Positions 1 through 64,000 of a stretch of 64,000 bases of DNA are shown here, one piece after another. A model generated the notes under the pieces. That model saw only the letters and a list, made by a program, of their open reading frames with translations. It had not been told where the DNA came from and searched no databases. Both the position numbers and the translations under genes were made by a program. The DNA comes from Arenibacter catalasegens (lineage in GTDB: Bacteria; Bacteroidota; Bacteroidia; Flavobacteriales; Flavobacteriaceae), in NCBI RefSeq assembly GCF_002909235.1, contig NZ_PHQQ01000003.1, forward strand, positions 62,001 through 126,000. The letters are read 5' to 3'. Numbering within the stretch: the stretch's first letter is position 1; each line of letters starts with the position of its first letter.

Positions 1-296
1 TTGGATACCTTAATGGCATTAATAATGGGAAACACAAAGCAAAGAATGGCCACTCCTATAATCCCGAATATTCCCAAACCAAAAAGTAAAATCAACGGAA
101 TACAAATTAGGATATATAAAAACATACTTATTTGAAAATTTATTATCGATTTTCCATTTTCATCCATATTTATAATGGAATCCCTTTGTGTTAACCACAG
201 TACCAAGGGAACGATAAATCCCCCAAATCCGGTTACGATATCCAATAGCTGACTTAAATGGGTCAACACCAATAATTGTCTGTTTTCTGATTTCAT
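1..296 (-). CDS. DUF4870 (Tic20-like) membrane protein, 3' end outside window
   Basis: Reading from 296 leftwards gives 98 codons without a stop, running off the window, so the C-terminus is missing. An in-frame TAG lies two codons upstream of the ATG, fixing the start. The protein opens MKSENRQLLVLTHLSQLLD, then has a hydrophobic stretch, the family-typical motif ending in NFQIS, and a second long hydrophobic segment. This order (HLSQ, VPL.LW, polar loop, NFQ) is that of DUF4870 proteins, small inner-membrane proteins of unknown role. A 68-codon ORF in another frame of the same strand (160-366) is a shadow. Confidence 0.75.
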   Translation of the reverse strand, partial: MKSENRQLLVLTHLSQLLDIVTGFGGFIVPLVLWLTQRDSIINMDENGKSIINFQISMFLYILICIPLILLFGLGIFGIIGVAILCFVFPIINAIKVS

Positions 297-449
297 CGTG
301 TTCTATAATTAGAGTCCGTTTATGTTGTAGGACATTGGTATAACAGCTTGACTTACCTCCATACATAAGTTACTATAATTATAGGACTACTAAATTCAGC
401 TTTTGTTACATAAAAAGCGTAACATAGTTTTCAAGACCGGCTGGAACAA

Positions 450-902
450 TTATTGTTTTCGTTCCAATTTTTCCAATTTCTCCATATCTTTTTCAATTCC
501 GTTTTGCAATTTATCAATTTTCTGGTTCAGCTTCTCGATCGCCATTGGTGACAATTTACCCTTTTTCTGATCCTTGGTCATTTTCTCCTGAAGCTTTTCT
601 ATTTTTCTTGAATCTTTGGCAATAGACCTTCTCTTGGAATCTATGTCTGATGAAAGTCTTTCCCGCTTTTTCAATTCCTTTTCAGCCTTCTTTTGGGCTT
701 TTTCAGCCTTCATGGCATCCCTTTCCGCCTTATCTACCCTTTTTTGAATTTCCTTAGCTTCTTTGGCTTCCTGTAAAATTCTAGCTTGCTCCATTTGTTC
801 GGTATTTTCATTTGGAGTTACCGGAACTTCTGTTTCTTGTGCCAAGGTGATTTGGCAGAAAAAAGCTATTGCCAATAATGTAATAATTCTGATTGATTTC
901 AT
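450..902 (-). CDS. secreted coiled-coil protein of unknown function
   Basis: 150 residues. Residues 1-21 form a signal peptide (MKSIRIITLLAIAFF, cleavage probably after LA before QET). The rest is almost entirely Lys/Glu/Arg/Gln in heptad-like order from about residue 35 to the end, so a long helical coiled coil exported to the periplasm or cell surface. No catalytic motif is visible. Similar charged secreted helices are common and unassigned in Flavobacteriaceae. It is transcribed away from mnmE and has no operon partner in the window. Confidence 0.6.
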   Translation of the reverse strand: MKSIRIITLLAIAFFCQITLAQETEVPVTPNENTEQMEQARILQEAKEAKEIQKRVDKAERDAMKAEKAQKKAEKELKKRERLSSDIDSKRRSIAKDSRKIEKLQEKMTKDQKKGKLSPMAIEKLNQKIDKLQNGIEKDMEKLEKLERKQ

Positions 903-1220
903 ATAGTCGTTTTAAGTTGAATTTCCGAATACACCAGCCTCCAAAAGTAAATTGTACTCCATTCGCTATCGTATTTAGGACACTATCAAAATTAGATTAT
1001 TTAACCGGAATTAATTATGATTTAAATCATAATATTAAACTTTACTATTCCTAAAATAGAAGTTCTAAACCATTATCATATTAGTGGTTTCCAACCGTTT
1101 CACAAAGTGTTCATACCTGTCCTTCCCAAGTTCCCGAAAAGTAAATCATAGCTACTAACAATTAGAAATCGGAACAGGATTAAAAATTATAAATCGTATT
1201 TTTACCACCAATTTAAATCT
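903..1220. promoter_or_regulatory. divergent intergenic region with a 20-bp perfect palindrome
   Basis: 318 bp between the secreted coiled-coil gene (minus) and mnmE (plus). It is AT-rich and has no plausible ORF. At 1014-1033 lies the perfect palindrome ATTATGATTTAAATCATAAT, about 190 bp upstream of mnmE and 110 bp from the other start. It could be a dimeric regulator site; nothing here identifies the protein. Confidence 0.35.
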
Positions 1221-2618
1221 ATGATTACCAACGACAACATCATTGCTTTGGCCACTCCTTCAGGGGCGGGTGCCATAGCCGTTATCCGAATTTCCGGGAA
1301 AGAGGCCATTGCCTTGACCAATCCTTTCTTCAAATCGATTAGAGGGAAGGACTTAAAGAAACAAAAGAGCCATACCATTCATTTGGGGCATATTACGGAG
1401 AACGAAAAGGTGTTGGATGAAGTCTTATTATCTCTTTTTATAGGTCCTAATTCGTACACAGGTGAAGATGTTGTTGAAATATCCTGCCATGGTTCGCCCT
1501 ATATTCAACAACAAATAATTCAATTGTTCCTGAGAAATGGTTGCCGAATGGCCACAGCAGGCGAATTTACACTGCGTGCCTTCTTAAACGGAAAAATGGA
1601 CTTGAGTCAGGCCGAAGCCGTGGCTGATCTTATTGCTTCTGATAATGAGGCCAGCCACCAGATCGCTATTCAACAAATGCGTGGTGGGTTCAGTAACGAA
1701 ATAAAAAAATTGAGGGACCAGCTCTTGAACTTTGCTTCGCTCATGGAATTGGAACTCGACTTTGCAGAGGAAGATGTAGAATTTGCGGACCGAACTCAGT
1801 TCAAAATTCTACTGACCAAGATACAACGGATTTTAAAACGATTGATAGACTCTTTTGCCGTGGGAAATGTGATCAAGAATGGCATTCCAATTGCCATTGT
1901 AGGAGAACCCAATGTTGGCAAATCTACCTTGCTTAATGCACTTTTAAATGAGGAACGGGCCATTGTAAGCGATATTGCAGGAACTACCAGGGATACCATA
2001 GAAGATGAGATTGTAATAGGTGGTATAGGATTTCGGTTCATTGATACTGCTGGAATCCGGGATACCAAAGATGTTGTGGAGAGTATTGGGATAAAAAAGA
2101 CTTTTGAAAAAATAGAACAGGCTCAAGTAGTCGTGTTATTGGTAGATGGTTGGCAGATTGCAACTGATCCTGTTAAACTGAAGTTCAGTTTAAGGGAACT
2201 GGGAAAAATTAAAAATAAATATCCCCACAAACCCTTAGTTGTAATTGCCAATAAGGTAGATATGTTAGATGAAGTTCAAATAATGAATCTACAATCCCAA
2301 ATATCGGATCTCTATTTATTATCCGCCAAAACAGGAAAAGGAGTGGAAACCTTAAAATCGCGTTTATTGGATTTTGTAAATACAGGGGCGCTGAGAAACA
2401 GCGAAACCATTGTAACCAATACAAGACATTACAGCTCCCTTCTCAAGGCATTGGAGGAAATAGAGAAGGTGCAATTTGGAATGACGGATGACACTCCCAG
2501 TGACCTCTTGGCCATAGATGTAAAGGAAGCACTCTACCATTTGGGGGAAATTACAGGGCAAGTGACCAATGACGAACTTTTGGGAAATATTTTTGCTAAT
2601 TTCTGTATCGGGAAATAG
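1221..2618 (+). CDS. mnmE: tRNA-5-carboxymethylaminomethyluridine GTPase MnmE (TrmE)
   Basis: 465 residues, normal length. With MnmG it builds cmnm5U34 at the wobble base of certain tRNAs in the cytoplasm. The N-terminal folate-binding domain runs to about residue 118, followed by the helical domain. An inserted Ras-like G domain has GEPNVGKST near 228, the SDIAGTTRD switch, DTAG near 275 and NKVD near 344. The C-terminus is the diagnostic FCIGK, whose Cys takes part in modification. The last 18 bases form the left attachment site of the island that follows, and the gene stays intact because the element restores the CIGK-stop codons. Confidence 0.97.
   Translation: MITNDNIIALATPSGAGAIAVIRISGKEAIALTNPFFKSIRGKDLKKQKSHTIHLGHITENEKVLDEVLLSLFIGPNSYTGEDVVEISCHGSPYIQQQIIQLFLRNGCRMATAGEFTLRAFLNGKMDLSQAEAVADLIASDNEASHQIAIQQMRGGFSNEIKKLRDQLLNFASLMELELDFAEEDVEFADRTQFKILLTKIQRILKRLIDSFAVGNVIKNGIPIAIVGEPNVGKSTLLNALLNEERAIVSDIAGTTRDTIEDEIVIGGIGFRFIDTAGIRDTKDVVESIGIKKTFEKIEQAQVVVLLVDGWQIATDPVKLKFSLRELGKIKNKYPHKPLVVIANKVDMLDEVQIMNLQSQISDLYLLSAKTGKGVETLKSRLLDFVNTGALRNSETIVTNTRHYSSLLKALEEIEKVQFGMTDDTPSDLLAIDVKEALYHLGEITGQVTNDELLGNIFANFCIGK
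2601..2618 (+). other. attL: left island boundary in the mnmE 3' end
   Basis: TTCTGTATCGGGAAATAG encodes F-C-I-G-K-stop of mnmE. A 15/18 match, TTCTGTATCGGAAAGTAA, occurs at 14025-14042, where it again reads FCIGK-stop after an unrelated upstream sequence. A tyrosine recombinase starts about 170 bp to the right. This is the same chromosomal site used by SGI1-type islands, though the integrase here is of Bacteroidetes type. Confidence 0.85.
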
Positions 2619-2788
2619 ACAGTGGATTCATATGATATCATATGGTTGCAAATGACTGTAAATCAAATGATTGTTGATAACTCTATAGATTTTCTTTTCC
2701 TTTGATAAGGTGATATTCGTACTTTTATTGTGTCTCATGTGTGTCGCATTCTCCTTTGTATAAGACGAGACACAAAAAATGTGTCGCT

Positions 2789-3946
2789 ATGATGAAAGTT
2801 CACTTAAGGAAGAAGAAATTAAAAACTGGGAAACAGAGCCTTTATTTAGAGTTCTATAAAGGAATTAAAACTCTTAGTAATGGAAAGGTTAAACACCTTA
2901 GAAATTACGAATACCTACAACTCTATTTAATAGAAGATCCCAAAACGACGGATGAAAAGAAAAAGAATCAAGAACATCTTGAATTGGCCGAACAAATACT
3001 GGCCATTAGAAAGGCTGAAGTCTATCAGGGGAAGTATAACCTTAAAAACGACACAAAAGGAAAAGTTAGTTTATTAGACTTTTACGTCCAGAAGAAAGAG
3101 GAACGCTACCAGACCAAAGGCAATTATGACAACTGGGATGCCGCACAAAAGCACATAGAAGCCTATTGTCCTGCCCACATCACTCTAAACGATTTAGATG
3201 TTGATTTCATTAAAGGGTTTAAAAAATACCTGGATACTGTAGCCGTAACAAAAAGTAGTAAGAACCTTTCCCAAAACACGAAACATACCTATTTTAACAA
3301 ATTTAAGGCTTGCCTTAATGCAGCTTTCGATGAAGGCTACCTAAAAGAAAACCTCATTAAAAAAGTCAAAGGTTTTACAATGGGGGAATCTACTCGAGAA
3401 TACCTCACATCTGATGAACTTCAAAAATTGTCACAGACCCCCTGCCATATCCCACTTCTTAAACGAGCCTTTTTATTTTCATCCCTAACTGGCATAAGAT
3501 GGTCGGATGTCAATAAATTAAAATGGTCGGAGGTCCGCGAAGAAGGCATTGACAATATGGGAATTCCTATTTTCCGAATTGTGTTTCAGCAAAAGAAAAC
3601 GGAGGGTGTAGAATATTTGTATATATCACAACAGGCCAGGGTGCTTTTAGGTGAACGTAAGGATTCTGAGGAACGTGTTTTCAAAGGGTTGCGCTATAGT
3701 GCCCACATGAACCTACAATTGCTCCGCTGGTGTATGTTTGCTGGAATAAAAAAACATATAACCTTCCATTCCGCAAGGCACACTAACGCAGTATTACTTT
3801 TAGAAAATGGCGCCGATATTTATACCGTTTCAAAACGTCTCGGACATCGTGAAATCAGAACTACAGAAATATATGCCAAAATCATAGATCAAAAAATGAA
3901 GGAAGCTGCGAACCTACTTCCTAAGTTGAATTTGGATTTGTTGTAG
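2789..3946 (+). CDS. tyrosine recombinase (integrase) of the mnmE island
   Basis: 385 residues from the ATG at 2789, which begins MMKVHLRKKKLKTGK, a usual start for Bacteroidetes phage/transposon integrases. An in-frame GTG at 2741 would add 16 unlike residues. An N-terminal Arm-like domain is followed by a SAM-like core-binding domain (about 90-200) and the catalytic domain: Arg in TGIRWSDV, Lys in QQKKTEG, HSARHTNA (H-x-x-R), and nucleophile Tyr in TTEIYAKI near the end. All catalytic residues are present, so it should be active. It catalyses integration and excision at the mnmE 3' end. Confidence 0.93.
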   Translation: MMKVHLRKKKLKTGKQSLYLEFYKGIKTLSNGKVKHLRNYEYLQLYLIEDPKTTDEKKKNQEHLELAEQILAIRKAEVYQGKYNLKNDTKGKVSLLDFYVQKKEERYQTKGNYDNWDAAQKHIEAYCPAHITLNDLDVDFIKGFKKYLDTVAVTKSSKNLSQNTKHTYFNKFKACLNAAFDEGYLKENLIKKVKGFTMGESTREYLTSDELQKLSQTPCHIPLLKRAFLFSSLTGIRWSDVNKLKWSEVREEGIDNMGIPIFRIVFQQKKTEGVEYLYISQQARVLLGERKDSEERVFKGLRYSAHMNLQLLRWCMFAGIKKHITFHSARHTNAVLLLENGADIYTVSKRLGHREIRTTEIYAKIIDQKMKEAANLLPKLNLDLL

Positions 3947-3953
3947 TACTCTT

Positions 3954-4058
3954 TCAAGGTTCCAATATCACTTGGTTGATAGAATAGGGTTCTAACTCCA
4001 ATGCAATTTCGTACTCTGCTGTTCCAAATTTTTCGCAATACTGTTTATTTATAAACAT
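3954..4058 (-). pseudogene. 34-codon gene fragment (C-terminal end of a larger protein?)
   Basis: The minus strand encodes 34 residues ending GTAEYEIALELEPYSINQVILEP. The composition and the ending EPYSINQVILEP look like the last beta-strands of a carbohydrate-active or beta-rich enzyme rather than a random frame, but no full domain is left. It sits between the integrase and the RES gene, convergent with the integrase. Most likely a remnant of earlier cargo; chance cannot be excluded. Confidence 0.3.
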
Positions 4059-4112
4059 CTGATTGTTAACTACTTTTTAATAATCAACATGATGTTCTGG
4101 TAATTAACGTCT

Positions 4113-5027
4113 ATGTTAATTACCGATAAAATTGGGTATAGCAATTTAAACCCATATCCATCCGTAACAAACAATAATTTGATGACCCGCAAATTAAAGG
4201 ATAAATTGGCAAATTTGGATTTTCGACACAGTTCTGTAGAAGAAATCGAGAAAATATTCTCTAAAGAAATACTAGGTCATACTCGACCAACTATTAATAT
4301 TTCACCTGACGGACTTTTTAGAGCTCGAATAATAACCAATACAAAAGAGGACGATTTACAGACAACAAAATCAATATGGTATCCAAATTTTAGGGAAATT
4401 GACCAAAAATATCATCAGTTAAATAGATGTAGTGATATCGGACAGAATTTCTTCTACTCTTCTAATTATTTAGAAGCTGTTATAAAAGAATTAAATCCTA
4501 AAAATGGGGATTTAATAATTATTGGAATATTCCACAAAAAATTTCCTGAGACTAAAATACGTTCTCAATATGCAGGTATTGAAGCACTAAAAACAAACCC
4601 TAAAGAAAATTCGGAATTAAAAGGCTACAAGTATATAAGCGAAAGCGACAAAATAATTGAGGAATATGTCTCATCAAAATTTCAAGATAAAGTTGCTGAA
4701 GGCGAAGAATATAAATACAAACCGAGTATCGCTTTTAGTAATATTCTCTTGAAAAATGAATGTATTGACTGTTTAATATATCCAAGTGTAGCTTCCGATT
4801 TAAAATCTGTGAATTATGGAATTAAAGCGAATTTCGTGGACAAGTTTCTTTATTGCCAAAGCACATACATTTACACCATAAAAAAGAGTGGAAACGAATT
4901 TGAACTTATCCCAAATAAATACGGAAAAAGAATAGTATTCGACAAAAAAGATGCAAAAAATTCAATAATTGAATGGAAGGAAAATAAAGCAAGTGAAAAG
5001 CAACAGACGATAAAATACTGTTTGTAA
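4113..5027 (+). CDS. RES-domain protein, stand-alone
   Basis: 304 residues. The RES fold spans about 65-265: an Arg-rich opening (GLFRARII), a central NRCSDIGQNFFYSSNYLEAVIKE block matching the family pattern R..GRFN..G...YYA...A..E, and a late IDCLIYPSVASDLKSVNYG block. Known RES toxins (e.g. MbcT, Res) degrade NAD+ and pair with Xre/MbcA antitoxins. No antitoxin gene is next to this one; upstream is the integrase and a fragment, downstream an intron remnant. The N-terminal 60 residues are extra compared with compact RES toxins. The start could also be Met24 (4182). AT-rich compared with its neighbours, consistent with separate acquisition. Confidence 0.7.
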   Translation: MLITDKIGYSNLNPYPSVTNNNLMTRKLKDKLANLDFRHSSVEEIEKIFSKEILGHTRPTINISPDGLFRARIITNTKEDDLQTTKSIWYPNFREIDQKYHQLNRCSDIGQNFFYSSNYLEAVIKELNPKNGDLIIIGIFHKKFPETKIRSQYAGIEALKTNPKENSELKGYKYISESDKIIEEYVSSKFQDKVAEGEEYKYKPSIAFSNILLKNECIDCLIYPSVASDLKSVNYGIKANFVDKFLYCQSTYIYTIKKSGNEFELIPNKYGKRIVFDKKDAKNSIIEWKENKASEKQQTIKYCL

Positions 5028-5039
5028 TCGAGTGGATGG

Positions 5040-5390
5040 CTCCGCCATTAAATGATGGAGTGTACCCCTCCCACCAAGGTACGTGCGGGTCTCGCCCTCC
5101 CGAATGGTACGGGAAGGCCCGCCTATCTAATTCGGGTAAATATACGGCGGTTCGCAAAAAGATGGGTTGAGTTCTAAGTAAACATCGGTTAATGATTGAT
5201 AGCCTCGCGTTTTTAAGCGTTTTAAAGTAATGGTCGTGCCTAAAATAAGCTTCTGTGCTGTTGCCCAACCACATTTACGAGTTCTGCTCCATGCATAGGC
5301 ATGGTCTTGGTTCTTGGTTCCATAAGCGTAGCGGTCTAGTTTATGTGCAACGCGATACAATCGCGCGGGAACGAGGGTTTTACACCCGGA
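5040..5390 (-). pseudogene. group II intron remnant: maturase C-terminus plus 3' intron end
   Basis: The minus strand from about 5387 to 5127 encodes the last 80-odd residues of a group II intron-encoded protein. The landmarks KLDRYAYGTKNQDHAYAWS, RTRKCGWATAQ and LKTRGYQSLTDVYLEL match the post-domain-X tail (TRxxNL..AY.W...RKGYWRIA..L...GY.SL...YL). The frame closes upstream at a stop after about 12 further codons, so the reverse transcriptase is lost. Past the stop, 5120-5040 (minus) is hairpin-rich and GC-rich, ending in GGTGGGAGGGG-like sequence as expected for domains V/VI. Non-functional; the 5' part is absent. Confidence 0.6.
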
Positions 5391-5483
5391 TTTCTAGTTT
5401 AATCCTTCCCCAATGCGTTAAACAACAAACATCTTCGTTTTCAAAATAAATCCTTACCTTGAATTTCAAATTAAAAACTTAGC

Positions 5484-6911
5484 ATGATGAAGAATCCAAA
5501 TACCCCTTCTGCCGGCCGACGACAATTTATCCGAAACACAACAGCCGCAGTAGGGGGTTTTGTGATACTTCCCAGGTATGTTCTTGGAGGCAAAGGATAT
5601 ACCGCACCCAGTGACAAAGTAAATATCGGCATTGTCGGAGCGGGGGGTCAGGGACAGAGTAATGTTCGTAATTTACTTCAACTGGACGACGTACAGATTA
5701 CCTCGGTCACAGATCCGGGTCGTTATTGGGATTTGAATCGATTCTATTACAAGTCCATTGCCGGACGGGAACCGGTCAGTGAAATGATTGAGGATCATTA
5801 TCAGAAAAAAGGAGAGAACAAAGTGGTTCGTCGATATAAACGATTTAGTGAAATGATGGATAAGAAAAAAGATATCGATGCCATTCTTTGCGCTACCCCT
5901 GACCATACCCACGCCTTTATCACCATCGCTGCCCTTAAGGCAGGACTGCATGTTTTTTGCGAGAAACCCATGGCTCACAATATATGGGAAACCAGGATGG
6001 TACGTAAAGTAGTACAAGAAACGGGACTCGCCACTCAGATGGGTAACGTGGGACATAGTCGGGACGGCATGCGTTCATTGGTCGAATATCTGCAGGATGG
6101 TGCTATCGGAACTGTACGCGAAATCCATGCGTGGGTTCCTGCAGGTCGCTGGACCCTGGGTATTACAGGTCTTCCTCAAAATACCAATCCACTTCCTTAT
6201 GATTTTGATTGGGAGGAATGGTTGGGACCGTCACCATTTCGGCCCTATAACAATCTTTTTTCGCCAGTCACTTGGCGGGATTTTTGGATATATGGTTGCG
6301 GTGCATTGGGAGACTTTGGATGTCATGATATGGATGCACCTTTTTGGGCCTTCGATCTATCGAGCCCGTCCGAGGTTCAGATTTACCCTGCCGGACAAAG
6401 TAATAGTGAAATTGCTCCTTATGGAGAGGCCGGCACTTATCATTTTCCTGAAAGGAAGGGCCAGGCTGCACTCAAATTACACTGGTATTCCGGAGGCTTA
6501 AAACCGGATTGGAATCCCCATTTGCCACCAGATTACAAATTCGGAGGGAGGAGCGCCATGTACGTGGGCGATAAAGGGGTTATTATCACCGATGGCGGTG
6601 ATCGTTTTCCTCAGATATTCCCCGAATCCTTGAGACGATCTTATCAACCACCCGTGGAACGGATTCTGCGATCGAAAGGTCATCATCGCGACTGGGTAGA
6701 TGCCATCAAAAACGGAGGGCAATCCAGTGCCAATCTTGATTATGGAAGTCGGCTTACCGAATTAACCCTGCTGGGGGTAATGTCTCTTCGCCTGAATGGT
6801 GCTCGGATACAGTGGGATGCCAAAAACATGAAAGTCAATGGACTACCGGAAACAGAATCAATCGTTAAGGAGCCATCCAATGAAGAATGGGATATTTCCA
6901 AGATTATGTAA
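5484..6911 (+). CDS. Gfo/Idh/MocA family oxidoreductase with Tat signal
   Basis: 475 residues. The N-terminus carries a twin-arginine-type signal (GRRQFIRNTTAAVGGFVI), so the enzyme is probably exported to the periplasm. The Rossmann NAD(P)-binding motif GIVGAGGQGQSN lies near residue 50, the family lysine motif CEKPMAHN near 158, and a C-terminal alpha/beta substrate domain follows. Such Tat-exported members typically oxidize sugars or glycoside derivatives and sit in polysaccharide loci. Here it is isolated cargo inside the island, with no transporter or hydrolase beside it. It looks more GC-rich than its neighbours, suggesting separate origin. The start may be the second Met (5487). Confidence 0.88.
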   Translation: MMKNPNTPSAGRRQFIRNTTAAVGGFVILPRYVLGGKGYTAPSDKVNIGIVGAGGQGQSNVRNLLQLDDVQITSVTDPGRYWDLNRFYYKSIAGREPVSEMIEDHYQKKGENKVVRRYKRFSEMMDKKKDIDAILCATPDHTHAFITIAALKAGLHVFCEKPMAHNIWETRMVRKVVQETGLATQMGNVGHSRDGMRSLVEYLQDGAIGTVREIHAWVPAGRWTLGITGLPQNTNPLPYDFDWEEWLGPSPFRPYNNLFSPVTWRDFWIYGCGALGDFGCHDMDAPFWAFDLSSPSEVQIYPAGQSNSEIAPYGEAGTYHFPERKGQAALKLHWYSGGLKPDWNPHLPPDYKFGGRSAMYVGDKGVIITDGGDRFPQIFPESLRRSYQPPVERILRSKGHHRDWVDAIKNGGQSSANLDYGSRLTELTLLGVMSLRLNGARIQWDAKNMKVNGLPETESIVKEPSNEEWDISKIM

Positions 6912-7007
6912 ATAGGGACAGGTCACTATTATTAAATTTATAACTGCGGGAATGGAATAAAGCTATAGACAGCTTATATATTTCCAACAACAAAAATGCT
7001 CCCCGCT

Positions 7008-7030
7008 AGTGCGAGCGTCACGCTCGTACT
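7008..7030. repeat. REP-like short palindrome
   Basis: Arms AGTGCGAGCGT and ACGCTCGTACT separated by one base, one G-T pair in the stem. It is shortly after the Gfo/Idh gene but about 100 bp past its stop and has no T-tract, so it is more like a dispersed extragenic palindrome than a terminator. No second copy was found in this window. Confidence 0.4.
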
Positions 7031-7428
7031 AAATCAATACACCCCAACCAGTTCTGTTTATTCTTAAGATGGGACAGCTTACCGAATAAAGAATATGGCT
7101 TTAAAATAATTTTTGGATAAGTACGTATTCAGACAAACCCAAACAAAGAAATCTGCCTTTTTTCAGTCCCAAATTCCCAACCTATTCATTTTCAATTGTT
7201 AATAACTCTGTTTTTTACCTAAAAACATCAATTTGACCAATATAACATTTGGTCCCATTTGATGTTTTATGATATCAAATAAAATTTGATGAAAATACCT
7301 TTACTATCAATTGGCATCATATAACACATCGCTCTATTATCCAGATAGTTGTGGATAACTATTTGTGTTTCTCATCACTTTCAGCCTAGCTATTTTCTAC
7401 TTTTATTTTAACAAACCTATAGAAGGTA

Positions 7429-7446
7429 AACAAAAGCGCTTTTGTT
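7429..7446. promoter_or_regulatory. 18-bp perfect palindrome upstream of the HTH gene
   Basis: AACAAAAGCGCTTTTGTT is fully palindromic and ends 27 bp before the start at 7474. The position suits an operator controlling the HTH/helicase genes, possibly bound by the HTH protein itself. Confidence 0.5.
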
Positions 7447-7473
7447 CATTTCTTAATCTTAAAAGAGAAACAA

Positions 7474-7761
7474 ATGGACACTATTTTAATCTTTGATCGC
7501 TTAGATCGTTTGGAGAAACTGTTAACCGCCCATAAAGAGGTGTTGACTTTTGAGGAAACCTGTGACTACACCGGAATATCGAGAAGCTATCTTTACAAAT
7601 TGACTTCCTCCGGGACTATCCCCCACTCCAAGCCCAATGGGAAAATGATTTTCTTTGAAAAAAGAAAGCTGAACAATTGGCTCCTACAGAACAGTAGAAA
7701 ATCCAAGGCCGATATCGAAAAAGAGGCCCTAAGACATACGCTCAAAAATAGACGGCCATGA
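7474..7761 (+). CDS. helix-turn-helix (excisionase-type) DNA-binding protein
   Basis: 95 residues. The core TFEETCDYTGISRSYLYKLT (about residues 25-45), followed by a PNGKMIFFEKRKLNNWL wing, is the helix_turn_helix_17/MerR-like fold used by excisionases and mobilization regulators of Bacteroidetes elements. Its stop overlaps the next start (ATGA at 7758-7761), so it is translationally coupled to the helicase. Likely role: directing excision or regulating the backbone operon. Preceded by an 18-bp palindrome. Confidence 0.8.
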   Translation: MDTILIFDRLDRLEKLLTAHKEVLTFEETCDYTGISRSYLYKLTSSGTIPHSKPNGKMIFFEKRKLNNWLLQNSRKSKADIEKEALRHTLKNRRP

Positions 7762-8951
7762 TAGTCGGTGACCACGGAGGTCAACTTTACAAGGTAAAGG
7801 ATGCCAAAAAAAAGACTATCTACGATTATACCATTGAATACTTGGAAGGGAAGTATGATATCATGTACAATGAGATATCCCATGATTTCCAGATATCGTT
7901 CAAACAAAGAGCTGAATGGTCCTATTTGAATCTCAATTCCCTGATCATTGAACTTGCCAAATCAGGTATTGATATCAGTACAGGAAAACTGGAAATCCTA
8001 ATTCGGTCAGAACTCATTCCCAAATACAATCCAATAAAGGCATACTTCCAATCCCTCCCCAAATGGAACGGGGAAGACCATATCCAAAAACTGACCTCCT
8101 ACGTTCCCACCTATGATGATGAGGCTTTTCTTTACCATTTTAAAAAATGGTTGGTACGTGCCATAAAATGTGCACTGGAACCCGGCTACTTCAACAAACA
8201 AGCCTTGATTATCAGCCATAAGGGACAAAGCTCGGGAAAATCTACCTGGTGTCGGTTTATCTGTCCTCCAGAACTTGCCGAATATATGGCAGAGGACATT
8301 AGCAATGATAAGGATGCCAGGATCCAATTATGCCGGAACTTCCTATACAACCTGGACGAATTGGCCGTGCTGACCAAAAAGGACGTGAATGCACTAAAAG
8401 CTTTTTTTTCCAAGACCTTCATCAACGAACGTCTGCCGTATGACCGAAAGAACACTACACTACCCAGAATCTGTTCGTTTTTGGGATCCACCAATATGTC
8501 GTCATTTCTAAACGATGAGACTGGGTCCGTACGCTGGTTGTGCTTTGAGCTAAAGGATAAAATAGATTTCTCCTACTCCAAGGAAATGGAAATCAAGCAC
8601 GTCTGGATCCAAGCTTATCACCTCGCCTATCATGACCCTAACTTCAATCCAGAACTTACGCTGACGGATATTATGGAGAACGAGGAGCGCAATAAAAAAT
8701 ATACCAAATTAACTACCGAGGAAGAACTTGTTTCCAAATACTTTGAAAAATCGAATGATATGAACGACTTCGTGACCGCCTCGGATGTATTGGTAAAGCT
8801 AAGTAGCCTTAACCTCCGATTGAGCCAAGTTAACCTAGGACGTGCGCTCTCCGGATTTAACTTCCAACGGGTGAAACATCCCAAACGGCAGGTGTATGGG
8901 TATCTGGCCAAATCGGTATTTGCCAAGAGCCCTTGGGAAATAGAATCGTAG
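7758..8951 (+). CDS. VirE/VapE-family P-loop ATPase (replication helicase-like)
   Basis: 397 residues. Walker A (GQSSGKSTW) lies near residue 157 and a Walker B-like FLYNLDEL near 195. A conserved GSTNMSSFLNDETGSVRWLCFEL block follows around 245-265 and the N-terminus has the typical PKWNGEDHI. This is the virulence-associated E family found in phage satellites and mobilizable elements, related to superfamily III replication helicases. It is coupled to the HTH gene by a 4-nt overlap and followed by the TACCTA repeat cluster and primase, suggesting that the excised circle can replicate. Confidence 0.85.
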   Translation: MIVGDHGGQLYKVKDAKKKTIYDYTIEYLEGKYDIMYNEISHDFQISFKQRAEWSYLNLNSLIIELAKSGIDISTGKLEILIRSELIPKYNPIKAYFQSLPKWNGEDHIQKLTSYVPTYDDEAFLYHFKKWLVRAIKCALEPGYFNKQALIISHKGQSSGKSTWCRFICPPELAEYMAEDISNDKDARIQLCRNFLYNLDELAVLTKKDVNALKAFFSKTFINERLPYDRKNTTLPRICSFLGSTNMSSFLNDETGSVRWLCFELKDKIDFSYSKEMEIKHVWIQAYHLAYHDPNFNPELTLTDIMENEERNKKYTKLTTEEELVSKYFEKSNDMNDFVTASDVLVKLSSLNLRLSQVNLGRALSGFNFQRVKHPKRQVYGYLAKSVFAKSPWEIES

Positions 8952-8965
8952 AAAAGTGCCATTGC

Positions 8966-9149
8966 ACCTACCTACTTACCTAACGAACCAGAACCGCTCT
9001 AACTGCGGGAGCTACCATAGGTAAGATACATTAACCACTAGTTACCTAGGTATTACCTATCCTACCTATTAGGATTAGATAGGTAAGATCAAAAAACAAC
9101 CCACCTAAGTGATCAACCCTTATAAACAGGGACTTAGGTAAGAAGGTAG
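8966..9149. repeat. iteron-like cluster of TACCTA/TAGGTA motifs
   Basis: The 225-bp gap between helicase and primase holds about ten copies of a TTACCTAR-type motif in both orientations, e.g. 8970-8974, 8976-8983, 9018-9024, palindrome TACCTAGGTA at 9043-9052, 9053-9059, 9063-9068, TAGGTAAGAT at 9080-9089, 9103-9109 and CTTAGGTAAG at 9133-9142. Such density just between replication genes resembles iterons of a replication origin; an operator array for the primase is the alternative. Confidence 0.6.
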
Positions 9150-9176
9150 GAGAAAATGCCAAAAAAGAATTAACTG

Positions 9177-10040
9177 ATGAAAAAAGAAAGAACTATTAAG
9201 CTGACGTGCGAAAGAGCCCGAGCTTTTCCCATCGAAAAAGCGTTGGCAAAACTCGGGCACTTTCCAACAAAAGAATCTAATAAAGAAGCTTGGTTCCTGA
9301 GTCCGTTCCGCTCAGAAACGCAAGCCTCTTTCAAGGTGTCCAAGAAACTGAACCGATGGTACGACCACGGTATTGGGAAAGGGGGAAATGTAATCGATCT
9401 GATTTGTCTAATCAACAAAACATCGGTAAAGGAAACATTGGATTGGCTACAAAACGGTAAGATTTCTTTTTCTTTTCAGCCGCCACTTTTTAAAGAGGAC
9501 AATCAAGATAAGATCGAGATAAAGTATTTCAAGGAACTGGCCCATTTTGCTCTAGAGGAATATGTAATGAAAAGAGGGATTTCAATATTGACTGCCAGAA
9601 AACTGTGCAAGGAAGTCCACTATAGGTTTAAGGACAAGATGTATTTCGCCCTAGGATTAGCGAACAATTCTGGAGGTTGGGAATTACGGAACAAATATTA
9701 TAAGAATTCCAGCTCCCCAAAAGATGTCACTCACCTCCAGAACGCAAACAGTAGGCTGATGGTTACCGAAGGAATGTTCGATATGTTGAGCCTAATGGAA
9801 CGGGACAATGAACTAAGGGAGAGGAACGATCTTCTGATATTGAACTCCCTGGGTTTTATAGAAAAAACGCTTGAAATGTTTGACCCCTATGAATCAATTG
9901 CGCTTTATCTAGACAATGACCGTGCAGGAAGAAATGCCGTTAAAATAATGATGCAACAACAGTCAAAATGTACAGACAGATCAACATTATATGAGAATTT
10001 TAAAGACGTAAATGGATGGTGGACCGCTCAAAAGAAATGA
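9177..10040 (+). CDS. CHC2-fold/Toprim DNA primase of the mobilizable element
   Basis: 287 residues. The N-terminal half has the layout of the primase zinc-finger domain (SPFRSETQASFKV ... WYDHGIGKGGNVIDLI), but the metal-binding Cys/His are replaced (SPFR for CPFH, GIGKGG for CFGCGKGG), so zinc is probably not bound. The C-terminal Toprim domain has MVTEGMFDML near 195 and ALYLDNDRAGR near 245, keeping the catalytic Glu and DxD. Primases of this architecture are usual beside mobilization genes in Bacteroidetes elements and prime the transferred strand or element replication. The start is ATG after a run of A residues. Confidence 0.85.
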   Translation: MKKERTIKLTCERARAFPIEKALAKLGHFPTKESNKEAWFLSPFRSETQASFKVSKKLNRWYDHGIGKGGNVIDLICLINKTSVKETLDWLQNGKISFSFQPPLFKEDNQDKIEIKYFKELAHFALEEYVMKRGISILTARKLCKEVHYRFKDKMYFALGLANNSGGWELRNKYYKNSSSPKDVTHLQNANSRLMVTEGMFDMLSLMERDNELRERNDLLILNSLGFIEKTLEMFDPYESIALYLDNDRAGRNAVKIMMQQQSKCTDRSTLYENFKDVNGWWTAQKK

Positions 10041-10143
10041 TCTGATGATAATGATATTTTATACCGAAAAATAAATAACCTATTAATAAATACAATTTTA
10101 ACACATAAAAGAAATAATCTGATAGTGATGTAATTCAAGATGT

Positions 10144-10193
10144 GTCTTTGTTGCCACAAAGACGATCTTGCTTTGCTCCCGAAGGTCGCAAAG
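10144..10193. other. candidate origin of transfer (oriT) hairpins
   Basis: In the 162-bp gap before mobC lies a perfect hairpin GTCTTTGT-TGCC-ACAAAGAC (10144-10163), followed by a second with arms CTTTGC (10171-10176) and GCAAAG (10188-10193) around CTCCCGAAGGTC. Inverted repeats next to a nick region directly upstream of mobC-relaxase are the usual oriT layout. The nick position cannot be told from sequence. Confidence 0.5.
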
Positions 10194-10202
10194 ACGTGAA
10201 AA

Positions 10203-10499
10203 ATGAAACGTACCTATGTTAAATTTCGATGTTCCCTCTTCGAGAAGAAGTTGCTCCGGATCAAGGCCAAAAAGAGCGGTCTGAGCGTGAGCGAATATTG
10301 CCGGCGTGCAGCTTTTGGAGATAAAATTATTGAACGGTTGACCGAGGAACAAATTGAACTCTATAAGATGTTGGCAAGGTACGGGACCAACTTTAAACTC
10401 ATCGGGAACATGTACCGAAAACGGGATCCCAAACTGACGGCCGAGGTGACAAAGCTAGCAGAAGAAATACGGAACCACCTTTATAATTTCAAAAAATGA
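10203..10499 (+). CDS. mobC: MobC-like mobilization accessory protein
   Basis: 98 residues. An N-terminal ribbon-helix-helix-like part (KFRCSLFEKKLLRIKAKKSGLSVSEYCRRAAFG) is followed by helices typical of Bacteroidetes MobC/BmgA partner proteins. It binds oriT DNA and helps the relaxase open the strands. It overlaps the relaxase start by 4 nt (ATGA at 10496), so both are co-translated. Directly downstream of the candidate oriT. Confidence 0.82.
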   Translation: MKRTYVKFRCSLFEKKLLRIKAKKSGLSVSEYCRRAAFGDKIIERLTEEQIELYKMLARYGTNFKLIGNMYRKRDPKLTAEVTKLAEEIRNHLYNFKK

Positions 10500-11365
10500 T
10501 AGGCATAGGAAAATCAATATCGCATACCGGAAATTCCATGAGTTATGGCTGGAACAAGGAGAAACAAGCAGAGGTCGTATACTCCAATCACGTGGCTGGG
10601 CAAACCCCAAACCAGATTACCAAAGAGTTCAACATCATCCAATCCCAGAACTATCAATGCAAAAAGAATACGTTGAGTTTTGTCATCAGCCCTACGATTG
10701 AAGATGGAAAACAGCTAAAAGCCAAAGAGCTCAACGAGATGACTGCAAAGTTTCTCAAGGAAATGAAATTACAGGAACATCAGGCCATCGCCTTTGTACA
10801 TAGGAACCAACCGCATACCCATGTTCATGTGTACGTAAACCGGATCGATTTTAACGGCACTGCCTATAACGACAGTTTTATCGGGAAGAGAAGTCAGCTA
10901 GCCGCGGAACGGGTAGCAGAGAAAATGGGGCTAACCACGGTACGGGAAGTTCAACTGGAAAGATTGGAACAGTTACTGAATATAAGACAGGAGATTAAAA
11001 ATGTTCATGAAAAAGTGATGAACGAACAACGCCCCAAAGACCTGGATAACTATATCAAGCTTATGAAGGAAAAAAACGTAGTAGTCATCCCCAGCATCAA
11101 TAAGTCCAATCAACTGCAAGGATTTCGGTTCCAATACAAAGGCCACAACCTAAAAGGAAGCGAGGTACACCGTTCCATGTCCGGCAGCAGATTGGTGATG
11201 GGAATAGAAAAACATGTGGAGAGGAGCTTCCTGCAAGGCCAAAGCAATACTGTAAGCCTCATGGGAAAGGCCACTCAGCTCAGTGGGAATATCGCTATAA
11301 AACTGGCTAAATCAGTCATCAAACAAGCGATTCAAAAAGGTGTAGGAATGGAAATAGGATATTAA
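10496..11365 (+). CDS. relaxase (MobA/MobP-type mobilization protein)
   Basis: 289 residues. The metal-binding triad is the HTHVHVYVNRI motif near residue 106. The N-terminus MIGIGKSISHTGNSMSYGWN supplies candidate nucleophile Tyr near position 17. A family-typical block around NFNGTAYNDS (here DFNGTAYNDS) follows. It nicks oriT and pilots the strand into a helper conjugation system. At 289 residues it is a relaxase domain with a short helical tail, as in small Bacteroides mobilizable transposons, without a fused helicase or primase. Confidence 0.9.
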   Translation: MIGIGKSISHTGNSMSYGWNKEKQAEVVYSNHVAGQTPNQITKEFNIIQSQNYQCKKNTLSFVISPTIEDGKQLKAKELNEMTAKFLKEMKLQEHQAIAFVHRNQPHTHVHVYVNRIDFNGTAYNDSFIGKRSQLAAERVAEKMGLTTVREVQLERLEQLLNIRQEIKNVHEKVMNEQRPKDLDNYIKLMKEKNVVVIPSINKSNQLQGFRFQYKGHNLKGSEVHRSMSGSRLVMGIEKHVERSFLQGQSNTVSLMGKATQLSGNIAIKLAKSVIKQAIQKGVGMEIGY

Positions 11366-11383
11366 AATTTAAACCAAAATACT

Positions 11384-11848
11384 ATGGCAAAGCTAGATGA
11401 GATTACGGAACTGTTGACCGACGAATTAGAAGGACTAAAACAGATGTTGGTACAATTAAAAACACTGACTAAAGAACTGACCGGTTCGGAAACGGTAAAG
11501 GATATTTCCTCGATACGGTACGAACTGAAGGAACTAAATAAAACACAGGAGGATCATTTTAAAAGGCAGGATACAAGAACCATCCAAATAGAGGAACAAT
11601 TGAAGAAGTCGCAAATAATCCCTGAATGGTTATTGTTCCTGGTCTGTATGGTACTTATCCTGTCCCTATCCATTTCTGGCTATTTGGGCTATCAGGTGGC
11701 ACAGTTCGGGGAAGAAAAAGAGAAGGCTTTTGAAGAGGGAAGTGCATATATTTCAACCGAATTGAAGGGGTACTTTGTAGAACATCCAGAGGCCTATAAA
11801 ACATTCTTGGAATGGTCCAAAAAAGAAGTAAATTCAGATCTAAAGTAG
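11384..11848 (+). CDS. coiled-coil membrane-anchored protein of the mob operon
   Basis: 154 residues: a charged helical N-terminal half (about 1-85, heptad-like), one transmembrane helix (about 88-110, LLFLVCMVLILSLSISGYLG), then a polar C-terminal tail. It follows the relaxase by 18 bp in the same direction, so is probably in the mobilization operon. Small membrane proteins at this position are common in Bacteroidetes mobilizable elements; their role (relaxosome docking?) is not established. No family recognised with certainty. Confidence 0.65.
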   Translation: MAKLDEITELLTDELEGLKQMLVQLKTLTKELTGSETVKDISSIRYELKELNKTQEDHFKRQDTRTIQIEEQLKKSQIIPEWLLFLVCMVLILSLSISGYLGYQVAQFGEEKEKAFEEGSAYISTELKGYFVEHPEAYKTFLEWSKKEVNSDLK

Positions 11849-11955
11849 GTTGCGCCCTATGCTGTTTTTGCTTCACGCTTATCTGCCGGAACACTACAAA
11901 AACGGCACAGGAACCAAGCGCAAAGTTTTTGGGTAAGGATTTGGGACGTACATAT

Positions 11956-12933
11956 CTAAAATACGATCTCCCATTTTACCTGGGCCAATCGCCTTGACAC
12001 TTCAATAATCGTCGCTAATACATCCTCTTCCTTGGGCAACTCCCCATACACCAAAAATTTAAAGTCATTCTGATAGGTGTCTTTAAGTTGTTTCCAAGTT
12101 TCTTCAGGTTCATTGTAAATCAATGCTACTTTCGGGTGGTACTTTAACCAGTCGTTGTTATTCTTAAAACTTTGTACATCATCATGGGCTACTTTTAGGA
12201 GCATCGTATCAAAGGTATCTGAAGTAAAAAACTCTTGAACCGTTTCGTCTTTCAGTAGCTGATGAATATCATATACATGCCTGATTTTAGCATTCAGGTC
12301 AATAATTGGTTTTTCCGTATGTGAGAACCGAACCAAACTCATTATCTTTTCACAAAACGTTCTTCGAGAATCCAATACAAGTGCTTCAAAAGGCAATAGA
12401 TCATATTCTTCCGCCAATGTCGTTTGGTTGGTGGCATTCATCATATCATAGATATAGGTATTCAGGACTCTCTTAGTGTGAGGTTCAAAATAGCCCAGCC
12501 AAGTTGCTTCTATGATAATGGCATCTCTTACCTGTCCATAATTTCCTTTAAAAATTTTGGGATAGTTATAGGCTATCTTTCGAATCATTCCCATTTTATT
12601 GGTAATCCCTTCCATTTCTATTTCTACGAATGGTGTAGTTATTTCCTTAGTTATTTTTTTGAGCTTAGCCTTTAATTGGTTCCCTGTCTCTTCTTCTCTT
12701 CGTATTACAACTAAATCAATATCCTCAGAAAAACGTTCGATGAATTTATAACACTTTGACAAAGCCGTGCCTCCCTTAAATATGACTTCATCTTTAATAG
12801 TGCTATCAAAGATCAGTTTTAGGGCATGGCATACCCAATAATCCTTCTCGATATAGATATCTAAAATACCCATCCGTTCTGCAGTTACTTGCACAGCTTG
12901 TCTGAAAAGTTGTTCGTTCTCGTGCAGCTTCAT
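11956..12933 (-). CDS. abiEii: AbiEii-type nucleotidyltransferase toxin
   Basis: About 325 residues. Nucleotidyltransferase core: EKDYW near 30, FKGGTALSK near 55-60 and RFSEDIDLVV near 70, the metal-binding GG...SEDiD signature of AbiEii/DUF1814. Type IV AbiE toxins are GTP-binding nucleotidyltransferases giving abortive phage infection and bacteriostasis. I place the start at 12933 because ATGA there overlaps the stop of the antitoxin gene; the longer start (12945) gives a 16-nt overlap. Convergent with the mobilization operon. It occupies the right-hand cargo slot of the island. Confidence 0.85.
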   Translation of the reverse strand: MKLHENEQLFRQAVQVTAERMGILDIYIEKDYWVCHALKLIFDSTIKDEVIFKGGTALSKCYKFIERFSEDIDLVVIRREEETGNQLKAKLKKITKEITTPFVEIEMEGITNKMGMIRKIAYNYPKIFKGNYGQVRDAIIIEATWLGYFEPHTKRVLNTYIYDMMNATNQTTLAEEYDLLPFEALVLDSRRTFCEKIMSLVRFSHTEKPIIDLNAKIRHVYDIHQLLKDETVQEFFTSDTFDTMLLKVAHDDVQSFKNNNDWLKYHPKVALIYNEPEETWKQLKDTYQNDFKFLVYGELPKEEDVLATIIEVSRRLAQVKWEIVF

Positions 12934-13661
12934 TTTATATTCCAATATTTAGCATTTGACAACACTTTTTTAGAAATATCAAAATCATAAACCGTTATTG
13001 GGTTTAAACTATCTTGAAGTTCTCTTATTTCAGTCTCTGCCTTGCAATTAATCCCTCTTAGCAATGCACCCAATAAAGCTCTGGTTGCGGGGGAATATTT
13101 AAAGGCCAATTTTATAAGTTTTATATGTTCGCTAGTTTTCAATTCGCGCAATAATGCCATAAATCGAATACAACTTTTTTCAACGGTGGTATCAGGTATT
13201 TTCTTAATATAACGTATGGCATCCAACAATCGTAATAGTGGAATATTTTCCTTATTGATAGTATTCTTTTGTTTGATGAACGAAATTCTAAAACGTCCTC
13301 TTTTAAAAGAAGGTCGTATCTCACGTTTGCCTATCTGTATCGTGCTGCTTACTTGTGTGGTAAGTCCTAGGGAATTATAAACGCTATACCCTGTAATATA
13401 CCCTACTAGTTTGCCGTCTTCCTCCAACAAATCTTTTACAATTTGGTGTTGATCTGGCAACAAAGTACCGAATACAGTTTCTTGCGGCTTGAAGTATTTA
13501 CCTTTAGATAGTTTATTAATCTTACCGGAAGTAGCCATTCTATTCAGATGTTTAATGATGGCTTCTCTCCTATCCACCTCGTTCATAAAATCCATATAGG
13601 TGAATACATAACCTTTGGGCAACTTATTAATCTTATCTTCTATGTATTCAGAGGTTTTCAT
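12930..13661 (-). CDS. abiEi: AbiEi-type antitoxin (DUF6088-like, winged helix)
   Basis: 243 residues from ATG 13661 (MKTSEYIEDKINKLPKGYVF). A TTG start at 13679 is possible but lies inside the predicted -7 element TATCTTTG (13684-13677), so is unlikely. The N-terminal winged-helix part (about 1-60, with HLNRMATSGKINKLSKGKYF) fits a transcriptional repressor; the C-terminal domain follows DUF6088/AbiEi architecture. It should repress its own operon through the 14-bp inverted repeat just upstream and counteract the AbiEii toxin without direct contact (type IV). Confidence 0.82.
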   Translation of the reverse strand: MKTSEYIEDKINKLPKGYVFTYMDFMNEVDRREAIIKHLNRMATSGKINKLSKGKYFKPQETVFGTLLPDQHQIVKDLLEEDGKLVGYITGYSVYNSLGLTTQVSSTIQIGKREIRPSFKRGRFRISFIKQKNTINKENIPLLRLLDAIRYIKKIPDTTVEKSCIRFMALLRELKTSEHIKLIKLAFKYSPATRALLGALLRGINCKAETEIRELQDSLNPITVYDFDISKKVLSNAKYWNIK

Positions 13662-13676
13662 TGGAAACTGTTTATA

Positions 13677-13725
13677 CAAAGATATTCAATATGTCCAGTT
13701 TATTAGTTAAAAAACTGGACATATT
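13677..13725 (-). promoter_or_regulatory. abiE promoter and AbiEi operator (14-bp perfect inverted repeat)
   Basis: Arms AATATGTCCAGTTT (13688-13701) and AAACTGGACATATT (13712-13725) are perfect, with a 10-nt AT-rich spacer. The minus-strand -7 element TATCTTTG lies at 13684-13677, immediately next to the repeat, so a dimer bound there would cover the -33 region. AbiEi antitoxins are known to bind inverted repeats in their promoter, which fits autoregulation. Confidence 0.75.
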
Positions 13726-14024
13726 TTAATAAGTGCTGATAACTTTAGTTGCATTGTATATGTAGCTTAATCAATTTTCAATAATGTCCACTCAATAACT
13801 TCCAATGAAAAGTCTAAAACCAACGGCTAATTTTCCAACTTATAACGAAACGCAAAAAATGGATGGAAGACTGTAGATCTCAAATAGGGTCAAGAGATAC
13901 AAAACTCATTGAAATTCTTAAAAAGAAGGATTAACTTAGAACAAATTTGTATCTCGTTTTTTAGTTTTGTACCCCATGTGTACCTCAAAGCGCGGTAACC
14001 CCAGTAAAATAGGTATTCGTTACT

Positions 14025-14042
14025 TTCTGTATCGGAAAGTAA
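14025..14042 (+). other. attR: right island boundary
   Basis: TTCTGTATCGGAAAGTAA matches the mnmE end at 15/18. The codons before it (V-F-V-T, versus I-F-A-N in mnmE) also resemble the gene for a few residues, and the frame closes at TAG just upstream, so about 27 bp of mnmE-like sequence is present. After excision the recombined site would still encode CIGK-stop. Confidence 0.8.
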
Positions 14043-14069
14043 CTGAGAAGGATTAATAATAAATCACAT

Positions 14070-14447
14070 ATGGGTCTATTAAATAAAATATTAGGAAACG
14101 TGAATGAGGTATCATCAGAAAAACTTAATCAAAAGTATGCTAGATTACTTATCGACGATGAACAAATCGAACTCGGATTTGCCTTGTTCAGGGATGTATT
14201 TATGTTCACCAACAAAAGGTTGATTTTAGTAGATATTCAGGGCTTGACGGGAAGCAAAATAGAGTATAAATCGTTGCCCTATAAAAACATCTCCCGCTTC
14301 TCCCTGGAAACATCAGGAACATTTGATTTGGACGCAGATCTGAAGATTTGGATTTCCAGTGAGGACACACCCAGTGTAAGTAATAAATTCAACAAAAGCA
14401 TAGATGTATATGAAGTCCAAAAATATTTGGCCAAAAAGGTAATGTAA
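14070..14447 (+). CDS. PH-domain (bPH) protein
   Basis: 125 residues, a single bacterial pleckstrin-homology domain: LIDDEQIELGFALFRDVFMFTNKRLILVD, then SLPYKNISRFSLETSG and the closing helix EVQKYLAKKV. This is the YvbH/DUF-type stress-associated PH family, whose ligands are unknown. It is the first gene right of the island boundary and probably ancestral chromosome, since no mobility genes follow. No operon partner is evident. Confidence 0.8.
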   Translation: MGLLNKILGNVNEVSSEKLNQKYARLLIDDEQIELGFALFRDVFMFTNKRLILVDIQGLTGSKIEYKSLPYKNISRFSLETSGTFDLDADLKIWISSEDTPSVSNKFNKSIDVYEVQKYLAKKVM

Positions 14448-14541
14448 CTTATTACTTTAAAAGTTTAAATAAAGTATTACTAAATTAGCCAGATAATTGT
14501 ATATCCCCAATGAGGATACCCAATGGTCAACAATATACAAT

Positions 14542-14898
14542 ATGGAAAAAACAGAATTTCTTGAAAAAAATATCTTTCTAAACTTGGAAAACCTTAATGA
14601 TGAATTTGACACTGATTCACTACACTATTTTTCAGAGTCCGATTTTGAGATAGTTTTAGAGCGAATAGAAAAGTTAGGAATTGGAATCCATGAAATTAAA
14701 CCTCGTTTGGAAGGGGAAGCCTTAGATGCAAAACCAAATGAAGACTATAGGAAAAAAGCGACTGACCCAAAATGGTATAAAAAGGCATTTTCCGAATTCA
14801 AAAAACAACAACCTAACCTTCAGTATTCAGCCACATATAAGGTTTCAGATAAGTTACTGAATAGGCAAAATATTATCGGTAATAAAGAACTTAGCTAA
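14542..14898 (+). CDS. hypothetical acidic protein
   Basis: 118 residues from ATG 14542 (MEKTEFLEKNIFLNLENLND); an in-frame TTG at 14497 adds 15 residues but is weaker. The sequence is acidic and helical in the first half (FSESDFEIVLERIEKLGIG) and ends with a basic segment. No signal peptide, membrane segment or recognised motif. It follows the PH-domain gene by about 95 bp in the same direction. Confidence 0.4.
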   Translation: MEKTEFLEKNIFLNLENLNDEFDTDSLHYFSESDFEIVLERIEKLGIGIHEIKPRLEGEALDAKPNEDYRKKATDPKWYKKAFSEFKKQQPNLQYSATYKVSDKLLNRQNIIGNKELS

Positions 14899-14982
14899 AA
14901 CCAAAATTCAACAAAGGATTGTAAGATTAGCCATTCTTAGCGGCCAATCACCATAAAAAACACCATTTTAAACAGGTAGTTT

Positions 14983-15175
14983 CGCTGTGGTTAACCTATG
15001 GTTACTCTGTGGTTTAAAAGGAGACTTTGCCGTGGTTGGCATGTGTTTAAAATGGGTATCTTCCCCGTAGTTGCCATGTATTTTAATTTAATTAATATAT
15101 TGATTTACAAATAGTTAATATATTACTTCCCTACAACTACTGTGTGATTAAGGTGTGGTTAGCCTGTGGTTGACA
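14983..15175. repeat. TGTGGTT-rich interspersed repeats (block B)
   Basis: Two clusters (14983-15076 and 15138-15175) contain repeated TGTGGTTA/CCTRTGGTT words. On the minus strand they read as ACCACAG-type repeats 3' of the sulfatase pseudogene and its hairpin. A related block lies at 18813-19022 behind another sulfatase. See the findings. Confidence 0.5.
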
Positions 15176-15202
15176 TTTCAGAATCAGACTCCAACGTGCT
15201 AG

Positions 15203-15240
15203 AACAAAAAAGAAACAACAGTTTCCCATTGTTCCTTTTG
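15203..15240 (-). terminator. hairpin after the sulfatase pseudogene
   Basis: Stem GAAACAA/TTGTTCC around a 10-nt loop with A/T-rich flanks (15212-15235). One mismatch compared with the perfect copy at 19062-19091, whose loop is identical. Confidence 0.5.
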
Positions 15241-15263
15241 CAACTAAACTAACTCAACTCATA

Positions 15264-15684
15264 TTATTGCGTGGAAAGATAGGTTTCAGAAGAAAATGTA
15301 AAAACATCCGAATCCGTGCGTGCAGTCTCAAAAATTGATTGCATTTCCTTAACTACTTCTGGGTGGGATTGGGCCAAATTGTTTTCTTCTCCTTAAGCCT
15401 TAGACAAATTATAAAGTTCCATTTGAAATTCCCAATAATGATAATCATGTTGCTTTTTATTCCGGTTAGGTAAAAGGGTTGGCAGAAAAGAAGTGCCATA
15501 AATATTGTTTGGAACCGATACCTGTACAATTTCTGATAAGGTTGGAAAACATCCCAAATCGTCTACATTAAAAAAAATGCCTCTGCCTTTTCCTGCTTAA
15601 TCTCTTGTGCTTTTAGTTTCAATTCTTCCAAAAAAGAACCAAGAATGGTACAGAATATCACAATTGGCAATCTTATAGCCATAA
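15264..15684 (-). pseudogene. sulfatase remnant (internal deletion and nonsense codon)
   Basis: From ATG 15684 the minus strand gives a signal-peptide-like start (MAIRLPIVIFCTILGSF). Beyond about 15570, in another frame, it encodes the C-terminal part of an arylsulfatase: FPTLSEIVQVSVP, YGTSFLPTLLPN, KQHDYHYWEF, LYNLSKA, stop, GEENNLAQSHPEVVKEM and a terminal TARTDSDVF. An in-frame TAA interrupts the tail and the catalytic middle (including any C/S-x-P-x-R) is gone. The stop is at 15264-15266. It is not derived from the intact neighbour at 19208, whose C-terminus differs. Confidence 0.7.
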
Positions 15685-15777
15685 CATTTGAATTAGGCTT
15701 TAATATTAAAAATTGAATAGTTAAAATAAAGCAATTATTTTGTAACTTAAACCAGTTCATTCACTTACACTAGAATC

Positions 15778-16242
15778 ATGGCAAACTTCAATCTAAAAAT
15801 CAACGGAAAAACCCAACAAATAGAAGTAGACCCCACTACTCCGATGCTTTGGGTCTTGAGAGACCATCTGAAATTGGTCGGTACAAAATATGGTTGTGGT
15901 ATTTCGCAATGCGGTGCCTGTACCATACATCTTGGTGATAATGCAGTGCGCTCCTGCCAATTACCTATTTCGGCCGTAGGTGAACAGATGATTACGACCA
16001 TTGAAGGATTATCCGAAAACGGTGACCATCCCGTGCAACAAGCTTGGCTAGAGGAAGATGCGTATCAATGCGGATATTGTCAGGCAGGCCAGATCATGAA
16101 CGCGAGTGCATTCCTTAAAAAGAATCCGAATCCGACCGATGAAGAAATCGAAGGGGCTATGAACGGAAATATTTGTCGCTGTGGCACTTACCTACGAATC
16201 AAGAAGGCCATTAAAACCGCTGCAAATTCCGAAACCGTTTAA
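15778..16242 (+). CDS. (2Fe-2S)-binding small subunit of a molybdenum hydroxylase
   Basis: 154 residues. The plant-type [2Fe-2S] cluster uses [10 protein letters not shown] (about 40-50) with the later Cys in VRSC. The C-terminal four-Cys domain has QCGYCQAGQ near 100 and CRCGTY near 140. This is the CoxS/IorA family, passing electrons from molybdopterin to an acceptor. It is 32 bp upstream of the large subunit and no FAD subunit is present, the arrangement of IorAB-type (isoquinoline 1-oxidoreductase-like) enzymes that donate to a cytochrome or other periplasmic acceptor. The substrate cannot be inferred. Confidence 0.92.
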
Positions 16243-16274
16243 AAATTGATAGGTACATCAAAAAAAGAAACATC

Positions 16275-18473
16275 ATGACAAAGATAAAAACTCTATATAA
16301 TCGTCGCTCCTTTATCACGGTTTCCGCGGCTGCAGGGGGCGGAATGCTAATAGGATTTAGCTGGCTAAATGCATGTAAGCCAAATGCTCCAGAATTAGAG
16401 ACCGGAGTAGCGGTGCCAAAAGAATGGTTCGAAATTAACGGTTATATCAAAATTGGGGAAACAGGAATGGTTACTATATATTCGCCCAATCCCGAAATTG
16501 GTCAAAACATTCGTACTTCGATGCCAATGATAGTGGCGGAAGAGTTAGATGTTCCCTGGGAAAATGTTGTTGTGGAACAGGCGCCCCTAAACACCGGGTG
16601 GTACCAAAACCAATTTGCAGGTGGAAGTCTTTCCATTCGCTTAAGTTGGAATGCATTGCGAATGGCCGGCGCTACAGGTAGAAGAATGCTGATGGAAGCT
16701 GCAGCTAATGAATGGGGCGTACAAGTGTCCGATGTAACGGCCAGTGAAGGAGTCATCAAGGAAATTAATGGCGAGAGAACAATTACATATGGTGAAGTGG
16801 CTTCCAAGGCTGTTGGCATCCAAGTACCTAAAGAAGTTGAACTAAAGGGTGTTAAGGATTTCAAATTGATAGGTACCAGTAAAAAAAACGTAGACGGCAA
16901 GAAAATAGTTACCGGTCAACCCTTATTTGGTCTGGATTTTCATAGGGATGGTATGCAACTTGCCATGATCCAACATCCTCCCGCTTTTGGCATGACAGTA
17001 AAGGATTTCAATGTAGAAGAGATCAAAAGCATGCCTGGCGTTAACGATGCCTTTATTATAGACACTACCATTGAAGAACCTGGCGGATTTGATGAAAAAG
17101 GGTTTAAACAACTCATTGCCATCGTTGGGGATTCTACCTGGCAATTAATACAGGCCAAAAAAGCCCTTAAGGCCAACTGGGAAACTACCGGGGAGTTGGA
17201 AAGTTCCGATATGCATTTGAAGCGGTTGGAAAAAGCCCTGGTATCAGGTGAAGTACAAGAAAGCAGAAAGGATGGTAATCCGGAGGCCGCCTTTAAAAAA
17301 GCAGCTAAAATCATTGAACGAACTTATAGTGCCCCTTTTATAGCCCATAATACTTTGGAACCCATGAACTTTTTTGCAAACGTTACTGAGGATTCCGCAG
17401 AACTAATAGGACCAACACAAACGCCCGAAGCATTGGAGGGTTCAGTTGCTAAATTATTGAACTTACCGCTAGATAAAGTAACCGTAAATATGACTCGGAT
17501 TGGAGGAGGTTTTGGCAGAAGGCTCTACGTACATTTTGGTGTTGAAGCGGCCGCCATTTCTAAAAAGATAGGTGGACCGGTAAAACTTATCTATACCCGA
17601 GAAGATGATATGACCCAGGGAACCTATCGCCCAACCTATCGTTCAGTGTACAAGGCCGGTCTTGATGAGAATAACAATCTGATCGCTTTCACGGTAAAAG
17701 GTGCTGGATTGCCGGAAGGTCCTGTATTTCCAAACCGATTCCCAGCTGGGGCCGTTGAGAATTATTCGGCCGAAAAAATTAAAGCGCCTACCAATGTTAC
17801 TACTGGTGCATGGCGGGCACCTAGATCCAATTTTACCGCTGGAGCCGAACAGTCATTTCTTGATGAAGTGGCAGAAGCAGCTGGCAAGGATCCAATTGAT
17901 TTCCGTTTGGAATTATTTGATCGCGCAATAAATAACCCTGTAGGCGAAAAATATGAATATGAAGCAGACCGTTATGCAGGGGTATTGAAACTGGTCAAGG
18001 AGAAGGCCAATTGGGGAGAAACAAAACCTAACATTCATCGCGGGGTAGCTGCGTATTTTTGTCATTCCACCTATGTTGCTGAAATTTTTGACATGGTTGT
18101 GATAAATGGGCAGCCAAAAGTGGAAAAGGTTTGGTGCGCCGTGGATTGTGGCATTGTAGTCAATAGGGATTCCGCCAAGAATATAATTCAAGGTGGTGTA
18201 ATAGATGGTCTTGGTCACTCCATGTATAGCCAACTTACTTTTGAAAATGGCACACCCAACCAAATGAATTTTGACAAATATCAGTTGATTAGGCATTCAC
18301 AAGCGCCAAAAGAAATTGAGGTGTTCTTTGTTGAAAATGAAATAGACCCCACTGGGTTAGGAGAACCGGGTCTTCCGCCAGCTATTGGAGCATTGGCCAA
18401 TGCCCTGTACAAAGCAACCGGCCAACGGCATTATCATCAGCCTTTTGTGACCGAAAAACAAGTTGTGGGATAG
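16275..18473 (+). CDS. molybdopterin-binding large subunit (xanthine dehydrogenase family, IorB-like)
   Basis: 732 residues. The N-terminus has a Tat signal (NRRSFITVSAAAGGGMLIGF), predicting export with cofactor bound; the small subunit would travel with it. Molybdopterin domains follow: GGGFGRR near 415, TGAWRAPRSNF near 510, and GEPGLPP near 695, where the active-site Glu of the family resides. Aldehyde- or N-heterocycle-type hydroxylation is likely; the natural substrate is unknown. Same operon as the small subunit. A 734-bp non-coding region follows. Confidence 0.92.
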   Translation: MTKIKTLYNRRSFITVSAAAGGGMLIGFSWLNACKPNAPELETGVAVPKEWFEINGYIKIGETGMVTIYSPNPEIGQNIRTSMPMIVAEELDVPWENVVVEQAPLNTGWYQNQFAGGSLSIRLSWNALRMAGATGRRMLMEAAANEWGVQVSDVTASEGVIKEINGERTITYGEVASKAVGIQVPKEVELKGVKDFKLIGTSKKNVDGKKIVTGQPLFGLDFHRDGMQLAMIQHPPAFGMTVKDFNVEEIKSMPGVNDAFIIDTTIEEPGGFDEKGFKQLIAIVGDSTWQLIQAKKALKANWETTGELESSDMHLKRLEKALVSGEVQESRKDGNPEAAFKKAAKIIERTYSAPFIAHNTLEPMNFFANVTEDSAELIGPTQTPEALEGSVAKLLNLPLDKVTVNMTRIGGGFGRRLYVHFGVEAAAISKKIGGPVKLIYTREDDMTQGTYRPTYRSVYKAGLDENNNLIAFTVKGAGLPEGPVFPNRFPAGAVENYSAEKIKAPTNVTTGAWRAPRSNFTAGAEQSFLDEVAEAAGKDPIDFRLELFDRAINNPVGEKYEYEADRYAGVLKLVKEKANWGETKPNIHRGVAAYFCHSTYVAEIFDMVVINGQPKVEKVWCAVDCGIVVNRDSAKNIIQGGVIDGLGHSMYSQLTFENGTPNQMNFDKYQLIRHSQAPKEIEVFFVENEIDPTGLGEPGLPPAIGALANALYKATGQRHYHQPFVTEKQVVG

Positions 18474-18812
18474 GAGTTTGAACTAGTTGGAAGTCCTTAT
18501 TTCAAACCGCCTATTTATACTATCCCAAATCTTGAATTGAATCCAAAAAATTGGATTAAATATTACATCCATTTGGAATCGGTAGATATGGACCCACTCC
18601 CATGGTAAATGCTCTACGAACTAAATTTTCAAATTACCGAAGACTTATTATACAACCCTTTCCTTAAACCCTTTTTAAAATGTAGTTCTATAAGGAATCC
18701 AATTGAATGGAACTTAAACAAACCCGGTCAATAGAAAAATCGCAATGTTGGTGGATTCTCTTTTTGAAATTTCATTTTAATGACCCTTTAAAAGACTCTT
18801 TTTTTTATATTA

Positions 18813-19022
18813 TGCTATGGTGCACCCTATGGTGAGGGTGTGGTGCACCTGTGGTGAATTTCTCTGAACCAATTGTGGTTAAACCAACATCTTAAATATT
18901 AAAAATCCAACAATACAATGATTACCAGGTAATTACAAAATTATGACATTACTTAGGTAGAGGGTGAGGGTGTGGTGCAGCTATGGTGCACCTGTGGTGA
19001 GGGTGTGGTGCACCTGTGGTGT
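18813..19022. repeat. GGTGTGGTGCACCTGTGGTG repeats (block A)
   Basis: Two clusters (18813-18856, 18961-19022) made of alternating words CTATGGTG, GAGGGTGTGGTG and CACCTGTGGTG; the second has about five units back to back. Each unit contains the palindrome GGTGCACC, so hairpins are possible. On the minus strand this is 3' of the sulfatase at 19208-20512, beyond its terminator, mirroring block B. Confidence 0.6.
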
Positions 19023-19061
19023 TTTACTTCAAGTACGCTCATTCCATTTAATGGTATAAAA

Positions 19062-19091
19062 AAAGGAACAACAGTTTCCCATTGTTCCTTT
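19062..19091 (-). terminator. terminator of the 19208-20512 sulfatase
   Basis: Perfect 10-bp stem AAAGGAACAA/TTGTTCCTTT with a 10-nt loop CAGTTTCCCA, followed on the minus strand by T residues. Stem and loop are shared with the hairpin at 15203-15240. Confidence 0.7.
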
Positions 19092-19207
19092 ATCAACTAA
19101 ACTAACTCAAATTACTATATCTTTTAAATCAGGAATTAAAATGATTTATACTGCTGTGCTTTTTAAACAATTCAGGGCATATAAATATTATTTGTGCAAA
19201 CTGGCAA

Positions 19208-20512
19208 TCATTTATAACTATTTAGTACTTCCTTAAATTGTTTCAATGTTGTTCTGGACTCTTCTGAGAGATAGGCTATTTGGAGTGGATTTTGCTCTAA
19301 AATATCTTGTTCCAAATCATAAAGTTCGCCATTGTCATAAAGCTTCCATTTTTTATTCTGAACATATCTTCTGGCTTTAAAATTGCCCCAATTTGGATCA
19401 TAATGGCAAAATATCCAATCACGTGAAATGGAATTATCGCCAAATAATTGTGGATAAAAACTAAGCCCGTCCAAGGACATGGCCTTATTCTTTTTAGTTA
19501 CTGTTAAGTCCAACAGAGTTGGCAAGAAATCTGTAAAATCTATTAAATTGTCATTTACACTATTAGGAGCAATTTTACCTTTCCAGTTGGCTATTAATGG
19601 AACATGGGTGCCAGCATCGGTAGTATAACCCTTATTTCCTTTTAATAAGTCACCGTTGACCATGGAACTAACATCATGGTCAGTACCATTATCACCAACA
19701 AAAAGAATGAGTGTATTTTCACGAATCCCGAGTTCATCTGTTTTTTTAACAATCCTTCCGAGTATCATGTCCATATAACTCACCATTTCTCCGAAATAAG
19801 CGGGGTCGTTAATTTTTGATTTGGAATCGAAATCTTTGAATCCCTTATTTATTGGAGTTGATACAAAAGGGTCGTGGGTCAGAGCCATCGGATAGTAAAT
19901 AAAAAAGGGAGAATCTCCATTTTTTTCAATAAAGGCGGTAATTTTATCGAGGAAAATGTCAGGACCATATTTACCAGGGTAAGTTTGTGTACCCTGATTT
20001 TTAGTACTCAATGTCGGATCTTTGTACCGTGACCCTTGCTGGTCTATTTGCCATAAACAATAGTCATCAAATCCTGCTTTTTCAGGGGTAGTTCCAATCT
20101 TATTGCCAGCCAATTTACGTTGATGGGAATTCCCTAACAACTGCCATTTTCCAGCAACATAGGTGCTATATCCTGCTTCCTGCATAAAATGTCCAAATGT
20201 TTTTTCCTTGGGATCCAATAATCCAAAACCGATATAATTTCGATTATTATACTTCCCGGTCATTATCTGTACACGGGAAGGAGTACAAAGTGGTGTGGAA
20301 TAACAATGATCAAATCTCATGCCTTCCACGGCAAGTTGGTCCAAGTTAGGAGTTTGGTAACTTGTACCACCATAAGCCCCCAAAGCCTCATAACCCAAAT
20401 CGTCAGCCATAATTAGGATGATGTTCGGTTTTTTTTGTGATATTACGTCTGTACAGCTCATCACCATTATTGATAGAACAATAAAAAGTGGTCTTGTCAA
20501 TTCCTTCATCAT
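19208..20512 (-). CDS. sulfatase (formylglycine-dependent), lipoprotein
   Basis: 434 residues. Lipoprotein signal with VMSC lipobox (Cys20), so surface or periplasm anchored. KPNIILIMADDLGYE carries the metal-binding Asp pair. The modification motif CTPSRVQIMTG has Cys76, which anaerobic or FGE enzymes convert to formylglycine. FVGDNGTDH supplies further metal ligands. It hydrolyses sulfate esters, probably of algal polysaccharides, but the exact substrate is not deducible. Seven bases separate it from the end of the upstream sulfatase, so both were one operon. Start could be Met1 or Met2. Confidence 0.93.
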   Translation of the reverse strand: MMKELTRPLFIVLSIMVMSCTDVISQKKPNIILIMADDLGYEALGAYGGTSYQTPNLDQLAVEGMRFDHCYSTPLCTPSRVQIMTGKYNNRNYIGFGLLDPKEKTFGHFMQEAGYSTYVAGKWQLLGNSHQRKLAGNKIGTTPEKAGFDDYCLWQIDQQGSRYKDPTLSTKNQGTQTYPGKYGPDIFLDKITAFIEKNGDSPFFIYYPMALTHDPFVSTPINKGFKDFDSKSKINDPAYFGEMVSYMDMILGRIVKKTDELGIRENTLILFVGDNGTDHDVSSMVNGDLLKGNKGYTTDAGTHVPLIANWKGKIAPNSVNDNLIDFTDFLPTLLDLTVTKKNKAMSLDGLSFYPQLFGDNSISRDWIFCHYDPNWGNFKARRYVQNKKWKLYDNGELYDLEQDILEQNPLQIAYLSEESRTTLKQFKEVLNSYK

Positions 20513-20519
20513 AATATTA

Positions 20520-21993
20520 TTAATCTATTAAACTTCCAGCAGGTCTTATATTTTCACCAGTTCTTCCCGTAAGATCATCGCCTAAATCTTTTCTGGCAAC
20601 TTCTGCCAATTGTTTTAGTTCTTCGACAACCTCAGGGTAAAGCACTTTAACATCATAATATTCGCCTGGATCTCGCCTGAGGTCATATAGCGCAATAGAA
20701 TTAAAATCAGCTTGAATTGTAGATCCCGGAAAACCATCATTACCTGGTAAACTACCCCTATATGACCTATGTTTATGTGGAAATACTAATTTCCAATTAT
20801 CTTTCCGTATAGCTTCCAAATTATTACGTCCATAATAATAATATAAATGATCTCTTGGATTAGCATTCACCTCTCCCTTGAGTAACGGAAAAATGTTTAC
20901 TCCATCTATTTTATGGCTCGGCAATTTTCCCCCAGTTATGGTTTTAATCGTAGGTAATATATCTAGGGTGGATGCAATATTATTACAAATAGCACCTTCC
21001 GGAATAACACTCGGCCATCTCATTATACACGGTTCACGTTGACCACCTTCCCAACTGGTTCCTTTGCCCTCGCGCAATCCCCCACTTGATCCGGCATGAT
21101 TTCCAAAATTTAGCCATGGTCCATTATCACTTGTATAAATTACCAGCGTATTTTCATCTAGTCCATTATCCTTAAGGGCCTTTAAAATTTGGCCTACCGA
21201 CCAGTCCAATTCCATCATAAGATCACCATAAAGACCTATTTTGCTTTTTCCTTTGAATTTATCAGATACTGCAATTGGAACATGGGGCATTGAATGAGGA
21301 ACATAAAGAAAAAATGGTTTCTCTTTATTTTTAGCAATAAAGTCCACTGCCTTTTCCGTGTAAATAGTGGTAAGCTCTGATTGGTCTTCAAGTGTTTGTA
21401 TTTCCCTAACCTTTTCATTTCCCTCAATCAAAGGTAGTGGGGGAAACGCCTTTTTTCTCCAATTTGACGTGTCGGAAATTGCTTTTCCCTCGAAATCTAC
21501 TGGCCACATATCATTAGAATAGGGAAGACCGGTGAATTCGTCAAATCCATGTTGAAGTGGTAGAAAAGGTTTGGCATCGCCCAAATGCCATTTGCCAAAT
21601 ATGGCAGTGGCATATCCTTTATCTTTAAGCATTTCAGCTATGGTAATTTCATTGGTATTCAGGCCTTTTTCCGAATTAGGAAATAGAGCTCCGCTTATGC
21701 CTATCCTGTTAGGATAGCAGCCAGTCAATAAACCTGCCCTGGAAGCACTGCACACTGCTTGAGCAGCATAAAAATTAGTAAACCTCATAGCCTTCCTGAG
21801 ACATTTTATCCAAATGCGGTGTATTATACCCCGTAGCTCCATAGGTTCCAATATCTCCATAGCCTAAGTCATCCATAAAAATAAGGACGATATTCGGCGT
21901 TTCGTTAACAGTATTTTTATGCTTGGAATCGTCGCCACAACTAGATATTATGACCAATATTAGGATAAACACGGCTTTGATATTTAAGTTCAT
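20520..21993 (-). pseudogene. sulfatase with a single-base frameshift near its N-terminus
   Basis: Restoring one base gives about 490 residues. The 5' part (21993-21790) encodes a lipoprotein signal (VIISSCGDD, Cys19), [17 protein letters not shown] and HLDKMSQEG, then runs into a stop after YEVY. The remainder continues in the other frame as [19 protein letters not shown], with the formylglycine Cys. One surplus base at 21789 separates GGC (EG) from ATG (MRF); the usual sulfatase text is [12 protein letters not shown]. All other motifs (GKWHLG, YTSDNGPW) are intact, so the mutation is recent, or is a sequencing error. Confidence 0.88.
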
Positions 21994-22176
21994 CAGTATA
22001 ATTTTAAATAATTACAATAAATTAATCCAATTGAAATTTGAAAACCAATTGATAATCAATCTACCTATATTTTATGTAGTTTACTTATCAAATAAAAATG
22101 CTACGGTAAAGTAGACAAACACATAGTCTAACAGCATACAAAACAACTATGTCAATTAAGGATGTTACCTTGAAAT
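21994..22176. other. AT-rich region upstream of sulfatases and IS
   Basis: Contains the presumed promoter of the two minus-strand sulfatases and the left flank of the insertion sequence. Nothing else recognisable. Confidence 0.4.
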
Positions 22177-22187
22177 GGATCAATCCC

Positions 22188-22295
22188 AAAAGTTGTGTGT
22201 GAATTGAAATAGGAGTCCGATCGGATCAAGATCAAAAGTTGTGTGTGAATTGAAATAGGAGTCCGATCGGATCAAGATCAAAAGTTGTGTGTGAA
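22188..22295 (+). repeat. 46-bp tandem repeat at the IS left end
   Basis: Two identical 46-bp units begin at 22188 and 22234, each AAAAGTTGTGTGTGAATTG followed by AAATAGGAGTCCGATCGGATCAAGATC-type sequence, and a 16-bp partial third at 22280. Each unit contains part of the terminal inverted repeat, so the IS has two or three nested left ends. Confidence 0.85.
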
Positions 22296-22315
22296 ATGAA
22301 AATAGAATAAGATCT

Positions 22316-22696
22316 TTGCAAAAAAAACGATCAACATTGGAATTATCTATAGACCTATTAAAGCTTATACTGCCCGAACTATTAATAACCCACTTCGACC
22401 TGGTCGCCCATAAAACAGAAGATGGTACGCTTCATTTTTATTTTGAAGAAAAAAAGGATACCCCTAAAGAGGAAAGGCATCGCACTTTAATAGCCCATGG
22501 TTTTCACAAAGAGATCGTCGTCCAGGACTTTCCATTACGGGGAAAGTCGGTGTATCTCCACATTAAGCGCCGCCGTTGGCTGGACAAGGCCACGGGCCAG
22601 GCCGTGCAAAGAGATTGGGATCTAGTGGCACAGGGGACTCGTATGACCGTAGAGTTCGCTGCTTTTTTAAAAGTACTTGGTCAGTACCAAAGCTAA
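22316..22696 (+). CDS. ISAon1-like transposase, N-terminal region (copy 1)
   Basis: 126 residues from TTG 22316. It contains THFDL..HKTEDGTLHFYFEEK and FHKEIVVQDFPLRGKSVYLHIKRRRWL, a compact N-terminal module that RefSeq-type annotations call the ISAon1 family transposase N-terminal region, probably DNA-binding. A run of eight A at the start (seven bases in the corresponding copy-2 segment) changes the upstream frame between copies. The stop lies 20 nt inside the next ORF. Confidence 0.75.
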   Translation: MQKKRSTLELSIDLLKLILPELLITHFDLVAHKTEDGTLHFYFEEKKDTPKEERHRTLIAHGFHKEIVVQDFPLRGKSVYLHIKRRRWLDKATGQAVQRDWDLVAQGTRMTVEFAAFLKVLGQYQS

Positions 22697-23663
22697 TGAC
22701 TGTCATACCATTGGCGGGTTTTATGGGGTCAACGGCAAAAGACTACAGCGACAGTTTCGTGATTACTTAAGCGAGTTCAAACAATGGAAGGAGAGACCAC
22801 ATGCCAAGGAGTGGCTCATATTTCCTGAGAATATAGGACCTTATCTGTCCATTGACGAAACGGCCCTCTCCAAGGGGGAACTCTATACCATTATCACCAA
22901 TAAAAAGGCCAAGGGCAAGAAAGGAGCTATAGTGGCCATATTCTCCGGCACCAAGGTGGGGCCGATCATAGAGCAACTGCTAAAGATATCGGCCAAGAAA
23001 AGATCCGAGGTCAAGGAAATTACCCTGGATATGGCCAACTCCATGAAGACCATCGCCAAACAATGCTTCCCAAAAGCGATACAGGTGACGGACAGGTTCC
23101 ACGTACAGAAACTTGCACTGGAAGCCCTTCAGGATATCAGGATCAAGCACAGGTGGGACGCCATAGACCAGGAGAACGAACAGATAAAACAGGCAAGGGC
23201 AAAGAACGGAACATTCGCCCCAAAAGAGTTCAGCAATGGGGACACAAGGAAACAGCTATTGGCCAGAAGTAGATACCTCCTTTATAAATCGCCAAACAAT
23301 TGGACGCAAAACCAATCCGAAAGAAGCAAAATATTGTTCGATCAATATCCCGATATAAAGGTCGCCTTCGACCTGGCACAGGGGCTAAGGAACATATTCA
23401 ATACGGCAACTTCTATACAAATAGCATATACAAAGCTGGCACATTGGTACAAGGACGTAGAAAACACGGGCTTCAGGGCCTTCAATACAATTGCCAACAC
23501 TATATCCCTCAATTATAGATCGATCCTAAACTATTTTATAAATAGAAGTACAAACGCATCCGCTGAATCATTTAATGCTAAAATAAAAGCTTTTAGAGCT
23601 CAGTTTAGAGGTGTGAAAAATGTAGAATTCTTCCTTTATAGATTGACCACAATTTTTGCATAA
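22677..23663 (+). CDS. ISAon1-like DDE transposase (copy 1)
   Basis: 328 residues from TTG 22677. DDE core resembling the ISL3/transposase_12 group: LSIDETALSKGELYTI (first Asp), VTDRFHVQKLA (second Asp) and a late NASAESFNAKIKAF (Glu). It overlaps ORF1 by 20 nt in the +1 frame, so made by reinitiation/coupling or by frameshifting; no -1 slippery geometry fits. Intact, so potentially active. Cut-and-paste is expected for this type. Confidence 0.82.
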   Translation: MVSTKANDCHTIGGFYGVNGKRLQRQFRDYLSEFKQWKERPHAKEWLIFPENIGPYLSIDETALSKGELYTIITNKKAKGKKGAIVAIFSGTKVGPIIEQLLKISAKKRSEVKEITLDMANSMKTIAKQCFPKAIQVTDRFHVQKLALEALQDIRIKHRWDAIDQENEQIKQARAKNGTFAPKEFSNGDTRKQLLARSRYLLYKSPNNWTQNQSERSKILFDQYPDIKVAFDLAQGLRNIFNTATSIQIAYTKLAHWYKDVENTGFRAFNTIANTISLNYRSILNYFINRSTNASAESFNAKIKAFRAQFRGVKNVEFFLYRLTTIFA

Positions 23664-23678
23664 ACACAACAATTGGTC

Positions 23679-24068
23679 ATGATCCGTCCGATCTTTGCAA
23701 GAAAACGATCGGCATTGGAATTATCTTTGGACCTATTAAAGCTTATACTACCAGAACTATTAATAACGCACTTCGACCTGGCCTCCCATAAAACGGAAGA
23801 TGGAACGCTCCATCTATATTTTGAAGAAAAGAAGGACACCCCTAAAGAAGAAAAACATCGCATTTTAATAGCCCATGGTTTTCATAAAGAGATAGTCGTC
23901 CAGGACTTTCCATTGAGGGGAAAATCGGTCTACCTCCACATCAAGCGCCGCCGTTGGCTTGATAAGCGCACCAACGAAATAGTGCAGAGAAATTGGGATC
24001 TGGTAGCACAGGGAACACGGATGACCATCGAGTTCGCTGCTTTTTTAAAAGTACTTGGTCGATACTAG
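23679..24068 (+). CDS. ISAon1-like transposase, N-terminal region (copy 2)
   Basis: 129 residues from ATG 23679, the ATG of MIRPIFARKRSALEL. This ATG comes from the right end of copy 1 (TTGGTCATGATCC), so the tandem junction supplies the start codon. The rest aligns with copy 1 over its length with scattered changes. Copy 2 lacks its own left terminal repeat, so may not mobilize alone. Confidence 0.72.
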   Translation: MIRPIFARKRSALELSLDLLKLILPELLITHFDLASHKTEDGTLHLYFEEKKDTPKEEKHRILIAHGFHKEIVVQDFPLRGKSVYLHIKRRRWLDKRTNEIVQRNWDLVAQGTRMTIEFAAFLKVLGRY

Positions 24069-25041
24069 GGCTTCGGACTGCCGCACCATAGGCCATTTCT
24101 ATGGGGTCGACGGAAAGAAGCTCCAGCGACAGTACAAGGATTACTTGAGCGATTTTAAAGATTGGGAACAAAAGGGACATGCCAAACAATGGCTCATCTT
24201 TCCCGAGAATATCGGGCCATATCTGTCCATTGACGAAACGGCACTCTCCAAGGGGGAGCTCTATACCATAATCACCAACAAAAAGGCCAAGGGCAAAAAA
24301 GGATCCATAGTGGCCATATTCTCCGGTACCAAGGTGGAACCGATCATAGAACAATTAATGAAGATATCGGCCAAGGAAAGGGCCAAGGTCAAGGAGATCA
24401 CCCTGGATATGGCAAACTCGATGAAGACCATTGCCAAAAAGTGCTTCCCCGGGGCAATACAGGTCACCGATCGCTTCCACGTACAGAAACTTGCCATAGA
24501 GGCCCTTCAGGATATCCGGATCAAACACAGATGGGACGCAATAGACCTGGAGAACGAACAGATAAAACAGGCCAGGGCAAAGAACAGTACATTCGTCCCA
24601 AAAGAATTCAATAACGGGGATACAAGAAAGCAACTATTGGCCCGCAGCAGGTATTTACTGTACAAGGCTCCAAATAACTGGACAGAGAACCAATACACAA
24701 GAAGCAGGATATTGTTCGATCAATATCCAGATATAAAGATTGCCTTTGACCTGGTCCAAGGGCTCAGGAACATATTCAATACGGCAACGTCCATAGAGAC
24801 CGCCTATACAAAACTGGCACATTGGTACAAGGATGTAGAAAATACAGGATTTAGGGCGTTCAACACCATCGCAAACACGATATCGCTCAACTATAGATCT
24901 ATTCTGAACTATTTTATAAACAGAAGCACAAATGCATCGGCAGAATCGTTCAATGCAAAAATAAAAGCTTTTAGGGCACAGTTCAGGGGTGTGAAAAATG
25001 TAGAATTCTTCCTTTATAGACTAACTACAATCTTTGCATAA
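24055..25041 (+). CDS. ISAon1-like DDE transposase (copy 2)
   Basis: 328 residues, same length as copy 1, with the same LSIDETALSK, VTDRFHVQKLA and SAESFNAKIKAF motifs and the same +1-frame overlap with its N-terminal ORF. The differences from copy 1 are spread along the sequence, showing two separately diverged elements rather than a fresh duplication. The right end at 25040-25063 carries the terminal inverted repeat. Confidence 0.8.
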   Translation: MVDTRASDCRTIGHFYGVDGKKLQRQYKDYLSDFKDWEQKGHAKQWLIFPENIGPYLSIDETALSKGELYTIITNKKAKGKKGSIVAIFSGTKVEPIIEQLMKISAKERAKVKEITLDMANSMKTIAKKCFPGAIQVTDRFHVQKLAIEALQDIRIKHRWDAIDLENEQIKQARAKNSTFVPKEFNNGDTRKQLLARSRYLLYKAPNNWTENQYTRSRILFDQYPDIKIAFDLVQGLRNIFNTATSIETAYTKLAHWYKDVENTGFRAFNTIANTISLNYRSILNYFINRSTNASAESFNAKIKAFRAQFRGVKNVEFFLYRLTTIFA

Positions 25042-25063
25042 ACACAACAATTGGTCTTGATCC

Positions 25064-25348
25064 CAAATTGTCTGGGTAATGTCGCAATCATTTGTAGTAG
25101 CTAGGAAAGAAGAGTCTTAAAAGGCACCAACTCCCAGGTGGTGGAAACAAAAAAAGCCTCCCAACATGGAAAGCCTTTCATCGGTTATTGTCGGTCCAAA
25201 TTTGCATCTGGATGGTTCGACAAATACAACCTTGCCTCAATTTGCATCGAGACACAACACAACCAGACAAAGATAATAAAGGTTTTTAGATTTTCACTGT
25301 TTGGATGATCTTATTTGGACAATCCTTTTACGCCCCATTTTAGATTGG
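25064..25348. other. intergenic region right of the IS
   Basis: No ORF with support. It contains AAATTTGCATCTGGATGG/CAATTTGCATCGAGAC near-repeats (25198-25250) of unknown meaning and the 3' flank of the Nudix-like regulator gene. Confidence 0.35.
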
Positions 25349-26044
25349 TTAGAGCACAAAATTAAATCCTGATTCTTCTAATTTTTTGTATTTATCATAA
25401 TCGAACCTATACAAAAAAGCGCCTTTTTTGGAGGTAGATTTATCCTTTTCGTCCAATTTAATAAGCAAATCGAAGGATAATAGTTTTTTTCTAAAATTAC
25501 GGTCATCCAATGTTGTCTGGCAAATAGCCTCGTACAATGACTGAAGTTGCGGAATGGTAAATTTTTCAGGGAGGAGTTCAAATCCAATAGGTTTGCGTAT
25601 AGTTTTTTGCTTTAGCCGCTCCAAGGCATCGACAATCATGGTATTATGATCAAGTACCAATTCTGGGATATCTTCCAAAGCAAACCACTTGGCGCCATGC
25701 AATTCCACTTGCTCCCTATCGTAATCGTTTATTCTGATTAGGGCATATTGGCCAATAGAAATACATCTTGCCCCAGAATCCCTATCTACATCGCTATACA
25801 CCCTTAACTCCTTCAAAAATATATTTTCGAGGCCTGTAAACTGGAGTAAAACACGGCGTGCGGCATCGGAAACACTCTCCTCTTCATCCACAAAACTGCC
25901 GATCAAGGACCATTCTCCCTTAAACGGGTCAATTCTTCTCCTAAAAACCAAGAGCTTTAAAATGCCCTCGTCAAAACCAAATACAATGCAATCTGTTGCT
26001 ACAAGTATTTTAGGCTGCGCAATATATGTCCGTCTATTCTCCAA
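25349..26044 (-). CDS. Nudix-domain transcriptional regulator (NrtR/AraR-like)
   Basis: 231 residues. The N-terminal Nudix fold (about 12-145) contains GEWSLIGSFVDEEESVSDAA but the box continues RRVLLQFTGL instead of REUxEExGU, so the catalytic Glu pair is lost and hydrolysis is unlikely. The C-terminal winged helix (about 150-231: FTIPQLQSLYEAICQTTLDDRNFRKKLLS) binds DNA. Proteins of this build are the NrtR (NAD metabolism) and AraR (arabinose) repressors of Bacteroidetes. A sugar-responsive role would match the xylose genes in the window, but they are 20 kb away. Monocistronic. Confidence 0.82.
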   Translation of the reverse strand: MENRRTYIAQPKILVATDCIVFGFDEGILKLLVFRRRIDPFKGEWSLIGSFVDEEESVSDAARRVLLQFTGLENIFLKELRVYSDVDRDSGARCISIGQYALIRINDYDREQVELHGAKWFALEDIPELVLDHNTMIVDALERLKQKTIRKPIGFELLPEKFTIPQLQSLYEAICQTTLDDRNFRKKLLSFDLLIKLDEKDKSTSKKGAFLYRFDYDKYKKLEESGFNFVL

Positions 26045-26266
26045 AGCCTTTATTTCATCTATAATTCACTAAAATATCAAAAATAAGTTGCAAAACACCA
26101 AAAGTGCATATTTTAAACCCTATTGGGCCAATTATAAAACACTCTGATATATGGCTATACCCAAAAATGACTTTTTAATAGGCAAAAATCCAGTTATTAA
26201 CCCAACATATTTAGCAGTCATTTAACGTCAAATCTCCTTCATTTTGAATAACTTGTAATAAAAAAG

Positions 26267-26494
26267 ATGAAAACTACTGCCATGTTCTGGGTGGCCGCAA
26301 CAACGATGGTTTTAATTTCCCTGGCCATCATGGCCGCAATGAATTTACCTATTAACTGGATTTTTTGCATTACAGTTCTAGGGCAGCTAATGCTTGGGTA
26401 TTTGGTTTTCAGAGTACTCACGGACAATTATACTACGAACAAGGCTTTTGAGGACTTTTATGAAGATCTACCTATACAGCACTATATTAGTTAG
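26267..26494 (+). CDS. small two-helix membrane protein
   Basis: 75 residues with two hydrophobic helices (about 5-27 and 31-52: TTAMFWVAATTMVLISLAIM; INWIFCITVLGQLMLGYLVF), then a short acidic tail EDFYEDLPIQHYIS. No family recognised. Its end overlaps the stop region of the convergent stress-protein gene by 8 bp. Position near Fnr-regulated genes makes a respiratory or stress role conceivable, but no Fnr box precedes it. Confidence 0.5.
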   Translation: MKTTAMFWVAATTMVLISLAIMAAMNLPINWIFCITVLGQLMLGYLVFRVLTDNYTTNKAFEDFYEDLPIQHYIS

Positions 26495-27389
26495 AAGTTG
26501 ATACTTCCCTACCTTTTTTACTATGAGGTGGAGTTCCCATTCCCAATTCCGGGATTACTAATAAAGGTATTTGAGTGTGAAAGGCCAATCTTTTAATTAC
26601 AGGTTCGCGAGTCATTTTCTCCATATAACTATGCTGATAATTTAGCATGGCCAATAAATGGATATCCAATTCATTTGCAAAAACCTCTAAGGTCTGGGAA
26701 ACTGAATTTAATTCAGAAATTGTATGCACATAATGTTCAACCTCACCCAAGTACTTCCTTAACATATTCAAGTTAAATTGCTGAACTTCCGTAAGCGATT
26801 TAATTTCATATTGTACATGTACAATCCTAATGGCCGCCTTAAAGGATTTTGCCATTTCCAATAAAGGCCTTAATTCTGAAGTAGTATAAAAGCGGTTAAA
26901 ATCTGTTGCAAAAGCAATTTCCGAAGGTGTTTTAAACTTAAAATGTTGGGGAATGGCCAGAACAGGGCAGTTTTTTATAGATTTTATTATTCGAACGGTA
27001 TTGCTTCCCATAAATACTTCCTCCAATCCAGATGCACCCTTGGTTCCGGTAACCACTAAATCTATTTGATGGGTTTCAATAATATTCTTTACTTCATCTA
27101 CTAAGAGACTAAAGGATGAAATAGTTATAAACCTATGTTTGGGATTATGGTACTTCTCCTTAATCTGCCCCATGAGCTGATCCAGACCTTTTTGAGAATT
27201 ACCCTTAACCACATCCTCACAAGCTTTCCCCACGGCCCCAGTTGCCATAAATCTACTATGGGCAATGGTAGGGGTATAGGTGTTTAAAATATAAAACTCA
27301 CACTCCTCATGCTTATATAGTGAAATTGCATATTTGGTTGCATTCCACGCATTGGGCGAAAAATCTGTAGGCAATAATATCTTTTTCAA
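26487..27389 (-). CDS. universal stress protein, two UspA domains
   Basis: About 300 residues from TTG 27389 (MKKILLPTDFSPNAWNA). An upstream TTG (27425) lies only a few bases past the predicted transcription start, so is less likely. First Usp domain has KKILLPTDFS at the start and DLVVTGTKGASGLEEVFMGSNTVRII (G-x2-G-x9-G-S/T ATP motif) near 130-155; the second domain (about 160-300) is degenerate and lacks that motif. Preceded by an Fnr-type palindrome. Usp proteins accompany hypoxic and stationary states. Confidence 0.85.
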   Translation of the reverse strand: MKKILLPTDFSPNAWNATKYAISLYKHEECEFYILNTYTPTIAHSRFMATGAVGKACEDVVKGNSQKGLDQLMGQIKEKYHNPKHRFITISSFSLLVDEVKNIIETHQIDLVVTGTKGASGLEEVFMGSNTVRIIKSIKNCPVLAIPQHFKFKTPSEIAFATDFNRFYTTSELRPLLEMAKSFKAAIRIVHVQYEIKSLTEVQQFNLNMLRKYLGEVEHYVHTISELNSVSQTLEVFANELDIHLLAMLNYQHSYMEKMTREPVIKRLAFHTQIPLLVIPELGMGTPPHSKKGREVSTSN

Positions 27390-27436
27390 ACTGTTTCGGA
27401 TTTTAAATATGCCTTTAAGAGGCAAAAACTACAGCG

Positions 27437-27479
27437 TAAAATTATAGGAAGTTAAAAGCCTGTACTATGACAATTATCA
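27437..27479 (-). promoter_or_regulatory. Fnr-type box and promoter of the usp gene
   Basis: TGACAATTATCA (27468-27479) is 11/12 to the palindrome upstream of ccoI. On the minus strand the -7-like element TAATTTTA ends at 27437, 36.5 nt from the box centre, the same spacing as at four other promoters in the window. Confidence 0.65.
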
Positions 27480-27660
27480 GGTTTTGTGGAGGGTTTAGAA
27501 TAGCGAAAAGCTAGCAGGAAAAACTGAGCTAAATGGAAGCTTACAGCGAATTTAAAAAATAAATAATAAAAACGAAGCATGTTCCTTCTTAGGATATTTG
27601 AAGGAATCCGGTTAGCGGAAGACAATTTTGGCAACAGGGAGACATTTGGCAAAATAGGAT

Positions 27661-28347
27661 TCAAGATCCCTTTACAACATCATTAAGACCCTGTCTATTG
27701 GCAATAGCCAATTTTTTTCCAGATGCTTTTATCAATCCCAATTTTTTAAATTCAGAAATAATACGGATTGCGGATTCTGTGGCCGTCCCAACTACATTGG
27801 CAATATCTTCTCGAGACAATGTTAAGGCCAAGTAGCCATCTTGATCCTCACCAAAATTTTCATCCAAATAGATAAAAGCTTCAGCTATTCGTTGTTTAAC
27901 TGTCTTTTGGGACATATTCACTATAACATCATCTGCCTCCTTTAAATCATGGGCTATATGTCTCAGCACTTCAACAGCAAAATTAGGATTGCTATTTAAG
28001 GTATCCACAATAGCGTCTTTGGGAATAAAACATACCTCCATGTCATTTACCGCAATTGCACTTAAGTTGGCCACTTCCTCGGTAATTACGGAACGCTGGC
28101 CTAAAACTGCGCCTTTTGTTGCCAGTTTTACAATTTGATCTTTACCGTTGGGGCTTAACTTGGACAACTTCGAAACCCCATCCCGAACACAATACACACC
28201 ATTGAGCTTATCACCTTCCCCAAAAATGATTTCCCCTTTTTTTAAAAATTTGGTAGTTTTAGTATCTGAAACCCTCTTTAATTCCTCCTTGTTCATTGCT
28301 CGTAAGGAATTGAATTGGCGAATAATACAATTTTCACATCTGCCCAT
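27661..28347 (-). CDS. fnr: Crp/Fnr-family oxygen/redox regulator
   Basis: 228 residues from ATG 28347 (MGRCENCIIRQFN). The longer TTG start at 28407 sits inside the operator and upstream of the promoter, so is rejected. Cyclic-nucleotide-like beta barrel about 30-150, dimer helix, then HTH (LTLSREDIANVVGTATESAIRIISEF). Cys4 and Cys7 (CENC) and Cys in MEVCFIP align with Fe-S ligands of E. coli FNR (C20, C23, C122); the C29 equivalent is Phe, but an extra Cys is present in NGVYCV. Divergent from ccoI with one shared box, so probably autoregulated and activator of the cco and hemN genes. Confidence 0.88.
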   Translation of the reverse strand: MGRCENCIIRQFNSLRAMNKEELKRVSDTKTTKFLKKGEIIFGEGDKLNGVYCVRDGVSKLSKLSPNGKDQIVKLATKGAVLGQRSVITEEVANLSAIAVNDMEVCFIPKDAIVDTLNSNPNFAVEVLRHIAHDLKEADDVIVNMSQKTVKQRIAEAFIYLDENFGEDQDGYLALTLSREDIANVVGTATESAIRIISEFKKLGLIKASGKKLAIANRQGLNDVVKGS

Positions 28348-28370
28348 AAATTCATAATTACCTGATGTGA

Positions 28371-28444
28371 CAAAATTAAAGGTTCTATCTTGGAGAAAAA
28401 CTGACAATTGTCATGTTATAAAATGACCATCATGACCATATTTG
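28371..28444. promoter_or_regulatory. divergent fnr-ccoI promoter region with one Fnr box
   Basis: The perfect palindrome TGACAATTGTCA lies at 28402-28413. Minus strand: TAATTTTG (28378-28371) is the fnr -7 element. Plus strand: CATATTTG (28437-28444) is the ccoI -7 element. Both end exactly 36.5 nt from the box centre (28407.5), so one dimer is placed symmetrically for activation or control of both genes. Confidence 0.78.
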
Positions 28445-28469
28445 CAACCGGATATTAAGTGAATAATCT

Positions 28470-30851
28470 ATGGATAAAGCTACATGCTATCATTGTGGGG
28501 ACGATTGCGGGAGCACTCCCATAGTTCATAATGATAAAAACTTCTGTTGTTTTGGCTGCAAAACTGTCTTTGAGATTTTTGCCAACAACGACTTGTCCTA
28601 CTATTATGACCTAGAATCCGCAGCAGGAGCCTCTCCAAAGATAATTGAAGGTAAGTACGACTTTTTGGATTCCAAAAACATTGCTGAAAAACTTATAGAA
28701 TTTAACGATAACGGCACCCAAATTATAAATCTATATATACCACACATCCATTGTAGCTCCTGTATTTGGATATTGGAAAACTTAAACAAACTAAATACTG
28801 GTGTTAACAGTTCTCAAGTAGATTTTCCTAAAAAGACCGTAAGGGTCAACTATAACTCCGACAAGATTAGTCTTAAAGAACTGGTTGTCCTAATGACAAA
28901 AATTGGCTATGAGCCTTACATTTCCTTAGACGATTACGATAAAAAGAAAAAAGGCATAGACCGTAGCCTGTCCTATAAATTGGGTATTGCCGGTTTTGCC
29001 TTTGGTAATGTTATGTTTCTTTCCTTCCCTGAATACTTTGAGGTTGGGGAATTTTGGCTGGAACAATTTAAAGGTGTTTTTAGATGGTTAATGTTTGCCT
29101 TTTCACTGCCTGTGGTATTCTATGCGGCACAAGATTATTTTATTTCAGCTTATAAAGGAATTAGATCAAAGTTTTTAAATATTGATATCCCCATTGCACT
29201 AGGCATTCTAGTTTTGTTTCTAAGGAGTACAGTCGAAATTATTTTCGATTGGGGATCTGGCTTTTTTGATAGCCTAACGGGATTGGTTTTCTTTTTACTT
29301 TTAGGTAAATACTTCCAGCAAAAAACTTATTCCTATCTTTCTTTTGAGCGGGATTATAAATCCTATTTCCCCATTGCAGTGACCAGAATCACAAGTAAAA
29401 ATACCGAAGAGAACGTTCAGGTATACGACATAAAAAGTGGGGATAAGCTCCTCATAAGAAGTGGGGAGTTAATTCCTGTGGATGCCATTATAATCCATGG
29501 AAATGCAAGAATCGATTACAGTTTTGTTACTGGCGAATCGGAACCTGTAGACAAAAAATCCGGCGATAAAGTTTATGCCGGGGGTCGCCAACTTAGCAGT
29601 GCAATTGAAATTGAGACCATAAAGTCTGTATCCCAAAGCTATCTTACACAGCTTTGGAGCAATGCTGTTTTTCAACACGATAAATCGGGAAGTTTTCAAA
29701 CCTTGACCGATAGTATAGGCAAAAGATTTACGATTGCCGTCTTAACGATAGCCTTTGTCTCAGCCATTATATGGTTAACTATAGATCCCAGCAAAACGGT
29801 AAATGTCTTTACCGCAGTACTCATTATTGCATGCCCTTGTGCCATTGCCTTGGCCGCCCCTTTTACCTTAGGCAATATGCTTCGAATTTTTGGTCGTCAT
29901 AAATTTTATTTAAGGGATACCCAGACCATTGAACAATTGGCGCAGATAGATACCGCTATTTTCGACAAAACGGGCACTATTACCACTGCAGAAAAGGGAC
30001 ATGTATATTATGAAGGAATTGAATTGACCAACGAAGAAGAGTCTTTATTAAAAAACACCTTACGTTCGTCCAATCACCCGTTGAGCAGAAAGCTTTATGA
30101 TATGTTGGCAGAACAAAACATTGTACCCTTGGAAGAATATGAAGAGTATTTAGGCCAGGGAATAAAAGGCTCAACCATTACGGATAGTGTTAAAATTGGT
30201 TCGGCTGCCTTTGTCGGCAAAACCCAAACAAACACTACGGAAAATACCTCTGTACATCTCAGCTCCAACGATGAATACAAAGGCTGTTTTATTTTTCAGA
30301 ACCACTATCGGGATGGGGTATCGGAAACCTTCAAAACAATGTCCCAAGACTTGGAATTGGCCATCCTTTCTGGCGACAACACTGGTGAAAAATCAAACCT
30401 GACAAAATTATTGCCAGCAGGTACCCCTTTATATTTTAATCAAAAACCGGACAGCAAACTCCAATTCATAAAGTCGCTCCAAGATCAAAACAAAAAAGTA
30501 ATGATGGTAGGTGATGGTCTAAACGATGCCGGAGCCTTGGCGCAAAGCAATGTAGGTATAGCCATATCAGAAAATGTAAATGTTTTTTCCCCAGCCTGCG
30601 ATGGCATTCTGGACGCTAAAAATTTCAAATTCCTATACCAGTATATTTTAGCCTCAAGGAAAGCTATTAAGATTATAAAACTAAGCTTTATACTTTCCTT
30701 ACTATATAACGTGGTCGGATTGTATTTTGCGGTAACCGGACAATTAGAGCCGGTTATTGCTGCCATCCTGATGCCCTTGAGTTCTATAAGTATTGTACTG
30801 TTCACTACACTTGCCACGAACAGATTGGGACGTAAGCTGGGAAACGAATAA
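28470..30851 (+). CDS. ccoI: CcoI/FixI copper-translocating P-type ATPase
   Basis: 793 residues. The N-terminal Cys-rich metal domain (CYHCGDDCG...FCCFGC) is followed by a ferredoxin-like copper domain with HCSSCIW near 95. Eight membrane helices follow with CPCAIALA (transport motif) near 455, DKTGTIT (phosphorylated Asp) near 498 and GDGLNDAGAL near 680. The double N-terminal domain and CPC motif identify CcoI/FixI, which exports Cu to load the binuclear centre of cbb3 oxidase. In this genome it is divergent from fnr and separate from the cco operon, which starts 3.2 kb away, with an Fnr box in its promoter. Confidence 0.95.
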   Translation: MDKATCYHCGDDCGSTPIVHNDKNFCCFGCKTVFEIFANNDLSYYYDLESAAGASPKIIEGKYDFLDSKNIAEKLIEFNDNGTQIINLYIPHIHCSSCIWILENLNKLNTGVNSSQVDFPKKTVRVNYNSDKISLKELVVLMTKIGYEPYISLDDYDKKKKGIDRSLSYKLGIAGFAFGNVMFLSFPEYFEVGEFWLEQFKGVFRWLMFAFSLPVVFYAAQDYFISAYKGIRSKFLNIDIPIALGILVLFLRSTVEIIFDWGSGFFDSLTGLVFFLLLGKYFQQKTYSYLSFERDYKSYFPIAVTRITSKNTEENVQVYDIKSGDKLLIRSGELIPVDAIIIHGNARIDYSFVTGESEPVDKKSGDKVYAGGRQLSSAIEIETIKSVSQSYLTQLWSNAVFQHDKSGSFQTLTDSIGKRFTIAVLTIAFVSAIIWLTIDPSKTVNVFTAVLIIACPCAIALAAPFTLGNMLRIFGRHKFYLRDTQTIEQLAQIDTAIFDKTGTITTAEKGHVYYEGIELTNEEESLLKNTLRSSNHPLSRKLYDMLAEQNIVPLEEYEEYLGQGIKGSTITDSVKIGSAAFVGKTQTNTTENTSVHLSSNDEYKGCFIFQNHYRDGVSETFKTMSQDLELAILSGDNTGEKSNLTKLLPAGTPLYFNQKPDSKLQFIKSLQDQNKKVMMVGDGLNDAGALAQSNVGIAISENVNVFSPACDGILDAKNFKFLYQYILASRKAIKIIKLSFILSLLYNVVGLYFAVTGQLEPVIAAILMPLSSISIVLFTTLATNRLGRKLGNE

Positions 30852-30906
30852 TACACAATTGAACTGTGGCAGTCTAAACATAGCTTATAATCAAATTTCA
30901 ACAAAT

Positions 30907-30939
30907 AAAAAGGCAACTGTATAAAAACAGTTGCCTTTT
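30907..30939. terminator. bidirectional terminator between ccoI and the cytochrome c lipoprotein gene
   Basis: 13-bp perfect stem AAAAGGCAACTGT/ACAGTTGCCTTTT with a 7-nt AT-rich loop and T-runs on both strands, between two convergent genes (stops at 30851 and 30979). Confidence 0.85.
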
Positions 30940-30978
30940 AGTTATTTAATTTGCTTAAGTCAAAGAAAGTTGCATCTC

Positions 30979-33633
30979 TTATTTCTGTTGCTCCAAATAC
31001 GCTACCAACGAAGCCATTTCCTCATAACTAAGGGCATTTACCAGCCCAGAAGGCATCATAGAGGTTTCGAGTTCCTTTCTTTCAGAAATATCGGATTTCT
31101 TAAGTTGGGTTGCCGAACCTACAATATTTCTTATGGTGAGGTCGGTGGCGGATTCTTGGGTAACAAACCCAACATAATTATCACCTTCATTTGTCTTTAT
31201 CTGCACTGTTGAAAACCCTTGGGAAATAGAAGCATTTGGTTTCAAAATAGATTCGGCAATCTGCTCCCTGTTCATTATAGAACCTATTTGCCCCATAAAC
31301 GGACCTTTCATTACTTCTCCTGAAGCTACACTATGACAAGTAAAACAAGCCTGCGTTTTAAATATTTCCTTACCTTTTTCTGGGTCGCCCTCAATGCTTT
31401 TAAGTGCAATCATAATATCCTCAATGGAGGCCTCACCAATCTGTCCCTTTTTATTTTTGATCTTTTCAAGATCCACAGCCGGCATATCTTCCTTGGGAGC
31501 AGTTATTTCCACAGTGCCAAAATCATCTATCGCCAATCGGTACTTACTGTTCAATTCTGCATATAATTCTTTTTCATCCCCTGAAGTTTTTTCCCATTCC
31601 CCTTTTAAAAAGGAACGGATTACTGGCGTATAATCCCATTCAACTGTTTTATAGTATGGGCCATGTGTATCCGGACGGGTACTCCACCACCAAGAAGTAT
31701 CGTAAGGCGCCTCTTTATGATAAATACGCGCTAGGGTATTTATGATTTTATTCTTGAAAACGGAATCATCAGTTTGTTCATAAGCTTTTATAAGTCCGTC
31801 TACAGCTTCAGAACTATGCATGTAGCGCATTGCCCACAACGCCAAATCCTTTTGATCGGTATTCAAGGCATTTATACATGCATCCACTGCGTCTAATTTT
31901 ACCAAAGTCTTGACTGCCAAATGAGGAATTATAATTTCGGCATTGGGTTTGGCATGAGGTCCTTCTGTACCCATTCCAGGGGCTTTAAAGGAATTTGGAA
32001 CCGGAATTTCCAATAAGGCTTGGGCGACTTCCTTATTGCCCAACCTACCCAAACCAACAATTGCAGCGGCTTTCACCCTATCAGAATCTGATTTAAGTGC
32101 ATTTACAAATGGCTCTGAAGGCACATTATCAATGTCACCTAAACGGTCAGATAAAGCTCTCAAGGCAAATTCCTGGACCAGTGGATCTCCTGTCAAGGAC
32201 ACCAAGCGGTCTATTCCACCAGCACCTGCCAATTGGGCAAAGGTGAATATACCCGCAGCACGGACTTCCAATGGTAAAGTGCTATCTTCTACCAATTGCC
32301 AAACTTTATCGGCCCCTTTTCCTCTCTTAATCAATTCGTATTGGGCACTTAAACGCGTTTTGGCATTATCTGCCTTTAATAAATCTACCAAACTTCCTGT
32401 CCAATAAAAATCTTGAAGATTAGGGAATGGCTCGTAAGTATAGTCTTCAGGCACAACCCTAACTACATAACCCTTATCGGGACTTCCAGAATACCCAGCA
32501 CCATCCCAAGCAGAAAGATACATGGCACCAGCGGCATCCACATCCACATCGGTAATTTGTGGAAGCTGGATAAACTCCTCTTCATCCTGTATAAAACTAG
32601 CTTTATTTTCAGTAAGCCTATGGAAATAAAGATAGCTTCTACCCCAATCTGCCATCATAGGAACATTGTTGTATTTTTCTGGCCAACGGCTATCGTTCAT
32701 ATAAAGCGATCCGGTTCCAGAACCTCCACCTACATCTACTAATGCAGGAAGAATCTCTTCAGTAAAATGCTTGAACAAAACAGGGTATCCATATTCCCCA
32801 GATTGTATCTGATGTATAAATCTAATGTTCCATCCACCACCATCATTGGTGTTGCCCCTAGTGTAGATATTCATAAACGGATCAATTGCTACATCGTAAA
32901 TATTCCGTAATCCATGGGTATACACTTCCATTTCGGTTCCATCTGGACGTACCCTAACAACACCTCCCCCCAACATAGTCAATTGTGTACCATCGCGATC
33001 TGTTGCATTATGGAAACCAAAGTCACCTACGGCAATATATATCCATCCGTCTATTCCCATTTGAATGCCATTGGTGGCATGATCGGTCCCTCTCTCCTGT
33101 AGGTATTTGGAATTGCTCAAGTTCTTTATCAAAACTTTGGCGGGGCCATCGGCCACCCCATCCTTGTCCAAATCCTCAAATACTACCAAATCCATATTAA
33201 AGGCCTTTCCCGTTTCTAGAGAAAAAGTTGTGTGCAACACAAAAACCTGATCTCCAATAGCTAAAATACCTCGAGGGTTATCTACCTGGGCAAATTCCGT
33301 ATGATAATCCATAATCCCGTCATGGTTACAGTCTACCAAACGCTTTATAAATCCCTTATTCATTTCTTTACCTAGGGAACCCATCATGTCTACCCCTACA
33401 AAGACTTCCCCAGTTGCAGCTACAGCCATACAGGCCGGACTTGGCGTTAGGTCAGGACCGGCAAATCCAGTTATTTTTAAATCCTTTGGCCAGTTTAAAA
33501 CCTGAGCCAAAGAATCTGACGCAGGATAATTTATTACCTCAGTACTTAAAGTACATGGGGCCTCCTCATGTTTGCAACTTAAAATACTCAAACTTGAAAA
33601 TAAAATAAAGCCTGCCTTTTTAAACATATCCAA
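30979..33633 (-). CDS. lipoprotein with PQQ-like propeller, HEAT repeats and cytochrome c domain
   Basis: 884 residues. Lipobox ILSCKHEE (Cys20) after the signal peptide. A beta-propeller dehydrogenase-like region (about 50-400) contains GFAGPDLTPSPACMAV and RGTDHATNGIQMGIDGWIY, as in membrane-bound sugar dehydrogenases of the PVC-type; HEAT-like repeats occupy 420-690; a C-terminal cytochrome c has CFTCHS near 763 with distal Met in MKGPFMGQIG. Probable periplasmic sugar or alcohol dehydrogenase passing electrons to c-type cytochromes, possibly the neighbouring cbb3 oxidase. Substrate unknown; convergent with ccoI. Confidence 0.85.
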   Translation of the reverse strand: MDMFKKAGFILFSSLSILSCKHEEAPCTLSTEVINYPASDSLAQVLNWPKDLKITGFAGPDLTPSPACMAVAATGEVFVGVDMMGSLGKEMNKGFIKRLVDCNHDGIMDYHTEFAQVDNPRGILAIGDQVFVLHTTFSLETGKAFNMDLVVFEDLDKDGVADGPAKVLIKNLSNSKYLQERGTDHATNGIQMGIDGWIYIAVGDFGFHNATDRDGTQLTMLGGGVVRVRPDGTEMEVYTHGLRNIYDVAIDPFMNIYTRGNTNDGGGWNIRFIHQIQSGEYGYPVLFKHFTEEILPALVDVGGGSGTGSLYMNDSRWPEKYNNVPMMADWGRSYLYFHRLTENKASFIQDEEEFIQLPQITDVDVDAAGAMYLSAWDGAGYSGSPDKGYVVRVVPEDYTYEPFPNLQDFYWTGSLVDLLKADNAKTRLSAQYELIKRGKGADKVWQLVEDSTLPLEVRAAGIFTFAQLAGAGGIDRLVSLTGDPLVQEFALRALSDRLGDIDNVPSEPFVNALKSDSDRVKAAAIVGLGRLGNKEVAQALLEIPVPNSFKAPGMGTEGPHAKPNAEIIIPHLAVKTLVKLDAVDACINALNTDQKDLALWAMRYMHSSEAVDGLIKAYEQTDDSVFKNKIINTLARIYHKEAPYDTSWWWSTRPDTHGPYYKTVEWDYTPVIRSFLKGEWEKTSGDEKELYAELNSKYRLAIDDFGTVEITAPKEDMPAVDLEKIKNKKGQIGEASIEDIMIALKSIEGDPEKGKEIFKTQACFTCHSVASGEVMKGPFMGQIGSIMNREQIAESILKPNASISQGFSTVQIKTNEGDNYVGFVTQESATDLTIRNIVGSATQLKKSDISERKELETSMMPSGLVNALSYEEMASLVAYLEQQK

Positions 33634-33948
33634 TTAAGTTAAAATTTATAATTACCATCTAGATTGAAAATGTAGGGTAAGTATTCCCGAATTTTCAAGA
33701 GAGCTGGGCAAAACTAAAAATCTTTCGCATAATTTCTTGTTTAAATTGAATTATTCGGGCAATAAACACAATATTTTGGGTTTACCCCTACACTTCGCCA
33801 TCTATCAAACTTTTGAAGAGATATCATAATAACCTTCATATTATTATAGATTTCAATGAAAGATTACAATAAAAAATGGGATATTTGAAAAGAGGGGGAA
33901 GATAAATATACTCTTGAGTATAAGAACTTTCAATATTTTATCAAAAGC
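33634..33948. other. AT-rich divergent spacer before the cco promoter
   Basis: 315 bp without ORF between the cytochrome c lipoprotein gene and the cco operon. It should contain the minus-strand promoter of the former; nothing else recognisable. Confidence 0.4.
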
Positions 33949-33991
33949 TGACAAATGTCATATTATTCCATAATCCCCATGTTTAGTTTTA
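33949..33991 (+). promoter_or_regulatory. Fnr-type box and promoter of the cco operon
   Basis: TGACAAATGTCA (33949-33960, one mismatch to the perfect palindrome) and -7-like TAGTTTTA (33984-33991). The distance from box centre to the end of the -7 element is 36.5 nt. Transcription would start about 12 bp before ccoS. Confidence 0.7.
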
Positions 33992-34010
33992 CGCCCTAAT
34001 TCAGGTAGGT

Positions 34011-34217
34011 ATGAGTGTAATTTATTTATTGCTGACATTGAGTATTGTTATAGCCGTCATCTTTTTTGCGGCTTTTATTATTGCCACCAAGAATGGTCAA
34101 TATGATGATTCCTATACCCCATCCGTTCGCATGCTTTTCGAAGATGAACTCGTAAAAGATTCTAAAGCGGACACCAAAAAAATATCTAACCAAAAAAGTG
34201 AAAGTCAAAAATTGTAA
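34011..34217 (+). CDS. ccoS: cbb3 oxidase assembly protein CcoS
   Basis: 68 residues: one N-terminal membrane helix (MSVIYLLLTLSIVIAVIFFAAFIIA) and a short tail with the family pattern NGQYDD...PSVRMLFED. CcoS is needed for cofactor insertion into the cbb3 catalytic subunit. Two bases separate it from ccoNO, and it is the first gene of the operon. Confidence 0.93.
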   Translation: MSVIYLLLTLSIVIAVIFFAAFIIATKNGQYDDSYTPSVRMLFEDELVKDSKADTKKISNQKSESQKL

Positions 34218-34219
34218 TT

Positions 34220-36421
34220 ATGGAAGTACAACAGTTTTATTACGATAATAAAATCGTAAAAAAATTCCTTTATGCAACTATGTTTTGGGGAATTGTGGGA
34301 ATGTCGGTAGGCTTATTGCTTGCCTTAATGTTTCTTTTTCCAAATTTAACTGATGGAATATCATGGTTGAGTTTCGGTCGTTTGAGACCCTTGCACACCA
34401 ATGCAGTTATTTTTGCCTTTGTGGGCAATGCCATCTTTGCCGGCGTTTATTATTCAACCCAACGTTTGTTAAAGGCCAGAATGTTCAGTGATGCACTGAG
34501 TAAGTTTAACTTTTGGGGGTGGCAGGCCATCATAGTAGCAGCGGCCATTACCCTACCTTTGGGATACACCTCATCCAAAGAATATGCGGAACTGGAATGG
34601 CCAATAGACTTAGCCATTGCGGTGGTCTGGGTAGCCTTTGGCTGGAACCTTATAGGTACAATGCTTAAAAGAAGACAGCGGCATTTGTACGTGGCCATTT
34701 GGTTCTATCTGGCAACATTTGTAACGGTAGCGGTCCTTCATATTTTTAATAGCTTAGCCCTACCTGTAAGCGCTTTTAAAAGTTATTCGGTATACGCCGG
34801 GGTTCAGGACGCCTTGGTGCAATGGTGGTACGGACACAATGCCGTGGCATTCTTTCTTACCACACCTTTCTTGGGATTAATGTACTACTTTGTCCCTAAA
34901 GCAGCCAATAGACCTGTATATTCCTATAGGTTATCCATTGTACATTTTTGGTCATTGATATTTATTTATATCTGGGCCGGACCTCACCATTTGTTGTATT
35001 CCACTTTACCTGAATGGGCCCAAAATTTGGGGGTTGCCTTTTCTATAATGCTGATAGCACCATCTTGGGGTGGTATGATCAACGGACTATTAACCTTACG
35101 TGGGGCTTGGGACAAAGTAAGGACAGACCCTGTTTTGAAGTTTATGGTTGTTGCGATTACGGGTTACGGCATGGCCACTTTTGAAGGCCCAATGCTTTCG
35201 CTCAAAAATGTAAATGCCATAGCGCATTTTAGCGATTGGATTATTGCACACGTACACGTAGGAGCCTTGGCTTGGAACGGATTCTTGACCTTCGGGATGA
35301 TCTATTGGATGGTTCCTAAAATGTTCAAGACAAGGTTACACTCCCTACCACTTGCCAATTTTCACTTTTGGATAGGTACGTTGGGAATAATACTTTATGC
35401 TCTTCCAATGTATGTTGCGGGCTTTACACAGGCCTTAATGTGGAAAGAATTTAATCCGGACGGAACTTTGGCTTATGGCAACTTTTTGGAGACCGTAAAT
35501 GAAATTATCCCCATGTATTGGATGCGTGCCATTGGAGGCACCATGTACATTATTGGTGCGATAGTCATGATTTACAACGTAGTAATTACAATTAAGCATG
35601 GTACCCAAGTCGAGGATGAATTAGCCGAAGCGGCTGCCTTGACTACTGTATCAAAGAAAAGAACTATCGGAGAAACTTTTCACACTTGGTTGGAACGCAA
35701 GCCTATTCAATTGACCATTCTAGCTACATTGGCCATTTTGATAGGAGGAGTTCTACAGATTGTACCCACCATTCTGGTAAAATCGAACATTCCTACAATA
35801 ACAAGTGTTAAACCCTATACACCTCTAGAATTGGAGGGGAGAGATCTTTATATCCGGGAGGGCTGTGTTGGCTGTCACTCTCAAATGGTAAGGCCTTTCC
35901 GAAGTGAGGTAGAGCGCTATGGCGAATACTCCAAAGCTGGAGAATACGTATATGACCATCCTTTCTTATGGGGAAGTAAACGTACAGGTCCCGATCTTAT
36001 GAGGATAGGTGGTAAATATTCGGACAACTGGCATTTGAACCATATGTACGACCCACAAAGCACCTCCTCTGGATCTATTATGCCATCCTATTCATGGTTA
36101 GTACGCGATAGGCACGATAGAGGTAATATTCAGACAAAAATGGAGACCATGGTTACCCTAGGAGTACCATATTCCGAGGAGGAGATTGCAAATGCAAAAC
36201 AATCCATGGATAATCAAGCTACCAAAATAGAAAAGAATCTATATTCGGATCCAGATTTTGCGAAAGGATATGAAGAGGACAAAAAATATGCCGCAGAAAA
36301 CGGAGAAGAATTCATAGAAATGAAGGATAGGGAGATTGTAGCTATGATAGCTTACCTGCAACGTTTAGGTACTGATATAAAAATAAAGGAAACGGACGAA
36401 ATAATTTCACAAAACAAATAA
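34220..36421 (+). CDS. ccoNO: fused CcoN-CcoO: cbb3-type cytochrome c oxidase subunits I and II
   Basis: 733 residues. Residues 1-475 are CcoN, with twelve membrane helices; RPLHTNAVIFAF and WWYGHNAVAFFL carry heme/Cu-binding His residues and IIAHVHVGALAWNG a further set. Residues 510-700 are CcoO, with one anchor helix, YIREGCVGCHSQMVRPF (heme c, near 548) and RTGPDLMRIG. The two subunits are separate in Proteobacteria and fused in Bacteroidetes. It is the terminal high-affinity oxygen reductase. The CcoO Met ligand in SGSIMPSYSWL is present. Confidence 0.96.
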   Translation: MEVQQFYYDNKIVKKFLYATMFWGIVGMSVGLLLALMFLFPNLTDGISWLSFGRLRPLHTNAVIFAFVGNAIFAGVYYSTQRLLKARMFSDALSKFNFWGWQAIIVAAAITLPLGYTSSKEYAELEWPIDLAIAVVWVAFGWNLIGTMLKRRQRHLYVAIWFYLATFVTVAVLHIFNSLALPVSAFKSYSVYAGVQDALVQWWYGHNAVAFFLTTPFLGLMYYFVPKAANRPVYSYRLSIVHFWSLIFIYIWAGPHHLLYSTLPEWAQNLGVAFSIMLIAPSWGGMINGLLTLRGAWDKVRTDPVLKFMVVAITGYGMATFEGPMLSLKNVNAIAHFSDWIIAHVHVGALAWNGFLTFGMIYWMVPKMFKTRLHSLPLANFHFWIGTLGIILYALPMYVAGFTQALMWKEFNPDGTLAYGNFLETVNEIIPMYWMRAIGGTMYIIGAIVMIYNVVITIKHGTQVEDELAEAAALTTVSKKRTIGETFHTWLERKPIQLTILATLAILIGGVLQIVPTILVKSNIPTITSVKPYTPLELEGRDLYIREGCVGCHSQMVRPFRSEVERYGEYSKAGEYVYDHPFLWGSKRTGPDLMRIGGKYSDNWHLNHMYDPQSTSSGSIMPSYSWLVRDRHDRGNIQTKMETMVTLGVPYSEEEIANAKQSMDNQATKIEKNLYSDPDFAKGYEEDKKYAAENGEEFIEMKDREIVAMIAYLQRLGTDIKIKETDEIISQNK

Positions 36422-36424
36422 GTC

Positions 36425-36619
36425 ATGCTAAAATTTGTAAAAGGTTATATGGAAAGTATAGATGGTGTTGCTACCTATCCCATGTTATCACTGCTCATCT
36501 TCTTTTTCTTTTTTACCATTCTTTTCTGGTGGGTTTTTACCGCCTCTAAAGAACATATCAAGGAAGTTAGCGAAATACCATTAGAAACAGAAAACCAACC
36601 TAAAGAAGAATTATTATGA
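36425..36619 (+). CDS. ccoQ: CcoQ-like small membrane subunit
   Basis: 64 residues with one membrane helix (about 18-40, MLSLLIFFFFFTILFWWVF) and an acidic C-terminal tail, between ccoNO and ccoP with a 3-nt gap and a 4-nt ATGA overlap. Length, position and topology fit CcoQ, which stabilizes the oxidase complex; sequence similarity across the family is low. Confidence 0.78.
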   Translation: MLKFVKGYMESIDGVATYPMLSLLIFFFFFTILFWWVFTASKEHIKEVSEIPLETENQPKEELL

Positions 36620-37494
36620 GAAATATGTCACCTTGGTGGATAAGAGTCCCCGTAATCTTTTTCCTAATCTTCGGATTGATGGAGTATTTTATTGACTCCG
36701 GGGACAAACCTGCATTTATTGAATACCCTATCACTCTTCTTTTTATGTTGATGGTATTGTTCATATTGATAGGCATTGAATTGATTCTAAAATCGGTCGA
36801 GAACGTAATGTTCCAAACCCTATCCCCTGAAGCACAAAAGCGCTACTTAGAAACCAAATCGAAGCAATGGGAGTGGGAATGGGGCAAGGCATTCTGGCAA
36901 AAAATTACCGATAACAAACCTGTCGAAGAAGAAAAGGAGATTATCCTAGACCACAATTACGACGGCATCCGTGAATTGGACAATAATCTTCCGCCTTGGT
37001 GGGTGTATATGTTCTATGCTACCATTGTTTTCGCTGTAGTTTATCTAGCCCGTTTTCACGTATTTGATGGTTACACCCAGAACATGGAATATGACCAGGA
37101 AGTGGCCGAGGCACAGATAGCCATTGAAGCGTATAAAAAAACAGCCAAAGGTTTGGTTGACGCCAACACCGTAGAACTTTTAACCGAAGCCTCCGATATT
37201 AAAGCGGGAGGAGCTATCTACAACACCAATTGTGTAGCATGCCATATGCCGGATGGCGGTGGAGGCATAGGTCCAAATCTTACGGACGAACATTGGATCT
37301 TGGGAGGTGGAATCAAAAATGTTTTCCATACTATATCTGAAGGCGGTAGGGATGGAAAAGGCATGATAGCTTGGAAACAAACGCTTAAACCAGCCGAAAT
37401 AGCGCAAGTGGCCAGCTATATTCTAAGTGAAATAACTGGCAAGTCCCCTGCCAATCCGAAGGCGGCAGAAGGAGATATCTGGACTGGGGAGTAA
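36616..37494 (+). CDS. ccoP: CcoP: cbb3 oxidase diheme/monoheme cytochrome c subunit
   Basis: 292 residues. Two N-terminal membrane helices (about 9-26 and 34-55) precede a charged linker with the CcoP signature DGIRELDNNLPPWWVYMFYAT and a third helix (near 128-148). Only one c-type heme motif is present, NCVACHMPDGGGGIGP near 206; Proteobacterial CcoP usually has two. The Met ligand is in GKGMIAW. Electrons would enter here and pass to CcoO. The extra N-terminal helices are a Bacteroidetes feature. Confidence 0.93.
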   Translation: MRNMSPWWIRVPVIFFLIFGLMEYFIDSGDKPAFIEYPITLLFMLMVLFILIGIELILKSVENVMFQTLSPEAQKRYLETKSKQWEWEWGKAFWQKITDNKPVEEEKEIILDHNYDGIRELDNNLPPWWVYMFYATIVFAVVYLARFHVFDGYTQNMEYDQEVAEAQIAIEAYKKTAKGLVDANTVELLTEASDIKAGGAIYNTNCVACHMPDGGGGIGPNLTDEHWILGGGIKNVFHTISEGGRDGKGMIAWKQTLKPAEIAQVASYILSEITGKSPANPKAAEGDIWTGE

Positions 37495-37543
37495 ATAACC
37501 AAAAAACACCTCACTAGAACATAATTTAAAGTACATCAAAGTA

Positions 37544-38962
37544 ATGGCACAGGACCAGGATAATTTTAGGGATTCCATAGGCACGATAAATGACGACGGG
37601 AAAAGAGCATGGATATTCCCTAAAAAACCCATTGGAAAGTTTTATGAATATCGCAAATATGTAAGTTATATCCTTTTGGCATTTCTGTTACTGGCCCCCT
37701 TTGTAAAATTTAATGGCAACCAGTTTATAATGTTCAATGTTCTCGAAAGGCGTTTCAACATTTTTGGGTTTCCATTTTGGCCACAAGATTTTCATCTATT
37801 TGTAATTTCGATGATTATCGGGGTGATTTTCATAGCCCTGTTTACCGTTGCTTTCGGCCGTATTTTTTGTGGTTGGATGTGCCCTCAAACCATATTCATG
37901 GAGATGGTCTTTAGAAGGATCGAGTTTTGGATAGATGGCGACCGTGGTGCACAAATACGTCTCAGCAAACAGCCTTGGAATGCGGAAAAAATTAGAAAAC
38001 GAGGCCTAAAATTGATTGTTTTCTTTATTATTTCTTTTTTGATCGCCAATGTTTTTCTGGCCTATTTAATAGGAAGTGACCGTTTATTACAATATATCAC
38101 TGATGGTCCTTTACAACATGTAAGCACGCTTATCTCACTTTTAATATTTACGGCGGTATTCTATTTTGTATTTGCCTGGTTCAGGGAGCAGGTGTGTATC
38201 ATAGCCTGCCCTTATGGAAGGATGCAGGGTGTACTGCTCGATAACAAATCTATTGTTGTAGCCTATGACCATAAACGTGGCGAAGCGGAAAATGGCAGAA
38301 AAAAGTTTCGCAAAGGAGAAGATAGAACCGCTCTTGGACATGGAGACTGTATAGACTGTTTCCAATGTGTAAACGTTTGTCCAACTGGGATAGACATTAG
38401 AAATGGGACACAGCTGGAATGTGTAAATTGTACCGCATGTATTGATGAATGCGATACTATCATGGAAAAGGTAAACCTGCCGAAAGGACTTATACGTTAT
38501 GCCAGTGAGGATAACATTGAGAAAAAATCCAAGTTTAAATTTACACCCAGACTAAAAGGGTACACTGCAGTACTTGTGATTCTTACTGGAATTTTGGTTG
38601 GAATGTTGTTTTTGAGAAATGAAGTAGAAGCAAACATCTTAAGACTTCCCGGACAACTGTACGAGCACAAGGATGGTAATATAATTAGTAATGTTTTCAC
38701 TTATAAGCTGGTAAACAAAACTACCACGGATATTACCGACGTGAGCTTTAAGTTATTGTCGCACAAAGGCACCATCAACCTGGTTAGACATGAAAATTTT
38801 ATTGTACCTGCCCAAGAAAGGGCCGAAGGAACCCTATTTATAGAGATAAATAATTCAGCTCTGGAGGGAGATAAGAACAAATTAAGAATTGGGGTATATA
38901 GTAGTGAAAAATTAATTGAAACGGCCACAGTCCAATTTTTGGCCCCAAGAAGCTATAAGTAA
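37544..38962 (+). CDS. ccoG: CcoG (RdxA/FixG): membrane ferredoxin-like cbb3 assembly protein
   Basis: 472 residues. Several membrane helices, Cys motifs CGWMCPQT and CIIACPYGRMQG, then a 2x[4Fe-4S] ferredoxin domain (CIDCFQCVNVCPTG; CVNCTACIDECD, about 265-305), and a C-terminal Ig-like domain. CcoG reduces Cu(II) to Cu(I) for oxidase assembly. 49 bp after ccoP, in operon; the ATG follows the MAQDQDNFRDSIG start. Confidence 0.95.
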   Translation: MAQDQDNFRDSIGTINDDGKRAWIFPKKPIGKFYEYRKYVSYILLAFLLLAPFVKFNGNQFIMFNVLERRFNIFGFPFWPQDFHLFVISMIIGVIFIALFTVAFGRIFCGWMCPQTIFMEMVFRRIEFWIDGDRGAQIRLSKQPWNAEKIRKRGLKLIVFFIISFLIANVFLAYLIGSDRLLQYITDGPLQHVSTLISLLIFTAVFYFVFAWFREQVCIIACPYGRMQGVLLDNKSIVVAYDHKRGEAENGRKKFRKGEDRTALGHGDCIDCFQCVNVCPTGIDIRNGTQLECVNCTACIDECDTIMEKVNLPKGLIRYASEDNIEKKSKFKFTPRLKGYTAVLVILTGILVGMLFLRNEVEANILRLPGQLYEHKDGNIISNVFTYKLVNKTTTDITDVSFKLLSHKGTINLVRHENFIVPAQERAEGTLFIEINNSALEGDKNKLRIGVYSSEKLIETATVQFLAPRSYK

Positions 38963-39035
38963 ATTAAAACAGTAGACACTAAACAATAAAACCTAAGGGA
39001 TTACCCTATGGAAAACACAACTAGAAGCAAAAGCT

Positions 39036-39494
39036 ATGAAAATTAATTGGGGAACCGGAATTGTAATTGCCTTTATTGCATTTATAAGTTTTATTCTATT
39101 TTTTGTAGTCCGCATGAGCATGGACCACAAGGCGAATCATGATCTGGTAACCGAAAATTACTATAAGGCCGAATTGGGGTATCAGAATGAAATTGATGCC
39201 GAAAACAATGCCCATGCCAATGAAGTGGACCTTACATTGGAAACTACTGATACAGGTTTAAAATTACTATTCCCAGAAAACTTGATTTTAAAAGATGTTA
39301 AAGGTACAGTGTCCCTGTACAGACCATCTAACAAAAACTTGGATTTTGACTTGCCTTTAAGTCTAGCCCAAGACTATTTGCTCATACCTGACAATCGTTT
39401 GTTGGATGGTCGCTGGGACATTAAAGTTTTATGGGAATATCAAGGAGAAATCTATATGTTCAAGAAAAAAATAACCTATCACGACAATAAATAA
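39036..39494 (+). CDS. ccoH: FixH/CcoH family protein
   Basis: 152 residues: an N-terminal membrane helix (about 5-27, GIVIAFIAFISFILFFVV), the FixH motif VTENYYKAELGYQNEID, and a periplasmic beta domain ending WEYQGEIYMFKKKITY. FixH/CcoH is a cbb3 assembly factor. A 13-codon mini-ORF (39008-39046) overlaps its start and is probably chance. Same operon as ccoG (73-bp gap). Confidence 0.92.
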   Translation: MKINWGTGIVIAFIAFISFILFFVVRMSMDHKANHDLVTENYYKAELGYQNEIDAENNAHANEVDLTLETTDTGLKLLFPENLILKDVKGTVSLYRPSNKNLDFDLPLSLAQDYLLIPDNRLLDGRWDIKVLWEYQGEIYMFKKKITYHDNK

Positions 39495-39518
39495 GAAACT
39501 AAAGTACCACACAAAACT

Positions 39519-40220
39519 ATGTTGTTATCTGCCTTAATTATGGGACTAATGGGAAGCTTCCACTGCGTTGGAATGTGTGGCCCCATTGCCTTTATGTTAC
39601 CGGTAGACCACAACAAACCCGCAAAAAAATTATTGCAGGTTTTTCTTTACCATATGGGCAGGCTCACCTCCTACAGCATTCTAGGGCTGGTTTTTGGGTT
39701 TTTGGGCAAGGGACTTTATGTTTTTGGAATGCAACAAAGGCTTTCCATCATGATTGGAATCATTATGATTGTGGTAATTCTTATACCCTCTAAAACCTTT
39801 AGCAAATACAATTTCTCCAGACCTATATATTCCCTTTTGACCAAAGTAAAAAACCGACTTGGAAAAGAGTTACAGAAAAAAAGCCCCGACACCTTTTTAA
39901 CTATAGGCCTTCTTAATGGCCTACTGCCCTGTGGGCTCGTATACATGGCACTTTTTGGCAGTATCGCCACAGCTAGTCCATGGCTTGGAGCACTCTTTAT
40001 GGTATTATTTGGACTAGGAACAATCCCCCTAATGACCTCCGCCGTTTATTTTGGTAGTATGTTGAAGGGCACAGCAAAAAAATCGGTACAGCGCTTAATT
40101 CCGGTTTTCGTAATTATAATAGGGCTACTGTTCATTTTAAGGGGGTTGGGACTTGGTATACCCTATATTTCCCCGGAACCGGTCATGGATGTTGTTGGCA
40201 ACAGCATGGATTGTCATTAA
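39519..40220 (+). CDS. TauE/SafE-like (UreH/CcoD-type) membrane protein of the cco operon
   Basis: 233 residues with six or more membrane helices. The family Cys/Pro motifs GSFHCVGMCGPIAF at the start and GLLNGLLPCGLVYMAL near 132 are those of the sulfite exporter TauE/SafE (UreH-like, DsbD-related) family. Ending the cco operon, it may move Cu or a reductant needed to load the oxidase; this is inference from context. The C-terminus is DCH, with Cys and His that could bind metal. Confidence 0.85.
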   Translation: MLLSALIMGLMGSFHCVGMCGPIAFMLPVDHNKPAKKLLQVFLYHMGRLTSYSILGLVFGFLGKGLYVFGMQQRLSIMIGIIMIVVILIPSKTFSKYNFSRPIYSLLTKVKNRLGKELQKKSPDTFLTIGLLNGLLPCGLVYMALFGSIATASPWLGALFMVLFGLGTIPLMTSAVYFGSMLKGTAKKSVQRLIPVFVIIIGLLFILRGLGLGIPYISPEPVMDVVGNSMDCH

Positions 40221-40377
40221 CACCACTACCATTACCCTACTTAAAACAATCTCAATACAGATTTGTAGTACACGTAAAAATAGTGTAATTTTCTAGTGCA
40301 TTGAAGCTCTAAGTTTCTGGACTTAAAGCATTCAACTAGACCATGGACAGACTCAATTAAACACTAAACAACATACA

Positions 40378-41247
40378 ATGAAGAGAGCTATACTTATCTG
40401 GTATCTTATTTTAAATGCGAGCCTTTTATTTTCCCAAAGTGAAAAGCTCAACGTAATAGTTTTTGGAGCACATCCAGATGATTGTGATATAGACGCAGGT
40501 GGTACTGCCATATTATTGGCCAAAATGGGTCACAATGTAAAGTTTGTATCCCTTACCAATGGTGACGCGGGGCATTATGCCATGGGCGGAGGGGAACTTG
40601 CCAAAGTAAGGATTGCCGAGGCCAAGGAAGCAGGTAAAAGATTTGGGGTAGATTATGCAGTATTGGATAACCATGATGGGGAATTGATGCCTACTTTGGA
40701 AAATCGTCTAAAGGTGATACGTGAAATTAGAAAATGGAATGCCGATGTGGTTATTGCCCCAAGACCTAATGACTACCACCCAGACCACAGGTACACTGGC
40801 GTTTTAGTACAAGACGCAGCCTATATGGTCATTGTTCCCAATGTAGCCCCAGAGGTACCCCCGCTCCAAAAAAATCCAGTTTTCCTATACTCCGAAGATG
40901 GCTTTCAAAAACCTAGTCCATTCGAACCGGATATCGCCGTAATTATCGATGCTGTTTTTGATCAAAAAATTTACGCCATGTCGGCACATAAGTCACAGTT
41001 CTTTGAATGGCTTCCCTGGACCGCCGGTAATTTGGAAAAAGTACCCAAGGATGATAAGGGAAGACTTGAAATGTTGTCCAATTGGAGATCACAAGCTCCC
41101 AAGGAAGCGCTCTTGAAATGTGCTGAAAAATGGTACGGCAAGGAAGCTTACAGCGCTAAACATATAGAAGGATTTGAAATATGCGAGTACGGTAAACAAC
41201 CTACCGATGAAGAAATCAAGGTTCTTTTTCCCATGCTTAACAAATAG
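40378..41247 (+). CDS. PIG-L family deacetylase, secreted
   Basis: 289 residues. N-terminal signal peptide (about 1-20). The family zinc motif AHPDDCDIDAGG lies near residue 32 and NDYHPDHRYTG near 130 supplies the third zinc ligand. PIG-L/LmbE enzymes remove N-acetyl groups from GlcNAc-linked substrates. This type, exported and near sugar genes, is frequent in Bacteroidetes polysaccharide loci. It follows the cco operon by about 160 bp and may be a separate unit; no Fnr box is seen. Confidence 0.9.
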   Translation: MKRAILIWYLILNASLLFSQSEKLNVIVFGAHPDDCDIDAGGTAILLAKMGHNVKFVSLTNGDAGHYAMGGGELAKVRIAEAKEAGKRFGVDYAVLDNHDGELMPTLENRLKVIREIRKWNADVVIAPRPNDYHPDHRYTGVLVQDAAYMVIVPNVAPEVPPLQKNPVFLYSEDGFQKPSPFEPDIAVIIDAVFDQKIYAMSAHKSQFFEWLPWTAGNLEKVPKDDKGRLEMLSNWRSQAPKEALLKCAEKWYGKEAYSAKHIEGFEICEYGKQPTDEEIKVLFPMLNK

Positions 41248-41275
41248 TCTAAAAATTGTCTATAGTAATATATGA

Positions 41276-42343
41276 CTAGTCCAGTATTTTTTTGGCATTT
41301 TCGTTATACACTTTTCTCAAAACCTCATCACTAAGGCCCAAACCGTTAAAAGACCAGTGATAGGAAGAAATAGTCTTATCGTAAAAATGCTCATCCTCGC
41401 TTTCCAAAATACGAAATGTTAATTCGTACATTTCGGGATCATTGCCCATATCAGTACCATATACCAATTTGTCCTGATACTTTTCATAAAAGCGTTTTGT
41501 ATAACGGGGAACAGCAGCCGTCTCTGCAAATCTTGCCGATATATCGGCATACATATTGTCATATTTACCCAATAGACTACCAAGAATTTCCAAATCATGG
41601 CTACAATTCGCAAAGTGACAGGCTATAAAAGTAGTCTTTGGATGTTCCCTAACAGCATTTTCCAAGGTGGCAATTAATTCTCCATGGGTCAATAGCCCTT
41701 CCTTTTTAGTGTCTATGCGCCATTTGTAAGCATTCATTAACCCATCATTATGGACATCCATGGGTTCGTACATCCACATGGGATCCGCAACATGTATGCT
41801 CACCGGCATACCCAGTTCACTGCATTTTTCCCACAGAGGCTTCATCCTCTCATCATCTGCATGCATTCCCTGTGTTGGTGTGGGTTTGGAGTAAAAAAAG
41901 CCAAGGCCTTTATCTCCCAATTCCCCTACTCCCCTAGCTCCCATCTTATAGCATCTTTCCAATTCCTTCACAGCACGTTTGCTCCACCCCTTTTCATTAT
42001 AACCGGTAAAATCGAAACCGCACCAAAGTTCAAAACGGTCTCCATATTTAGAATAAAGGTTTACAATACTATCAAAGGACTTCCCGGTTTGGTATGTAAG
42101 TATTATGGATTTTGCAACCCCAAATTTGTCCATTGTCTTTACCCATTCCCTTATTTCCTGTTCTGACTGTGGGTTGGGATGCGAATGAAAATCCACGACC
42201 GGAAATTTAGCTTTGGCTATTTTGGTCTTGGGAATATTATAAATGGATACTGGATCGTAATCCTTCAATAAAATATCTTCTTGTGCTTTAACTGTGGTAG
42301 AGATAAAGGCAACGGACAAAAAAATGATGGTATAAATTTTCAT
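41276..42343 (-). CDS. amidohydrolase-family (TIM-barrel) hydrolase, exported
   Basis: 355 residues with a signal peptide (MKIYTIIFLSVAFISTTVKA). VVDFHSHPNPQ near 50 gives the first metal His pair; GVGELGDKG near 140, FIACHFANCSHD near 238 and VYGTDMGND near 292 complete an amidohydrolase_2-type site. Such enzymes include decarboxylases and lactonases. Substrate unknown; no linked catabolic genes. Convergent with the PIG-L gene. Confidence 0.85.
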   Translation of the reverse strand: MKIYTIIFLSVAFISTTVKAQEDILLKDYDPVSIYNIPKTKIAKAKFPVVDFHSHPNPQSEQEIREWVKTMDKFGVAKSIILTYQTGKSFDSIVNLYSKYGDRFELWCGFDFTGYNEKGWSKRAVKELERCYKMGARGVGELGDKGLGFFYSKPTPTQGMHADDERMKPLWEKCSELGMPVSIHVADPMWMYEPMDVHNDGLMNAYKWRIDTKKEGLLTHGELIATLENAVREHPKTTFIACHFANCSHDLEILGSLLGKYDNMYADISARFAETAAVPRYTKRFYEKYQDKLVYGTDMGNDPEMYELTFRILESEDEHFYDKTISSYHWSFNGLGLSDEVLRKVYNENAKKILD

Positions 42344-42506
42344 ATAGAGGATTTTTTAGAATTGTTAGTATCGACAAACCCATGCCCCTCAAATATAACG
42401 ATTTAAGCCTTAATTATCATCCTCGATTTAACCAGTTATTGGAACACAACGAAATGGCCAAATTGGATTCAGCGCTTAATTAGCATCAAGAGCTCTCTAA
42501 AAGCCG

Positions 42507-43328
42507 TTAAATTTTAAAAGTGATAACGGGTATTTTGGAATGATTGGTCACATCCTCCCCAATACTGCCCATAAGAAAGTGGGAAAGTCCTTTTCTGCCA
42601 TGAGTCGGTAAACCAATTAAATCGGCATTCCTACCTTCACTAAAACCAAGTATTCCCCTTTCTACAGAATAGTCATTATAAATCTCGACCTCCAAACTCG
42701 CTTTCGCTAAATGCAGGAACTTATTTATTTTCTTAAAGGCATCTTTTGTGCTCAAGAAATTATCACCTGGAGTATTAATGTTTACCAAAATCAATTCTGC
42801 GGCAAGTTTATCGGCCAATTTCTTGGCCTTATGAAAGGCATCTAGATTTTCCTCTTCAAAATCACAGGCAAAAACAAATCTCTTTACTTCGAAACCCTCT
42901 ATATAATCCTTGATTACCAACACCGGAATATTAGAATTTCTTACCATTTTTTCAGCATTGGAACCTACAAAAATCTCTTTGATTCCATCGGTCCCATGAG
43001 ACCCCATAATTATTAGATCAGCCTCGTGCTTTTCCGCTATGGAATTGACTTCGCTAAACACCTTGTGGTGTTTAACAATAGGTGTAATTTTGATTCCCTT
43101 TAAATATGGTTTTTCTAGAAATGTTTCAAATCTTTTTTCCGCTAATTTTATTAAAAAAACAGCCTGCTGGTAATGTGCCTGTTCATTAGATGAAATAAGG
43201 GCCTCGGACAATTCCAACATATGCAGCACGAATATCTCAGAGCCGTATTTTGTAGCAATTGAAGCTGCCGTTTTTAGTGCATTTTCGGATTGTTCTGAAA
43301 AATCTACGGGTACTATAATTTTTTTCAT
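42507..43328 (-). CDS. universal stress protein, two UspA domains
   Basis: 273 residues. First domain: KKIIVPVDFSEQSENAL and ADLIIMGSHGTDGIKEIFVGSNAEKMVRN (G-x2-G-x9-G-S ATP-binding motif, near 110-135). The second domain also has a recognisable motif (IGLPTHGRKGLSHFLMGSIGEDV), unlike the protein at 26487-27389. No Fnr box found upstream (43329-43512). Confidence 0.9.
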   Translation of the reverse strand: MKKIIVPVDFSEQSENALKTAASIATKYGSEIFVLHMLELSEALISSNEQAHYQQAVFLIKLAEKRFETFLEKPYLKGIKITPIVKHHKVFSEVNSIAEKHEADLIIMGSHGTDGIKEIFVGSNAEKMVRNSNIPVLVIKDYIEGFEVKRFVFACDFEEENLDAFHKAKKLADKLAAELILVNINTPGDNFLSTKDAFKKINKFLHLAKASLEVEIYNDYSVERGILGFSEGRNADLIGLPTHGRKGLSHFLMGSIGEDVTNHSKIPVITFKI

Positions 43329-43512
43329 CTGTTTGTATTTAATTAATTTTTATTAGTCGGATGTAGGTTTTCACTGCACACCAAGGGTGGCATACGGTTA
43401 ATAAATTATTCATTTCATAAGATTAAATCTATTATATATTTGAAAACAAATGACTTAAAACCCATTACAATTGCAATTGCTATACATTCCCACTCCGTAT
43501 TTTACCCAGTGC

Positions 43513-44874
43513 TTAGATTGTCATTGAGAACAATCTTGTATCCGGCGCTTTACGATGCAAGAACAAATCGAATGCCATGCATACATTACGCACAAATGGC
43601 CTGCCTTTTTCGGTAACATAAATACTATCTGAAGTTATTTCCACCAAACCATCCATCGCCATTTCGTTTAGTTTGTGCTTTACCTCGGGCAATTCGTTAA
43701 ACCTGTCTTCTGGATTTTCCCAGTTGGTCCTAAATCTGCACATTAAATTTAAGATATGCTTTCGAATAATCTTGTCTTCATTCGTTAAAATGTGTCCTCT
43801 ATAAATGGGAATAATATTATTTTCAACAAGGTGACCATACTCTTCCAAATTTTTTACATTTTGGGCAAAGCTGTCCCAACTATCACTTATACTGGAAACT
43901 CCCAAACCTATCATGACACGGGTTTTGGAGGCTGTATATCCCATAAAATTCCTATGTAAGGTGCCATTCTTCATGGCGCTATAAAGCGAATCGGTCTTAA
44001 GCGAGAAATGATCCATTCCAATTTCGGAATAACCAACCTCGCCCAACAAGGCCTTTCCCATCTCATACTGCTCCCGCTTCACCTCAGCCTTAGGCAAATC
44101 TGAATCTTTATAACCTCGTTGTCCATTTCCCTTTAACCAAGGAACATGTGCATAACTGTAGAAGGCCAAACGGTCCGGCATTAACTCCTTGGTCTTTAAA
44201 ATTGTTTCGGCAACATCGTCTATGGACTGGAAGGGCAAACCAAAAATAATATCATGCCCTACCGAAGTATATCCAATTTCTCTGGCCCATTCGGTAACAT
44301 TTTTCACGTTTACAAAAGGTTGCATCCTATGAATGGCAAGCTGAACTTTTTTATTATAATCCTGAACGCCATAACTCACTCTCCTAAAACCTACATCGTA
44401 AAGGGATTGTAAGTGTTCTTTGGTAGTGTTGTTCGGATGTCCTTCAAAACTAAATTCGTAATTCTCCGCATGGATGGCAGTCTTAAAAATTCCATTGATA
44501 AGTCGGGTCAAATTTTCAGGGGAGAAAAATGTTGGGGTTCCTCCCCCCAGATGAAGTTCCTTTATTTTTGGTTTTGATTCCAACAAATCACAGTAAAGCT
44601 TCCACTCCTTTAAAACATTACTTATATACGGATTTTCAACCTCATGCCGTTTGGTAATTCTCTTATGGCAACCACAAAAAGTACAAAGGCTTTCACAGAA
44701 AGGCAAATGAATATACAGGCTTATCCCTTCCTCCTCGTTGCTTTCATTAAAATTTCTGATTAATGTAGACTTCCATTGATGCCCAGAGAAAGTATCCAAA
44801 TCCCAATAGGGAACAGTAGGGTAACTGGTATAACGGGGACCAGGAATATTATATTTTTGCACCAAAGTGGACAT
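43513..44874 (-). CDS. hemN: oxygen-independent coproporphyrinogen III oxidase (HemN)
   Basis: 453 residues from ATG 44874 (MSTLVQKYNIPGPRYTSYPT). A TTG start at 44901 lies upstream, close to the predicted promoter, and is rejected. The radical SAM motif is CESLCTFCGC (CxxxCxxC, near 60), followed by HLGGGTPTFF and GHPNNTT. It oxidatively decarboxylates coproporphyrinogen III without oxygen. The cbb3 oxidase needs heme when oxygen is scarce, and an Fnr box precedes this gene, fitting co-regulation with the cco genes. Confidence 0.95.
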   Translation of the reverse strand: MSTLVQKYNIPGPRYTSYPTVPYWDLDTFSGHQWKSTLIRNFNESNEEEGISLYIHLPFCESLCTFCGCHKRITKRHEVENPYISNVLKEWKLYCDLLESKPKIKELHLGGGTPTFFSPENLTRLINGIFKTAIHAENYEFSFEGHPNNTTKEHLQSLYDVGFRRVSYGVQDYNKKVQLAIHRMQPFVNVKNVTEWAREIGYTSVGHDIIFGLPFQSIDDVAETILKTKELMPDRLAFYSYAHVPWLKGNGQRGYKDSDLPKAEVKREQYEMGKALLGEVGYSEIGMDHFSLKTDSLYSAMKNGTLHRNFMGYTASKTRVMIGLGVSSISDSWDSFAQNVKNLEEYGHLVENNIIPIYRGHILTNEDKIIRKHILNLMCRFRTNWENPEDRFNELPEVKHKLNEMAMDGLVEITSDSIYVTEKGRPFVRNVCMAFDLFLHRKAPDTRLFSMTI

Positions 44875-44898
44875 AAGCAGTTTTGTTTGAGATGGCAA

Positions 44899-44941
44899 CA
44901 AAAATACTATGACATGTCCAGTTAAAATATGACACTTATCA
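44899..44941 (-). promoter_or_regulatory. Fnr-type box and promoter of hemN
   Basis: TGACACTTATCA (44930-44941, 9/12 to the perfect palindrome TGACAATTGTCA) and, on the minus strand, the consensus -7 element TATTTTTG ending at 44899. The distance from box centre to the end of the -7 element is again 36.5 nt. Confidence 0.7.
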
Positions 44942-45148
44942 GGTTTCCTAATCGGTCAAAAATATTTTGCGCTACTTTTACTCACTTTAAAGGCCTAAAT
45001 AAACTTCTTTCACTCAGACATTTGAATGGCCCATAAGCGAGAAATACGTTAAAAACCCACAATTCGAAACTAATTTTTTAAATAATACGTTCTAGAAGTC
45101 CCTTTATGATAAAATCTATATTTTTGTAATCTTAAAAAACAACCAATT

Positions 45149-46039
45149 ATGACATTACTTTTAATGGCTGCCGGTAGCGGTAGCCGATATGGAAAACTTA
45201 AACAATTCGATGATTTGGGTCCTAAGAACGAATTTCTAATGGAATTCGGCATCTATGATGCCCTGAAAAATGGTTTTGACCATATCGTTGCCATTACGAA
45301 AAAGGAAAATGTAGAATTCTTAAAGGATCACTTATCCAGTAGATTGCCAAAAAATGTAAAATTGGATGTTTTGGCGCAAGAAATCTCCGATCTTCCCGAA
45401 GGTGTAACTTTTACTGGAGAAAGAGCAAAACCTTGGGGTACAGCACATGCTGTTTGGACAGCCAGAAATGTCATTAATGGCCCATTCGCCATAATCAATG
45501 CCGATGATTATTACGGGAAAAATGCCTTTGAAAGTGCCGCCAGCTTTATAAGAAATAATGGTAGCAAAGAGACCTTTGGACTTATTGCCTATGTACTTAA
45601 GAATACTTTATCAGAACACGGTTCAGTTTCTAGGGGCGTTTGTAAATCAGCAAATGGAAAACTTACCTCCATACATGAACATACTAAAATAGAAGCTCAA
45701 GATAATGTGATTATAGATACTGATTCAGACACCGAGTTCACTGGCCAAGAATTGGTTAGCATGAACTTTTGGGTTTGCCAACCTTCTATTTTTCCGTTCA
45801 TTACAAATTATCTCAAGGATTTTATTGGCAATAAAGACAATATTGCCAAGGGAGAAATTTACCTGCCTTTTGCCATAAAAGAAATGATCATCCAGAACTT
45901 GATAGATGTAGATGTAATTCCTTCAGCAAGTCAATGGTTTGGAGTAACCTACGCCAGCGATAAGGAAATAGCTGTTTCCGAATTACAGCGTATGACCGAC
46001 GACAATGGCTACACCTCCCCTCTTTGGAATAATGATTAG
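45149..46039 (+). CDS. sugar-phosphate nucleotidyltransferase-like protein
   Basis: 296 residues. The nucleotide-binding start LLLMAAGSGSRYGKLKQFDDLG is the NTP-transferase signature, with AIINADDYYG (metal Asp) near 114. It starts a two-gene operon with a NahK-like kinase, 12 bp apart, so kinase plus nucleotidyltransferase would convert an N-acetylhexosamine to a UDP-sugar, as in N-acetylhexosamine salvage; inferred from context. Confidence 0.85.
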   Translation: MTLLLMAAGSGSRYGKLKQFDDLGPKNEFLMEFGIYDALKNGFDHIVAITKKENVEFLKDHLSSRLPKNVKLDVLAQEISDLPEGVTFTGERAKPWGTAHAVWTARNVINGPFAIINADDYYGKNAFESAASFIRNNGSKETFGLIAYVLKNTLSEHGSVSRGVCKSANGKLTSIHEHTKIEAQDNVIIDTDSDTEFTGQELVSMNFWVCQPSIFPFITNYLKDFIGNKDNIAKGEIYLPFAIKEMIIQNLIDVDVIPSASQWFGVTYASDKEIAVSELQRMTDDNGYTSPLWNND

Positions 46040-46051
46040 AAAGGCAAATTC

Positions 46052-47125
46052 ATGATTAATAATAAATCGGTTGAGCTCAACGAGCTTTTGGAGAATTTCA
46101 CCATTGAAGGGAAAAAATATCAATTCCAAGAGATTACTCAAGGCTATATTAACGACACTTATTTAGTTTTGGACAACAATTACCCCTTGTATATTCTTCA
46201 ACGGGTAAACCATAACGTTTTTAAGGATGTACATGGCATAATGGGCAATATTGCAAACGCATTTGAATATTTACAGGACAAAGACTATACGGCCATCGAT
46301 CTATTAAAAACCAAAACGGCCAGTTCCTATTATAAACAGGAAAAAACAGGGTATTGGAGATTGATGACCTTTATTAACAACACCATTGCCTATGACAATG
46401 CCACTGATACTGAAATTGCATTCCAAGCCGGTAAGTTAGTCGGGAAATTTCACCAATTGTTGGCAGACGCTCCATTGGACAATTATGTGGACACCATACC
46501 TCAATTCCATGATCTTAGGTTGCGACAAAATCAATTTGAGGAATCCCTTTTATCCGCTAAAAAGGAAAAATTGGAAACGTCTAAAGGGGCTATAGCTTTT
46601 GCCAAGGAAACACTCGAAAAATTAAAAATATTGGACAACTCCAAGTTGCCATTGCGAGTATGCCACAATGACACCAAATTAAACAACATCCTTTTCTCCA
46701 AGGAAGAAAATAAGGCCCTCTGTCTTATAGATCTGGACACTATTATGAAAGGGTATTTTTATTATGATTTTGGCGATGCCATTAGAACTGTTGCCAATAC
46801 AGCAGCTGAAGATGAACAAGATCATAGCAAAATCACTTTTGAAAAGCCTTTGTTTGAAGCCTTTGTAAAAGGCTTGGATAGTAACGGTGCTTTTTTATAT
46901 AAGGAAGAAATAGACCTGCTAGCCTGGGGAGCTATATTTATGCCATTTATACATGGATTAAGGGCCCTAACAGACTATTTGAACGACAATAAGTATTACA
47001 AGGTATCCTATGAAAATCAGAATTTGGACCGTTGTCTTAGTTTGTTCGATTTCACCAATAAAGCACTTAAAGAAATAGGGTATATGACTCAAGTAGTGAA
47101 AGAGGGCTTAACACCCATAGATTAA
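46052..47125 (+). CDS. phosphotransferase, NahK-like (APH fold)
   Basis: 357 residues. The aminoglycoside-phosphotransferase fold has LPLRVCHNDTKLNNILF (catalytic Asp/Asn) near 205 and LIDLDTIMKGYFYYDFGD (metal Asp) near 230. N-terminal text QEITQGYINDTYLV and ILQRVNHNVFKD resembles N-acetylhexosamine 1-kinase. Co-transcribed with the nucleotidyltransferase. The family also contains homoserine and choline kinases, but the pairing supports a sugar 1-kinase. Confidence 0.85.
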   Translation: MINNKSVELNELLENFTIEGKKYQFQEITQGYINDTYLVLDNNYPLYILQRVNHNVFKDVHGIMGNIANAFEYLQDKDYTAIDLLKTKTASSYYKQEKTGYWRLMTFINNTIAYDNATDTEIAFQAGKLVGKFHQLLADAPLDNYVDTIPQFHDLRLRQNQFEESLLSAKKEKLETSKGAIAFAKETLEKLKILDNSKLPLRVCHNDTKLNNILFSKEENKALCLIDLDTIMKGYFYYDFGDAIRTVANTAAEDEQDHSKITFEKPLFEAFVKGLDSNGAFLYKEEIDLLAWGAIFMPFIHGLRALTDYLNDNKYYKVSYENQNLDRCLSLFDFTNKALKEIGYMTQVVKEGLTPID

Positions 47126-47153
47126 TTATTTTTTTTTGGGATGAAGGTAAGAA

Positions 47154-48170
47154 TTAAACCTTTTTGGTGGAATCCCGTACAATTAGACTGGTTTTAATCA
47201 CTTGAGTGGTGCTTTCATAGGTTTTATTGCTCTCAATCCTTTCAATGAGCACTTTTGCCGCCGTTTCACCAATAAAGGTTCCATGCTGACTTACCGCAGT
47301 TAGTGCCGGTGTTACGTAACGGGATAATTTGCCATTGGTAAATCCAACAACAGAGATGTCCTCCGGTACTCTATATCCCCTTGCCTTGATCAATCTTAAG
47401 ACCTCTACGGCCGTAATTTCATCCAAAGCCATAATACCGTCAATAGGCTTATAATTCAACATAAAGGTCAATAGGACCTCCAGTTCGTCTTTCTTGCCAA
47501 CCCTAAGTATTAATTGATCATCATAAGGGATATCTGCTTCCTTCAAAGCTTTTTTATACCCATCTACCCGCAATCTACCAACGCTGGAGTGATCAATAGC
47601 TGAAACCAATGCAACCGTTTTGCAACCGAGATTTAAAAAATATTTGGTGGTTTTATAGCCCGCCTCAAAATCATCTACCACAACCTTATCACATAAGATT
47701 TCATCCGAAACCCTATCGAACATTACCAAAGGAACCTGTTCATCCAATATATTCTGAAAATGGCCTAGCTGATTTTTAAACTGAGTTTCCTCTGCCATGG
47801 ACACTATTAGACCATCAACAGTACCCCCTCCTAGAAATTCCAAAGTTGCCACCTCCTTTTCATAGGATTCATCACTAATGCAGCTAAGTAAAATATAGCC
47901 ACGTTCGTTAGCTACTTTTTCTATTCCTGAAAACACCTGTGTAAAAAAATAATTGAGAATATTGGGCACCACTACCCCAATGGTTTTAGTCTTTTTCTGC
48001 AGTAAACTTAAGGCTACCTTATTGGGCCTATATTTATGTTCCTTAGCGTAAGTTTGAATCTTAAACTTTAACTCCTGGCTTATTTCATGGCTATCATTGA
48101 TGGCCTTGGAAACCGTTGAAATGGAAACATCAAAAAATTGGGCAATCTCCTTTAAGGTTATTTTTTTCAT
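47154..48170 (-). CDS. LacI-family transcriptional regulator
   Basis: 338 residues. The N-terminal HTH is typical: ITLKEIAQFFDVSISTVSKAIND, with hinge EHKYRPNKVALSL; the periplasmic-binding-protein-like sugar domain follows (KTIGVVVPNILNYFF). It is convergent with the NahK gene and has the AATCGGTT half-site near 48213 in its own promoter, while AAACGCTT is in the xylBA promoter. Candidate repressor of xylA-xylB or of the upstream kinase operon. Confidence 0.9.
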   Translation of the reverse strand: MKKITLKEIAQFFDVSISTVSKAINDSHEISQELKFKIQTYAKEHKYRPNKVALSLLQKKTKTIGVVVPNILNYFFTQVFSGIEKVANERGYILLSCISDESYEKEVATLEFLGGGTVDGLIVSMAEETQFKNQLGHFQNILDEQVPLVMFDRVSDEILCDKVVVDDFEAGYKTTKYFLNLGCKTVALVSAIDHSSVGRLRVDGYKKALKEADIPYDDQLILRVGKKDELEVLLTFMLNYKPIDGIMALDEITAVEVLRLIKARGYRVPEDISVVGFTNGKLSRYVTPALTAVSQHGTFIGETAAKVLIERIESNKTYESTTQVIKTSLIVRDSTKKV

Positions 48171-48307
48171 AAATCTAAAAAATGGCCAGAATTATGGTAA
48201 TGCTATCAAAGAAATCGGTTCATGCCTTTTAAACTAGAGCAATAATTAGATCCGTCAATAGCTGTATATTCATCAAGGTAAATCGTCTCCTTTAAATATT
48301 ACAATAT

Positions 48308-48676
48308 TTATTTTTCTTTAAAATTCTCTCTTATTTCTGTTAAAACAGATGGTAAGTTTTCAAACACCATTTTATTCTCAAATCTAATGACTGAAAAACC
48401 TAATTCGTTCAAAAATAGAGTTCTTTTTTCATCATATTCCATAGCCGTTGGATTTTGATGTACTGCCCCATCAACCTCAACGATCAATTTGTCGGATGCC
48501 AAATAAAAATCTACAATATAGTTTCCAATACTATGCTGCTTTACAAATTTTTTATCATCAAATTGTTTTGCCTTAATATGCTTCCAAAGAAATGCCTCTG
48601 CCGGCGTTAGGTTCTTTCTTAATTCCTTTCTGGATTCAATTAGATCTTTCCTGTTATGGATACACATCTTCTTCAT
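48308..48676 (-). CDS. DUF559 (endonuclease-like) protein
   Basis: 122 residues. The DUF559/very-short-patch-repair-like nuclease fold has RKNLTPAEAFLWKHIKAKQ near 22 and FDDKKFVKQHSIGNYIVDFYLASDKLIVEVDG near 45-75, containing the acidic residues and Lys of a PD-(D/E)xK-type site (D..E.D). Start is the first ATG. It is isolated, and 15 bp upstream begins the first of two structured hairpin elements (48690-48855). Genes of this family are often associated with such repeats in Bacteroidetes; the function is not established. Confidence 0.85.
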   Translation of the reverse strand: MKKMCIHNRKDLIESRKELRKNLTPAEAFLWKHIKAKQFDDKKFVKQHSIGNYIVDFYLASDKLIVEVDGAVHQNPTAMEYDEKRTLFLNELGFSVIRFENKMVFENLPSVLTEIRENFKEK

Positions 48677-48689
48677 ATTTAGCTCTTAT

Positions 48690-48740
48690 AAAAGCTCCCC
48701 TCTTTACTAAAGAGGGGTGTCCAACGCGTTGGACGGGGAG
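48690..48740. repeat. structured palindromic element A
   Basis: CTCCCC (48695-48700), hairpin CCCCTCTTT-ACT-AAAGAGGGG (48697-48717), then the perfect palindrome GTCCAACGCGTTGGAC (48719-48734) and GGGGAG. The outer GGGGAG can pair with CTCCCC, giving a three-way fold. Confidence 0.75.
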
Positions 48741-48805
48741 ATAAAGCGACTAAACCTGAACATTAAATTCAGTACAGGTTTATCCACTAAAATATAACAT
48801 CTTGA

Positions 48806-48855
48806 TCCCTCCGTCTTCGCTAAAGCGAATCCACCTCCCTTTAAATAAAGGGAGG
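48806..48855. repeat. structured palindromic element B (mirror order)
   Basis: CCCTCC-GTC then a small hairpin TTCGC-TAAA-GCGAA (48816-48829) and hairpin CCTCCCTTT-AAAT-AAAGGGAGG (48834-48855). The parts are in reverse order to element A, so the two elements are inverted around 65 bp. Confidence 0.7.
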
Positions 48856-48936
48856 AGCAAAAATTAACAAAATGACTATATATGCAAAATAATATTTTTA
48901 CTTCAAATATAATATTTGTTGAACTAGCTTATATTG

Positions 48937-50262
48937 TTATATGTATTGATTGATTATGTTTTCAAACAACTCTTGCTTTCCGCTCTTTAGTTGCAATTCC
49001 CCATTCTCTTGGGCCATCTTGTACAGGGCCTCCAAATTAAGTTTCCCGTTCTCGAAGTCTTTTCCTTTTCCGGAATTGAAAGAGCTATATCTATCCGCAA
49101 GCATCTTTTCATACGTTGAGGAAGAAATAATTTTATCGGCAGTAATCAATGCCCTAGCAAAGGTATCTGCCCCTCCAATATGTGCATGGAAAACGTCGTC
49201 CAAATCCGTAGAGTTTCTTCTGATTTTGGCATCAAAGTTTACTCCACCACCTTGAAGTCCTCCTGCTTTTAAGAAGACCAACATGGCTTCGGTAGTTTCT
49301 TGAATATTGTTCGGAAATTGGTCGGTATCCCATCCATTTTGGTAATCCCCTCTATTAGCATCTATACTGCCCAACATCCCAGCTTTTGCGGCAACCGCCA
49401 ATTCGTGCTGAAACGTATGCTGTGCCAAAGTAGCGTGATTTACCTCTATATTTATTTTGAAATCCTTCTCCAAGCCATATTCACGAAGGAATCCTATGGC
49501 GGTTGCCGTGTCAAAATCGTATTGATGCTTGGTAGGCTCCATAGGTTTGGGTTCTATAAAGAAGGTCCCTTTAAAACCCTGGGCTCTTGCATAATCCCTT
49601 GCCATTCCTAAGAATTGTGCCATATGGTCCAACTCACGGCCCATATCGGTATTTAGTAGGGACATATAACCTTCCCTTCCTCCCCAGAAAACATAATTCT
49701 CGCCGCCTAGGGCAATGGTGGCATCCAAGGCCAATTTTATCTGCCCTCCTGCTCTTGCCACCACATTAAAATCTGGGTTGGTAGCTGCCCCGTTCATATA
49801 ACGCGGATTTGAAAAACAATTGGCTGTCCCCCATAGCAATTTAATGCCGGAATCCGCTTTCTTCTGTTTTAGATAATCGGTAATTATCGACAATCGTTTT
49901 TCAGATTCGGCGAAAGTAGCCCCCTCCTGGATAAGATCAAAATCATGGAAACAAAAATAATTAAAGCCCATTTTGCTGATAAATTCAAAAGCGGCATCTG
50001 CCTTATCCTTTGCTGCCTGTACTGGATCCGAGGCTTGGTCCCAAGCAAAATTTTGTGTCCCTGGCCCAAACGGATCCGACCCCTGTCCACAGAAGGTATG
50101 CCAATAGGCAATGGCGAACTTAAAATGTTCGGACATAGTTTTACCAGCAATCACTTGCTTCGGATTGTAATATTTAAATGCCAAAGGATTATCAGATTCC
50201 TTTCCTTCAAATTTAATGTCTCCGATACCCTTAAAGTATTCTTTGTTTCCTATTATTGCCAT
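48937..50262 (-). CDS. xylA: xylose isomerase
   Basis: 441 residues, the family length. Start [20 protein letters not shown]. Typical residues: [14 protein letters not shown] near 53, FCFHDFDLI (active His/Asp) near 99, [15 protein letters not shown] near 190, [18 protein letters not shown] near 230, [11 protein letters not shown] near 352. It converts D-xylose to D-xylulose. Operon with xylB (13-bp gap), transcribed after it. Confidence 0.97.
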
Positions 50263-50275
50263 GTCTTTGTTTTTA

Positions 50276-51754
50276 TTATTTAATGATTAGTTCCAATTCT
50301 TTCTTCCAATTTTCATAAGCCTTTTGATAAGCACTTTTATCCTTCAATGGTTTAAAGGTCTTAACATGGTCGTTATTGGTTATATACCTTCCAAATTTCT
50401 CAAATCCGCCTTCTTGGATCCCAGCGGCACGTGCAGCACCAATTGCCCCTGTAGTATTGTAAATTTCAATTTCCTGTGATACTAGGGTTGCTATGGTATT
50501 GGAGAAAATTTCGGATCGAAATAAATTGTCGTTTCCTGCTCGCATTACCTGTATGGATATTCCGTCCGATTTCAAGATTTCCATGCCATAGACAAAAGAA
50601 AAGGCTATGCCTTCCAGAGCGGCCCTACAAATATGTGCCTTGCTATGGTTATTTAGATTGATGTTCACCAGTCTGGTTCCTACCTCCCTATTATTCAACA
50701 TGCGTTCAGCTCCGTTACCAAAAGGTATTAGACATACGCCGTCCGAGCCTACCAAAATTTCTGAAGCCAACGTATTCATTTCTTCATAAGAGTCCACATC
50801 CAAATTATTCAACAGCCAGCGGTATTGAATTCCAGCTCCATTGATGTTTAATAATTTGCCAACTCTTGGAGTTTTTTGAGTATAATTGACGTGTGCAAAA
50901 TTATTCACCCTAGTGCTCTCCTTACCAGAAAGATTATCCGTAACCGCATATACCACGCCTGAAGTACCACCAGTTGCCGCCACCTCTCCTGGATTAAACA
51001 CGTTAAGGGACAAGGCATTATTGGGTTGATCCCCCGCCCTATAAAGTATAGGAGTTCCCGGCGCCAAGCCACTTTCTGCTGCACCCTGTTTATCTATTTT
51101 GGATTGAAGGCCAAACGTATCTACAATATCCGGAATAAAAGATTTGGGAATACCATAATGCTCCAATAAAAGATCGGCCACCGAATCCTGCTTAAAATCC
51201 CATAGGATACCCTCTGATAATCCAGAAATAGTGGTATTGATCACATTTGAAAAACGATAGGCAATATAATCTCCCGGCAACATCAACTTATCCGCCAACT
51301 GGTAGAGTTCCGGTTCGTTTTCCTTTACCCATTTTAATTTAGAAGCTGTAAAGTTTGCTGGGGAATTCAATAAATGGGCCTTACATATTTCCTCACCTAT
51401 ATCACCATACGCTTCCCGACCTATTTCAACAGCACGACTATCGCACCAAATAATGGATTTCCGAACGGGCTCTCCCTGCTTATCCACCAATACCAAACCG
51501 TGCATCTGGTAGGCAATACCCACTCCCTTTATTTGATCTTCCTCTACCCCGTGTTTTTGTTTAATTTTTTTTATGCCGTTACAGACATATCCCCACCACT
51601 CTTTGGGGTCTTGTTCTGCCCATCCATTTTTTAAGGCAATCATTTCCATTTCCGTTTCCGGTTCCTGTACCACCCCAACACTTTTTCCTGTGGCCACCTC
51701 CACCAAGGCCACCTTAATTGAAGAGCTGCCAATATCCAAACCCAAATAATACAT
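50276..51754 (-). CDS. xylB: xylulokinase (FGGY family)
   Basis: 492 residues from Met4, the start of [17 protein letters not shown] (the first Met is at 51763). FGGY motifs: [10 protein letters not shown] near the start, [10 protein letters not shown] near 110, [12 protein letters not shown] near 235 and [10 protein letters not shown] near 265. It phosphorylates D-xylulose for the pentose phosphate pathway. First gene of xylBA, with a LacI-type operator upstream (51964-51977). Confidence 0.93.
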
Positions 51755-51963
51755 ATGTCTCAAAATTTTATAGGATTTATTCCCAATATGAGAATCCTAG
51801 AAGATATAATCAAATATATTAAAATCTATATCATGTCCAGCATTTTGACCTACAGGGAATCAATAAACGAAAGTAGGGACCGATAAAAATATCTAGGAAG
51901 CTTATTGTGTAATCAACTAAAAATCAAGCAGCTATAATTTTTTCGCAACATCACGAAACTTTC

Positions 51964-51977
51964 CGAAAACGCTTTCG
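51964..51977 (-). promoter_or_regulatory. LacI-type operator upstream of xylBA
   Basis: CGAAAACGCTTTCG is a near-perfect palindrome with the AAACGCTT core centred on CG, the usual form of LacI-family sites. It is about 210 bp upstream of xylB. The LacI gene at 47154-48170 is the obvious candidate partner. Confidence 0.6.
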
Positions 51978-52048
51978 TAGAATTAAGGAACCTAAGTAGA
52001 TATTCAACTACCAATTCTATCCGATTATATTTCAACCTACTAGTAAAA

Positions 52049-52633
52049 TCATTCCTTTTTCTTGCTTACCAATCCTTTGGTAAACTCGTTCAATGTTTCT
52101 ACTTTCTCCTCAAAGTCACCTTTTATGGTTTTTCGGAATTCGTTTAAATTCTGCACCAGATCATCTATATTCTCAGGTATTACGTCTTCAAAGAATTGAC
52201 GTAGGCGCTTGGCCGTTGTGGGCGACTTACCATTCGTGGAGATGGCTACTTTTACGTTGCCTTTGGTAACGATCCCGCCCATGTAAAAATCACAAAAAGG
52301 AGGATTATCCGCTACATTCACCAGGATATGCCTTTCCCGGCAATCGTGATATACTTGTTCGTTTACAGCAACTTTATCCGTGGTGGCAATAACTATATGG
52401 CGTCCTTCCAAGTAAGTTTTATTATAAAAATCCTTGGTTATCTTTACTTGATGGTTCTTGGCAAGTTTCAAGATTTCCTCCAAAAATTCTGGGGCCACCA
52501 TTTCCACTTGGGCATGAGGACTGGATTTAAGCATAAAGGTCAGTTTTTCCAAACCAACATTACCTCCCCCCACAATCAAAATATTGAGTTGGGATACCTT
52601 TAAAAAAACAGGGTATAATTCATTCCTTTCCAT
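52049..52633 (-). CDS. siroheme synthase NAD-dependent domain (precorrin-2 dehydrogenase-like, CysG-N)
   Basis: 194 residues from ATG 52633 (MERNELYPVFLKVSQLNI); the longer start at 52675 is not family-like. The Rossmann motif LIVGGGNVGLEKL lies near 20, and IVIATTDK and NVADNPPFCDFYMGGIV follow. The conserved catalytic Asp-containing segment and a C-terminal helical domain are present. It oxidizes precorrin-2 to sirohydrochlorin and inserts iron, for sulfite and nitrite reductases. Alone here, without cobA/sirA or cys genes next to it. Confidence 0.88.
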   Translation of the reverse strand: MERNELYPVFLKVSQLNILIVGGGNVGLEKLTFMLKSSPHAQVEMVAPEFLEEILKLAKNHQVKITKDFYNKTYLEGRHIVIATTDKVAVNEQVYHDCRERHILVNVADNPPFCDFYMGGIVTKGNVKVAISTNGKSPTTAKRLRQFFEDVIPENIDDLVQNLNEFRKTIKGDFEEKVETLNEFTKGLVSKKKE

Positions 52634-52950
52634 ATGTCCTACGGTGTTATTCTTATTCCATGGGATTATCAGCAATTGCCCTCACCTGCAAAACGGCGGT
52701 CCCAAAATTCAAAAAAGCAATCTATTCAAAGATAAGACACAAAATGTTAGACCTTCTTTCATTTTAGTTAGATTTTACAAATTTCACCTAATTGGATTTG
52801 CTAATTCAGTGGAAAATCGTATTTATATTTTTTCTTGCCAAGGTCAAAAGGGCTAATTTCGAAGCCTCAACAAAAACTAAACTCAACAGATGCCATTGGG
52901 CTTGTTTTTATAATGGAATGAGCAACAGGCATTACTCTAATTTATTAATT

Positions 52951-55236
52951 ATGATCAACTACATCAATATTAAAAATCAAGTATTATCTCTATTGGTACT
53001 GTTTGCATGGGTAACAAGCGCACAGGAACCTGTGGATTATGTAAACCCATTGGTGGGGACGGATTCTAAACCAAGCATGTCCAATGGAAATACATACCCT
53101 GCTATAGCCATGCCTTGGGGCATGAATTTTTGGACACCACAAACTGGTAAAATGGGAGATGGCTGGGCCTATACCTACGCAGCGGATAAACTAAGGGGGT
53201 TTAAACAAACCCACCAACCCTCACCATGGATGAACGATTATGGCCAGTTTGCTATCATGCCGCTTACCGGAAAAACAAGATTTACCGAAGACGATAGGGC
53301 TAGTTGGTATTCCCATAAATCAGAGATTGTAAAACCATATTACTATAGTGTCTATTTGGCCGATCATGATATTACTACCGAAATAACGCCTACGGAAAGA
53401 GCTGCCATGTTCAGATTTACCTTTCCTGAAAATGAAAATTCTCAAATAGTTCTAGATGCTTTGGACAAGGGTTCCTATGTGAAAATTATTCCAAACCAGC
53501 GCAAAATAATAGGGTACACTACCAAGAATAGTGGGGGTGTCCCAGATAATTTTAAAAACTATTTTGTAATGGTTTTTGACAAGGATTTTGAAATCACCAA
53601 GACCTTTAATGGGGAGCAATTAATGGAGGGGCTAGAGATAACAACGGACCACGCCGGTGCCATCGTTGGATTTAAAACAAAGAAAGGTGAGGTGGTCATT
53701 GCCAAAGTAGCCTCCTCTTTTATAAGTCATGACCAGGCAGAGTTAAATTTAAGGGAGCTTGGCGACAATAATTTCGACACTATTAAAGAAAAAGGTAGGG
53801 CTACATGGAACCAGGAACTTGGTAGGATAAAAGTGGAAGGTGGTAGTATAGACCAATTTAGAACTTTTTATTCCTGTCTATACAGATCATTATTATTTCC
53901 ACGAAAGTTCTTTGAATTTGATATTAACGGAAAGGTAGTACATTATAGTCCCTACAATGGAGAAGTACTACCAGGATATATGTTTACCGACACTGGATTT
54001 TGGGACACCTTTAGGGCGTTGTTTCCTTTTCTTAATTTAATGTATCCAGAACTTAATACCCAGATACAGGAAGGTTTGGCCAATGCCTATAAAGAAGGTG
54101 GGTGGTTACCGGAATGGGGAAGTCCAGGCCTGAGAAATGTAATGGTTGGAAACAATTCAGCTTCCGTAGTGGTAGATGCCTACTTAAAAAATGGCTCCAC
54201 CAATACCTATGACATTAATACTTTATACGAAGCCTTGATCCACGGAGCCAACAATGCTGGACCATTGACCGCGGTAGGCAGAGCCGGGGTAGATTACTAC
54301 AACAAAATTGGCTATGTACCGTATGATGTAGGCATTAACGAAAATGCAGCAAGGACCTTGGAATATGCCTATGACGATTTTACAATTTATCAACTGGCAA
54401 AAGCCTTGAACAAACCAAAAAAGGAAATCAACCTTTATAAAAAAAGAAGTTTTAACTATAAAAATCTTTTCGACCCAGAAACAAAATTAATGCGCGGTAA
54501 AAACGAGAACGGCGAATTTATGGCTCCTTTTAATCCATTTAAATGGGGCGATGCTTTTACCGAAGGAAATAGTTGGCACTACACCTGGTCCGTTTTTCAC
54601 GACATTCAAGGATTGGCAGATTTAATGGGAGGGAATGAAGCATTTGCGGCCAAATTGGATGAAGTATTTTCGCTACCACCAGTTTATGATGAAAGTTACT
54701 ACGGAGGGGTAATTCATGAAATCCGTGAAATGCAGGTGGCCAATATGGGCCAATATGCCCATGGAAATCAACCTATACAGCATATGCCATATTTATATAA
54801 TTTTGCGGGACAACCATGGAAGACCCAATTTTGGGTAAGGGAAACTATGGACCGTATGTATACTCCGGCACCAGATGGATATTGCGGGGATGAAGATAAT
54901 GGCCAAACCTCAGCCTGGTACGTATTTTCTGCCATGGGATTCTATCCTGTATGCCCTGGAACGGATCAATATGTATTGGGAACCCCTTTATTCCAAAAAA
55001 CAACACTTATATTGGAAAATGGAAAGGAAATTATCATAAATGCACCCAACAACAGTGCTTCCAACAAATATGTAAATGCCCTGACAATAAACGGTAAGAC
55101 CTACTCCAAAAACTGGCTGAGCCACAAAGAATTGCTACAAGGCGCGGTTTTGAATTTTGAAATGTCCGATATGCCTAACAAAACCAGGGGAACTAAAACA
55201 GAAGATTTTCCATTCTCACTATCGAACGACAAATAA
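52951..55236 (+). CDS. GH92-family alpha-mannosidase-like glycoside hydrolase, secreted
   Basis: 762 residues from ATG 52951; an ORF upstream (52792) lacks a signal peptide, so is rejected. Signal peptide about 1-22 (MINYINIKNQVLSLLVLFAW). GH92 motifs: VDYVNPLVGTDS at the start, GNTYPAIAMPWGMNFWTPQ, FTDTGFWDTFRALFPFLNL near 345, GNSWHYTWSVFHD near 545 and GYCGDEDNGQTSAWYVFSAMGFYP near 645, whose acidic residues are catalytic. Exo-acting Ca2+-dependent alpha-mannosidase expected. Confidence 0.95.
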   Translation: MINYINIKNQVLSLLVLFAWVTSAQEPVDYVNPLVGTDSKPSMSNGNTYPAIAMPWGMNFWTPQTGKMGDGWAYTYAADKLRGFKQTHQPSPWMNDYGQFAIMPLTGKTRFTEDDRASWYSHKSEIVKPYYYSVYLADHDITTEITPTERAAMFRFTFPENENSQIVLDALDKGSYVKIIPNQRKIIGYTTKNSGGVPDNFKNYFVMVFDKDFEITKTFNGEQLMEGLEITTDHAGAIVGFKTKKGEVVIAKVASSFISHDQAELNLRELGDNNFDTIKEKGRATWNQELGRIKVEGGSIDQFRTFYSCLYRSLLFPRKFFEFDINGKVVHYSPYNGEVLPGYMFTDTGFWDTFRALFPFLNLMYPELNTQIQEGLANAYKEGGWLPEWGSPGLRNVMVGNNSASVVVDAYLKNGSTNTYDINTLYEALIHGANNAGPLTAVGRAGVDYYNKIGYVPYDVGINENAARTLEYAYDDFTIYQLAKALNKPKKEINLYKKRSFNYKNLFDPETKLMRGKNENGEFMAPFNPFKWGDAFTEGNSWHYTWSVFHDIQGLADLMGGNEAFAAKLDEVFSLPPVYDESYYGGVIHEIREMQVANMGQYAHGNQPIQHMPYLYNFAGQPWKTQFWVRETMDRMYTPAPDGYCGDEDNGQTSAWYVFSAMGFYPVCPGTDQYVLGTPLFQKTTLILENGKEIIINAPNNSASNKYVNALTINGKTYSKNWLSHKELLQGAVLNFEMSDMPNKTRGTKTEDFPFSLSNDK

Positions 55237-55278
55237 GAAACACCTTTGCTATAAGACTGCCATTAAAAATGAAGTCAT

Positions 55279-55318
55279 AATCTGTTCAAGCCTGCTCGTT
55301 GGCAGGCTAGAACAGATT
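55279..55318. terminator. terminator after the GH92 gene
   Basis: Stem AATCTGTTC-A-AGCCTGC (left) and GCAGGCT-A-GAACAGATT (right) around TCGTTG, 40 bp in total, 43 bp beyond the stop at 55236, followed by A/T-rich sequence. Confidence 0.85.
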
Positions 55319-55366
55319 ATATTTCATCACCAATTCTAAAAACACCTTCTTTCAAATCAAAAACGA

Positions 55367-55401
55367 CAGCCCTAAACAAGTAATATATTGCTTTAGGACT
55401 G
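55367..55401 (-). terminator. imperfect hairpin after proA
   Basis: CAG-C-CCTAAA and TTTAGG-A-CTG enclose an AT-rich loop. The position (about 50 bp after the proA stop on the minus strand) suits a weak terminator. Confidence 0.4.
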
Positions 55402-55448
55402 CCGCGCAGTGTTTTAATCCCATTAGAGGTTAAAGATGGTCTATTCTA

Positions 55449-56675
55449 TTACCCTCTTACTTGCCCATTGCCATAAATGTAATATTTGTTGGTAACCAAT
55501 TGTTCCAAGCCCAATGGGCCCCTATGGTGCAATTTATCGGTACTTATAGCTAGTTCCGCACCAACACCCATTTGACCGCCATCGGTAAATCTGGTAGAGG
55601 CATTGTGGTATACAGCAGCGTTGTCTACCTGATCCATAAACTCCTTGGCCATATCATCGTTTTGGGTCATAATGGTAGCCGAATGCCCTCCTGAATATTT
55701 ATTGATCTTCTGAACGGCGCCGTCCAAATTCTCAACAGCCCCTACAACGCACTTCATTGCCAAGAATTCTTCATACCAAATAGCTTCATCCGTAACAATA
55801 GCACTATCAGGAAGTACCTCTGCTACCTGACTATCTACCAAAACCGTAACACCACTATTACTTAGAATGGAATTAAGTTCTTTAATTTTACCAGAATAAT
55901 CCTCGATATGAACATCGACCAAAATTTTATCGAGCGCATTGCAGGCTGAAATCTTAGCTGTTTTAGCATTAAGGATTACCTCTAAACTTTGTGCCCAATC
56001 CGCATCCTTATCAACATATAAAAAATTATTGCCTCGGCCACTGACCAATACGGCACATTTGGCATGTTCCTTTACAAAAGCGATTAATCTTTCCCCACCG
56101 CGGGGCACTATTAAGTCTAATTTTTCGGTAGGATTCCTTAAAAATTCCTGGGTTTCCTGCCTATTCATATGGAGCAGTTTTATCCAATCAGTGTTTAATC
56201 CATTCTCCTCGAGTGCCTGATGCCAGCATTTTTCTAAAACAACATTACTGTGGACAGCTTCCTTTCCTCCCTTCAACAAAATTCTATTATTGGCCTTAAA
56301 GGCCAAAACTGCAGCTTCAATCGTGACATCCGGTCTTGACTCATAGATAATCATGATCGTACCAAATGGGGCTGTCCTATTTTCAATTTTCAAACCGTTT
56401 TCAAGTTTTTGTACCGATTTTATTTTACCCACTGGATCTTCCTGCTGCATAACCTGCTCGATGGCACCGATCATTTCGTCCACTTTCTTTTCGTCCACAA
56501 TGAGTCGATCGTACATAGCCCTGTCTTCCTTATCAAAAAGATCGAGGTCTTTTTTATTTGCTGCTATAATTTCAGGTTTTTTGCTTTCCAAAATGCCCAT
56601 CATGGATTGCAACACCTTATTTTTTATTTCTGTATTTAATAATTTCATGCGTTCTTTTCTTTTGTTACTAAACAT
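55449..56675 (-). CDS. proA: gamma-glutamyl phosphate reductase
   Basis: 408 residues from ATG 56675, which overlaps the proB stop as TAATG. An alternative ATG at 56648 gives MKLLNTEIKNKVLQ. Aldehyde dehydrogenase fold: IYESRPDVTIEAAVLAFKA near 115 and KISACNALDKILVD near 235 with the catalytic Cys. It reduces glutamyl phosphate to glutamate semialdehyde in proline synthesis. Confidence 0.96.
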   Translation of the reverse strand: MFSNKRKERMKLLNTEIKNKVLQSMMGILESKKPEIIAANKKDLDLFDKEDRAMYDRLIVDEKKVDEMIGAIEQVMQQEDPVGKIKSVQKLENGLKIENRTAPFGTIMIIYESRPDVTIEAAVLAFKANNRILLKGGKEAVHSNVVLEKCWHQALEENGLNTDWIKLLHMNRQETQEFLRNPTEKLDLIVPRGGERLIAFVKEHAKCAVLVSGRGNNFLYVDKDADWAQSLEVILNAKTAKISACNALDKILVDVHIEDYSGKIKELNSILSNSGVTVLVDSQVAEVLPDSAIVTDEAIWYEEFLAMKCVVGAVENLDGAVQKINKYSGGHSATIMTQNDDMAKEFMDQVDNAAVYHNASTRFTDGGQMGVGAELAISTDKLHHRGPLGLEQLVTNKYYIYGNGQVRG

Positions 56676-57445
56676 TATACCGTAATCTTGGTACCTACGC
56701 TCTTCCCTTCAATAATATCCAGAATAACCCGGTTTCTTTTGCCATTGGCAATGTAGGTCGGGATATTCTTGGAGGCCGTCTGCTTGGCGATATGTAGTTT
56801 GGAGCCCATTCCCCCTCTACCTTCGGCCTCACCCTTATCAATAGTTTTTATATATTGCTCCACATTCTGGTCTACGCTAACATTCTTAATCAATTCTGTA
56901 TCCTTATCATCTGGATGTCCTGTATATAGTCCGTCCGTATCTGTTAAGATAATCAATTTATCAGCTTTAGTAAGTTCTGCAACCAGACTGGCCAACTCAT
57001 CGTTGTCCGAAAACATAGAATTGGTAAGGGTAACGGCATCATCTTCATTCGCTATTGGCACAACTCCCTCAGCCAACAGACCCTCATAACAATTAATCAT
57101 ATTATCGCGATGGTTTCCAGGATTAAAATCCCGTTTCGTGGCTAAAACCTGGGCACATTTCATTCCATAATCTTGAAATATATTATAGTAATGTCGCATC
57201 ATGCGAGGCTGCCCAATAGCCGAATAAACCTGCCGTCTAGTTGCCTTATCCGTTATCTTGCTCTCACCCATCACTTCCATTCCCGCAATTACCGATCCTG
57301 ATGAAACCAAAACGGACATTATATTGCGTTCATACAATTCTGCTATCTGTTGTACCAAATGATCCAGAACAGGCTTTACTATCCTATTGTCCTTATTGGT
57401 CATAACATTGGTACCTACTTTTATAACTACTCTCTGTTTATACAT
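56675..57445 (-). CDS. proB: glutamate 5-kinase (without PUA domain)
   Basis: 256 residues. Amino acid kinase fold: VVIKVGTNVMT at the start, LVSSGSVIAGMEVMG near 45, IANEDDAVTLTNSMFSDNDELA near 120-140 and GRGGMGSKLHIAKQT near 200. It lacks the C-terminal PUA domain of the E. coli enzyme (367 residues). 3 bp from proC, TAATG coupling to proA. Confidence 0.96.
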   Translation of the reverse strand: MYKQRVVIKVGTNVMTNKDNRIVKPVLDHLVQQIAELYERNIMSVLVSSGSVIAGMEVMGESKITDKATRRQVYSAIGQPRMMRHYYNIFQDYGMKCAQVLATKRDFNPGNHRDNMINCYEGLLAEGVVPIANEDDAVTLTNSMFSDNDELASLVAELTKADKLIILTDTDGLYTGHPDDKDTELIKNVSVDQNVEQYIKTIDKGEAEGRGGMGSKLHIAKQTASKNIPTYIANGKRNRVILDIIEGKSVGTKITV

Positions 57446-57448
57446 ATC

Positions 57449-58255
57449 TTATTTGTCGTTTCCCAACTCCACTGCGCGGTTAAAAGCGGAATAGGCTGCT
57501 TCTTTAATAAGTTCCTTTACATTATTGTCCTCCATAGAATCCAGTGCTGCTCTTGTAGTCCCTCCTTTAGATGCTACTTTTTCCATCCAGGAATTGGGAG
57601 AAAGATCGGATTGATTGAATAAATCTACTGCTCCTTCAAAGGTCTGACTTACCAACACCTTACTATCATTGGCCGAAAAGCCCATATTTAAAGCAGCTTC
57701 CATCATACTTTGCATAAAATAAAAAACGTATGCAGGGCCACTTCCAGAAATTCCAGTGGAGGCATCAATAAATTTTTCGGAACTCACAAAAATAGATTTT
57801 CCTGTAGTGTCCAATAAATTTTCAATAGTCAATAATTCTATTCTGGATACCTCAGTCGAAGCTGTATATGATGTTACCCCTTTTCCTATCTGCGCTGGTA
57901 GGTTGGGCATTGCCCGGACAATTTTATGAATCCCTAGACCGTCTTGCATAGATTTTATGGTTACCCCTGCCATGATTGAAATCACAATTTGTCCCTCATT
58001 GACAAGGTTTTTCATCTTCTTGAATAAATCCTCGCTGTGGTAAGGTTTTACGGCAATAAAGATAAGGTCTGCCTTAGGCACGCAATCCTCTAAATTTTCG
58101 TGTACTTCAAAATGTAAAATCTTTTTTAAGGACAAGATCTTCTCTTGAGAATTGTCCAAAATCATTAAATTTCTTTTTTTAAGTAGTTTTGATTTTGACA
58201 TGGACTCCGCGTAGGTCAATCCCATGTTCCCCGCCCCAATTACTAATACTTTCAT
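57449..58255 (-). CDS. proC: pyrroline-5-carboxylate reductase
   Basis: 268 residues. VLVIGAGNMGLTYAESM at the N-terminus is the NADPH-binding motif; GISGSGPAYVFYFMQSMMEAA near 165 and SKGGTTRAALDSMEDNNV near 230 are the P5CR signature. First gene of proCBA, so all three proline biosynthesis enzymes are in one operon. A 15-bp palindrome lies 90 bp upstream. Confidence 0.96.
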   Translation of the reverse strand: MKVLVIGAGNMGLTYAESMSKSKLLKKRNLMILDNSQEKILSLKKILHFEVHENLEDCVPKADLIFIAVKPYHSEDLFKKMKNLVNEGQIVISIMAGVTIKSMQDGLGIHKIVRAMPNLPAQIGKGVTSYTASTEVSRIELLTIENLLDTTGKSIFVSSEKFIDASTGISGSGPAYVFYFMQSMMEAALNMGFSANDSKVLVSQTFEGAVDLFNQSDLSPNSWMEKVASKGGTTRAALDSMEDNNVKELIKEAAYSAFNRAVELGNDK

Positions 58256-58637
58256 GTATTGTTTTTAAGTTATACTTTATTTACCCTCCATTTAGTACAA
58301 TAACCGTGCGACTACCCTTTTATCTATATAGAGTTTAACTGTTGATATGGTATTACCATAGATAAAGCTTATGCTTGTAGGCTAGCCTTTGCTATAACTG
58401 GGATTGATGTCTGGAAAAAAATGGATGAAGTATAAGTTCTAGTCCTTAGCAAGGCATTAAGCCATTTTTGGACCTGACAATATGGTGCACTTGAGTATAA
58501 ATACCCATTGAAAACTAAAGCAACGTCTGGATTGGCATGATGAAAAACCCCGTGCTGGCGAACGACATAATTAGAGATGGAAGGATTTATCAATTTTTGG
58601 AGCAATATTGTGGTCACCCCAAAGCCTTGGATGGTAT
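58256..58637. other. intergenic region between proC and the XRE-cupin gene
   Basis: 382 bp. It holds the palindrome TATGGTATTACCATA (58346-58360), possibly an operator of proCBA. A 34-codon plus-strand frame (58537-58641, MMKNPVLANDIIRDGRIYQ..., preceded by WIG in frame) has protein-like composition and might be the end of a lost gene; it overlaps the next gene's stop and its support is weak. The minus-strand ORF 58369-58617 looks like a shadow. Confidence 0.3.
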
Positions 58638-59195
58638 TTAGTGCAAAAAGTAAATCTTCAACATAATGGCCTCCTCATTAAATTCGTTGGAAACTCCGTG
58701 AGGTATTGATCCATCAAAATACAAGAGATCACCTTTTTCCAAGAGCACCTTATCTTTTTTGAGCACGTAATTCACTTTACCCCCAAGAACGTAAATTAAT
58801 TCATTGGCATTGGTAGAGATAGGTTTCCGATATGCGCCAGCGGCAACATTCACAATATACACTCTAATACTACTATCAGAAGAGGTACTGGACAGTAGGT
58901 GGGTATATTCTAGATTAACAGAATCTTCCCTTTCTTCCTTGGTCCCCATGCCATGTTTAATTACAATATAATCTCCTGAAACATTGGACGACAAATCTAG
59001 CTCGGACAGGTCTATGCTAAGTGTCTGCATTATTTTTAAGAGAACGGGTAGGGATGGCGTAGTTCTTAAATTTTCAATTTTGGAAATAAGACCAGCACTA
59101 ACGCCGGTTCTTTTGGCCACTTGTTGCAAGGTTAAATCTCTTTTTTGACGGGCCAATTTTAATTGCCTTCCAATATTTATAAGAATATCATCCAT
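58638..59195 (-). CDS. XRE-family HTH regulator with cupin domain
   Basis: 185 residues. The N-terminal HTH LTLQQVAKRTGVSAGLISKIENLRTTPSLPVLLKIM (about 18-55) is followed by a cupin (about 105-185, NELIYVLGGKVNYVLKKDKVLLEKGDLLYFDGSIPHG). MMR_HTH-cupin proteins sense a small ligand, often an amino acid or polyamine metabolite. It lies upstream of the phosphatase operon with the same direction, and is the likely regulator of it or of itself. Confidence 0.9.
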   Translation of the reverse strand: MDDILINIGRQLKLARQKRDLTLQQVAKRTGVSAGLISKIENLRTTPSLPVLLKIMQTLSIDLSELDLSSNVSGDYIVIKHGMGTKEEREDSVNLEYTHLLSSTSSDSSIRVYIVNVAAGAYRKPISTNANELIYVLGGKVNYVLKKDKVLLEKGDLLYFDGSIPHGVSNEFNEEAIMLKIYFLH

Positions 59196-59326
59196 TTATC
59201 TCCTGTTGGTCATTAGCTAGCAAAGCACCAGCCGCAATGAGGTTTACCATGCAAAAATAAACAATTATTTCGGGCAAATTGAAAACATGGAAAGATGCTT
59301 GCAAAGTATTTATTACCCATAAACTG

Positions 59327-60373
59327 TTATTTTACAATTGTAGCTATTTTTTCCCCAACCGGATGATCGGCCTTGAAAGTAAATCCCAATAATTTTGAAG
59401 CGGTTTGTGCTATCTGATCCTGAAAAATCTGCCCCTTTGTATCCACCTCGCCAGTGGGTTCTATCCCAGGCCCCATGGCCACCAACCAAGTTTCATCGCA
59501 ATGGGGAGCACCAGTTCCATGATCTGTCCATTTTTCACCAATACCTCTCCCATGGTCTGGATACACCAGAATGGCGGTTTTATCTTTATAAAAGGGATCT
59601 TGTTGAACGATTGTCCATAAACCAGCTATCATGCTATCAATAAAGTGAGCTGCGTTTAAATAGTTATTATAATCCCCTGAATGCCCATAATTATCAGTGT
59701 CTGCAAAATCTATATGCAGTACTTTTGGATGGTTGGCCTGTACATAGGTCTTGGCAATTGCATATGTTAGTACGTCCGGTCTACATTCCCCAAAATATTC
59801 AGGGACTATATGTTGTATTTCATTGCTCAAGATTTGGGCTTCTGAAATATTGGCTCCCATCACATCTTCTCCAGGCAAATTAACCAACATGCCATTTCGG
59901 TCCCTATTTAAAATTCTACCCAAGGCATCCCAAGAGGCGAAAGTCACTACCTTGTTTGTATATCCCTTTTGTGCATTGATAAATTCCAATACATTAACGT
60001 TTGGGTTATTAGGATACGAATTGGAATTGATCTTGGGATCAAAATAACCGCAAAGCGTCTCACTTCTCCCAGGATATGAGAACCAATACTCGTTTCTGAG
60101 GTTTACCTTGTTTTCTAAATTACGGTTTCCATAAAGCTGTCCTTTCTTTGCAATTGTCTCCCAAAAAAATGGCATTAATTTTTCACGTCTTTCCACTGGG
60201 GTAGGTGCCCAATATTTCTTATCCTTTATCAATAATGAATCGGCTCCCTGAAATACCTCTTGCCACCGCAAGCCATCCACGGAAATTAAAATTAAGTTCT
60301 CAACCTTGTTCTTTTGGGCAAAACCACCAATGGTGATCAAGAAAATGGGTAATAAAAATCTAACTTTCATCAT
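59327..60373 (-). CDS. alkaline phosphatase superfamily hydrolase (type I phosphodiesterase-like), secreted
   Basis: 348 residues. Signal peptide about 1-19 (KVRFLLPIFLITIGGFA). The motif LILISVDGLRWQEVFQG near 27-43 gives the first metal Asp; HIDFADTDNYGHSG near 220 and VYPDHGRG near 262 give the others. It hydrolyses phosphomono- or diesters in the periplasm. Last of the four-gene operon (12-bp gap to the LamG protein). Confidence 0.88.
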   Translation of the reverse strand: MMKVRFLLPIFLITIGGFAQKNKVENLILISVDGLRWQEVFQGADSLLIKDKKYWAPTPVERREKLMPFFWETIAKKGQLYGNRNLENKVNLRNEYWFSYPGRSETLCGYFDPKINSNSYPNNPNVNVLEFINAQKGYTNKVVTFASWDALGRILNRDRNGMLVNLPGEDVMGANISEAQILSNEIQHIVPEYFGECRPDVLTYAIAKTYVQANHPKVLHIDFADTDNYGHSGDYNNYLNAAHFIDSMIAGLWTIVQQDPFYKDKTAILVYPDHGRGIGEKWTDHGTGAPHCDETWLVAMGPGIEPTGEVDTKGQIFQDQIAQTASKLLGFTFKADHPVGEKIATIVK

Positions 60374-60385
60374 TTTGAAACGTAT

Positions 60386-62110
60386 TTATTTTATTTGAAA
60401 AATTGTCAAAACTGCCGCATGATCTGAAGGAAACATTATAGGATGATAATCGATTACTTTAGCTTCTATTGGATTCAATCCTTTACCTTTGTAATAGATA
60501 TAATCAATTCTGTCCCTAAGACCATATTTATCCGAAGAAGTAGCTGCCCTTGGGGTCCATGTAAACCCGGGATCCAACAAGGGGTTAATGTGTAATTCAC
60601 GATAACTGTCCTTAAATCCGACTTGGAACATTGCCTTACTCTCTGGCCACTCCACTATTTTTCCATAATGAATATCCTTTGTTTCCTTTGTCCAATCAAG
60701 GTGCGAACCCATATTAAAATCTCCCACCATAATCACGGGAGCTTCATCAGCATTTTTTAGATATTGGGTTATATTCTTTAAAATTTCCTTTATCTCTCCG
60801 TGGCGCGTCCCCTCCTCATCTGCAATTAAGGCCTTGGGGGTTTTATTTTCTTTTATAATACTATTACTGTAGTCCGGTAAATAATGTAACCAGGTATCAA
60901 AAAATACCAATTCTTTTGACCTACCAATATTTAATTTTACCCCTCCAAAATTAAAAGGTTTAAACTCCGTAATCGTTTCTGTAATCGGATAGCGACTCAT
61001 AATAGATAAATTCGAACTTATTAAATAAAAATAATATCCCAAGGAATCTGCTATTTCTTCACCAGACCCATAAGTTTCTATAAGTCCTATAAGGTCTGCA
61101 TTGGTCGATTTTATAGTTTCTATTACCCGTTGCAAGCCAACTTCCTTGCCATAACGGTGTCCCCCATGCCAAATATTCCATGTTAGAACTTTTAAATGAT
61201 CGGAATCAAAAGTGACTTGACTATTTTCGTCTCCTGGATTGAATTGGGAATACAACTTATGTACAGTTTCTACATTAATAGCCGTATTCCAGACTTTTAC
61301 CTCATCCAAATACCCGTTAAAGGCATTCCATTGCGCATTGGAACCATATTCCCATTTTTCATCCGAGCCTCCTACAACGGTCGAATATTCCGATTCCAAA
61401 TTCTTTAAGGCGGGGGTGTTATAAATAGCTACATTTCTACCGTCAAAGTATATCCACACCTCTCCCTTGTCCCTATCTACGGTAAAAAGGATTTGATGCC
61501 ATAATCCGTCATTAATTTTTTGCCTTTCGGCTGTTGGTTCGTAATCATACCTATTCTTGCCATCATTTAGGACTAATGCCCAAGCCCCATTTTCCTTGGT
61601 ATAGATTTGCCATCCTGCGCTTGGCAGATCCTCTGCAATCTTGTTTCCAATAATTGGAGTTCCCATCTGTGCCTTCGGTAATGTTTTGACCCATATTTGA
61701 ACTGAAAAGGATGATTTTTCATCAAAATCCAACAATTGTACTCTATCAATTTTAATTGGTCTTCTTAGGGCAGCAGTTGCCGAAAGATCTAATGCCTTAC
61801 CCGCTAACCCTTCCGCAAACTGCGATTGTTGAAGGTCTACCATATATATCGCATCATTTTTGGAGACAATTTGTTCCGCGAACCCGAAATCGTCGAAGTT
61901 CATGTATAAAGTTGGCTCTTGTGCTTGGGCAATATCCATAATCAAAAAAGAAGTTAGTGCTAGAGCAACTTTTAAATGAAAACGGAATCCACCTATAAAT
62001 CGACAAAACAAAATCCAGCTAATTGTGATTAATTTCATCCATTTTATTGCAAAGGAATTATTTTTAGAACCCAATTGTGGACATTTACTATTCTCGATCA
62101 TATCAACCAT
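60386..62110 (-). CDS. LamG domain fused to endonuclease/exonuclease/phosphatase domain, secreted
   Basis: 574 residues (a shorter start at Met25, 62038, gives a normal signal peptide). The LamG/concanavalin-like domain (about 65-290, FDDFGFAEQ ... WIYFDGRNVAIYN ... YLDEVKVWN) is followed by an EEP domain (about 300-570: LKVLTWNIWHGGHRYG; ADLIGLIETYG; VIMVGDFNMGSHLDW; PSDHAAVL). The EEP catalytic Asn, Glu, Asp and His are present. Sugar/glycan-binding LamG plus phosphodiesterase suggests hydrolysis of a phosphate-containing surface or extracellular polymer. Confidence 0.87.
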   Translation of the reverse strand: MVDMIENSKCPQLGSKNNSFAIKWMKLITISWILFCRFIGGFRFHLKVALALTSFLIMDIAQAQEPTLYMNFDDFGFAEQIVSKNDAIYMVDLQQSQFAEGLAGKALDLSATAALRRPIKIDRVQLLDFDEKSSFSVQIWVKTLPKAQMGTPIIGNKIAEDLPSAGWQIYTKENGAWALVLNDGKNRYDYEPTAERQKINDGLWHQILFTVDRDKGEVWIYFDGRNVAIYNTPALKNLESEYSTVVGGSDEKWEYGSNAQWNAFNGYLDEVKVWNTAINVETVHKLYSQFNPGDENSQVTFDSDHLKVLTWNIWHGGHRYGKEVGLQRVIETIKSTNADLIGLIETYGSGEEIADSLGYYFYLISSNLSIMSRYPITETITEFKPFNFGGVKLNIGRSKELVFFDTWLHYLPDYSNSIIKENKTPKALIADEEGTRHGEIKEILKNITQYLKNADEAPVIMVGDFNMGSHLDWTKETKDIHYGKIVEWPESKAMFQVGFKDSYRELHINPLLDPGFTWTPRAATSSDKYGLRDRIDYIYYKGKGLNPIEAKVIDYHPIMFPSDHAAVLTIFQIK

Positions 62111-62112
62111 TT

Positions 62113-63114
62113 TTACTTCCTTTTAAAGTTTACATTTCTATTACTAATGGAGGCTGAGAGTCGTGCAGCATCGGGGTGTTTTTTTTCAGTAGGGGTCGGG
62201 TGCACAAATTTGCTTTCCTTTCCTTCAATTGAAATCTGGCCAGAAGGATCTATGGTTAAAAAAGCGAAAATAGAATCTTCATACATTGCCCTACTCCCAT
62301 CGGAACCAAATCCTTCGCCAACATAAAAATAGGAAGCACTGTTCATTTGAAAATAATGTACATTGTTAATATAACTGTGGTCGTCCACATGATGATGTCC
62401 GCAAAAGCATGCAATTACTTTTTGGTAATCCGTTCTATTATTGGCATCATCTATTACTTTTCTAACTGCAAACCTACTTGGAGAAGACCATCCATCCCAA
62501 ATTTCATCAAAGGCCTGATGGGAAATAATTATGGTTTGCTTCTCCGTTTTTTCCAAATCTTGTTTCAGCCACTCAATCTGTTCTGGACTTACCAAACTTC
62601 TATTGGCTTGATCGATATAAAAATTGGCATGCCCGTAGTCTTCATATTTTCCTTCCTTCAAAATATAGTTTCCATCCATTATTACGAAATGAAAGTCACC
62701 TTTATCGAAGGAATAATAATTATCCTTCATTCCAAAGAAATCCATCGCATCCTGTTTACTTCCCTTATCCATGTCATGATTTCCCAAAACATGGTATTTC
62801 TCTCCTTTATAAGTGTTCCAAAGATCCATACATTCTTTTGCCTCGGGCGTAGGGTGACAAAAATCACCTCCTTGGATGATAAAATCCAATTCACGGGAGG
62901 AGGCATCTTTAATAAAAACCCCTAAACGATCTAAAGCATCGGCACAAAACCCATGGTGGATATCGGTGATAAAACCAATATTAAGCGCCTTATTTTTACA
63001 AGTTTCCTTTCTTGGTGGAAAAGCATAAGCCCCACCCGAACCTAATCCCAAGGCCACAGATCCCAAACCTATTTTTAATATAAATTTGCGACGTCCTTTA
63101 TTTTGATTTTGCAT
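62113..63114 (-). CDS. Tat-exported metallophosphoesterase
   Basis: 333 residues. Tat signal NKGRRKFILKIGLGSVALGLG. Metal motifs: NIGFITDIHHGF (D..H) near 47, FIIQGGDFCHPTPE near 80, VLGNHDMDKGS near 105, ISHQAF near 195 and CFCGHHHVDD near 235. A calcineurin-like phosphoesterase, likely periplasmic and binding Fe/Mn. 2 bp from the LamG gene, so co-translated; 19 bp after the FAD gene. Confidence 0.92.
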   Translation of the reverse strand: MQNQNKGRRKFILKIGLGSVALGLGSGGAYAFPPRKETCKNKALNIGFITDIHHGFCADALDRLGVFIKDASSRELDFIIQGGDFCHPTPEAKECMDLWNTYKGEKYHVLGNHDMDKGSKQDAMDFFGMKDNYYSFDKGDFHFVIMDGNYILKEGKYEDYGHANFYIDQANRSLVSPEQIEWLKQDLEKTEKQTIIISHQAFDEIWDGWSSPSRFAVRKVIDDANNRTDYQKVIACFCGHHHVDDHSYINNVHYFQMNSASYFYVGEGFGSDGSRAMYEDSIFAFLTIDPSGQISIEGKESKFVHPTPTEKKHPDAARLSASISNRNVNFKRK

Positions 63115-63133
63115 AATATTTATTATTAGCTAT

Positions 63134-64000
63134 TTAACCACTTACCTTGTTAGATCTGGCAGCAGCGCATTTATTAAGCCAAGCCTCTCCAAAAGGATCT
63201 ATTTCCCCAAACCTAGAAATTTCAAATTCGGAAAAATCTAAGGGATTGGACCTCCCAGATGCCATTTCCGAAATGCCAAGGCCAACACCTCCCGCAACGG
63301 AAATACCCGCCCCACAACATCCTGAAGCTACCAAGAATCCTGTTGTTCCAGTGACAGCTCCCAATATTAATTGTGAATCCGGGGTGTAGCCGGAAAATCC
63401 GGCTACATAATGTTTAATCCCGATATCATAGAAGGCCGGGAAAAAACGGGCCAGTCGTTCCCCATTTTCAAATAGATCATTGATTCCTTCATCCACACTA
63501 AAAACGAAATCGGTAATATCACTTGGAACCTTTTTAGGTGAAGCAACAAGTGAGCTTTTTTCTCGAATCCCAAAAAGTAAACTTCCTCCTTCCGGGCGTG
63601 CATAAGCCTGGGCATCGGGCAAAAGCACCATAGGAGAATCGGTTGGAAAAATATCGGCTCGTTCTGTAATCCAATATTGACTCCTCACTGGCGCCATAGG
63701 CAGTCCTGACCCTATTTCCTTTGCAAGTATGGGAGCCCAAACCCCAGCGGCATCTACCACCGTGTCCGCATATATTTCCCCTTCAGTAGTCTTTACACCT
63801 TTAACTTTTTTGCCCTCCTGTATCAAGCCCAAGACTTCAACTCCTTGACGAATTTTTGCTCCATGTTTTCTAGCACATCTAGCAAAGAATGTCCCCAACA
63901 TATAAGGGTCACAATAGGCTTCATTGGGCACAAAGCCTATTTTCAAGGCCTCGTCCACCTTTAGCCAAGGGGCTTTTTTCAGTGCCTCCTCTTTTGTAAT
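63134..64000 (-). CDS. FAD-dependent oxidoreductase (DAO family), N-terminus outside the window
   Basis: The open frame runs through the window end (last codons read ITKEEALKKAPWLKVDEA from 64000), so the FAD-binding N-terminus lies beyond 64000. About 289 residues are visible. ARKHGAKIRQGVEVLGLI, VVDAAGVWAPILAKEIG and the C-terminal GFLVASGCCGAGISVAGGVG (FAD-binding) match glycine/sarcosine-oxidase-like enzymes. Substrate unknown. First visible gene of the phosphatase operon (19-bp gap). Confidence 0.85.
   Translation of the reverse strand: MTKEEALKKAPWLKVDEALKIGFVPNEAYCDPYMLGTFFARCARKHGAKIRQGVEVLGLIQEGKKVKGVKTTEGEIYADTVVDAAGVWAPILAKEIGSGLPMAPVRSQYWITERADIFPTDSPMVLLPDAQAYARPEGGSLLFGIREKSSLVASPKKVPSDITDFVFSVDEGINDLFENGERLARFFPAFYDIGIKHYVAGFSGYTPDSQLILGAVTGTTGFLVASGCCGAGISVAGGVGLGISEMASGRSNPLDFSEFEISRFGEIDPFGEAWLNKCAAARSNKVSG

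Follow-up and report, generated by a model that had tools for sequence, protein, structure and literature searches.

Does the 3′ end of the tRNA-modification gene mnmE in the marine bacterium Arenibacter catalasegens carry a mobile element with the means to move, and, if so, how does it relate to the family of the Salmonella island SGI1, whose members use the same end of the same gene? The question arises from a 64,000-nt stretch of this genome (hereafter the window), for which an earlier note had proposed an integrative mobilizable island delimited by mnmE and a second copy of its terminus. The features collected in Table 1 very probably make up an 11.4-kb integrative mobilizable element (IME), with its own tyrosine integrase and the last 18 bp of mnmE as its site, that would be mobilized by a helper.

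Table 1. Features of the mnmE locus and the element within it (window coordinates)
Feature	Position	Strand	Basis or remark
mnmE, host gene; last 18 bp form the attachment site	1221..2618	+	ORF ends FCIGK-stop
attL	2601..2618	+	5′ part chromosomal; 3′ part (AAATAG) taken as element-derived
Left candidate arm-type sites, TGTRYCKC	2729..2787	+	2729, 2740, 2767 (minus strand) and 2780; 11-bp spacing like right end; putative
Tyrosine integrase, mnmE-specific clade	2789..3946	+	Pfam Arm-DNA-bind_5, Phage_int_SAM_5, Phage_integrase; frame open from 2741
Variable cargo block 1	~3948..7148	+	Missing from related G005 element; blastn break points 3947/7149
Orphan cargo protein, 304 aa	4113..5027	+	Sub-threshold family matches only
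Gfo/Idh/MocA oxidoreductase, cargo	5484..6911	+	Pfam; also in G017 and G004
HTH_17/excise-family protein, candidate excisionase or regulator	7474..7761	+	Family scans
VapE-like helicase	7758..8951	+	Pfam
Primase, Zn ribbon and Toprim_2	9177..10040	+	Pfam
Candidate oriT	10132..10197	+	Inverted repeat 10144-10163 and CTCCCGAAGGTCGCA at 10176-10190; putative
MbpA mobilization protein	10203..10499	+	NCBIfam NF041418, above cut-off
MobP-type relaxase, MobA/VirD2 nuclease domain	10496..11365	+	Pfam PF03432
DUF6730 protein	11384..11848	+	Pfam
AbiEii toxin, type IV toxin-antitoxin pair	11956..12945	-	Pfam, PADLOC
AbiEi antitoxin (DUF6088)	12930..13679	-	PADLOC, Pfam
Right candidate arm-type sites	13948..13986	+	13948 and 13979; near-match TGTACCCC at 13968, found by eye; putative
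attR	14022..14042	+	ACT and 18-bp core; 3′ part AAAGTAA as in G002 and G003 empty sites

The two copies of the 18-bp core, at 2601-2618 and 14025-14042, agree at 15 of 18 positions and lie where the earlier note had placed them, with mnmE ending as it had read. Two core matches at ≤3 mismatches were recovered in none of 100 shuffles of the window, and the 5.45-Mb host genome contains the pattern TTCTGTATCGGRAARTA at just two places, attL and attR, with 0 occurrences of the reversed control. The shuffles and the two-only genome count rule out a chance repeat as the origin of the copy at 14025, an outcome that the note had named as fatal to its proposal. An Rfam scan of positions 1-16000 returned no RNA family and a tRNA scan of the whole window no tRNA, and the attachment site is thus a protein gene. 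NBU1 integrates at a tRNA. With regard to mnmE itself, a full-length match was found in 39 of the 40 genomes searched (own included), with G025 giving a GTPase-domain match only. FCIGK, the conserved C-terminus of MnmE, is specified by the DNA of the site, such that a conserved protein tail here serves as a stable DNA target.

Within Arenibacter, the family integrase lies behind mnmE in 12 of 18 genomes, one copy being broken, and in six of the 12 carriers the contig stops before the second repeat. Empty alleles, the lack of which would also have told against an island, do exist: G002, G003 and G014 are free of the insert and have a single copy of the site. When the flanks of the occupied G005 locus are joined, they align with these three empty sites, at 91 % over 2 kb, 82 % over 105 bp and 97 % over 59 bp beyond the core, respectively. 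The left copy in G005 starts with TTT, as in the empty G002 and G003, and ends with GGGAAATAG, and its right copy starts with TTC, as do most other right copies, and ends with GGAAAGTAA as in G002 and G003. The most plausible reading of these polymorphisms is that strands were exchanged within TGTATCGG, an interval that rests on the G002/G003 type of site because the G014 empty site differs from it (TTC...GGGAAGTAA). In the window, the AAAGTAA of attR looks like the old chromosomal end, a point on which the note is silent, as it is on the AbiE pair and cargo block 1. The note's proposal of an integrative mobilizable island at this end of mnmE is supported.

The integrase starts with an ATG at 2789, in agreement with the 170 bp inside the element given by the earlier note. 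Its layout comprises arm-binding (PF17293), core-binding (PF13102) and catalytic (PF00589) domains, as in the IntCTnDOT subgroup, of which PF17293 is presumably the own arm-domain model. Residues R237, K270, H327, R330, H353 and Y362, which we take to be the catalytic residues, are invariant across 20 family members, bearing out the note's view of a complete catalytic set. Separately, eight solved structures were matched, at E 9e-11 or weaker. The right half holds every gene type that the note had placed there, namely HTH, VapE, primase, MbpA and relaxase, and all backbone ORFs are open. A homologue of the HTH_17/excise protein is present at 67 of 80 integrase loci, and in the window element its gene is not adjacent to that of the integrase. 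The relaxase also resembles the NCBIfam models MbpB and TraI_MobP, more weakly and below their cut-offs. In loose form, the oriT motif lies in the 300 bp preceding mbpA in 27 of 35 MbpA loci (8 of 35 being without the motif as searched), and in 0 of 45 loci without MbpA, searched anywhere in the locus. In terms of what defines an IME, the element has its own integrase with flanking attachment repeats, MbpA plus a MobP relaxase and an oriT as a conserved candidate, and no mating channel of its own, as no conjugation-channel family was detected in the 10 element proteins scanned. The 304-aa cargo protein could be assigned to none of the Pfam, NCBIfam and PADLOC families at E ≤ 0.001, and gave one weak match only among 119 other Flavobacteriaceae genomes.

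Could the element instead be a relic, an old integration that is unable to leave because of its rearranged right flank? G002, G014 and G005 all have 1.2-1.3 kb next to the site that the window lacks on the right of attR, indicating a rearrangement on that side, and broken family members do exist, G004 being an example. Against this, the backbone is open and the catalytic residues intact, as are both cores and the ACT end, and a near-identical copy resides in another species, such that we regard the relic as improbable. That copy, in the Arenibacter genome G017, shares 99.18 % identity with the window element over 11,136 bp, compared with 77.9 % for mnmE and its upstream region and 83.4 % for the right flank. 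This 99.2 % identity between elements whose flanks are only 78-88 % alike shows that the element moved recently between species, which upholds the mobility part of the earlier claim of a living element. One might also suppose that homologous recombination across mnmE, and not the integrase, passed mnmE ends and their islands from species to species, since mnmE is conserved and could bring flanking DNA along. Identity with G017, however, is 87.7 % over the terminal 228 bp of mnmE and then leaps to 99 % at the core, and integrase and site occur together in 76 of 80 loci from many genera, making this scenario scarcely credible. The element is real and, as judged from its sequence, active-looking, with excision and transfer as its probable capacities.

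For this IME, we envisage that the integrase would recombine the predicted attP, ACTTTCTGTATCGGGAAATAG, with the final 18 bp of mnmE. It would bind to TTTC and GAAA, which form inverted halves, and strand exchange would take place in the 8-bp spacer that they enclose, TGTATCGG. Every integration would replace the last codons of mnmE with those of the element, and, because the element supplies its own, MnmE would keep its FCIGK tail. The junction of the excised circle is predicted to read ACTTTCTGTATCGG then GAAATAGACAG. Excision may be favoured by the HTH protein, and the circle replicated by VapE and the primase, with MbpA and the relaxase probably nicking the oriT that precedes mbpA, the mating channel being lent by a conjugation system of Bacteroidetes type located elsewhere in the cell, and AbiE perhaps holding the element in the lineage. 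In the host, the Bacteroidetes TraG model matches on contig C15 only (the element being on C23), and TraG is found outside the element in five of five other Arenibacter carriers tested; the host TraG is a candidate helper for mobilization. Amongst non-Arenibacter carriers of the family integrase TraG is often missing, with none in G095, G318, G345, G368 and G392. A self-transmissible ICE of the Bacteroidetes TraG type was rejected: in a check of 15 genomes plus our own, no TraG lay inside the mnmE elements with known ends (own, G005, G017, G013, G009, G004 and G353).

The attachment to mnmE extends well beyond Arenibacter. Amongst 80 relatives from many genera, recruited by integrase sequence alone, the mnmE end lies 159-970 bp upstream of the integrase in 76, the exceptions without an adjacent mnmE being L084, L085, L109 and L124; one mnmE-site relative derives from Dysgonomonas (Bacteroidales). 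On a 63-row integrase tree built without these four exceptions, the site label changes 4 times, compared with a shuffled mean of 14.4, and with the four added as non-mnmE (67 rows) it changes 9 times against 17.4, none of 500 shuffles being as low in either case. Thus the integrase clade keeps to the mnmE site, which is clustered and inherited on the integrase tree. As the distant rows G353 and G345 are at mnmE and the close sisters G187, G336, G074 and G191 are off it, the site was probably gained or lost more than once; sisters of this kind form a sharp system for studying inheritance versus loss of integrase specificity. Some distant Bacteroidota also possess stretches flanked by two mnmE-end copies without the clade integrase, that of G118 being an example, and three of them have defence-type genes. 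A broader and rather unlikely reading is that the mnmE 3′ end is a phylum-wide docking site in Bacteroidota, served by one old integrase lineage, for IMEs and for small integrase-less, att-only cassettes (CBASS with a TIR-STING effector, HipA, type I restriction) moved in trans, with the SGI1 integrase of enterobacteria as an offshoot. A viral origin was rejected, as 148 of 149 phage records matched were <60 % identical and one 60-80 %; the 12 matches listed individually reached up to 44 % identity. Separately, one of 31 IMG/VR stretches (L216) contains ACT, core and integrase in the order of a circle or tandem junction.

A dedicated integrase clade of another phylum therefore makes heavy use of the classic SGI1 landing site, and mnmE by itself is a sufficient starting point for seeking new islands in any species. 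The attL and attR printed for MGIVchHai6 are the same 18 bp as the window site (PMC4958241), confirming the note's equation of the mnmE/trmE end with the SGI1-type site, and the window element shares with the SGI1 family its insertion into the final 18 bp of mnmE. Both have imperfect 18-bp repeats and a toxin-antitoxin pair and are mobilizable, the window element by prediction (PMC3285670, PMC2297512, PMC4958241, PMC5704250), and their exchange intervals overlap, strand exchange in SGI1 occurring upstream of position 9 at the main site and between positions 3 and 11 at the secondary site (PMC2297512). They differ in phylum (SGI1 being of Gammaproteobacteria), in toxin-antitoxin pair (sgiA/sgiT versus AbiE) and in mobilization (MpsA/MpsB versus a MobP relaxase with MbpA; PMC8409611, PMC9035990), and the window element has VapE and a primase and no recognised tra genes. 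Profile scans of its ORFs found no family of the SGI1 backbone (rep, traN/traG, mpsA/mpsB).

The note's suggestion that an unrelated integrase family had converged on this site finds no support, as the SGI1 recombinase is grouped with Bacteroidetes integrases in the IntCTnDOT subgroup (PMC8138268), whose domain layout the window integrase has. It is conceivable, though we lean against it, that the site is shared by descent, the SGI1 integrase stemming from an old mnmE-specific lineage ancestral also to the Bacteroidota clade, with the SGI1 side of this comparison taken from publications. The identical site, the overlapping exchange interval, the common subgroup (PMC4958241, PMC2297512, PMC8138268) and the inheritance of the site within the Bacteroidota clade argue for descent, whilst the scatter of distant rows at mnmE and close sisters off it, with its probable repeated gain or loss, argues against. 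Either way, the clade bears on the origin of SGI1.

Amongst Bacteroidetes IMEs, NBU1, Tn4555, cLV25 and others have a MobP relaxase like the window element, and several owe their mobilization to ICEs that possess MPF-B and a VirD4 coupling protein; the insertion sites of Tn4555 and Tn5520 are loose, and in the available text of that source a trmE site is given only for gammaproteobacterial islands (PMC5704250). A full-text search of open-licence PMC papers gave no mnmE element in Bacteroidota among the matches listed. The Riemerella 10K island and the Chryseobacterium tet(X6) ICE are likewise site-specific integrase islands of flavobacteria and relatives, but, unlike the window element, use tRNA-gene sites (PMC6764341, PMC12561888). 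A closer parallel in habit is the dusA-specific integrase family, similarly loyal to one tRNA-modification gene and with very varied cargo, although it uses the 5′ end of dusA rather than a 3′ end as here (PMC4482086).

The two 18-bp core copies bounding the element differ at three positions. The earlier note was right to pair them as a real repeat, with none of 100 shuffled windows containing two matches, and the right-hand copy is not a chance sequence, as these are the only two core matches within the 5.45-Mb host genome. No RNA gene accounting for the insertion site was found. A search for mnmE was made in 40 genomes, including that of the host, and the DNA 3′ of the gene was compared for 20 relatives (17 Arenibacter and 3 other family members). 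An integrase of the same family lies directly 3′ of mnmE in 12/18 Arenibacter genomes, the window counted, with the copy in G004 being broken. Six of these carriers possess a second core copy (the host itself, G009, G005, G013, G017 and G004), and in the remaining six the contig stops before any such copy could appear. Alignment with relatives lacking the insert, proposed in the same note, identifies clean empty sites in G002, G003 and G014, where mnmE is followed by a terminator-like stretch without an integrase, and the joined flanks of the G005 element align with this arrangement. A further three Arenibacter genomes without the integrase (G006, G016 and G011) are not counted as clean empties; in G006 a second core lies 13.8 kb further on. 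In G002, G014 and G005, 1.2–1.3 kb separates the site from the bPH-domain gene and includes an ORF resembling by eye a zinc metallopeptidase; this DNA is absent to the right of attR in the window. Elsewhere in the window are two copies of a dispersed repeat that recurs in several Arenibacter genomes, once directly 3′ of mnmE in G006, and two longer copies that are 86 % identical (the comparison range ended at 24000).

Positions of features in the window and in the individual loci discussed
Feature	Sequence	Position
Left core copy	window	2601-2618
First cargo block	window	about 3948-7148
Orphan cargo protein	window	4113-5027
Right core copy	window	14025-14042
bPH-domain gene	window	14070
Dispersed repeat, ~50 bp	window	15206-15257; 19059-19110
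Two copies of ~312 bp	window	22311-22622; 23690-24000
ACT plus core	L216 (IMG/VR contig)	8732-8752
Core with element-type flanks	L167 (G141)	1501-1521
Two-core stretch, 3.9 kb	L147 (G133)	367-4330
Two-core stretch, 2.3 kb	L151 (G118)	277-2547
Two-core stretch, 14 kb	L152 (G041)	292-14265
mnmE end, E. coli K-12	L141	about 2193

Comparison of the window element with that of G017 reveals 99.18 % identity over 11,136 bp, beginning at the core, as against 77.9 % for mnmE plus upstream DNA (87.7 % for the last 228 bp of mnmE) and 83.4 % over 453 bp of the right flank, a contrast that points to recent movement of the element. The two elements diverge past about 13,750, with the exception of the last 63 bp. 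Cargo is exchanged by modules, because in G005 the element has no first cargo block yet shares the AbiE pair with the window at 97 %. The orphan cargo protein belongs to no recognised family and has almost no homologues in Flavobacteriaceae.

The differences between the G005 cores are best explained by strand exchange within TGTATCGG, flanked by the inverted halves TTTC and GAAA: at position 3 the left copy has T, as do empty G002 and G003, and the right copy has C, whilst the last seven bases are GAAATAG in the left copy but AAAGTAA in the right one, as in G002 and G003. The empty site of G014 differs from these, carrying C in position 3 and G in position 12; chromosomal cores are therefore variable, and the exchange point is not proven. 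For SGI1, PMC2297512 places exchange upstream of position 9 when the main site is used, and in the interval bounded by positions 3 and 11 at a secondary site. Most right core copies are preceded by ACT, where the mnmE of Arenibacter and of most genomes read has AAT, AAC or AAG. Candidate arm sites (TGTRYCKC) cluster at both element ends, with 7 of the 15 matches in the 64 kb falling no further than 200 bp from one or the other. In the metagenomic contig L216, a 43 %-identical integrase comes immediately after ACT and core, so that a metagenome has here captured the junction of a circle or tandem. The L167 core, both flanks of which look element-type by eye, is 1.45 Mb away from its genome's other core match, presumed to be the mnmE end, and may represent a secondary site or an old tandem.

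With regard to transfer, a CTCCCGAAGGTCGCA-type motif beside an inverted repeat occurs upstream of mbpA in 27/35 loci with MbpA and in 0/45 without it, and is likely to represent oriT. The host encodes a single TraG, which belongs to the Bacteroidetes conjugation type and lies on a contig other than that of the element, and all five other Arenibacter carriers tested likewise possess TraG, each time outside the element. Beyond Arenibacter it was found in 3/10 genomes (G353, G361 and G259), the same test giving no match in G095, G376, G022, G392, G318, G345 and G368. Within Arenibacter, the element is likely mobilized in trans.

Arenibacter integrases used as queries against named genomes returned 125 relatives, the best 80 of which (47–99 % identity) were analysed. 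In every one the integrase frame is open over at least 347 aa, and in 76 the mnmE end lies 159–970 bp upstream; these include L102, where a contig edge cuts mnmE, as well as loci from Dysgonomonas (L107, Bacteroidales), a Crocinitomicaceae bacterium (L138) and Salibacter (L139). The exceptions are L084 (no core), L109 (mnmE 6 kb off), and L085 and L124 (core without mnmE). Within the DNA retrieved around each of these 80 integrases, homologues were counted for HTH (67), primase (42), MbpA (35), relaxase (34), VapE (23) and AbiE (4). Across the phylum, an integrase reaches E ≤ 1e-60 in at least 59 of 395 sampled genomes, a minimum because no more than four candidates were scored per genome. At least 17 of these 59 have it 150–1300 bp 3′ of a same-strand core match (the gene itself retrieved for 5, the other 12 placed by the core match), 4 more have mnmE at the integrase (G082, G092 and G319 outside the host's class, G184 inside), and in 15 mnmE is absent from the 3.5–4.3 kb upstream (one or two loci per genome), with the other 23 outside this tally. 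A first, quick tree built from 63 selected rows (47 of them at mnmE, 16 elsewhere) explains the site label with 4 changes, of which supported branches force at least 3 (shuffled mean 14.4; 0/500 as low); adding the four exceptions as non-mnmE gives 9 changes, at least 5 forced (shuffled mean 17.4; 0/500 as low). Because so few changes are needed relative to shuffles, the mnmE site is strongly inherited within the clade, but not fixed. G353 and G345, distant rows at mnmE on long branches, may represent a second origin. In one Bacteroides finegoldii record, too, mnmE is followed by an HTH gene together with a distant integrase.

Paired same-strand cores at short distance were also found in distant genomes, and eight such stretches were retrieved whole. 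In G070 it is the mnmE end itself that is duplicated over a short length. None of the other seven (G290, G420, G133, G160, G118, G041 and G313) matches the family integrase model, and in all but G420 and G313 ACT precedes the right copy. ACT-type right ends occur in 9/395 genomes, and in none of a reversed control. The G133 stretch encodes a CD-NTase (CBASS cyclase) and TIR-STING effector, that of G118 a HipA protein, and that of G041 type I restriction genes and TmtA; tested proteins gave no family match for G420 and G290, and one weak match for G313. Cargo is not always defensive, as the 12.8-kb G160 stretch resembles by eye a polysaccharide-use cluster. As G290, G133, G160, G118 and G041 are not among the at least 59 integrase-bearing genomes, these stretches are either islands that have lost their integrase or cassettes that are mobilized in trans, although they may also encode a recombinase that is very divergent.

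Amongst Gammaproteobacteria, 5374 E. coli genomes match a 600-bp query at the K-12 mnmE end, with one place covering ≥80 % of it in 4602. Nine genomes below 80 %, among the matches listed, break at the mnmE end, and the three inspected carry an effector-family gene 3′ of mnmE without an integrase. Two Proteus mirabilis records (L228 and L229) show by eye a HipB/HipA-like pair adjoining the mnmE 3′ end.

No report of mnmE elements in Bacteroidota was found among the matches listed in open-licence literature, which is weak evidence of absence. The earlier suggestion that an unrelated integrase had converged on this site is not supported, because PMC8138268 groups the SGI1 recombinase with Bacteroidetes integrases. 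Judged by its predicted anatomy, the window element is an IME. It falls outside the SGI1 family, its backbone not being the one that marks that family, and uses the site in like manner to SGI1 and MGIVchHai6.
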